Of a stretch of 31,700 bases of DNA, positions 1 through 31,700 are shown piece by piece. Below the pieces are notes generated by a model that was given only the letters and a program-made list of their open reading frames with translations, was not told where the DNA came from and did no database searches. Source of the DNA: Fusobacterium sp. (GTDB lineage: Bacteria > Fusobacteriota > Fusobacteriia > Fusobacteriales > Fusobacteriaceae); NCBI GenBank assembly GCA_018457305.1, contig JAGYHM010000002.1, forward strand, positions 1 to 31,700. Direction: 5' to 3'. The position numbers and the translations under genes were made by a program. Within the stretch, counting starts at the first letter, position 1. Each line of letters starts with the position of its first letter.

Positions 1-1070
1 GCAACAGAGTGATCACCCTCTGCCTGTGCAGAAACACCACCTGTTACAGCAAATGCACCTGTTGCCCCAGCCTTATCTTTAATTCCACCTAAATTTCTTG
101 TAGCATTTCCTGCTTTTTGTGTCATGGCAGGGTCATTAAAATGGAAGTAAGTGTCAATAGCTCCTTCTTCTAATTTATCTATTTTACCTTGCATTTTCCC
201 TGAAACACCTGCAAGTTGTGAGCCATTAATCGCATCAGTTGAAGTTGGAGAAATTTCTCCAGCAGCAACATTTTTAATTTGTCGTTCGAAACCAACAGAA
301 CCAACAGAAACTTGGTCTCCCCCAGTGGAAGCATCAATATTTGTTCCACCTGCAAAGGCTTTTTGAGAACCAATTTGTCCACCATAAGAAAGTGTTTTCC
401 CTGTTGGATTTCCATTTTCATCTAAAGACTGAATAGTTGCTTTTGGTACATACACTGCTTTTTTATCTGTTTTAGAACCTGCACCTATAGCAACGGAACC
501 ATCTTTATCAGCCGTAGAACCAACACCTAAAGCGGTTGTTGAGTTCCCACTTGCTTTTGCAAGCGTACCAAACGCAGTTGAAAGGTCTCCAGAAGCCATT
601 GCACGAGTACCAACAGCTACAGTTGCATCTCCCGAAGCAGTTGTATCATTATACTCTCCTGCCTTAATAAGAACACCTGATAATTTTTTTAATTTAGCAA
701 CCGCATCTTTATTATATCTTGCAACATCATCTAAGTCATCACCACCAATAGCAATACTCGAACGTCCACTTGCATCTGTGTCTCCACCAACAGCAACTGA
801 TTGTGTCCCAGTAGCTTTAGCTTTTCTACCAATAGCTGTTGCTTGAGTTCCAGTAGCTATTGACTCATCCCCTACTGCGGTTGCATAATCTCCAGCTGTA
901 GCAGTACCTTCAACAATGTGTCCATTAGGGGATAGACCTCCTGCTGCAACTTCGTTTTTAGCAAAAACAACTCTACCTGTCATAGCAAAAACAACAATTG
1001 TTGCAAGGCTTATACTAACCTTTCTCTTAAGCCATCTTTTCAATTCCTTTCCCAAATTACTACTTCCCAT
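1..1070 (-). CDS. YadA-like trimeric autotransporter adhesin, N-terminal part (runs off left edge)
   Basis: Reading leftward from an ATG at 1070, with a strong AGGAGG site at 1075-1080, the frame stays open to the window edge (about 356 codons). Residues 1-37 form a long basic-then-hydrophobic signal peptide ([12 protein letters not shown]..., likely cut after VVFA), typical of type V secreted proteins. Residues from about 50 to 220 hold YadA-type head repeats with recurring S/T-x-A-x-G units ([34 protein letters not shown]). They are interrupted near residues 95-130 by a charged segment, [18 protein letters not shown] head-to-stalk neck starts at residue 254 ([18 protein letters not shown], then [10 protein letters not shown]). 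In this family the head and stalk trimerise on the cell surface and a C-terminal 12-strand barrel anchors them; stalk and anchor lie outside the window. The role is adhesion by family knowledge; the ligand cannot be told. Confidence 0.93.
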
Positions 1071-1127
1071 AATTCCTCCTAATTTAAGTTTTTTTTACTT
1101 AATAAAAATAATATCCATATAATTTTT

Positions 1128-1155
1128 TTATTACCAATTACAAAATTTCTTTCAA
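1128..1155 (-). promoter_or_regulatory. Candidate proximal promoter of the adhesin
   Basis: On the minus strand TTGAAA (1155-1150) is followed after 16 bases by TAATAA (1133-1128). This would give a leader of about 50 bases before the ATG at 1070. It competes with a better -10 box further upstream at 1251-1256. Confidence 0.35.
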
Positions 1156-1250
1156 TTTTTTACTTTTGAAAGAAAAATTAAAAAATTTATAATTTCCATA
1201 ATGAAATCTTTTTTTCTGGTATATAAAAATATACCAAAGAAAATATATTT

Positions 1251-1256
1251 ATTATA
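1251..1256 (-). promoter_or_regulatory. Candidate distal -10 box (TATAAT) next to the poly-G tract
   Basis: A perfect TATAAT on the minus strand lies about 27 bases downstream of the poly-G run. The hexamer 17 bases upstream is TAGCTT, a poor -35 match. If this promoter is used, the G-run sits just upstream of the -35 position, where changes in tract length could alter RNA polymerase or activator contact. The leader would be about 175 bases. Confidence 0.4.
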
Positions 1257-1282
1257 TCATACATCTTATATAAAAGCTAGTA

Positions 1283-1294
1283 CCCCCCCCCCCC
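1283..1294. repeat. Poly-C/poly-G homopolymer tract, 12 bases
   Basis: Twelve consecutive C on the plus strand (G on the adhesin strand) stand in otherwise A/T-dominated DNA, 213 bases upstream of the adhesin start. Runs of this kind are classic slipped-strand sites in phase-variable surface genes of other bacteria. The rest of 1071-1420 shows no gene, only AT-rich leader and promoter-like sequence. Confidence 0.85.
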
Positions 1295-1420
1295 ATTTTT
1301 TCTTTACTTCCAGTAAAAAATATACTTTGAAGTCTTTTTTTAAGAATAAATTTTTATTTTTTGAAATTTTTATTTTTTTATTTAAAAATTTTTTTTAATT
1401 ATAGTTTCCTTAAATAAAAT

Positions 1421-1497
1421 AATTCCCCTCCCGTGGAAGAGGCCCGAAAGGGGGGGTGGTTATAATAAAGACCTCCCCGTCAGTCTACGACTGCCAC
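1421..1497. repeat. R4 element, copy 1 (incomplete right end)
   Basis: A 77-base stretch from AATTCCCCTCCCGTGG to GTCAGTCTACGACTGCCAC matches 1560-1636 with roughly nine differences by eye. It is GC-rich against its surroundings. Unlike copy 2 it lacks the right-hand CCCCTCC/GGAGGGG hairpin and instead continues into GAACAATCTTATT. Confidence 0.8.
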
Positions 1498-1521
1498 GAA
1501 CAATCTTATTTTTTTATGTTT
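1489..1521. repeat. 33-base direct repeat, left of the toxin-antitoxin locus
   Basis: The 33 bases starting GACTGCCACGAACAATCTTA and ending ATGTTT recur exactly at 2402-2434. The two copies bracket the toxin-antitoxin genes. The left copy overlaps the right end of R4 copy 1. Confidence 0.8.
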
Positions 1522-1560
1522 AAGTAACTTATAACTTAATTTTTTTTAGAAAAAAAAATA

Positions 1561-1655
1561 ATTCCCCTCCCGTGGAGGGGGCCCGAAGGGTGGGGTAGTT
1601 ATATAAAAGACCACCCCGTCAGTCTACGACTGCCACCCCTCCAAAGGAGGGGAAT
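1561..1655. repeat. R4 element, copy 2, with terminal inverted repeats
   Basis: The element begins ATTCCCCTCC (1561-1570) and ends GGAGGGGAAT (1646-1655), a perfect 10-base terminal inverted repeat. Each end can also fold by itself: CCCCTCC-CGT-GGAGGGG at 1564-1580 and CCCCTCC-AAA-GGAGGGG at 1636-1652. It is about 95 bases long, non-coding, and compatible with a MITE-like or REP-like element. It ends 22 bases before the -35 box of the toxin-antitoxin promoter. Confidence 0.75.
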
Positions 1656-1676
1656 AAAAATTTATTTGAAATTTTA

Positions 1677-1710
1677 TTGACAATTAAAGAAGTGTACTGT
1701 AATATGTACA
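1677..1710 (+). promoter_or_regulatory. Toxin-antitoxin promoter with paired TGTAC operator half-sites
   Basis: TTGACA (1677-1682), a 17-base spacer and TAATAT (1700-1705) form a near-consensus promoter. TGTACT (1693-1698) and TGTACA (1705-1710) lie 12 bases centre to centre and overlap the -10 box. In E. coli, YefM-YoeB represses its operon by binding TGTACA core motifs with this spacing, so autoregulation is likely conserved here. Confidence 0.8.
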
Positions 1711-1738
1711 TATAAAAGTGCAAAAGGAAGTGAAAAAA

Positions 1739-1978
1739 ATGACAATAACAAATGTAACTAATTTAAGGAAAAATTTATTTTCATATTTAGATAATGCCAT
1801 TGATTATAATGATGTTATCAATATAAATACCAAAAAAGGAAATGCCGTTATAATAAGTGAAAATGAGTATAATGGACTGTTAGAAAGTTTGTATTTATTG
1901 TCTAATCCAAATATAAGGGAAAGACTTGAAGAAGTTAAAAAAGCAAGTAAAGATGACTATGAGGTATTTGAATGGTAG
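1739..1978 (+). CDS. yefM: YefM/Phd-family antitoxin
   Basis: A 79-residue protein of the Phd/YefM type. It starts MTITNVTNLRKNLFSYLDNA, matching the N-terminal DNA-binding and dimer fold, and continues with the family signature VININTKKGNAVIISENEYNGLLESLYLLSNP. The charged C-terminal tail (ERLEEVKKASKDDYEVFEW) is the part that wraps and neutralises the toxin in this family. The ATG at 1739 is chosen over an in-frame GTG at 1718 because AAGGAAG lies 8 bases before it. The stop overlaps the toxin start by 7 bases, the usual translational coupling. It is probably repressed by its own product through the TGTAC sites upstream. Confidence 0.92.
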   Translation: MTITNVTNLRKNLFSYLDNAIDYNDVININTKKGNAVIISENEYNGLLESLYLLSNPNIRERLEEVKKASKDDYEVFEW

Positions 1979-2247
1979 AAACATATACAATAAAAATCTT
2001 TAAAAAAGCAAATAAAGATAAGGAAAAAATAAAACAATTTCCAGCATTAAAAAGAAATATTCAAAATTTATTGGGGTTAATAAAAATAAATCCTTTTCAA
2101 ACTCCACCCCCTTACGAAACTTTAATTGGTGATTTAAAAGGTTACTATTCAAGGCGTATAAATAAACAACATAGACTAGTTTATGAAGTTATAGAAGAAG
2201 AAAAAACAATAAATATAATTAGTATGTGGACACATTATGAGTTTTAA
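1972..2247 (+). CDS. yoeB: YoeB/Txe-family mRNA-interferase toxin
   Basis: A 91-residue RelE-superfamily protein. The YoeB hallmarks are visible: P-x-E-x-L-x-G-D-L-KGYYSRRINKQHRLVYEV in the middle and a C-terminal WTHYEF that supplies the catalytic His-Tyr pair. The Glu of PYETL and the Arg of SRR correspond to the E. coli YoeB active-site residues. The enzyme cleaves mRNA at the ribosomal A site and is held inactive by the antitoxin. The C-terminus is slightly longer than in E. coli YoeB, with a WT insertion before HY. Nothing looks truncated, so the module is probably functional. Confidence 0.92.
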   Translation: MVETYTIKIFKKANKDKEKIKQFPALKRNIQNLLGLIKINPFQTPPPYETLIGDLKGYYSRRINKQHRLVYEVIEEEKTINIISMWTHYEF

Positions 2248-2272
2248 AAAAGATAGCTAAATACTGTCTTTT
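2248..2272 (+). terminator. Weak hairpin terminator after the toxin gene
   Basis: AAAAGATAG and CTGTCTTTT can pair over 9 bases with one G-U pair around a 7-base loop, directly after the toxin stop codon. It is AT-rich and lacks a long T-run, so the call is tentative. Confidence 0.4.
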
Positions 2273-2401
2273 AAGAGAGGAAGACCGCCGAAAACTTCCC
2301 CTTTTAAATTTGTGATACTTAATAGCAATTTTTACTTATTAACAAAATATAAAATCACTACCACAAGTATCAAAACTTTGCCTAAAATTAGAAGCAAATA
2401 A

Positions 2402-2434
2402 GACTGCCACGAACAATCTTATTTTTTTATGTTT
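2402..2434. repeat. 33-base direct repeat, right of the toxin-antitoxin locus
   Basis: An exact copy of 1489-1521. It is not preceded by the rest of R4, so only the junction end of the element is present here. Confidence 0.8.
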
Positions 2435-2436
2435 TC

Positions 2437-2474
2437 AAAAATTAAAAAATGGGAAACTTTTAATAAGTTCCCCT
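2437..2474 (-). terminator. Intrinsic terminator of the AlbA_2 regulator gene
   Basis: On the minus strand GGGGAACTT, a short loop and AAGTTTCCC form a stem with one bulge, followed by ATTTTTTAATTTTT. It begins 13 bases after the stop codon at 2487. Confidence 0.7.
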
Positions 2475-2486
2475 TATAAAAATAAA

Positions 2487-3818
2487 TTATTTTATAACAA
2501 ACCAACTTCCAGCTCTTTTTGACCCCATTCTTTTGAGCAATTTTTTTTCTTGTAAAAATATAAATACCCTTTCTATTGTTCTTGTTGTTACTCCTAGAAT
2601 TTTAGAAAGCTCCTTAGTTGTATAGTTTGGATTTTCTTCTAATAAGTCCAATACTCTTTTTTGTGTTTTATTTAAACCGACATTCAAACCGACATTCAAA
2701 CCGACATTTATATTATTCATTTTAGATAATACTTCTTCATCAAAGGGTATAGTACAACGAATATAATTATTTTCTATTTCAAAAACATCACTTCCATATC
2801 TATCAACAATAGTTGGAACTCCATGACCTGTGTGCTCTGTTAATCCCATATTTAAAAATATTCTCATCAACGTCGTATTTCTAGGCTTACTTATTCCAGC
2901 CAAAAATTCTTTTTTACTCATTCCTTTTGGTAAACCACCATGTGAAAGTATCTCTAATCTATTTTTATACATTGATATTTGTGGTTCTGTTATCGTCCAA
3001 TCATTATGTACAAAAGCATTTAAAATTGCCTCATTTACACTATCAAAATCAAATAAAAATAAATCTTTTCTTGGTCTTATTTTAGTATTCGTAATATTTA
3101 TATTTTCTGCTATCAACCTATTTTTAATTTTTTCATAAACCGTTAATATACAACCATAACCATAATCTGTTCTTTCAGAAATTGAAGCCTTATTGTTTCC
3201 TCTAAATTTCACAAAAATTAGAGGAATGTTATTTTTATCAGATAGAAGTTCTGCCAATAAGTTATAATTCCCCTCAGCAGTTTTTAAATTAAAATTTGTT
3301 TCAAAAGATTTTTTATCAACATGATAACCTTTTTCTGTATAATAAATTTTTAACTCTCTAAAAGATAGATTTGACAAACTAGACTTTTTCTTTAACATAT
3401 ATTCTGTGTCAGTAAAATTCTGTTCATACCTAAACTTAATTTGTTCTTCTGTCATTCCTTTACAAGTTGTTCCTATTCTAATATGGCAACCACTTGATGA
3501 AAAGCCATATTTTTTCTGACAATAAATATTTTTCTTTCCTTTAGATATATTTATATGTATAATAATTTTCCCAGCTTCAAATCTTAACTCACAAACTATT
3601 TCATCTTGTGGATTTGGTTCAATTTGATTAGTTACAATATCAGAAATCTTTCTAAGAGTTTCATCTACTTTATCAACTCCAACTATTTCTCCATTATCAC
3701 TAATTCCAACTAGAATAGTTCCTCCATCTGTATTTAAAAATGCAACTATTTCTTTACAAATTGTATCTGTATATTTTTCTTTTAATTCAAGATTTTCTGT
3801 TTCTATATACCTATCCAC
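2487..3818 (-). CDS. AlbA_2 / HATPase_c_4 putative regulator (RecG-like annotation family)
   Basis: 443 residues. Residues ~8-130 form an AlbA_2 (Schlafen-like) domain, with ELKEKYTD and FLNTDGGTILVGISDNGEIVGV near the N-terminus. Residues ~255-350 resemble the GHKL-like ATPase found in these proteins (NEAILNAFVHNDW, ILSHGGLP, GHGVPTI). The last ~50 residues form a winged helix (TTKELSKILGVTTRTIERVFIFLQE). Members are often mis-named ATP-dependent helicases; most are presumed transcription regulators of unknown target. The start is GTG, with GGAGGAG 6 bases upstream. Between the ATPase and the helix domain is a linker of three NVGL units encoded by a 12-base tandem repeat. It lies downstream of the phage-like lysis genes, but a 99-base gap gives no firm operon link. 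Confidence 0.85.
   Translation of the reverse strand: MDRYIETENLELKEKYTDTICKEIVAFLNTDGGTILVGISDNGEIVGVDKVDETLRKISDIVTNQIEPNPQDEIVCELRFEAGKIIIHINISKGKKNIYCQKKYGFSSSGCHIRIGTTCKGMTEEQIKFRYEQNFTDTEYMLKKKSSLSNLSFRELKIYYTEKGYHVDKKSFETNFNLKTAEGNYNLLAELLSDKNNIPLIFVKFRGNNKASISERTDYGYGCILTVYEKIKNRLIAENINITNTKIRPRKDLFLFDFDSVNEAILNAFVHNDWTITEPQISMYKNRLEILSHGGLPKGMSKKEFLAGISKPRNTTLMRIFLNMGLTEHTGHGVPTIVDRYGSDVFEIENNYIRCTIPFDEEVLSKMNNINVGLNVGLNVGLNKTQKRVLDLLEENPNYTTKELSKILGVTTRTIERVFIFLQEKKLLKRMGSKRAGSWFVIK
2674..2709 (-). repeat. 12-base tandem repeat encoding NVGL units
   Basis: Three adjoining copies of AAACCGACATTC (the last ending in T) lie inside the regulator gene and encode NVGLNVGLNVGL. The 12-base unit keeps the frame, so copy-number change would lengthen or shorten the linker without breaking the protein. 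Confidence 0.9.
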
Positions 3819-3917
3819 TACAACTCCTCCAAATTATCATCTCAAACTATTTTTAATACTTTTTTGTAAATTTTATAATTCTTATTTTACTCCAATAAAT
3901 ATTTTTTTCAATATTTT

Positions 3918-4277
3918 TTATTTTTTCCCACGATAAAATTCTTTAATATTCCACTTACCAACAAGTCCACAAATAAAAATTAAAACAATTTGAAATAATT
4001 GCTCTAAAAATTCTTTGGGTAGTGGAATTTCATAAAAAACTCCCGTTTTCCAATATTTTATAAGACTTGTCATATAGGCTAAAAAAGGCAAAAATAAAAA
4101 TACCCACACACTAATTGGAAAAGTTAGTGGAATTACTCTGTGTAATAAAGTTTTATTTTCTTTTGTGATTTGCTTTGAAAGTTCCTGCATTTTTCTTTCA
4201 AAAGCTAAACTACTTTCCTTATCTGGTATCAGCTTTTCCCCTAAAGACAATAACTCATTTATTATATTAACTATCAT
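3918..4277 (-). CDS. Small phage-holin-like membrane protein
   Basis: 119 residues with an amphipathic N-terminal half (residues 1-45, LSLGEKLIPDKESSLAFERKMQELS) followed by two clear hydrophobic segments, PLTFPISVWVFLFLPFLAYM and LFQIVLIFICGLVG, and a basic tail. This order resembles the three-helix holins found with phage and gene-transfer-agent endolysins. An amidase gene lies only 12 bases upstream on the same strand, the usual holin-endolysin pairing. GGAGGGAG precedes the ATG. By context it would make membrane lesions or help export the amidase. No capsid, tail or integrase gene is in the window, so this is either a prophage remnant or a domesticated lysis pair. The family assignment is moderate. 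Confidence 0.65.
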   Translation of the reverse strand: MIVNIINELLSLGEKLIPDKESSLAFERKMQELSKQITKENKTLLHRVIPLTFPISVWVFLFLPFLAYMTSLIKYWKTGVFYEIPLPKEFLEQLFQIVLIFICGLVGKWNIKEFYRGKK

Positions 4278-4289
4278 AGCTCCCTCCTT

Positions 4290-4862
4290 TTAAAACAAAA
4301 AACTTTCCAATATTTCTTCTAGAAATTCAGCAAAATTTTCTGTATCTTCAAATTTCAAACTTTCTTCACTGCTTCCAAAAAAGCTCTCCAAAATAATATA
4401 AGAAATATCACTGTAATAAACTGCATAGCTCCCCCTTTCAAAAGGATTATCAACTTCAATAAAACCCTCTTTTCTTCTAATTTCTACTTCATATTTTTCT
4501 TTAATTTTTTCTAATAAATTTCTAGCAATATTTTTGGCAAATTTATCCCCTTCTCTTATTATTGCTTCACAGCCACCTGCTTCTATTTCTGCCGAATTAA
4601 AATGAAGTTCTATTATAAATTTAAAAGAAATTTTTCCCTTTAACTCGTAATCATAAATTTCTTCTAATAAATTTTTCATTTCTCTAGAATAAGAAGCATC
4701 ACATTTTCTTTCAAAGACTATAATATTTTTACTTTTTTCTTGTATATTGTAAGCAACTTCTTTAAAAAATTCATATTCTGTTCTTTTTAAATATTCACTG
4801 TATGCTCCTTGTTTTTGAGAGTTATGCCCTATAACAATAGCAATTTTATTTTTAATTTCCAT
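4290..4862 (-). CDS. N-acetylmuramoyl-L-alanine amidase (Amidase_3 type)
   Basis: 190 residues, a catalytic domain alone. It shows the zinc amidase pattern: an early IVIGHN (first His ligand), IIELHFNS (second His ligand and surroundings) and a C-terminal ILESFFGSS carrying the catalytic Glu. The mid-chain Glu ligand is probably in YSEYLKRTEYEF. The enzyme cuts the bond between muramic acid and L-alanine in peptidoglycan. There is no signal peptide and no SH3 or other wall-binding domain, which fits a phage-type endolysin released by the adjacent holin rather than a secreted cell-division amidase. GGAGGAG lies 5-6 bases before the ATG. Confidence 0.82.
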   Translation of the reverse strand: MEIKNKIAIVIGHNSQKQGAYSEYLKRTEYEFFKEVAYNIQEKSKNIIVFERKCDASYSREMKNLLEEIYDYELKGKISFKFIIELHFNSAEIEAGGCEAIIREGDKFAKNIARNLLEKIKEKYEVEIRRKEGFIEVDNPFERGSYAVYYSDISYIILESFFGSSEESLKFEDTENFAEFLEEILESFLF

Positions 4863-4888
4863 AAGCTCCTCCTTATTTTTTATAAAAA

Positions 4889-4908
4889 CAAGGGAGCGTC
4901 CTCCCTTG
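4889..4908 (-). terminator. Palindromic repeat (AREHAPLS family) acting as terminator
   Basis: CAAGGGAG-CGTC-CTCCCTTG forms an 8-base stem with a 4-base loop. On the minus strand it is followed by TTTTTAT, so it looks like an intrinsic terminator between the coiled-coil gene and the amidase gene. The sequence is nearly the same as two palindromes inside mutL (16711-16730 and 16963-16982). Confidence 0.75.
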
Positions 4909-4926
4909 CTGGATAATTTTATTATC

Positions 4927-5217
4927 TTAGTTTTCTATATAATATTTTATAGCTTCAAGTTCAACCTTTTTGAAAGCAATATTTTTAAGAGCATTTTCTC
5001 CCTTTTTAATTTGCTTTTCTATTTTTTCAATCCAAGCATCATAGCTTTCATAAACTCCATTTGCAAGCTCAACTTGATTTTCTTTTTGGCCTTGCACCTG
5101 TCTTAATGCTGCCTTGTCATTTTCTATCTCTTGAGCAACAAAGATTTCTCTTGCTATAGCCTTCTCCAATTTTTCTGAATAAGTTTTCATAATAAGTTTT
5201 TTTTCATTTTTTTCCAT
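4927..5217 (-). CDS. Small coiled-coil protein of unknown function
   Basis: 96 residues, rich in Glu, Lys, Ala and Gln, with no signal peptide or membrane segment. Long helices with heptad-like spacing are likely across residues 10-50 (EKLEKAIAREIFVAQEIEND) and 60-95 (IEKIEKQIKKGENALKNIAF). A strong AGGAGG site supports the start. It lies 64 bases upstream of the amidase on the same strand, with a terminator-like palindrome between. Small coiled-coil proteins are common next to phage lysis genes, but I do not recognise a family and assign no function. Confidence 0.7.
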   Translation of the reverse strand: MEKNEKKLIMKTYSEKLEKAIAREIFVAQEIENDKAALRQVQGQKENQVELANGVYESYDAWIEKIEKQIKKGENALKNIAFKKVELEAIKYYIEN

Positions 5218-5360
5218 AGTTTTTTCCTCCTTGATTTTTTAAATTTTATTTTTCTTAAACTCGGCCTTGTTTATGCTCTAATCTTATAATATTTTTTCTG
5301 TCATTTCATTGGCTAGAATACCTAAAATACCTCTATGGAAAAATAATTAAAAAATAAAGC

Positions 5361-5421
5361 TTGACAGTTGAGCGTTCTTTCAACTATAATAGCGATATAA
5401 AAGTTGAAAAAACATTCAACT
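5361..5421 (+). promoter_or_regulatory. Promoter and two ArsR/CadC-type operators
   Basis: TTGACA (5361-5366), an 18-base spacer and TATAAT (5385-5390) form a strong promoter. Two inverted repeats of identical design occur: AGTTGAG-N6-TTCAACT at 5366-5385, filling the spacer, and AGTTGAA-N6-TTCAACT at 5402-5421, in the leader. Their 36-base separation puts them on nearly the same helix face. Both are in the right place for repression by the downstream CadC-like protein. Confidence 0.85.
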
Positions 5422-5440
5422 ATTTAAAAGGAGAAAATTT

Positions 5441-5803
5441 ATGAAAAATCTTAATTCTTGTGATTGTGATGTAATTGATAAGGAAATAATAGATAAAATT
5501 CAACCACAAATGTTAGATGAGAAAACTTTTAAAAATTTAGCAGCATTTTTTAAAGTTATCGGCAATGATACAAGAGTAAAAATTTTGTGGCTTTTAGATA
5601 AAAATGATATGTGTGTTTGTGATATTGCAGTTTTGTTAGATATGACAAAGTCAGCAGTATCTCATCAACTTAGCTCACTTAAAAAAGCTAATTTTGTGAA
5701 ATGTGTTAAAGAGGGTAGGCAAGTTATTTATTCCCTTGCTGATAATCATGTTAGAGAAATTGTGGAGCAATCTTTAAATCATATTTCTCACGAGCATAAT
5801 TAA
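5441..5803 (+). CDS. cadC: CadC-type metal-sensing repressor (ArsR/SmtB family)
   Basis: 120 residues, a winged-helix repressor expected to release DNA on binding Cd, Pb or Zn. The sensing alpha-3N site is complete: Cys7 and Cys9 in the N-terminal arm plus Cys58 and Cys60 in MCVCDIA. The second, alpha-5 site is complete as well: Asp101, His103, His114 and His117. These positions coincide with those of plasmid pI258 CadC as I recall them, with His117 in place of Glu. The recognition helix is TKSAVSHQLSSLKKANFV. AAGGAG precedes the ATG. The gene is autoregulated by the two operators upstream and lies before an HMA protein and a P1B-2 ATPase, its probable targets. Confidence 0.92.
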   Translation: MKNLNSCDCDVIDKEIIDKIQPQMLDEKTFKNLAAFFKVIGNDTRVKILWLLDKNDMCVCDIAVLLDMTKSAVSHQLSSLKKANFVKCVKEGRQVIYSLADNHVREIVEQSLNHISHEHN

Positions 5804-5833
5804 AAACAATGCTTACTCTTAAATTATAAATAA

Positions 5834-5900
5834 AGGGCGACCGCGGAGCTAAAGCTCCTGCCGCCCTCTCTAGGTGGGGGCTGTCGCCCCCAAAACCCCT
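5834..5900 (+). repeat. R1 GC-rich structured repeat, copy a
   Basis: Starts AGGGCGACCGCGGAGC, has a nested stem (GGGCG/CGCCC outside, GGAGC/GCTCC inside), then a second hairpin ending GCCCCC and the tail AAAACCCC. It begins 30 bases after the cadC stop. Related copies are at 6461, 8501, 11660 and 20699. Together with R2 and R3 copies it fills the gene-free stretch 5804-6239. Confidence 0.8.
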
Positions 5901-5920
5901 AAAAATTATTTTTATTTTTA

Positions 5921-5975
5921 GTGCGAGGCGACGGCACGCCGTCGCAAACCAGCGAGCAGCGAAGCGGGCGAGCCA
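5921..5975 (+). repeat. R2 GC-rich structured repeat, copy a
   Basis: Contains the hairpin GCGACGGCACGCCGTCGC followed by a GCGAGCAGCGAAGCGGGCGAG stretch and ends GAGCCAAAA. Related copies are at 6561, 11207 and 20848. It follows R1 copy a, suggesting R1-R2 is one composite unit. Confidence 0.75.
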
Positions 5976-6019
5976 AAAGTCAGATTATAATTTCCTTAGG
6001 TATAAATAAACTAATTATT

Positions 6020-6196
6020 TAAGAGCCTTTAAAATTTCTCAGTAAAAATTTGTAATGAGTTTTAGAGAAAGCTTGTGTGTCTGAGCGTAGTGAGTTTGCA
6101 AGTTTATCTTAACGAATTAGAATTTTTACGGTTAAAGAAATTTTGGGCTCGTAAGGGCTTTTTGTTTACTTTTTTGCCCGTAAAAAAGTAAAATAT
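6020..6196 (+). repeat. R3 177-bp repeat, copy a
   Basis: Matches 8641-8817 over 177 bases without gaps and with about eight substitutions by eye, seven of them transitions. It carries a CTTGT...GCAAG stem and ends in the hairpin TTTACTTTTTT-GCCCGT-AAAAAAGTAAA. It has no convincing ORF. The two copies bracket the HMA and ATPase genes as direct repeats. Confidence 0.9.
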
Positions 6197-6239
6197 AAAT
6201 TTTAAATGAAATTAAAAAAACTATAACGGAGGTAATAAA

Positions 6240-6458
6240 ATGAAAAAAATGTTTAAACTAGAAGGATTAGATTGTGCAAATTGTGCAGCAAAAATTGAGA
6301 AAAGAGTTTCAAAATTAGAGGGTATTAAATCTGTATCTGTAAATTTTATGACAACAAAAATGACTTTAGATATTGAGGGAGATGTTGAAAAAATTTTAAC
6401 AGAGGCTAAAGCTATTGTAAAAGATGTTGAGCCTGATGTAAATATTGTAAAAGCATAA
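6240..6458 (+). CDS. Stand-alone heavy-metal-associated (HMA) domain protein
   Basis: 72 residues making one ferredoxin-like HMA domain. The metal site is GLDCANCA (Cys13-x-x-Cys16), a context typical of the N-terminal domain of Cd/Zn/Pb ATPases (CadA/ZntA) rather than the GMxCxxC of copper chaperones. The fold continues through KIEKRVSKLEGIKSVSVNFMTTKMTL. It has a good site (CGGAGG, 7 bases before ATG). The P-type ATPase that follows has no HMA domain of its own, so this protein probably supplies it in trans, either as a metal chaperone or as a detached regulatory domain. No operator like that of cadC is visible directly upstream, so expression may depend on read-through from cadC. Confidence 0.88.
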   Translation: MKKMFKLEGLDCANCAAKIEKRVSKLEGIKSVSVNFMTTKMTLDIEGDVEKILTEAKAIVKDVEPDVNIVKA

Positions 6459-6460
6459 TA

Positions 6461-6596
6461 AGGGGCGACTGCGGAGATAAATCTCCTGCCGCCCTCTCTC
6501 GTGGGGGGCTCCGCCCCCAAACCCCCATTGGGGTGTCGGGGTCGAAGCCCCGACTAGAAAGGCGAGCAGAACTTTTAGTTCGTGGTGAGCCAAAAA
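6461..6596 (+). repeat. R1-R2 composite repeat, copy b
   Basis: R1 part from 6461 (GGGGCGACTGCGGAG, GGAGATAAATCTCC stem, CCCCCAAACCCCC tail), then a GGGGT...ACCCC type hairpin, then a shortened R2 part (GGCGAGCAGAACTTTTAG to GAGCCAAAA). It begins only two bases after the HMA stop codon and separates that gene from the ATPase. Confidence 0.78.
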
Positions 6597-6650
6597 AAAC
6601 TAATTATAATTTATTTAGATATTAAAATAAAGTTAATGATTGGAGTTAAT

Positions 6651-8492
6651 ATGTTAAAAAGAGAATGGAGAATTTTTTGGGGTTTAATCTTATTTGCTTT
6701 AGGAATTTTCTTAGGAAGAACAAATCAAAATTTTGAAATAATTACCTTGCTTATAGCCTACTCTATTGCTGGTAGTGCTGTCTTATTAAAAGCATTTAAA
6801 AATATTAAAAAGGGAGAAATCTTTGATGAAAACTTTTTAATGGCAGTTGCAACGACTGGTGCAATTCTTATAAAAGAGTACCCAGAAGCAGTTGCCGTTA
6901 TGATTTTCTATGAAGTGGGAGAATTATTTCAATCTTATGCAGTTGCCAAATCAAGAAAATCAATTTCAGAACTAATGGATATAAAGCCAGAATATGCAAA
7001 TGTTATAAGAGAAAATAAAGTAATAAAAGTTGAGCCTGATGAAGTTTATCTTGATGAAATTATAGAAATTAAAGCTGGAGAAAGAATTCCACTTGATGCC
7101 ATTGTTATAAAAGGAAACTCAACTGTTGATACTTCTGCATTAACTGGGGAATCTATGCCAGTTGAAGTTTTTGAAAATTCAAGAATTTTAAGTGGTTGTA
7201 TAAATATAAATGGACTTTTACAAGCCAAAGTTACAAAAGAATATTATGATTCAACTGTTATGAAAATTTTAGATTTAGTTGAAAATTCGGCAATAAAAAA
7301 ATCTAAATCCGAAAGACTTATTACAAAATTTGCAAAAATTTATACACCTATCGTAGTTTTCTTAGCTGTACTTCTTGCTATTATTCCACCTTTTGTTTTG
7401 GGCTATGATAATTTTCAAGTGTGGCTATTTAGAGCTTTTACTTTTTTGGTTGTGTCTTGCCCTTGTGCCTTTGTTATTTCTGTGCCAATGAGTTTTTTTG
7501 GAGGAATTGGAGCAGCATCTAAGGCAGGAGTTCTTGTAAAGGGAGGAAATTATTTAGAAACTCTTGCAAAACTTGATACTGTTGTCTTTGACAAAACTGG
7601 GACTCTTACTAAAGGAGTATTCTCTGTTCAAAATGTTGTATCTCTTAAAGATGATATAGGCAAAGATGAATTATTAGAATATTCAGCACTGACTGAATCG
7701 GTTTCTAATCATCCAATAGCAAAATCTATCGTTAAATATTATGCTAAGGCTATTGATAATAATTTAATTTCAAATTCAAAAGAAATTTCTGGAAAAGGTA
7801 TTGAAGCAATTATAAAAAATAAAAAAGTTCGTATCGGAAATGAAAAACTTATAAACATTCCGAGTGATTTAAAAATTGAAAGTTTAGGAGCTATTCTATA
7901 TGTGGAAATAGATGGTGATTTTATTGGTTATATAGTTATCGCTGATGAAATAAAAAATGATGCTAAAAATTCTATTCAAAATTTAAAAGACAGTGGAATT
8001 TCTGAAACTGTTATGCTAACAGGTGATATTAAAAAAATAGCAGAAGCAGTTGGAAAAGAATTAAATATTGATGAAGTTTATGCAGAACTTTTACCTAATA
8101 ATAAGGTTGAAATTTTAGAAAATATTATCTCTGAAAAAAATAATAAAAATAAAATTGCCTTCGTTGGGGACGGAATAAATGATGCTCCTGTTCTTGCAAG
8201 AGCAGATGTAGGAATTGCTATGGGTGGAATTGGTTCTGACGCTGCCATTGAAGCAGCTGATGTTGTCTTAATGACAGATGAAATTTCAAAATTAGTTTCT
8301 GCTATTCATATTGCTAGAAAAACTTTAAAGATTGCTAACCAAAATATAGTTCTTGCCTTTGGGGTAAAAGTTTTATTTTTAGGACTTAGTGTCTTTGGTT
8401 TAACTTCTATGTGGGGGGCAGTTTTTGCAGATGTAGGTGTAACTATAATTGCAATTTTAAATTCTTTAAGAACTTTAAAAGTTGATAAATAA
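6651..8492 (+). CDS. cadA: P1B-2-type Cd/Zn/Pb-exporting ATPase lacking its HMA domain
   Basis: About 613 residues from the ATG at 6651 (GGAG 5 bases upstream); a longer reading from 6582 has no such site and runs through repeat DNA. All P-type landmarks are present: TGES (165-168, actuator), SCPCAF with the CPC metal site (Cys270, Cys272), the phosphorylated Asp314 in DKTGTLT, His354-Pro355 in the nucleotide domain, and GDGIND (Asp507). Lys573 and Asp594 in the last helices (KVLFLGLSVFG; MWGAVFADVG) are the family's marks for Zn/Cd/Pb transport, so it is not a copper pump. The protein exports toxic divalent metal across the inner membrane. The usual N-terminal HMA domain is absent and is encoded separately just upstream. 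Probably controlled by the CadC-like repressor. Confidence 0.93.
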   Translation: MLKREWRIFWGLILFALGIFLGRTNQNFEIITLLIAYSIAGSAVLLKAFKNIKKGEIFDENFLMAVATTGAILIKEYPEAVAVMIFYEVGELFQSYAVAKSRKSISELMDIKPEYANVIRENKVIKVEPDEVYLDEIIEIKAGERIPLDAIVIKGNSTVDTSALTGESMPVEVFENSRILSGCININGLLQAKVTKEYYDSTVMKILDLVENSAIKKSKSERLITKFAKIYTPIVVFLAVLLAIIPPFVLGYDNFQVWLFRAFTFLVVSCPCAFVISVPMSFFGGIGAASKAGVLVKGGNYLETLAKLDTVVFDKTGTLTKGVFSVQNVVSLKDDIGKDELLEYSALTESVSNHPIAKSIVKYYAKAIDNNLISNSKEISGKGIEAIIKNKKVRIGNEKLINIPSDLKIESLGAILYVEIDGDFIGYIVIADEIKNDAKNSIQNLKDSGISETVMLTGDIKKIAEAVGKELNIDEVYAELLPNNKVEILENIISEKNNKNKIAFVGDGINDAPVLARADVGIAMGGIGSDAAIEAADVVLMTDEISKLVSAIHIARKTLKIANQNIVLAFGVKVLFLGLSVFGLTSMWGAVFADVGVTIIAILNSLRTLKVDK

Positions 8493-8499
8493 AAAAATT

Positions 8500-8574
8500 T
8501 GGGCGACTGCGGAGATAAATCTCCTGTCGCCCTTTCTTGTGGGGGCTTCGCCCCCAAAACCCCTAAATAAAAAA
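8500..8574 (+). repeat. R1 GC-rich structured repeat, copy c
   Basis: Nearly the same as copy b: GGGCGACTGCGGAG, GGAGATAAATCTCC stem, then GGGGGCTTCGCCCCC and AAAACCCC. It starts eight bases after the ATPase stop codon. With the hairpin at 8581 and R3 copy b it fills the gene-free stretch 8493-8816. Confidence 0.8.
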
Positions 8575-8580
8575 TAATTA

Positions 8581-8627
8581 TCTTAGAGCCTTTAATCAGG
8601 TTCTACTCTGATAAAAACGCTCTAAGA
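8581..8627. repeat. Nested inverted repeat (possible structured RNA)
   Basis: TCTTAGAGC (8581-8589) pairs with GCTCTAAGA (8619-8627), and ATCAG pairs with CTGAT inside. It lies between R1 copy c and R3 copy b; no T-run follows. Confidence 0.55.
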
Positions 8628-8640
8628 AAAACAAGTTCTC

Positions 8641-8817
8641 TAAGAGCCTTTAAAATTTCTCAGTAAAAACTTGTAATGAGTTTTAGAAAAAGCTTGCGTG
8701 TTTGAGCGTAGCGAGTTTGCAAGTTTTTCTTAACGAATTAGAGTTTTTACGGTTAAAGAAATTTTGGGCTCGTAAAGGCTTTTTGTTTACTTTTTTGCCC
8801 GTAAAAAAGTAAAATAT
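8641..8817 (+). repeat. R3 177-bp repeat, copy b
   Basis: Second copy of 6020-6196. Here the stem near 8695-8725 reads CTTGC...GCAAG (CTTGT in copy a, a G-U pair), so pairing is kept despite the change. Its terminal AT-rich hairpin touches the stop codon of the convergent glutaredoxin-like gene and may serve as its terminator. Confidence 0.9.
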
Positions 8818-9065
8818 TAAATCTCAAAAACATCATCCCCAATAATAAGTTTATTATCTTCTGTAAGTATTGTTGGAATACCTATATACCCCTCTTTTCT
8901 GACTTCTTCAAATTCTTTTTTGTTATCTCTTAAAGCTAAAAATTCTTTTAAATTTGTAACATTAGCTGTTATATCTATAAATTCATATCTATAAGAAATC
9001 CCATCTAAATATTCAAAGGCTTCCACACAATCTTCACATATTCTACTACCATAAAATTTATTCAT
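8817..9065 (-). CDS. Glutaredoxin-like protein with CEDC motif
   Basis: 82 residues with a thioredoxin fold. The redox motif is Cys10-Glu-Asp-Cys13 near the start (YGSRICEDCVEAFEYL), and the cis-proline region is GYIGIPTILTEDNKLIIGDD, ending in the family's G-D-D pattern. It probably reduces disulfides or mixed thiols in the cytoplasm; the acidic active site (CEDC instead of CPYC) is unusual, so the partner is unclear. The GGGAGG site fits the ATG at 9065. It converges on the metal cluster, with R3 copy b at its 3' end, and diverges from the GNAT gene. Grouping with metal stress is only suggestive. Confidence 0.8.
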   Translation of the reverse strand: MNKFYGSRICEDCVEAFEYLDGISYRYEFIDITANVTNLKEFLALRDNKKEFEEVRKEGYIGIPTILTEDNKLIIGDDVFEI

Positions 9066-9151
9066 TTTTCCCTCCCTATAATCTAAAAAATTGTTTTATT
9101 TCTTTGATAAAATTATATCATAAAAAATATTAAGAAAATATATGTTTTTTC

Positions 9152-9160
9152 TGTTATAAT
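9152..9160 (+). promoter_or_regulatory. Extended -10 promoter of the GNAT-eutJ pair
   Basis: TGTTATAAT has the extended -10 form (TG-N-TATAAT). No good -35 box lies 17 bases upstream. Transcription would start near 9167, giving a short leader with AGGAGG. Confidence 0.65.
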
Positions 9161-9188
9161 ATATTTATTAAAACTAGGAGGAAATATT

Positions 9189-9458
9189 ATGGAAATTATT
9201 CACTATGAAGGACAAGGTTTTTATATACATGATGCAAATAAAGATATTCTAGCTCAATTAGAATATAAAAGAGTAAATAATATTTTAACAGCTGACCATA
9301 CAGAAGTTTCTGAAAGTTTAAAAGGACAAGGAATTGCTGGAAAATTATTTAATGAACTTGTAAAATATGCTAGAGAAAATAATTATAAAATAAATCCAGT
9401 GTGTACTTATGTGCAAAAAAAACTTGAGAAACCTGACTACGATGATTTGAAAATTTAA
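9189..9458 (+). CDS. Small GNAT-family N-acetyltransferase (Acetyltransf_CG type)
   Basis: 89 residues, matching the short GNAT group sometimes annotated YjdJ-like. The order is two N-terminal strands (GQGFYIHD, ILAQLEYKRV), ILTADHTEVSESLKGQGIAGKLFNELVKYAREN with the Q/R-G-x-G-x-A acetyl-CoA loop (KGQGIAGKL), and the terminal INPVCTYVQKKLEK, typical of this group. The substrate is unknown; members may acetylate small amines or bind acetyl-CoA. AGGAGG lies close to the ATG. The next gene, an EutJ-like protein, starts 26 bases after the stop, so the two are probably co-transcribed. Confidence 0.88.
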   Translation: MEIIHYEGQGFYIHDANKDILAQLEYKRVNNILTADHTEVSESLKGQGIAGKLFNELVKYARENNYKINPVCTYVQKKLEKPDYDDLKI

Positions 9459-9484
9459 AAATTTAAAAAATGAGGTGATATGTT

Positions 9485-10393
9485 TTGGATTTAAAAAAAG
9501 CAAATAAATATATAAAAGATTTTGAAAAAACTTTAAAAAAACCTGTATTAGATTTTGATAAATCTGAATTTTATGTAGGTGTAGATTTAGGAACTGCCAA
9601 CATAGTAATTACAATACTTGACAAAAATGGTAAGCCTGTGGCCGGAGCAACGAGAAGGTCAAGAGTTGTTAGAGATGGTATCGTTGTTGATTTTGTTGGA
9701 GCAATAAATATTGTTAAAGAATTAAAAAGAGGACTTGAAGAAAAATTAGGAATAGAAATAAATAAAGGTTACACTGCTATTCCCCCTGGTGTAGAAAAGG
9801 GAAGTGTCAAAGCTATTGTAAATGTAGTTGAGAGTGCAGGTATAGATGTTTTAGAAGTTGTTGATGAACCGACTGCTGCTTCTTATGTTCTTGGAATTGA
9901 AAATGGAGCTGTTGTTGATGTTGGTGGTGGAACAACTGGAATAAGTATTCTAAAAAATGGAGAAGTTATTTTTGTTGCAGATGAGCCAACTGGTGGAACT
10001 CATATGACTTTGGTTATTGCTGGAAGTATGGGGATTGATTTTGAAAAAGCAGAAGATCTTAAATTGAATCGTAAAAAAGAAGATGAGGTTTTTGTAAAGA
10101 TTGCTCCCGTTTTAGAAAAAATGGCTTCAATAACAAAAAGATTTATTGATGGAAAAGATGTAAAAGATATTTATTTAGTTGGTGGAGCTTGTACTTTTAA
10201 AGAATCTGAAAATGTATTTAAAAAAGTTTTAGAAATAGATTCAGTTTATAAACCATATATGCCAGTTTATATTACACCAATTGGTATTGCTCTAACTGGT
10301 TTAAAAAATAAAATCAAAAGTGAAGAAAAAACTAAAGAGAAAAAAACTAAAAAAATAACTAAGAAAAGAGTGAAAAAAGAAGATAAAAAATAA
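9485..10393 (+). CDS. eutJ: EutJ-like actin-fold ATPase with Lys-rich tail
   Basis: 302 residues, matching EutJ of ethanolamine-utilisation operons almost end to end. Phosphate 1 motif: FYVGVDLGTANIVITILD (~residue 28); then VVRDGIVVDFVGA, IPPGVEKGS, VDEPTAASYVLGI, the second phosphate loop VVDVGGGTTGISI, and the adenosine motif VGGACTFKES. The fold is that of actin/Hsp70 ATPases; EutJ is thought to act as a chaperone for eut enzymes or shell, but its task is unproven. The start is TTG at 9485 with GAGGTG 7 bases before; an ATG at 9480 is out of frame. Oddities: no other eut gene is within the window, and the C-terminus has about 30 extra residues dominated by lysine (KTKEKKTKKITKKRVKKED). 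Confidence 0.9.
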   Translation: MDLKKANKYIKDFEKTLKKPVLDFDKSEFYVGVDLGTANIVITILDKNGKPVAGATRRSRVVRDGIVVDFVGAINIVKELKRGLEEKLGIEINKGYTAIPPGVEKGSVKAIVNVVESAGIDVLEVVDEPTAASYVLGIENGAVVDVGGGTTGISILKNGEVIFVADEPTGGTHMTLVIAGSMGIDFEKAEDLKLNRKKEDEVFVKIAPVLEKMASITKRFIDGKDVKDIYLVGGACTFKESENVFKKVLEIDSVYKPYMPVYITPIGIALTGLKNKIKSEEKTKEKKTKKITKKRVKKEDKK

Positions 10394-10400
10394 TTTTTTG

Positions 10401-10430
10401 AGAGGCTGTTACAAATTTGTAACAGCCTCT
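10401..10430. terminator. Bidirectional intrinsic terminator between eutJ and lrgB
   Basis: A perfect 30-base palindrome (AGAGGCTGTTACAAA and its complement). It is followed by TTTATTTT on the plus strand and CAAAAAATTATTTTTT on the minus strand, so it can end both convergent genes. Confidence 0.9.
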
Positions 10431-10435
10431 TTATT

Positions 10436-11128
10436 TTAAATTAAAAATTTTAAAATTGGTGCCCAAATAAGAGTTAAAATTCCTGCTATAACTATTGAGA
10501 GAGCAGACATTGAGCCTTCAATTTCTCCCATTTCTATCGCCTTTGATGTCCCAACAGCATGACTTGCAACCCCTATTCCTATTCCCTTTGCAACAGAATG
10601 TTTTATTCCAAAAATTTTACAAATAAAAGGGGCAGAAACATTCCCCGTAATTCCAGTTATTATTATACTTAAAACTGTTAGGGCAGGTATACCACCTATC
10701 ATAGAACTAACTTCTATTCCTATCGGTGTTGTAATTGATTTTGGCATAAAAGATAAAAGTAATTTTTCATCTATATCTAAAATTTTTCCCAAAACTATAA
10801 CCGATATGATTGCAGAAAAAGAGCCAACAGTTGCTCCTACCATAACAGGAATAAAATGCTTTTTAAATAAATCCCACTGTTTATATAATGGCAAAGCTAA
10901 AGCAACAGTTGCAGGTGCTAGAAAAAATAAAATTATATTTCCACCTTGAAAATAACTTTCAGTTGAAATATTAAAAAATTTCAAAATAGAAATTACTATT
11001 ACTATTGCTATTAAAAGTGGATTACACAGTGGGGTATTTGATTTTTTAAATAAAAATTTTCCTATTTCAAAAGCCACATAAGAAATTATAAGTCCAAAAA
11101 ATGGATTATTCACAATTAAATCTTTCAT
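10436..11128 (-). CDS. lrgB: LrgB/CidB-family membrane protein
   Basis: 230 residues, highly hydrophobic, with about six to seven membrane segments. The family signature is clear: FFLAPATVALALPLYKQWD, LSFMPKSITTPIGIEVSSMIGG, then GIGIGVASHAVGTSKAIEMGE. LrgB works with LrgA (118-residue gene at 11277-11633); in other bacteria the pair influences murein hydrolase activity, lysis and pyruvate or short-acid transport. In most genomes lrgA and lrgB abut; here a 148-base gap containing an R2 repeat separates them on the same strand. The ATG at 11128 has only a weak GAGAGG-like site. The gene stops against the shared terminator at 10401-10430. Confidence 0.93.
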   Translation of the reverse strand: MKDLIVNNPFFGLIISYVAFEIGKFLFKKSNTPLCNPLLIAIVIVISILKFFNISTESYFQGGNIILFFLAPATVALALPLYKQWDLFKKHFIPVMVGATVGSFSAIISVIVLGKILDIDEKLLLSFMPKSITTPIGIEVSSMIGGIPALTVLSIIITGITGNVSAPFICKIFGIKHSVAKGIGIGVASHAVGTSKAIEMGEIEGSMSALSIVIAGILTLIWAPILKFLI

Positions 11129-11206
11129 TTATTTTATTCCTCTCTTTTTTATTTTTTATTCTAATTTATTTTAGATTTACCTCAACGAAATAAATTTCTT
11201 TAAAGT

Positions 11207-11271
11207 GTGAGTGCGACGCCACCGCGTCGCCAGCCAATAGGCGAGCAGGACTTTTAGTCCGTGGCGAGCCC
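11207..11271 (+). repeat. R2 GC-rich structured repeat, copy c (between lrgA and lrgB)
   Basis: GCGACGCCACCGCGTCGC-type hairpin followed by GGCGAGCAGGACTTTTAGTCC and a GGCGAGCC end, close to copy b at 6561. No R1 part accompanies it. It lies in plus orientation, opposite to lrgA and lrgB. Confidence 0.75.
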
Positions 11272-11276
11272 ATAAA

Positions 11277-11633
11277 TTAAATTTTATTTTTTCTTTCTAA
11301 AAATTCAATCATAAACTGTACTATCTTTCCAGTTATCCCCATAGTAATAAAAGTTGTAAATATTATTAAAAAAATAACTTTCAAAAAAGTTCCATTCAAA
11401 TGATGAATATAATCCAAAATTTTAACTCCCAGTGGAAGAAAAAAAATAGTCATATTTACTAATAAAAAAGATGTTGCTCTTTCTATTTTTTCTACTTTTA
11501 ATATTTTAAAATACAAAAGCAAAAATAATAAAATCATCCCCATTATTGTTCCTGGAATTGGAAGATGTAAAATTGTAGAAAGTAATATACCTGCATAATT
11601 TATAGCAAAAATAATAAAAAATTCTTGTATCAT
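11277..11633 (-). CDS. lrgA: LrgA/CidA-family holin-like protein
   Basis: 118 residues with four membrane segments. The CidA/LrgA hallmark GILLSTILHLPIPGTIMGMILLFLLL is complete (P-I-P-G-x-x-x-G), followed by LLVNMTIFFLPLGVKILDY. The C-terminal end is short and charged (EFLERKNKI). Proteins of this family are holin-like and act with LrgB in controlling lysis or export. GGAGAATTTT precedes the ATG. R1 copy d lies directly upstream, within what should be its promoter region, so transcription could be affected by the repeat. Confidence 0.92.
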   Translation of the reverse strand: MIQEFFIIFAINYAGILLSTILHLPIPGTIMGMILLFLLLYFKILKVEKIERATSFLLVNMTIFFLPLGVKILDYIHHLNGTFLKVIFLIIFTTFITMGITGKIVQFMIEFLERKNKI

Positions 11634-11659
11634 AAAATTCTCCTAAACTAATTTTTTAA

Positions 11660-11731
11660 GTGGGGAAACTGCGTTCACTCTGTTCACTGTTTCCCCTCTC
11701 TGCGAGGCTTGGGGCTTCGCCCCAAACCCCA
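11660..11731 (+). repeat. R1 GC-rich structured repeat, copy d
   Basis: Belongs to a subgroup with the copy at 20699: both have GCGTTC-C-CTC-GTTCACTG-like stems and share CCCCTCTCTGCGAGGCTTGG. It ends GGGGCTTCGCCCC-AAACCCC. It lies between lysS and lrgA. Confidence 0.75.
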
Positions 11732-11763
11732 GTCAAATTATGATTATTGATTATTAAAACAAA

Positions 11764-11786
11764 GAAGTGGAAAATTTCCACTCCTC
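11764..11786 (-). terminator. Intrinsic terminator of lysS
   Basis: On the minus strand GGAGTGGAAA and TTTCCACTTC form a stem that is followed by TTTGTTTTAAT, about 20 bases after the lysS stop. Confidence 0.75.
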
Positions 11787-11806
11787 TAAAATTTATTTTT
11801 TAATTT

Positions 11807-13309
<1,503 letters not shown>

Positions 13310-13323
13310 TTAAGACTAATAAA

Positions 13324-14724
13324 TTATCTCATTGCATTTACTTCAGCTTGGGCTCTTCTTATTAAGTCTTTATCTTTTGATGATTGCTTAATAAGTGAAA
13401 GATATCTCAAAGCCTTTATTCTATTTCCAGATTTAACATACTGTTGCATTAAATTATAATAAATGTCTGCTTTCTTGTCCTTAGATTTTGCTTGTGAAAG
13501 TCTTTTTTTATAACCTTGTACTTTTGGTTTTATACTATTTATATTTCCCTCTATTTTTTTAACTTCTCTCTTAACTTCTTTTTTTACTTTTATTTGCTCT
13601 TCTACTTTTTTCTTTGCCTTTGATTTAATTTCTTCTTTTGCTTTCTCTACTTTCACTTTTTCTATTTTTATCTGCTCTTTTGCTTTTGCTTCTGTATCTT
13701 CTCTTAAACTTTGAGCCTCACTAGAGATATTATTAACAACTTCCTCAACTGTTTCTTTTTCATTTTTAAGTGTCTTCTCTATAACATCTGGAAAATTATT
13801 TTTCATAAAAATAATATCTTTTTTGTCTTTAATATCTTTATTATTTATATATTTTGCTAAAGAATTTTGTAAATCTTTATTACTTGTTTCATATATATTT
13901 TGTGGAATATATACTCTTTTATTTGTTAAAGTTGCAGCTTCTAATATCAATCTCTTTTCTTCATCACTAAAAGAAGAAATATCAGATTTTAAAACTCCTA
14001 ATGCTTCATTCATTATTCTATTATTTTTATTAACATAGCCATATTTTAAAAGTTGATAACTAACATTTTTATAATTTTTTCCATTTGGATAATAGATTTT
14101 ATATAAAGTTACAGCATCTTTCAAAGTTTTATTATTTTTTGATGAGTTTTCAAGTATTATATCATACATATTTTTTTCTGAAAAATTATTTTTACTTGTT
14201 GCAATAATATTTATCTTTCTTGTCAAAGAACCATTACTATATAAATTTAAAGTATAATCTCCTCTGTAAATAGTTCTAAAATATAGTTTATTATTAGATA
14301 TTTTAGCTCGTGGTGTAGTATTTTTTGGAGCTGTTTCAACTTTTACTTTTGTTTCTCCATTAAGTGGTAAAACTAAATATTTCCCAACTAAAATTTCGTA
14401 AGTAGATTTTTTTTCTAAAACTTCTAATTTCTCTCCACCTTTAAGTCTATTTTTTATTTCATCTAAATAAGATTTAACATTTGAACTTTTTAAAACTTCT
14501 TTTTCTTCTACTATTTTTTCAGTTAAAATTTCTGAACCTTTTTCAGCTTTTGGAGCTAATATATCCGTTCCAAAATTTCCAATTTCTACAAGCTCTCCTG
14601 TATCTCTATTTCCACCATTAAATATATCTCCTATTCCATCAAATACTCTTTGAGTATTGAGACTTGTACAAGAAGTTAAGGTTAAAGCCAAAAACATTCC
14701 ACACACTTTTTTCAAATTTTTCAT
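13324..14724 (-). CDS. Large outer-envelope lipoprotein of unknown function
   Basis: 466 residues. The N-terminus is a lipoprotein signal: MKNLKKVCGMFLALTLTSC with lipobox LTSC, so Cys19 would be acylated. Residues ~100-170 look like a small beta domain (STYEILVGKYLVLPLNGE, YRGDYTLNLYSNGSLTRKINII). A helical middle with TPR-like pairs follows (LKDAVTLYKIYYPNGKNYKN). Residues ~335-405 are an extremely Lys/Glu-rich coiled coil (KAKEEIKSKAKKKVEEQI). A final helix pair (KKADIYYNLMQQYVKSGNRI, KALRYLSLIK) resembles a TPR. A periplasmic scaffold or peptidoglycan-associated role is possible but not shown. GGGAGGG lies about 11 bases before the ATG. It is flanked on the same strand by lysS and a hypothetical gene. 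Confidence 0.85.
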   Translation of the reverse strand: MKNLKKVCGMFLALTLTSCTSLNTQRVFDGIGDIFNGGNRDTGELVEIGNFGTDILAPKAEKGSEILTEKIVEEKEVLKSSNVKSYLDEIKNRLKGGEKLEVLEKKSTYEILVGKYLVLPLNGETKVKVETAPKNTTPRAKISNNKLYFRTIYRGDYTLNLYSNGSLTRKINIIATSKNNFSEKNMYDIILENSSKNNKTLKDAVTLYKIYYPNGKNYKNVSYQLLKYGYVNKNNRIMNEALGVLKSDISSFSDEEKRLILEAATLTNKRVYIPQNIYETSNKDLQNSLAKYINNKDIKDKKDIIFMKNNFPDVIEKTLKNEKETVEEVVNNISSEAQSLREDTEAKAKEQIKIEKVKVEKAKEEIKSKAKKKVEEQIKVKKEVKREVKKIEGNINSIKPKVQGYKKRLSQAKSKDKKADIYYNLMQQYVKSGNRIKALRYLSLIKQSSKDKDLIRRAQAEVNAMR

Positions 14725-14763
14725 TTTATATTTTACCCTCCCAATTTATAAAAGTAAAATTTT

Positions 14764-15147
14764 CTAAATTTCTTTTATAGAAAAATTTATTTCATTTAAT
14801 TTTTCATTATTTATATCATATATTTCATATACAACAGAAAATATTTTTTGTTCTTCATCATAAGAATAATTTTTCCCTAAAAAAAACAAATAATATTCAA
14901 AATTTTCAGTTTTATATAAACACTTATTTTTTTCTCCATTAAATTTTATTTTAAAGTTATTATTCTCTCTAATAATATTTATTATTTTATCTTTTAAAGA
15001 AAGTTCACAAAAGCCAAATTTACTCTGATACATATATTTTCTATTATTATTTTCAAGAAAAACATTTCCCTTAACTATTTCAAAATATTTTTCTCCATAC
15101 ATATCTTGATGTTTTACAATAAATTTATTATTAAAGATATTCTTCAT
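14764..15147 (-). CDS. Hypothetical 127-residue protein
   Basis: No family recognised. The protein is rich in Asn, Lys, Tyr and Phe with predicted alternating strands (NKFIVKHQDMYGEKYFEIVK, FKIKFNGEKNKCLYKTE, YEIYDINNEKLNEINFSI) and no signal peptide or membrane helix; it may be a small beta-sandwich or barrel. Its start lies inside the end of the DUF1292 gene (17-base overlap), which argues for translational coupling and for being a true gene. The lipoprotein gene starts 39 bases after its stop. Confidence 0.7.
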   Translation of the reverse strand: MKNIFNNKFIVKHQDMYGEKYFEIVKGNVFLENNNRKYMYQSKFGFCELSLKDKIINIIRENNNFKIKFNGEKNKCLYKTENFEYYLFFLGKNYSYDEEQKIFSVVYEIYDINNEKLNEINFSIKEI

Positions 15148-15487
15148 TTTCTGTGCTTCCTAATTCATCATCAAAAAACATTTCATCATCAAATTTTTCT
15201 ATTTCATCTTCTTCTCTATCATAGTAAGGATCATCATCAAAGTCGCTTATATCTTCATCTAAAAGACATTCTTCTTTCCAGTAATCTACAACCATTCTAA
15301 ATTCTTTTTTATCTTCCACCAAATAAAGTTCTTCATCATCTTCATCAATAGAAAATACATGTAAATCACCGTCAAAATCTTCTGCTACAATATATTCCTT
15401 ATCTTCCAACACTAAATTTTCAAGAACTGTTAGTTCATAGTCATCTCCATCAATATCATAATAAAAAGTTTCGCCTTGTGAATACAT
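15131..15487 (-). CDS. DUF1292-family acidic protein
   Basis: 118 residues. The N-terminal half matches DUF1292: GDDYELTVLENLVLEDKEYIVAEDFDGD, then LYLVEDKKEFRMVVD. The C-terminal half is a run of Asp and Glu (EDISDFDDDPYYDREEDEIEKF), so the protein is strongly acidic. Family function is unknown; in Firmicutes members lie next to DNA-repair or RNA genes. It is 37 bases downstream of rlmH and overlaps the next gene by 17 bases, so it is part of the mutL-rlmH run. GGGAGGG precedes the ATG. Confidence 0.88.
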   Translation of the reverse strand: MYSQGETFYYDIDGDDYELTVLENLVLEDKEYIVAEDFDGDLHVFSIDEDDEELYLVEDKKEFRMVVDYWKEECLLDEDISDFDDDPYYDREEDEIEKFDDEMFFDDELGSTENEEYL

Positions 15488-15524
15488 CTTATCCCTCCCT
15501 TAATTTCTAAATTTCCTAATTTAT

Positions 15525-15992
15525 CTATTTATGATATTTTATATTGTTTGAAATAGAAAACCATCTGTATACCTGTTCCATCAAAATAAGTCTCATCAGT
15601 TGATGTGGAAAAGTAAATTTTGAAAATCTAAGCCTCATCTTTACTTTTTTTCTCACACTATCACTAACTCCATTAGAGCCACCAATTATAAAACTTATCT
15701 TGCTTATACCTTGATTTTTTAATTTTTCAATGTAAGTTGACATTTCAGTTGAAGATAATTCTTTGCCTTTTAAGTCCAATAAAACTTCATAAGAATTTAT
15801 TTTATTTAAGTATTTTAAAATTTCTTCACTTTCCTTCTCTATTGAAATATTATCGTTATTTTCCTTTGTATATTCTTTTAATTCAATTATTTCAACATTT
15901 ACAAAGGCTTTCATTCTTTTTAAAAATTCTGAAATCCCACTCACTATATACTTTTCCTTAATTTTTCCTACACAAACTATATATATATTCAA
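15525..15992 (-). CDS. rlmH: 23S rRNA pseudouridine-1915 N3-methyltransferase RlmH
   Basis: 155 residues, the usual size of this SPOUT methyltransferase. It starts MNIYIVCVGKIKEKY, holds the SAM loop ISFIIGGSNGVSDSV and ends FPHQLMRLILMEQVYRWFSI...YHK, with the C-terminal His-Lys typical of RlmH. It methylates the pseudouridine in helix 69 of assembled 70S ribosomes. The loop LLDLKGKELSSTEMSTYI also matches the family. It sits between mutL and the DUF1292 gene on the same strand. No strong Shine-Dalgarno is visible before the ATG (only AGGTAGC), which may mean modest translation. Confidence 0.96.
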   Translation of the reverse strand: MNIYIVCVGKIKEKYIVSGISEFLKRMKAFVNVEIIELKEYTKENNDNISIEKESEEILKYLNKINSYEVLLDLKGKELSSTEMSTYIEKLKNQGISKISFIIGGSNGVSDSVRKKVKMRLRFSKFTFPHQLMRLILMEQVYRWFSISNNIKYHK

Positions 15993-16041
15993 ATATGCTA
16001 CCTCATCTTTACAAAAATTTCAACTATTTTTTTATTTTTTC

Positions 16042-17997
16042 TTACTTTCTTTTAAAAAGTTTTTCTAAATCTGTCTGACTTAATTTAACTATAATTGGTC
16101 TGCCATGTGGGCAAGTATATTTTCCAACTTCGTGAAGTTTTGCCACCATAGAATACATCTCTTCCATAGTTAATTTATGATTTGCTTTTATTGCTCCCTT
16201 ACACGACATTGAAACCAAAATATTTTCTCTTATGTCTGTATCTTTATTTTTTAAAATATTATCAATAATTTCTCTTATTATACTTTCATTACTTGCTCTT
16301 AAATTCATCACTGGTGTGCTTCTAAGTAAAATTTCATTTTTATCAAAATCATCTATTTCATAAGCAAAATCTGAAAAAATTTCTAAATTATCTAAAACTA
16401 ACTGCTTCTCCAAAGGATTTAGTTCCATTCTTATTGGCACAAGCAAATTTTGTTTAGACATTGCCTTTGTACTGTACTCTTGTTTTAATTTTTCATATAA
16501 AATTCTTTCGTGTATTATATGTTGGTCATAAATTTCAAAGATTCCGTTTCTTTCAACCAAAATAAAAGTGTCAAAAATCTGTCCAATTACTTTAAAATTT
16601 ATATTTTTTAAATTCTCAAAAGATTCAAAAATTTTATTTCTTTTTGTATCTTCTTCTTCAAAAATATATTTTTTTTCTTCTATTTTTTCTTGTGCTCCAG
16701 CATTTGATGACAAGGGAGCATGCTCTCTTGCTGAATTTTCTCTAATCTCAAAAGAATTTCTAAATTCAGAGAAATTATTATTAGAATTTTCTTCTATTTT
16801 TTTTTCTAATTTATTTTCAAAAAAATTATCTACTATCGGCATTGAATATTCTTCTCTGTTTATTGCAGATAACTGTGATAAATTTTCAATTTTCTTATTT
16901 TCTTCCTGTAAATCTTTTTTAAAATTGTTTATATCTAAAAAATTATTAGAATTCATTTTTGACAAGGGAGCATGCTCCCTTGCTAAGTCTTCATCTTCGT
17001 TATTTAAATTTTTATCTAAACTAGCCGAACAAAATTCCTCATCATCTGCAAATACATTATCAATTTCTCCCTTAACCAAATTATAAATATCTCGTTGATT
17101 ATCAAATTTTACTATTTTTTTAGAAGGATGTACATTGACATCTATTCTTTCTGGATCAATATCTATAAAAATTAAAGCAGATGGATATTTTCCCTTCATA
17201 AGTTTTGTATGATAGGCATCAATCACTGCCGTTTCTATAATTTTTGATTTTACTGGTCTATTGTTTACAAAAACATAAATAGACTCTTTATTAGATTTGA
17301 ATAAATTTGCATTTCCTAAATAACCCAAAGAAAATTTTTCAGAATTTTTCAAATAATTTTTTCCAAAAATTTCTAGAATTGTATTTTCCATTCCATTTCC
17401 ACTTGTTGTTATACTTTCTTTACCATCAATAAACAATAAAAATTTAACATGTGGATTTGTTAGTGCTTCCCTAATTATTACATCTTTTATATTTAAGTAT
17501 TCTGTTGTATCTTTTCTCAAAAATTTTTTTCTTGCAGGTGTGTTATAAAATAAATCTTTTATTTCTATATAAGTTCCCACATTTTTTTGAACATCTTTTA
17601 AATTTGTAATTTTTCCACCAAGAATGTTTATCTGAGTTCCACTTTCCATTTCAGCAGTTCGTGAACACATAATCATTTTAGAAACTGAAGCTATTGAAGA
17701 TAGAGCTTCTCCTCTAAAACCATAAGTTCTTATTTTAAATAAATCTTCTTTTGTAGAAATTTTACTTGTGGCATGTCTTTCAACACAAAGTAATAAATCT
17801 TCTCTTGACATTCCCTGTCCATCATCACTTATACTTACATTCAAGCCACCATTTTTAATTTCTAATTTAATGCTTTTACTTCCAGCATCTAATGAATTTT
17901 CTATCAGTTCCTTAATCATACTGGTTGGATTTTCTACTACTTCTCCTGCTGCTATTGCATTAGATACACTTTCATCTAAAATTTTAATTCGTCCCAT
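16042..17997 (-). CDS. mutL: DNA mismatch repair protein MutL (endonuclease type) with two palindrome insertions
   Basis: 651 residues. N-terminal GHKL ATPase: Glu30 and Asn34 in IKELIENSLDAGS, DDGQGM (58-63) and GFRGEAL (93-99); the transducer domain follows (VNVHPSKKIVKFD). The C-terminal domain carries nuclease metal sites: DQHIIHERILYE at 491-502, fitting DQHA(x)2E(x)4E with Ile for Ala; SCKGAIKAN (Cys599); and CPHGRP (629-634). This MutL is therefore expected to nick DNA itself, as in species without MutH. The linker (~320-450) is low-complexity and contains the octapeptide AREHAPLS twice, at 339-346 and 423-430, each encoded by a 20-bp palindrome. GGAGG precedes the ATG. It is divergent from recJ and first in the run to rlmH. 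Confidence 0.97.
   Translation of the reverse strand: MGRIKILDESVSNAIAAGEVVENPTSMIKELIENSLDAGSKSIKLEIKNGGLNVSISDDGQGMSREDLLLCVERHATSKISTKEDLFKIRTYGFRGEALSSIASVSKMIMCSRTAEMESGTQINILGGKITNLKDVQKNVGTYIEIKDLFYNTPARKKFLRKDTTEYLNIKDVIIREALTNPHVKFLLFIDGKESITTSGNGMENTILEIFGKNYLKNSEKFSLGYLGNANLFKSNKESIYVFVNNRPVKSKIIETAVIDAYHTKLMKGKYPSALIFIDIDPERIDVNVHPSKKIVKFDNQRDIYNLVKGEIDNVFADDEEFCSASLDKNLNNEDEDLAREHAPLSKMNSNNFLDINNFKKDLQEENKKIENLSQLSAINREEYSMPIVDNFFENKLEKKIEENSNNNFSEFRNSFEIRENSAREHAPLSSNAGAQEKIEEKKYIFEEEDTKRNKIFESFENLKNINFKVIGQIFDTFILVERNGIFEIYDQHIIHERILYEKLKQEYSTKAMSKQNLLVPIRMELNPLEKQLVLDNLEIFSDFAYEIDDFDKNEILLRSTPVMNLRASNESIIREIIDNILKNKDTDIRENILVSMSCKGAIKANHKLTMEEMYSMVAKLHEVGKYTCPHGRPIIVKLSQTDLEKLFKRK
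16711..16730. repeat. In-gene palindrome, mutL copy 2 (residues 423-430)
   Basis: CAAGGGAGCATGCTCTCTTG, a 20-base palindrome with one mismatch. In the mutL frame the element with flanks encodes AREHAPLS. It shares about 24 bases with the copy at 16963 although the surrounding linker differs. Confidence 0.9.
16963..16982. repeat. In-gene palindrome, mutL copy 1 (residues 339-346)
   Basis: CAAGGGAGCATGCTCCCTTG, a perfect 20-base palindrome, GC-rich within an AT-rich linker. It encodes AREHAPLS in the same reading frame as the other mutL copy. An intergenic relative at 4889-4908 acts as a terminator. Confidence 0.92.
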
Positions 17998-18129
17998 ATT
18001 AACCTCCAGTATATTTTACTTTATTTAAACAGATTTTCAATTTAATTTCAATATTTTTTTTATCTTTTGAAAATTATTTTTATAAAAAATTTAAAAATTT
18101 TATTTTTTGTATGAAATAGAAAAATAGAG

Positions 18130-18135
18130 TATAAT
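18130..18135 (+). promoter_or_regulatory. Candidate -10 box of recJ
   Basis: TATAAT 29 bases before the chosen start; the hexamer 17 bases upstream is TTGTAT, a weak -35. The divergent mutL promoter must lie in the same 166-base AT-rich gap. Confidence 0.5.
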
Positions 18136-18163
18136 AAAAATAAAAAATAAAATGAGGATTAGT

Positions 18164-20695
18164 ATGAAAAAAACAAATTGGATTTTAGAAAAACAAAAAG
18201 AAAATTTATATTCAAAAAAGAAGATTAAATTTGATGAAATTATAGAGAATATTTTAGAAAATAGAAATCTAACAACAGATTCAGAATTTACTTTCAACCC
18301 CTTTGATTTAAAAGATATTGATGTCGCAGTTGAAAGAATTTTTAAAGCAATAGAAAACAATGAAAAAATTTATATTTATGGCGACTATGATGTGGATGGA
18401 ATAACTTCCGTTTCACTTTTGTATTTAGCATTTTCAGAAATTGGAGCAAATGTTGATTATTATATTCCACTTAGAGATGAGGGCTACGGTTTAAATAAGG
18501 ATGCAATTTTATTTTTAAAAGAAAATTCTGCTGATTTAGTTATAAGTGTTGACTGTGGAATAAATTCTGTTTCGGAAATTGATTATGCAAATTCACTAGA
18601 TTTAGATTTTATAATCACTGATCATCACGAAATAACTGGAGATATTCCAAAAGCACTAGCAATTATAAATCCAAAAAGGGAAGAAAATATTTATGAGTTT
18701 AAATATCTTGCAGGAGTCGGAACTGCATTTATGTTAGCCTATGCTTTATTTTCAAAAAAAGATAAGATAAAAGATTTGAATAAATTTTTAGATATTGTTG
18801 CAATAGGAACGGTTGCAGATATTGTTCCTCTGGTTGATGATAACAGAAAATTTGTACAAAAAGGCTTGAGTGAATTAAATAAAACTAAGTGGATGGGAAT
18901 TAAGCAATTACTTAGAAAAATTTTTCCAGACGATTACGAAGATAGGAGATATACTTCTTATGATATAGGTTATGTAATTGCTCCAATTTTTAATGCAGCA
19001 GGAAGATTGGAAGATGCAAAAGGAGCAGTAAAATTATTTTTAGAAGAAGATCCTTTTAAAAGTTTAGCCATCATAGAAGAACTTTTAAAAAATAATTTTG
19101 ATAGAAAAGAATTACAAAAAAAGATTTATGAAGCCTCTGTTCGTGAAACTGAAAGTAAAAAATTATACGAGAAAAATTTAATTTTAGTTGCAAGTAATAA
19201 ATTTCATCATGGAGTTATAGGAATAGTTGCATCAAAAATTTTAGATAGATATTACAAACCAACTATCATTATGGAAATCAAAGAAAAAGAAAATATTGCT
19301 ACTGCTTCTTGTAGAAGCGTTGAGGGTTTAAATATTGTTGAATGTTTAAACTCTGTTTCTGATATTTTATTAAAATATGGAGGACATTCGGGAGCAGCAG
19401 GTTTTACAATTGTAATTGATAAGATAGACGAATTTTACGAAAGAGTTGATAAGTACATAGAAGAAAATTTTTCAAAAGATATTTTCAAAAAAAATATAAA
19501 AATTACAGAAATTTTAGAGCCTTATAAAATAAATTATGATTTTTTGAAAAAAATGGAAATTTTAGAACCTTTTGGATCAAAAAATCATTCTCCAATTTTT
19601 GCATTTAAAAATTGTACTTACTCTAATTTAAGATTTACTAGAAATTCTACGGAGCATATAATTTTTGATGTAATCAAAGACGGTTATTATTTTAAAAATT
19701 GTATTTTCTTTAATGGTGGAGATTATTATGATATTATTGCTAATTCAAAAAATATTGACATTGCCTTTAAGTTAAAATTAGAAACTTTTATGGACAGATA
19801 TATGTGTAAAATTCAATTAGAAGATGTAAAAAATTCAAATGAAAATTTAGAATTTACAAAAAGTTTTGAAAAAAACGGAAAAGATATTTTATTTCCACTA
19901 GAAACAGTTGCCTACACTAGAAGAAGTGATATTGAAAATCCACTTTCACTGAAATTTAATGATTACGATGTAGAACTTATTAAAGATAGGACTATTGTTT
20001 CAAAACTTGATTCAAATTTATCTCACTTACTTAGATTACTTCAAAAGAATTTTTCTTATAAATTTTCTGTGAGCTTAGAAAAAAAATATGTGAAAAAAGA
20101 AAATGTGAATTTATTTTTGAAAATTGATATTGATAATGAATTTGAGTCTTATGCCTTGAAAGATAATCAACTTTTCAACGATATAAAAAAATATTTGGTT
20201 GGAGATTTTTCTTATAATTCTATTCAGAAAAAAGTTTTGGCTTCTATTTTTAAGAATAAAAATAAAACTTTACTTATTAGCAAAAATAAAAATAGAGGAA
20301 TTTCTACAATTATAGATACAATTAAACTTTTCTATGAGTCAAAAAAATTAAAAGTTTCTTACAATAATTTTGAAGAAAAAGCAGATTTTTATATTTTTGA
20401 AAATTATAAATTTGAAGATTTAGAAAGCTTTGAAAAAAATTTAGAAAATTTAAAAAGTTCTAATATTTTAGTAATTTCTAACGAAGAAATTTCTTTAAAT
20501 AATTTTTCAAAAATTGAAGATGACTTAACTATTCCTAAAAATATTAAATTTATAGAAAATAATTTTGTATTTGATAAAATTCCAGAAAATTTTTATCACG
20601 ATTATTTAAGTGATAAAGATAAATTAAAAATTTTAGAAAAATTAAAAAATAAGGAAGAAATTATTTCTACGAAAGATATTTTAATTAATTTATAA
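18164..20695 (+). CDS. recJ: Single-stranded-DNA exonuclease RecJ with long C-terminal extension
   Basis: About 843 residues, starting at the ATG at 18164 (GAGGA 5 bases upstream); an in-frame ATG at 18152 has no such site. DHH phosphoesterase motifs: GDYDVDG (Asp74, Asp76), SVDCG, TDHHE (153-156) and GTVADIVPL; the DHHA1 motif is GGHSGAAGF (from 406). It degrades single-stranded DNA 5' to 3' in recombination and mismatch repair, which suits its position divergent from mutL. After an OB-like part (to ~560) the protein has about 280 more residues. There QKKVLASIFKNKNKTLLISK followed by NKNRGISTII resembles a helicase nucleotide loop whose GKT has decayed, as in the C-terminal domain of many Firmicute RecJ proteins. 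Confidence 0.96.
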   Translation: MKKTNWILEKQKENLYSKKKIKFDEIIENILENRNLTTDSEFTFNPFDLKDIDVAVERIFKAIENNEKIYIYGDYDVDGITSVSLLYLAFSEIGANVDYYIPLRDEGYGLNKDAILFLKENSADLVISVDCGINSVSEIDYANSLDLDFIITDHHEITGDIPKALAIINPKREENIYEFKYLAGVGTAFMLAYALFSKKDKIKDLNKFLDIVAIGTVADIVPLVDDNRKFVQKGLSELNKTKWMGIKQLLRKIFPDDYEDRRYTSYDIGYVIAPIFNAAGRLEDAKGAVKLFLEEDPFKSLAIIEELLKNNFDRKELQKKIYEASVRETESKKLYEKNLILVASNKFHHGVIGIVASKILDRYYKPTIIMEIKEKENIATASCRSVEGLNIVECLNSVSDILLKYGGHSGAAGFTIVIDKIDEFYERVDKYIEENFSKDIFKKNIKITEILEPYKINYDFLKKMEILEPFGSKNHSPIFAFKNCTYSNLRFTRNSTEHIIFDVIKDGYYFKNCIFFNGGDYYDIIANSKNIDIAFKLKLETFMDRYMCKIQLEDVKNSNENLEFTKSFEKNGKDILFPLETVAYTRRSDIENPLSLKFNDYDVELIKDRTIVSKLDSNLSHLLRLLQKNFSYKFSVSLEKKYVKKENVNLFLKIDIDNEFESYALKDNQLFNDIKKYLVGDFSYNSIQKKVLASIFKNKNKTLLISKNKNRGISTIIDTIKLFYESKKLKVSYNNFEEKADFYIFENYKFEDLESFEKNLENLKSSNILVISNEEISLNNFSKIEDDLTIPKNIKFIENNFVFDKIPENFYHDYLSDKDKLKILEKLKNKEEIISTKDILINL

Positions 20696-20698
20696 AAA

Positions 20699-20756
20699 AG
20701 GGAGACCGCGTTCGCTCCGCTCACTGTCTCCCCTCTCTGCGAGGCTTGGGCAAGCC
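20699..20756 (+). repeat. R1 GC-rich structured repeat, copy e
   Basis: GGGAGACCGCGTTCGCTCC...GTCTCCC stem, then CTCTCTGCGAGGCTTGGG; same subgroup as 11660-11731. It begins three bases after the recJ stop and may end recJ transcription. Confidence 0.75.
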
Positions 20757-20847
20757 CTCTTAGAAATTCTTGCAAACTTGTTTGCTTAGAAGTTCTTAGA
20801 TGCTTAGCCGTAGGTGGTAGAGTACAAACCCCTCAAAATTATTTTTA

Positions 20848-20906
20848 GGTGTAAGGCGACGGCATTCCGTCGCAACCAGCGAGCAGCAAAGCGGGCGAGC
20901 CAAAAA
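20848..20906 (+). repeat. R2 GC-rich structured repeat, copy d
   Basis: GCGACGGCATTCCGTCGC hairpin, then ACCAGCGAGCAGCAAAGCGG and GAGCCAAAAAA; closest to copy a at 5921. About 90 bases containing a TAGAAATTC/TAGAAGTTC-like imperfect repeat separate it from the R1 copy. Confidence 0.75.
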
Positions 20907-20931
20907 ATCAATTTATAATTTACTAATAAAT

Positions 20932-20955
20932 AAAAATAAAGGGGTTATTGCCCCT
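20932..20955 (-). terminator. Intrinsic terminator of trmR
   Basis: On the minus strand, right after the TAG stop, AGGGG-CAATAA-CCCCT is followed by TTATTTTTATTT. Confidence 0.8.
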
Positions 20956-21603
20956 CTATTTTTTATATACAAGTCCTACTCCATCTGAAATAGGAAGTAA
21001 AGTAAATTCGTAATTCTCATATAAGAAATCTATAAATTCATCTAATTTTCTAACAATAGTTTTATATCTTTTTGGAAATTCTTTATACATATAACCTCTG
21101 AATAAAATATTATCAACAAAAATTATTCCACCCTCATTTAATAATTTATATGAGTCTTCAAAAAAAGTTTTATATTGACCTTTGGCTGCATCTATAAAAA
21201 TAAAATCAAATTTATTTTCTTCTAATTTTTTTATTTCAACAGTTGCATCACCAAAAATTTGTTTGATTCCATTCAAATTAGATTTCTCAAAACTTTCTTT
21301 TGCTTTTTTAAATCTTTCTTCATCTATTTCTATTGTAATTAAGCTTCCATTTCTCTCTTGAATTTCTTCTGCCATTACTATTCCAGAATAACCTGTTGCA
21401 GTTCCTACTTCTAAAATATTTTTTATATTTTTATTAGTTTTAATTAAAAATTTTAAATATTCCCTCACATCTTTACTTATTATTGGTACAGAATTTTTAG
21501 TTGCATCTAGTTCCAATTCGTTTAAAATTTCTAAACTATTTTTTTTATAAATATCTATTTTTTTATGAATATACAAATTCACTTCTTTTAATTCTTCTAA
21601 CAT
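20956..21603 (-). CDS. trmR: tRNA 5-hydroxyuridine methyltransferase TrmR (O-methyltransferase family 3)
   Basis: 215 residues of the class I SAM methyltransferases. SAM motif I is ILEVGTATGYSGIVMAEEI, motif II ITIEIDEERFKKAKE, and FDFIFIDAAKGQYKTFF with IIFVDNILFRGYM supplies the metal-binding Asp and Asn residues of this family. It matches B. subtilis TrmR (YrrM), which methylates 5-hydroxyuridine at tRNA position 34 to give mo5U. Older annotations call it caffeoyl-CoA O-methyltransferase-like. It starts 14 bases after the rsmB stop on the same strand, giving two RNA-methylation genes in one transcript. Confidence 0.88.
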   Translation of the reverse strand: MLEELKEVNLYIHKKIDIYKKNSLEILNELELDATKNSVPIISKDVREYLKFLIKTNKNIKNILEVGTATGYSGIVMAEEIQERNGSLITIEIDEERFKKAKESFEKSNLNGIKQIFGDATVEIKKLEENKFDFIFIDAAKGQYKTFFEDSYKLLNEGGIIFVDNILFRGYMYKEFPKRYKTIVRKLDEFIDFLYENYEFTLLPISDGVGLVYKK

Positions 21604-21617
21604 TTATTTTTCCTTTT

Positions 21618-22916
21618 TTATTTTTTTCTTAATTTTATAATATAGAATCCATCCATAATTTCTTCTGTATAATCTACATTAAAGCCACCAAATTCATCAA
21701 AATTTCCATTTACATTACTAGGAATATTTATTTTTACACTTTCAAAATCATTTCTCATTTCTAAAAACTTTCTGATATTATCTGTATTTTCTTTATTAAC
21801 TATTGTACAAGTGCTATAAACTAATTCCCCACCACTTTTTAAAATATCTCCTGCTGAATTTAAAATTTCCAATTGAAGATTAGAAATTTCATCTATATTT
21901 TCTTGTTTTTTATTATATAAAATTTCAGGTTTTTTTCTAACTACTCCATAGCCACTGCATGGAACATCAACCAAAATTTTATCAAATTTTCTACCTTGTT
22001 TATTTACTAATCTTGCATCTAAGACAATAGACTTTACAATACTCACTCCCAATTTTTTCATATTATTATCTATAAGTTTTATCTTATGATTATGAATATC
22101 AAGAGCAATTATTTCTCCCTCATTTTCCATAAGTTCAGCAAGTACCGCTGTCTTTCCACCAGGAGCAGAACAAATATCTAAAACTAAAGAATTTTTTTGA
22201 GGCTCTAAAATTTTTCCTGCCAAATATGAAGAAGCATCTTGTGCAATAATTTTTCCTTCTTTAAATTCAGGTAAATTTATTACTTCTCCAGAAGATAAGT
22301 AATAAACTGTATCAACTTTTTTTATTATTTCTATTTTTTTATCTGCTAATAATTTTTCAAATTCTTCTTCCGAATATTTTAATTTATTCACTCTCACAGA
22401 TAAATACGGAATTTTTTTCATACTCTTTATAGCATATTCTAAATTTTCTTTTCCATATTGCTCTTCTAAAATTTCACAAAACCATTTAGGAATAGAATAC
22501 AAAATATCAAATTTATTATTTTCTTTTAAAAAATTTATCTCTTTATCTTTTTCTCTTAAATACTTTCTCAAAAAAGCATTTACAAATTTTCCAACTGGAA
22601 CTCCATATTTTTTTTTAGTAAGTTCTGTTGCCTCCCAAACAACTCCTGCATCATCACTATTCATATAAGTTATTTGATAAAGTGAAATTCTAAGTAAATT
22701 TCTAAGCCACTCTTTTTTTATTTCTTTTGTATTTTTTTCAATAATATAATCAATATATTTTTTATTTCTCAAAACTCCATAAAAAATTCCAGTGATAAAT
22801 CTTTTCTCTTTGTTTTGATAAGAACTTTTTTGAAAACTTTCATTTAAAATAATATTTGAATAAGCTCCCTTATCAACTTGTGAAATTAAATTTATGCTAA
22901 ATTGTTTTATATTCAT
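21618..22916 (-). CDS. rsmB: 16S rRNA cytosine-967 C5-methyltransferase RsmB
   Basis: 432 residues. Residues 1-130 form the NusB-like RNA-binding domain (ITGIFYGVLRNKKYIDYIIE, EWLRNLLRISLYQITYM). The SAM methyltransferase domain has QDASSYLAGKILEPQ, motif I VLDICSAPGGKTAVLAE, the DVPCSGYG motif with Cys320, and YSTCT with the catalytic Cys370. The two cysteines are the nucleophile and release residues of RNA m5C enzymes. It modifies C967 of 16S rRNA. GGAG lies about 9 bases before the ATG. trmR follows at 14 bases. Confidence 0.95.
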   Translation of the reverse strand: MNIKQFSINLISQVDKGAYSNIILNESFQKSSYQNKEKRFITGIFYGVLRNKKYIDYIIEKNTKEIKKEWLRNLLRISLYQITYMNSDDAGVVWEATELTKKKYGVPVGKFVNAFLRKYLREKDKEINFLKENNKFDILYSIPKWFCEILEEQYGKENLEYAIKSMKKIPYLSVRVNKLKYSEEEFEKLLADKKIEIIKKVDTVYYLSSGEVINLPEFKEGKIIAQDASSYLAGKILEPQKNSLVLDICSAPGGKTAVLAELMENEGEIIALDIHNHKIKLIDNNMKKLGVSIVKSIVLDARLVNKQGRKFDKILVDVPCSGYGVVRKKPEILYNKKQENIDEISNLQLEILNSAGDILKSGGELVYSTCTIVNKENTDNIRKFLEMRNDFESVKINIPSNVNGNFDEFGGFNVDYTEEIMDGFYIIKLRKK

Positions 22917-22982
22917 TTTTTATCTCCGTAAATTTATTTTTTAACTTCTAGATGCACTTAAAAATTTCCCCTTATAAAAAAT

Positions 22983-24425
22983 TTAAAAATCTATAGAGGT
23001 GATTTCATTTAATAAATCTGCATTTGAAGAATCTGGATTATAAACCCATTGTCTAGTAAAAAGTTCTCTTAATCTTTTGTCCATAAATAAATCTCCAATT
23101 GCAACTGAATAAAATTTATTATCTAACAATTTTGCTTGATTTATTCTATACTCTATATTTTTATCAATATCATCTAAAACAAAATCGGATAGTATAAGTA
23201 TATCTGATTTTTCATATTCTTCTTTTTCAAGCATATCTAGGGTATGAGATAGGGCAGGAAAAATATCTGTTCCTCCGTGGAATGATTTTTTTAAAAATTC
23301 TAAAATTTCAGCAAAGCCACTTATTTTATCAAATTCTACTACCTCTATTTCTGTAGAAAAATTTATTAACATACAAGCTCTTTCCACTGAAATTGCCCTT
23401 GAAACTATAGCAAATGAAATTGCCTTTGCAATTCTTTCTGGACTTCCAGCCATAGACCCACTCGTATCAACACAAATAATCATAGGTCCTCTTCCATCAA
23501 CTTCCTTATCTATACTAACTTCTTCCTTTATTTTCTTTTCTTCTTCTTCATAACCTTGAAAATCATACATCATAAGTTTACTTCCAACATATTTTAAATC
23601 GAATAAAGTTTCTAATTCCGGATAAGCTAAAACAGATAATTCACTTGGAAGTAAAGCTTCTATATTTTTTCCTAATTTTATTCCAAAAATTTCTTCACTT
23701 GAATCAATTTTAGGAATTTTTATAATTTCTTGAGAATCAGAAAGATATTTTTCTCGCTTCAAAACTTTATTATAAACTCTCATTTTTCCAAGAAGTTCAC
23801 ATAATTTTCTTATATCTTCATTATCTTTTAAAATATCTATCCATTTCATTAAAGTTTTAACATCTGAATCTATGATATTCCTTTTTGATAAATCCCATAA
23901 AATACCAGTTCCTAAATCTAAATCATCTATAACTTCTCTTATTCTTTTTATATTTTTTAACTTTTCTCTATATTTTTTTATAAGCTCTGCTCTAATTTTT
24001 TTTATTTGTTCTAATTCCCAATTTTCAATTAAAAGTGTTAAATTCTTTTCCCATTCTTGCTTTATTGAGCCTTTAAAAATAATAATTTCTTCTTCGTTTT
24101 TTCTATCAAGTTTTCTTTCTTTTGCTAGCCACCATTTTTTATTAAAAGGTTTTTTTAATTTTAAATTTAGATTTTCTATTTCATCTATTGACTCTTCTAT
24201 TTCTTTTTTCTCAAATTTATCTTGTTTAAAAAAATTCTCAAACTTTTTTAATTCTTTACGAAAAGGAAATTCTTTATCTAATTCTGCCTCTTTGTTTATT
24301 ATATATTTATATTTCTCTCTTTCTATATAATCATTTAATTCCTTATCTCTCAAAGTTATAAATTCTTCCATAGTCATTTTAGTTTCTTCTTTTATCTTTT
24401 CTATTAAATTTTCAGAAATATTCAT
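22983..24425 (-). CDS. viaA: ViaA-like VWA-domain protein, partner of RavA
   Basis: 480 residues. The N-terminal two-thirds is helical and highly charged (ELDKEFPFRKELKKFENFFK; IKKIRAELIKKYREKLKNIK). The C-terminal von Willebrand factor A domain begins near residue 313 with the metal site D320-T-S-G-S and continues through VERACMLINFSTEIEVVEF, HGGTDIFPALSHTL (Thr ligand) and DILILSDFVLDD (third-loop Asp). This order and the RavA neighbour identify ViaA. In E. coli ViaA stimulates RavA ATPase and the pair affects aminoglycoside sensitivity and anaerobic respiration enzymes. It starts 38 bases after the ravA stop with AAGGAGAG before the ATG. Confidence 0.9.
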   Translation of the reverse strand: MNISENLIEKIKEETKMTMEEFITLRDKELNDYIEREKYKYIINKEAELDKEFPFRKELKKFENFFKQDKFEKKEIEESIDEIENLNLKLKKPFNKKWWLAKERKLDRKNEEEIIIFKGSIKQEWEKNLTLLIENWELEQIKKIRAELIKKYREKLKNIKRIREVIDDLDLGTGILWDLSKRNIIDSDVKTLMKWIDILKDNEDIRKLCELLGKMRVYNKVLKREKYLSDSQEIIKIPKIDSSEEIFGIKLGKNIEALLPSELSVLAYPELETLFDLKYVGSKLMMYDFQGYEEEEKKIKEEVSIDKEVDGRGPMIICVDTSGSMAGSPERIAKAISFAIVSRAISVERACMLINFSTEIEVVEFDKISGFAEILEFLKKSFHGGTDIFPALSHTLDMLEKEEYEKSDILILSDFVLDDIDKNIEYRINQAKLLDNKFYSVAIGDLFMDKRLRELFTRQWVYNPDSSNADLLNEITSIDF

Positions 24426-24463
24426 TTTAGTCTCTCCTTAAAATCACAAAATATAATAGAAAA

Positions 24464-26017
24464 TTATTTTTCAGTTAATCCCTTTATTCTCTCACAATCA
24501 AATTTTTTAAGTTCTATCTCATTTTTTATTTCCTTAACTCCTGCCAATAAGATTTCCGTATCTTTTTCTGTTATAAAAGGATTATCAATATCTTTCTTTA
24601 AAACTTTATAATAAGAATTTATTTCTTCTAACATTTTTTCACATTCTTCTATCAACTCTACACTAGATTTATTTAAATCTTTTATTAGTCTTTTATTTAC
24701 ATCTTCTTTTTTATCTCCCTTGTTATATAAAACACTAGGAATATAAGGGTTTCTAGTTTCCCATCTGTAATGATAAGGATTGTAGACTTCTATTTCACAG
24801 ATACCCGTTCCTTTAAAATTACATCTTACTTTCTTATCTAAAAGATTTCCATCTTTATCAATAGGAGAAAAAACTTCATCTTTTTTTATATAATCCAAAT
24901 CAATATAAAAATGTTCATTATAGGTATCCATAAATGAATGACCTGTTTTTATTTCCCTATAAGTATAAAAATATTCTTTATTTTTTAAGGTTTTAGTCTT
25001 ATAAATATCACCATTATAAAATAATTCTTCTTTTATTTCTCTATCTAAATTATCTTTTTTTCTATCAAAAAGTGAAAGACTTTTTTCAAAACTAAAAGCA
25101 TTATTTTTTATAGTATTCTCAACTATCTCATCAATTTCTTTTTTATTTTCTTCTGTTGACCATAAACAATATTTCAATAATAACAAATCAGATAAATTTG
25201 TTTCTCTTCTTTCACAAAAATAAGCAGACGCTTTTAATAAGTATGAAATTTTTTCCCAACGCCTATCTGAAATATAAATATCTAACTCCTCTACTTTTTC
25301 TTGTAATATATTTCTCAAACTCCAAATTATATTTATAGCTTCTTTAGATAATTTTACTTCTCTTATTTCTTTATTCCATTTTTTCATATCAGCTGGAGAA
25401 ACTTTTAAATCTTTAGGAATAGATATAATATTTCTCGTACAATTTTTATCAATTAAATTTTTAAAATTATCTTTTTTTATTATTGGCGAAATCATAATTC
25501 TTAATAAAAATCTGTCGTATAAGGCTTCTAACCCTTGTTTTTTTTGAGGGATTTCATTTGAAGCAGATACAATTGTTCTAAGTGGAACTTCTTCCATTAC
25601 ACTTCCATTTTTAAAAATTCTTTCGTTAAGAATAGTCAGTAGCGTATTTAAAATTGATGGACTAGATTTCCAAATTTCATCTAAAAAAGCAAAAGTTGCT
25701 GTTGGTAAAAAACCTTCTGTCAATCTTTTGTAATTATCTTTTTTTAATTCACTTATAGATACTGGTCCAAAAATTTCATCAGGAGTTGTAAATTTATGAA
25801 GTAAATATTCAAAATAATTTTGATCAGAAAAAATTTCACTCATTCTTCTAGCAATTAAACTTTTTCCTGTTCCAGGTGGCCCGTAAAAAAATATACTCTC
25901 ATTTATTAAACTTGCTAATAAAGTTGGTGCTATAACTTCTTCTCTTTCTTCTAAATCTTTTGATAATTTTTGTACTAATTTTTTTATTTTTTCTAATCTA
26001 CTTTTTTCTTTCATCAT
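24464..26017 (-). CDS. ravA: RavA-like MoxR AAA+ ATPase
   Basis: 517 residues. Walker A is GPPGTGKS (46-53); YLLHKFTTPDEIFGPVSI and RLTEGFLPTATFAFLDEIWK (Walker B) follow, then NTLLTILNERIFKNG, sensor 1 VSASNEIP and LEALYDRFLLR (sensor region). YISDRRWEKISYLLKASAYF is the AAA+ lid of RavA. The ~200-residue C-terminal part carries the extra RavA-type domain and a helical end. RavA forms hexamers; in E. coli it binds lysine decarboxylase and, with ViaA, respiratory complexes. Two adjacent ATG codons exist; GGGAG lies 3 bases before the first and 6 before the second, so translation may begin at 26014. The gene is divergent from lptD. Confidence 0.92.
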   Translation of the reverse strand: MMKEKSRLEKIKKLVQKLSKDLEEREEVIAPTLLASLINESIFFYGPPGTGKSLIARRMSEIFSDQNYFEYLLHKFTTPDEIFGPVSISELKKDNYKRLTEGFLPTATFAFLDEIWKSSPSILNTLLTILNERIFKNGSVMEEVPLRTIVSASNEIPQKKQGLEALYDRFLLRIMISPIIKKDNFKNLIDKNCTRNIISIPKDLKVSPADMKKWNKEIREVKLSKEAINIIWSLRNILQEKVEELDIYISDRRWEKISYLLKASAYFCERRETNLSDLLLLKYCLWSTEENKKEIDEIVENTIKNNAFSFEKSLSLFDRKKDNLDREIKEELFYNGDIYKTKTLKNKEYFYTYREIKTGHSFMDTYNEHFYIDLDYIKKDEVFSPIDKDGNLLDKKVRCNFKGTGICEIEVYNPYHYRWETRNPYIPSVLYNKGDKKEDVNKRLIKDLNKSSVELIEECEKMLEEINSYYKVLKKDIDNPFITEKDTEILLAGVKEIKNEIELKKFDCERIKGLTEK

Positions 26018-26118
26018 TTACTCCCTTTTATTTTTATTCTATATTATATTTATTTTATTATCTATTATATTTTACAATTTATTTTTTATTTATACAAGTA
26101 GAAAAAAAAAAACATATA

Positions 26119-26127
26119 TGCTATAAT
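26119..26127 (+). promoter_or_regulatory. Extended -10 promoter of lptD-thrS
   Basis: TGCTATAAT is a full extended -10 (TG-N-TATAAT). It would start transcription near 26134, about 30 bases before the ATG. No -35 match is evident because an A-run lies upstream. Confidence 0.65.
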
Positions 26128-26165
26128 TTTATAATTAGATTAAATTTTTTCAAGGAGATTTATTT

Positions 26166-29100
26166 ATGAAAATAAAAATATGTGCCTTACTTGTTATAAG
26201 TATAATGTATAGTAATAACTTATTCTCTGAAACCTATACTTCTCGTTCAGATGAAGTAGAAATAGACTTAAATAAAAATATTTTAAGTGCTAAAGATGGA
26301 ATTAGTATAAATAATGAGAATATTAGTGGCTTATTTCATGAAATTCAAAGAAATTCTGAAACAGAAGAAATAAAGTTTTCTAATAATGCTCTTGTAAATA
26401 TAAATCAAGATACTGGAAATATAAAACTTGAAACTGAAAAAGGAAATTTTTTTCAAAAAGAAAAAAAGGGTGAATTTTATAATACTTTTGCTTATATAAA
26501 TGTTGCAAAAATAACTGGGGCAGAAGCTCCAAACGATAAAATTTATTTTGGTAGCCCTTATATCAAATATGAAAATGAAAATATCTATGCAAAAGATGGA
26601 TGGCTAACCACGGATTTTAATATTGTAAATTTTTATAATACTCCACAAAAAGCTGGTTATCTTTTAAAATCAAAAGATATTACTGTAGAGCCTGACAAAC
26701 AAATTACTCTTTATGATACTAATCTTTTTGTTAATTCAAAAGATATTACACCATTTTCTTTCCCATGGTTTAGAATAAATATAAGAAGAAATTCTAAAGT
26801 TCCTCTATTTCCAACTTTTAAATCTTCAACTGACTATGGTTTTGAAACCATGTGGGGATTTTTATACGGAAATAAAAATGATAAATTTAGAGGAGGATTT
26901 GCTCCTAAATTTTCCGACAGAATGGGACTTTTAGTTGGAAGATGGGAAAACTGGTATAAATTTGATAAATTTGGAGAAATTAGATTAAATATTGATGACT
27001 TACTAATTTATTCAAAACATAAAAAAAATTATAAAGACACTGAAAAAAATTCTGCTGAATATGAAAAATTAGATAAAAGATATAAAGTTGAATTATCTCA
27101 TAAATATTCAGGAGAGTATGGAGATTTAGATTTCAAAACTTACAATTCAACTAGAAGTTTAGTTGGAAACTTAAATGATGTAATGACTAAATATGAAAAT
27201 AATTCTGTTTATAAAACTCTTAGAAAAAATGGTTATGATATAGACAGATATAAATTTAATAAAAATATTGGTTTTTACGATTTAAATACAAATTTGAAAA
27301 ATAAAGACACAAGTTTTATTGGAAATATGAAATTAGTTAGTGATAAAAAAGCATACGGACTTTTAGTTTATGATTCAATCAAAGATGATGGAACATCTTA
27401 TTCTAAAGACCATGATTTGTATTCTAATTTTAAATTTAAAAAAGATAATGAAAAATATAAATTTAGTGCAGAATATAAATATTTATATGACTTAGATCCT
27501 GGTTCTACAACTAAAGATTCAATGAGTAGAAATGAAGAAATTAAAACAAATTTTGAACATAAAAAAACTGGATTTTCGGCTGATTATCAAAAAAGAAATG
27601 GAAACAATTATAGAAATTTAGATTTTTGGGAAAGTGATCTTTCATCTACTTTGAGGCAAAAAAATATATTGGGCATAGATGTAAACTATGTTCCTAAAAC
27701 TGTTGCTAAATACAAAATCAATAATTATGAAAATATAAAAATAAATTTATTTGATAAAAAAATAAAAAATTATATTTTCACACCTAGTCTTGCTTATAAT
27801 TTTTCAGAAAAAAAATTAGATCAAGTTGAAAGTGAATTTAGAAAAAGTAATTTAGGTTCAAATAGAATTTCAGAATATAATAGATTTTTTAATGATATTT
27901 ACAATAACAAAACTGAAAAAAGAGCAGGTTTTAAATTCTTTAATGAAAATGAAGTTTATAATTTTGCTTTTGGAACTAATAGTGAAAAATTAAAAACCAG
28001 AAAAGGTTTATATGATGGAACTTTTAAAGAATATGAAAATAGTTCTAATTTTTATGAAATTTTGGCAAAGAAACAAAACATAAGTACAAATTTTGGTACT
28101 TTTGCTTTTGGAGCTAAAATCAGACAAGATAATTATAAAAATTCTTCAGATAAAACTGATACTATAAATTTATCTGCTAATCATAAATTTAATTTTAATA
28201 AAAATTTAGCAAATAATTTTATGGTTGAATATAATAAAAATCTATTCTCTGGAAATTCAGAAAATAAAGAAAGAAGACTTATAAATAAAGATGATTATAT
28301 TAAAATTGATGATACTATAAACTATGAAAATAGTAAGTTAGTTGGCGAATATAAAGTTTCTTATAAATTAGCAAATGATTCTTATGATAAAAAAGAAAAA
28401 AATAATCAATATTTTTCTAATGATTTAAAAATAAATTTTGATGAAAATAAAAATTTAAAACTAAATTACAGTGAAGATAAAAGATTTGCTAATAATATAG
28501 CTGATGAAAAAAACTTTAACGATTTAACTTATAAAAATTATGGTGCTTCTTATGGGCACAACAAACATGAATTTTCTTATAAAGGAAAAGCTATTGATTT
28601 TAATTTAAATAATTTTCAAAAAAATTATGATGCTAGTGAAAAAATGAGACAAAATAAATTTGGCTACTCATATAAATTTGAAAATAGTAAGTTAAATCTT
28701 GCTTATGCAGAAGGAAAAAATTATGTAAATACAACAAATAATAAAGAAATTCACAGAAGAAATACTGAATATTCTATTCTTTATAATATTTATGGAGATG
28801 TTGAACATGATTTTTATGCTTCTTTCAAAAAATATGATTATGGTCACAAGAAGGCTTCAAATACTAGAAGAAATACAGATGTATATAAACTTTCTTATGC
28901 TTATAGAGATAAAAGATTTGAAAAAGAAGAACTTATGAAATACGCTACTCTTGAATATGATAAAGACCAAGAAAATATAACTCTTAAAGATATAGAAAAT
29001 ATTAAAACTATTTTAGATAAGAAAAGAAGTTTTAGAGATACTTTTGAATTAACAAGAATAGAAGATGAAAGTTTTAGAATTGGAAATTATAAAAAAACTT

Positions 29101-29663
29101 TTAAAACTTATTTAACTCTTGAAAAAAATAATGCAAGATATTCTCAAACTGGGAATTTGAAAGATTCTCTTTCTAAATTAGAAGGTGGCTTAAATTACTC
29201 ATACAATAGAGTTGGTGTTGGTTATAATTTCAAAGAAAAATCTTCTTGGAAAAAGGATGAATGGAAAAAAAGAAGTAGAGAACATGAACTTAGTGTCTTT
29301 GCAAAAGTTGGAAAACCTAGCCAAGGTTGGAAAATAAAATCTTATGCAAAATTATATGATAATATTGAAGATACTTCTAACAATAACAAAAGAAAAAGAG
29401 CCCTTGATGGACTTGGTATTGAAATTGGTAAAGAAATGGGCTACTATGAATGGGCAGTTTCTTATGAAAATAAATATAATTCTTCAAACAGAGATTACGA
29501 ATGGAGAGCAGGTTTACACTTTACATTGTTAACTTTCCCTAATAATTCTATCTTTGGTGGAGGAGCTGAAAGTAAAAGAAGAGGAAATAAAAATAAAATG
29601 GTTGCTAGGCCTGATGGATATTTATTAGATAGACCACACTTACTAGATAAAAAAAATTTTTAA
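26166..29663 (+). CDS. lptD: LptD-like outer-membrane LPS-assembly protein
   Basis: 1165 residues. A signal peptide (MKIKICALLVISIMYSNNLFS) precedes a periplasmic OstA/LptA-like domain (residues ~25-215) of short repeated strands: VEIDLNKNILSAKDGISINN, IKLETEKGNFF, ENIYAKDGWLTTDF, LLKSKDITVEPDKQITLYDT. The phrase FSFPWFRINIRRNSKVPLFPTF matches the LptD junction between periplasmic domain and barrel. About 900 residues of alternating Tyr/Lys/Asn-rich strands follow, ending HFTLLTFPNN near the C-terminus. LptD with LptE inserts LPS or lipooligosaccharide into the outer leaflet. It is larger than E. coli LptD (784). I see only Cys6, in the signal peptide, so the inter-domain disulfides of E. coli cannot form. 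AAGGAG lies 8 bases before the ATG; thrS follows at 34 bases. Confidence 0.85.
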   Translation: MKIKICALLVISIMYSNNLFSETYTSRSDEVEIDLNKNILSAKDGISINNENISGLFHEIQRNSETEEIKFSNNALVNINQDTGNIKLETEKGNFFQKEKKGEFYNTFAYINVAKITGAEAPNDKIYFGSPYIKYENENIYAKDGWLTTDFNIVNFYNTPQKAGYLLKSKDITVEPDKQITLYDTNLFVNSKDITPFSFPWFRINIRRNSKVPLFPTFKSSTDYGFETMWGFLYGNKNDKFRGGFAPKFSDRMGLLVGRWENWYKFDKFGEIRLNIDDLLIYSKHKKNYKDTEKNSAEYEKLDKRYKVELSHKYSGEYGDLDFKTYNSTRSLVGNLNDVMTKYENNSVYKTLRKNGYDIDRYKFNKNIGFYDLNTNLKNKDTSFIGNMKLVSDKKAYGLLVYDSIKDDGTSYSKDHDLYSNFKFKKDNEKYKFSAEYKYLYDLDPGSTTKDSMSRNEEIKTNFEHKKTGFSADYQKRNGNNYRNLDFWESDLSSTLRQKNILGIDVNYVPKTVAKYKINNYENIKINLFDKKIKNYIFTPSLAYNFSEKKLDQVESEFRKSNLGSNRISEYNRFFNDIYNNKTEKRAGFKFFNENEVYNFAFGTNSEKLKTRKGLYDGTFKEYENSSNFYEILAKKQNISTNFGTFAFGAKIRQDNYKNSSDKTDTINLSANHKFNFNKNLANNFMVEYNKNLFSGNSENKERRLINKDDYIKIDDTINYENSKLVGEYKVSYKLANDSYDKKEKNNQYFSNDLKINFDENKNLKLNYSEDKRFANNIADEKNFNDLTYKNYGASYGHNKHEFSYKGKAIDFNLNNFQKNYDASEKMRQNKFGYSYKFENSKLNLAYAEGKNYVNTTNNKEIHRRNTEYSILYNIYGDVEHDFYASFKKYDYGHKKASNTRRNTDVYKLSYAYRDKRFEKEELMKYATLEYDKDQENITLKDIENIKTILDKKRSFRDTFELTRIEDESFRIGNYKKTFKTYLTLEKNNARYSQTGNLKDSLSKLEGGLNYSYNRVGVGYNFKEKSSWKKDEWKKRSREHELSVFAKVGKPSQGWKIKSYAKLYDNIEDTSNNNKRKRALDGLGIEIGKEMGYYEWAVSYENKYNSSNRDYEWRAGLHFTLLTFPNNSIFGGGAESKRRGNKNKMVARPDGYLLDRPHLLDKKNF

Positions 29664-29697
29664 AGAAAAAATATAATGTAAATTAAACGGAGGAAAA

Positions 29698-31614
29698 ATG
29701 TTAATAAAATTTTTAGATGGAAACACAAAAGAATATGAAAATAATATAAATATGTTTGTAATTGCTAAAGGAATTAGTAATTCACTTGCAAAAAAATCAG
29801 TAGCAGCAAAAGTTGATGGAACTTTAGTAGATATGTTCTATGTTTTAGATAGAGATGCTTCTGTTGAATTTATTGATGGAGAAAGTGAAGAGGGAGAAGA
29901 AATTATAAGACACTCTACTGCTCACTTAACTGCACAAGCAATTTTACGATTATTCCCTGAAACAAAAATCACAATAGGACCAGCAATAGAACATGGTTTT
30001 TATTATGATGTTGATCCTATTGAACCTTTTACAGATGAGGATTTAGAAAATATTGAGAAAGAAATGAAAAAAATTGTAAAAGAAAATCATAAAGTTGAAA
30101 AATATGTTTTAACTAGAAATGAAGCTTTAAAATATTACGAAGAAGTTGAAAAAAATCCATATAAAGTTGAAATTGTTTCTTCTATTCCAGAAGATCAAAT
30201 AATTTCATTTTATAAACAAGGAGATTTTACAGATTTATGTAGAGGACCTCATGTTCCATCAACATCTTTCTTAAAAGCATTTAAGTTAAGAACAGTTGCA
30301 GGAGCATATTGGAGAGGCGACTCTAAAAATAAAATGTTACAGAGAGTTTATGGTTATGCTTTTTCAACAGAAAAAAAATTAAAAGACCACTTAAAGCTTA
30401 TGGAAGAAGCTGAAAAAAGAGATCACAGAAAATTAGGAAAAGATTTAGAATTATTTTTTATCAGTGAATATGGACCAGGTTTTCCATTCTTCTTGCCAAA
30501 AGGTATGATATTTAGAAATGTACTTACTGATTTGTGGAGAAAAGAACATGATAAAGCTGGATATATGCAACTTGAAACTCCAATTATGTTAAACAAAACT
30601 CTTTGGGAAACTTCTGGACACTGGTTTAACTATAGAGAAAATATGTATACATCTGAAATTGACGAATTAGAATTTGCAATAAAACCTATGAACTGCCCTG
30701 GTGGAGTTTTATCTTTCAAACATCAATTACATTCATATAAAGATTTACCAGCAAGACTTGCTGAAATGGGAAAAGTTCATAGACACGAGTTTTCAGGAGC
30801 ATTACATGGACTTATGAGAGTTCGTTCTTTCACACAAGACGATTCACATATCTTCATGAGACCTGACCAAGTACAAGATGAAATTATTGGAGTTGTAAAC
30901 TTAATAGATAAATTTTATAGTAAATTATTTGGTTTTGAATATAGTATAGAACTTTCAACTAAACCAGAAAAAGCAATTGGCTCTGATGAAATTTGGGAAA
31001 TGGCTGAGGGAGCATTAGCTGGTGCCTTAGATAAACTTGGAAGAGAATATAAAATCAATCCTGGAGATGGAGCATTTTATGGACCTAAATTGGATTTTAA
31101 AATTAAGGATGCTATTGGAAGAACTTGGCAATGTGGAACTATTCAATTAGACTTTAATTTACCAGAAAGATTTGATGTAACTTATATAGGCGAAGATGGA
31201 GAAAAACATAGACCTGTTATGCTACATAGAGTTATATACGGTTCAATAGAAAGATTTATTGGAATTTTAATAGAACACTATGCAGGAGCTTTTCCTATGT
31301 GGTTAGCACCAGTTCAATTAAAAGTTTTAACAATAAATGATGAGTGTGTTCCTTATGCTCAAGAAATTATGAAAAAATTACAAGAACTTGGAATAAGAGC
31401 AGAACTTGATGCAAGAACTGAAACTATTGGTTATAAAATTAGAGAAGCAAATGGAAGATTTAAAATTCCTATGCAAATTATAATTGGAAAAAATGAAGTT
31501 GAAAACAAAGAAGTCAATATCAGAAGATTTGGTTCAAAAGAACAATTTACAAAATCACTTGATGAATTTTATAATTTAGTTCTTGATGAGGCTAAAATAA
31601 AATTTGATAAATAA
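29698..31614 (+). CDS. thrS: Threonyl-tRNA synthetase
   Basis: 638 residues, full length. TGS domain 1-60; editing domain with HSTAH (near 72) and DLCRGPH (Cys and His of the editing site); class II core with PMNCPGGVLSFKHQ (zinc Cys and motif 2 entry), HRHEFSGALHGLMRVRSFTQDDSH (motif 2 and zinc His) and HRVIYGSIERFIGILIEHYAG (motif 3); C-terminal anticodon-binding domain from ~535 (PVQLKVLTINDECVPYAQEI). It charges tRNA-Thr and removes mis-charged Ser. CGGAGG lies 6-7 bases before the ATG. It is probably co-transcribed with lptD; the 34-base gap leaves no room for a T-box. Confidence 0.98.
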   Translation: MLIKFLDGNTKEYENNINMFVIAKGISNSLAKKSVAAKVDGTLVDMFYVLDRDASVEFIDGESEEGEEIIRHSTAHLTAQAILRLFPETKITIGPAIEHGFYYDVDPIEPFTDEDLENIEKEMKKIVKENHKVEKYVLTRNEALKYYEEVEKNPYKVEIVSSIPEDQIISFYKQGDFTDLCRGPHVPSTSFLKAFKLRTVAGAYWRGDSKNKMLQRVYGYAFSTEKKLKDHLKLMEEAEKRDHRKLGKDLELFFISEYGPGFPFFLPKGMIFRNVLTDLWRKEHDKAGYMQLETPIMLNKTLWETSGHWFNYRENMYTSEIDELEFAIKPMNCPGGVLSFKHQLHSYKDLPARLAEMGKVHRHEFSGALHGLMRVRSFTQDDSHIFMRPDQVQDEIIGVVNLIDKFYSKLFGFEYSIELSTKPEKAIGSDEIWEMAEGALAGALDKLGREYKINPGDGAFYGPKLDFKIKDAIGRTWQCGTIQLDFNLPERFDVTYIGEDGEKHRPVMLHRVIYGSIERFIGILIEHYAGAFPMWLAPVQLKVLTINDECVPYAQEIMKKLQELGIRAELDARTETIGYKIREANGRFKIPMQIIIGKNEVENKEVNIRRFGSKEQFTKSLDEFYNLVLDEAKIKFDK

Positions 31615-31629
31615 AAAATAAAATCACAA

Positions 31630-31660
31630 ACCACCACTTCAAGTGGGAGTGTGTAAAAAA
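31630..31660 (+). other. Short hairpin after thrS, nature uncertain
   Basis: CCACT-TCA-AGTGG sits in CAAACCACCACTTCAAGTGG, followed by a run of A, not T. It is therefore a poor plus-strand terminator, but on the minus strand it is preceded by a T-run. The window ends 40 bases later. Confidence 0.3.
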
Positions 31661-31700
31661 AAGTCTGTAAATTTTAAATAATAACTTAGCCTTCTATGTT

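Follow-up and report, generated by a model that had tools for sequence, protein, structure and literature searches.

The palindrome CAAGGGAGCATGCTCCCTTG, which occurs three times in the window (the whole 31.7-kb stretch of Fusobacterium DNA analysed, a single contig), is probably a REP-like mobile repeat linked to one group of RAYT-type (Y1, HUH) single-strand transposases. Two of the copies lie within mutL and are read in the same frame. A scan of the window returned an exact match at 16963-16982, a match with one mismatch at 16711-16730 and a match with two mismatches at 4889-4908, the same positions and, for the two mutL copies, the same mismatch counts as in the initial annotation. The chance expectation was 0, as 100 dinucleotide-preserving shuffles of the window gave 0 matches. 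The features are listed in Table 1.

Table 1. Coordinates of mutL, its linker and the three palindrome copies in the window.
Feature	Position	Strand	Description
mutL, 651 aa	16042..17997	-	ATPase domain and MutL C-terminal dimerisation domain
MutL variable linker between the domains (residues 323-442, approximate)	16672..17031	-	From an alignment of 11 MutL proteins
Copy 1, tagged palindrome A-CAAGGGAGCATGCTCCCTTG-C	16962..16983	+	Exact; within minus-strand GCAAGGGAGCATGCTCCCTTGTCA, which gives AREHAPLS (MutL residues 339-346)
Copy 2, tagged palindrome	16710..16731	+	One arm mismatch; encodes AREHAPLS (MutL residues 423-430)
Copy 3, between two minus-strand ORFs	4888..4909	+	Two loop mismatches against the perfect palindrome; both 8-nt arms unchanged

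The element is GC-rich in AT-rich DNA: 12 of the 20 letters of the palindrome are G or C (counted by eye), against 26.9% G+C for the window. On the plus strand, all three copies have an A before the palindrome and CT directly after it; the corresponding minus-strand flanks are TTAG, TCAG, and CCAG. All three phases of the palindrome are free of stop codons; they read QGSMLP, KGACSL, and REHAPL. At gathering thresholds, no Rfam family matched the window, and the exact 20-mer was found in 0 IMG/VR contigs.

The octapeptide AREHAPLS is encoded twice in mutL, at residues 339-346 (16960-16983) and 423-430 (16708-16731), with identical phase and orientation, and both octapeptides lie inside the variable linker, near its ends, which bears out the initial annotation. 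Its further statement that the element is always in frame stands in so far as the two mutL copies share a phase, but it rests on one gene, and a palindrome without stops can be read through in all phases. Four of the codons used are rare here: AGG accounts for 8.0% of Arg, CCC for 3.9% of Pro, GAG for 12.4% of Glu, and TTG for 12.6% of Leu codons (8,932 codons from 26 selected ORFs). These poor codons point to an origin of the octapeptides at the DNA level. The comparison of MutL orthologues that had been proposed found the motif in none of the other 119 relatives (the best 120 of 7,995 above threshold, the window's own protein included). Among the matches listed, the nearest relatives had 81% and 79% identity to the window's MutL, followed by Fusobacterium hwasookii, Fusobacterium nucleatum, and their kin at 69-70%; the two closest (P0002 and P0003) lacked the octapeptide at both sites in the alignment of 11 proteins. 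The exact ends of the insertions could not be read from this alignment because linker length varies greatly. A CAAGGG...CCCTTG palindrome was present in 0 of 30 further Fusobacteriaceae mutL genes. In one of these 30 (G034), the linker does hold a perfect 20-bp palindrome, but of another sequence, translated as ISRALEI. An AlphaFold model of MutL (11 sequences) had a mean pLDDT of 36.6 and was too poor for use; the octapeptide blocks scored 24-26, and parts of the ATPase domain were equally low.

We compared the three copies with each other and with 98 Fusobacteriota genomes. The mutL copies have 25 nt in common with one difference, a synonymous Arg codon (AGG/AGA), and this stretch takes in the TCA after the palindrome. 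They are 88% alike over 33 nt, with no longer match reported. The arms, CAAGGGAG-N4-CTCCCTTG, occur in the window twice exactly (4889 and 16963) and once with one mismatch (16711), compared with 0 of the 98 genomes. Judged from the sequences, these counts make it very probable that the three window copies are kin; independent terminators account badly for them, and an unrelated terminator at 4889 is unlikely. Alternatively, one copy could have arrived or arisen in mutL and been duplicated locally within the gene, and its likeness to REPs and to the terminator-like copy at 4889 would be convergence on a stable hairpin. The 25 shared nucleotides, TCA included, agree with duplication, and CAAGGGAGC-type hairpins in six IMG/VR contigs of unrelated look agree with convergence. 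We nevertheless consider this account improbable. The likeness of the mutL copies does not extend beyond 33 nt, and the shared TCA may be part of the element, since TG stands before ACAAGG in 23 of 69 dispersed copies examined in other genomes (see below). Arms identical to those of the 4889 copy are absent from the 98 genomes, and exact phases of the palindrome are present in RAYT proteins. Copy 2 would then be a second insertion and not a duplicate of copy 1.

Viral matches to loosened patterns were set aside as hairpins in contigs of unrelated look. A Burkholderia plasmid matched 20 of the 20 letters (E 0.7), and Vibrio phage matches were weak (E 10).

The predicted RNA hairpins differed in strength: copy 1 folds at -14.4 kcal/mol (z -2.9), copy 3 at -16.0 kcal/mol (z -3.8), and copy 2, weakened by the loss of one stem pair, at -7.5 kcal/mol (z -0.3). 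The palindrome of copy 3 lies 18 nt beyond the stop codon of ORF 4927-5217 (minus strand), and TTTTTAT follows its hairpin on that strand. With a G+C-rich hairpin, a T-run and a position 3' of a gene, this copy looks like an intrinsic terminator; it was absent from the output of a consensus terminator scan of the window. The mutL copies are intragenic, have no T-run or U-tract, and thus do not show this layout. The good fold of copy 1, the position of both copies near the linker ends and the different palindrome in the G034 linker would suit hairpins that are under selection because they pause, attenuate, or terminate transcription in the mutL mRNA. That reading is very unlikely, given the missing U-tract, the lost stem pair and weak fold of copy 2, and the 0 of 30 other Fusobacteriaceae mutL genes with a CAAGGG...CCCTTG hairpin.

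The spacing of the mutL copies is exactly 252 nt, or 84 codons, and the pair, as direct or inverted repeats, could in principle serve as a recombination switch that deletes 84 linker codons in frame or inverts the segment. Such a switch would turn mutL on and off and make mutability variable. If the segment were inverted, its other-strand reading would interrupt the mutL frame with five stops, beginning at the fifth codon. Repeats of 20-24 bp are, however, short for homologous recombination, and the two closest MutL proteins among the matches listed lack both copies. Repeat-driven switching of mutL is known in Salmonella, where it depends on tandem repeats and a different mechanism (passages of PMC2955026). 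We regard such a switch as highly improbable here.

A search that allowed up to three mismatches, as the initial annotation had proposed, found the palindrome in five of 61 Fusobacteriaceae genomes. One of them, G055, has a palindrome set of its own. In three (G003, G049, and G056), the match lies inside a gene whose product contains GCGSSREHAP(L/W), in one case with SREHAPLS, and the match in G016 is terminator-like. The product with GCGSSREHAP is putatively LeuD. These three matches would favor a peptide-level feature, with AREHAPLS as a functional MutL motif or as a piece of a leuD-like gene with its active-site SSREHAP. This is extremely unlikely: the motif is absent from the other 119 MutL proteins (best 120 of 7,995), the codons are poor ones that preserve the palindrome, an intergenic copy exists, and the other two phases of the palindrome are found in RAYT proteins. 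A leuD-like origin was rejected, and we read the match as a codon coincidence: AGG GAG CAT GCT CCC T is itself palindromic.

In G055, 19 places lie within two mismatches of a loosened pattern. Ten G055 copies, taken in their better-fitting orientation, have A before the palindrome in 10 of 10 cases and C after it in eight of 10. From the features common to the window and G055 we built a family pattern, ACAAGGGNNCNNGNNCCCTTGC; the fit of the window (0 mismatches for copy 1) is therefore built in, whereas that of other genomes is not. Allowing at most one mismatch, the pattern was found in 15 of 98 Fusobacteriota genomes, compared with 0 of 98 for its reversed control. The palindrome-bearing genomes other than G055 lie outside the 61-genome Fusobacteriaceae set. 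Matches numbered 57 in G075, 46 in G081 and 29 in G069, with some counted on both strands.

The genomic context of the family was assessed in 60 stretches around some of the matches in five palindrome-bearing genomes, which held 69 copies, using simple ORF picking (at least 80 aa). Most copies (62 of 69) lay outside ORFs: 47 between ORFs of the same direction, 11 between convergent, and four between divergent ORFs. Six lay inside ORFs and one at an ORF edge. In the window, by contrast, one of the three copies is extragenic. A T-run adjoined the hairpin, on either side, in two of 62 exact family copies. Many copies in other Fusobacteriota are embedded centrally in longer repeats, whose flanks are of several unrelated kinds, and the middle of the palindrome differs, being GTC..GAC there versus AGC..GCT in the window. 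The design that they share suggests that the palindromes of the window, of G055 and of the G069 type are one family by descent. The initial annotation had proposed a repeat that spreads between genes and, in frame, into genes. This core idea is supported: the other 119 MutL proteins listed lack the motif, the arms are present in the window against 0 of 98 Fusobacteriota genomes, the family occurs in 15 of those 98, and the phases are found in RAYT proteins. In the relatives, most copies examined (62 of 69) lie outside ORFs.

A link to a transposase was found in one of these genomes. At locus L189 of G069, an Eco57I/MmeI-like restriction-modification gene (Pfam) is accompanied by three palindromes in open frames. 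Their translations are ARGQDPLS, ARGLDPLS, and TRGQDPLS, that is (A/T)RG(Q/L)DPLS, in a phase equivalent to that of AREHAPLS in mutL. The same gene contains a Y1_Tnp fragment, a broken and rearranged Y1 transposase in which the piece from the C-terminal half comes first. The first palindrome lies in the linker of this piece, where the relative P0187 has QGVMTPCS; the second lies just ahead of the start of the HUH half, and a stop codon follows; the third lies directly ahead of the methylase motif GFDVVVGNPPY, the Pfam match starting about 28 residues earlier. Palindromes of the same design are thus found within and beside the remains of a Y1 transposase that is inserted in a gene.

Other Y1 genes did not show this arrangement. 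A palindrome of the pattern, with up to two mismatches, was found at 0 of 29 other Y1_Tnp loci, 26 of which are in palindrome-bearing genomes, and the pattern with at most one mismatch was absent from six stretches around further Y1 fragments. The Y1 gene of G055 has a different palindrome, and a Y1 search matched nothing in three of the 15 palindrome-bearing genomes. No RAYT was found in the window. At L250, one of the 29 Y1 loci, we observed a longer inverted repeat, CAAGGGG...CCCCTTG.

Next, we looked for palindrome-type peptides in relatives of the G069 transposase. A first search with the G069 piece gave five relatives, among them P0121, which its source names 'REP element-mobilizing transposase RayT', and a profile of the five found 288 proteins. 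The peptide test set comprised 122 proteins (P0121-P0242) from both searches, the profile contributing the best 120 of its 288. A peptide encodable by CAAGGG-N8-CCCTTG in some phase was present in 59 of these 122 RAYT-like proteins, compared with one of 120 MutL proteins; 200 shuffles gave a mean of 0.3 and a maximum of three. The 59 proteins contained 68 peptide matches: 18 before the HUH motif, five between the HUH motif and LWxQK, 42 after LWxQK, and three in unclear positions. The commonest was KGLQPLV after LWxQK (28 of 68); these matches may be inherited and hence provide no independent evidence.

The most telling matches were exact phases of the window palindrome: QGSMLPC in P0217, and both REHAPL and KGACSL in P0224. 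Around REHAPL, P0224 reads TREHAPLL, and the plus strand of the window reads LTREHAPLL across copy 1, so the flanking A and CT agree as well. Of six RAYT queries, P0217 was the best match to the G069 piece (50.5% identity over 93 aa, E 4e-25). The peptides suggest that the DNA encoding them in P0217 and P0224 is the window palindrome. When P0121, P0122, P0187, P0198, P0217, P0224, and the G069 fragment were scored against NCBIfam NF047646 (REP_Tyr_transpos), they obtained 31.9 to 55.2 bits, below the cut-off of 80. A tblastn search with P0217 gave nothing in plasmids or phages, and two scans of viral contigs confirmed no relative.

The closest known systems are the REPs and their RAYT transposases (TnpAREP; together REPtrons). 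As in those, a short, near-perfect, hairpin-forming palindrome is dispersed and, in the relatives, mostly intergenic; in one relative (G069), palindromes also lie in and around a Y1/HUH transposase, which is broken and rearranged there. The element falls within the size and form of REPs (hairpin palindromes of 20-50 nt), and its copy number is three in 31.7 kb here and up to 57 matches per genome in the relatives, some counted on both strands. It differs in lacking an unpaired GTAG (or a degenerate form of it) or CGTC tag; in its place the palindrome is flanked by A and C, and of the minus-strand flanks only the last three letters, YAG, resemble GYAG. The transposases tested here also score below the NCBIfam RAYT cut-off. 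According to passages of PMC8266576, RAYT/TnpAREP proteins are HUH enzymes; that of Escherichia coli acts in vitro on REPs in single-stranded form and cleaves at a CT next to them, and another group has short perfect palindromes. CT follows the palindrome in all three window copies as well. A survey of Y1 transposases includes Fusobacteriales among the groups covered (part of PMC6006769).

Intragenic REPs of the GTAG and CGTC types have been described by Di Nocera et al. (2013), many of them in replication and repair genes such as uvrA, uvrB, recB, and the DNA polymerase I gene, some of which carry two (sections of PMC3733652). Repair genes as targets, to which the initial annotation had attached special interest, are already on record for intragenic REPs; neither 'mutL' nor 'Fusobacter' occurs in the main text of PMC3733652. 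The CGTC-type REPs, which include Rickettsia RPE-4 and RPE-6, resemble the present element in their stem of 8-9 bp, loop of 4-5 nt, and intragenic copies, but here there is no CGTC tag and no CCA tail, and a transposase is indicated, whereas CGTC repeats are said in the same sections to lack one. The initial annotation had named the Rickettsia palindromic elements (RPE) as precedent. These share an in-frame palindrome within genes that is tolerated by the protein (extracts of PMC10969869 and PMC2229807), but they measure 105-150 bp, compared with about 24 nt or eight residues here, and the similarity of the mutL copies ends at 33 nt; REP/RAYT is the better precedent. Intrinsic terminators resemble only the copy at 4889, with its stem, position after a gene and T-run. 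In the literature searched, we found no occurrence of four palindrome sequences or of NKGLQPLV and no description of REPs in Fusobacteria. Thus, the kind of element is already known, while its untagged A...C form, the phylum, the transposase group with in-frame peptides and the mutL pair were not found described in that literature.

On the REP-like reading, the element would be a unit of about 24 nt, A-CAAGGG-AG-C-AT-G-CT-CCCTTG-CT, which in single-stranded form would fold into an 8-bp stem with a 4-nt loop, to be recognized and cut by the transposase and joined elsewhere. A RAYT-type enzyme in the species of the window, acting in trans, would have placed the copies in single-stranded DNA by transposition. 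Most copies would survive between genes, where a hairpin is tolerated or, as perhaps at 4889, used as a terminator. The two mutL copies may have been kept because the linker is variable, the palindrome has no stop in any phase, and 24 nt are eight codons and leave the frame unshifted; the MutL linker would tolerate eight added residues per copy.

The findings match one class of short palindromes with one group of transposases, a concrete pair that can be tested, and our searches gave no description of REPs in this phylum. They also suggest that such a palindrome can become part of a mismatch-repair gene as octapeptides that leave the reading frame intact. RAYT proteins that contain palindrome peptides in all three phases may represent a natural experiment on a transposase tolerating its own element. 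More tentatively, and with the balance somewhat against it, the element may belong to a large untagged REP/RAYT lineage spanning several phyla, whose stop-free 24-nt unit enters coding sequence in frame, has repeatedly invaded the linker of its own transposase and has decorated MutL twice. If true, this multi-phylum lineage would be a general generator of short in-frame linker peptides.

A palindrome different from that in the window's mutL occurs in another Fusobacteriaceae mutL gene (genome G034, L091). This perfect 20-bp element, ATTTCGAGAGCTCTCGAAAT, lies in the linker at codon 384 and is read in frame as ISRALEI. A linker palindrome of this type was present in one of the 30 Fusobacteriaceae mutL genes examined. 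For mutL of Fusobacterium gastrosuis (G002:C1:191873-193830, L086), the match ended at a TAA codon and the final 51 residues matched separately. Stop codons were also met there in a second comparison, and the gene appears to be interrupted.

Palindrome-type peptides were also found in RAYT-like proteins (P0121-P0242), some of which came from Patescibacteria, Smithellaceae, and KSB1. Among the matches listed, KGLQPLV and EQGxxxPCS occurred in frame in N-terminal, central and C-terminal positions, with two palindrome-type peptides in P0198 and four in P0224.

In the Fusobacteriota stretches around family-pattern palindromes (L169-L228), the palindrome was often embedded centrally in a longer repeat. 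A MITE-like type among these repeats had CGATAAC and GTTATCG as its outer ends. The copy in L173 seems to join a left flank of one repeat type to a right flank of another.

Besides the palindrome, the window (27% G+C) contains several more families of G+C-rich intergenic repeats (D1, D2, D5, and D7). Parts of the repeat at 5829-6206 were matched in 13 of 61 Fusobacteriaceae genomes, the best match (75% identity) being in F. gastrosuis. A toxin–antitoxin pair comes after the repeat pair at 1412-1656. The inverted repeat between convergent ORFs is, by its appearance, an ordinary bidirectional terminator.

Coordinates of features in the window and in two Y1/RAYT-like loci
Feature	Positions	Location	Basis
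G+C-rich intergenic repeats	5829-6206, 6457-6572, 8495-8827, 11201-11272, 11684-11737, 20695-20906, 1412-1656	Window	
Phd/YefM antitoxin and YoeB-like toxin pair	1718-2247	Window	Pfam
Perfect 15-bp inverted repeat	10401-10430	Window, between convergent ORFs 9485-10393 and 10436-11128	
Eco57I/MmeI-like restriction-modification gene, split by insertion	931-4689	L189 (genome G069)	
Y1/RAYT-like gene	1483-1941	L137 (genome G055), within 1420-2252	

The insertion in the Eco57I/MmeI-like gene of G069 holds a broken, rearranged Y1 transposase together with three palindromes. In G055, the Y1/RAYT-like gene is flanked on both sides by copies of another palindrome, CGCAGGTCATCGACCTGCG, and this locus looks like a second, different REPtron.
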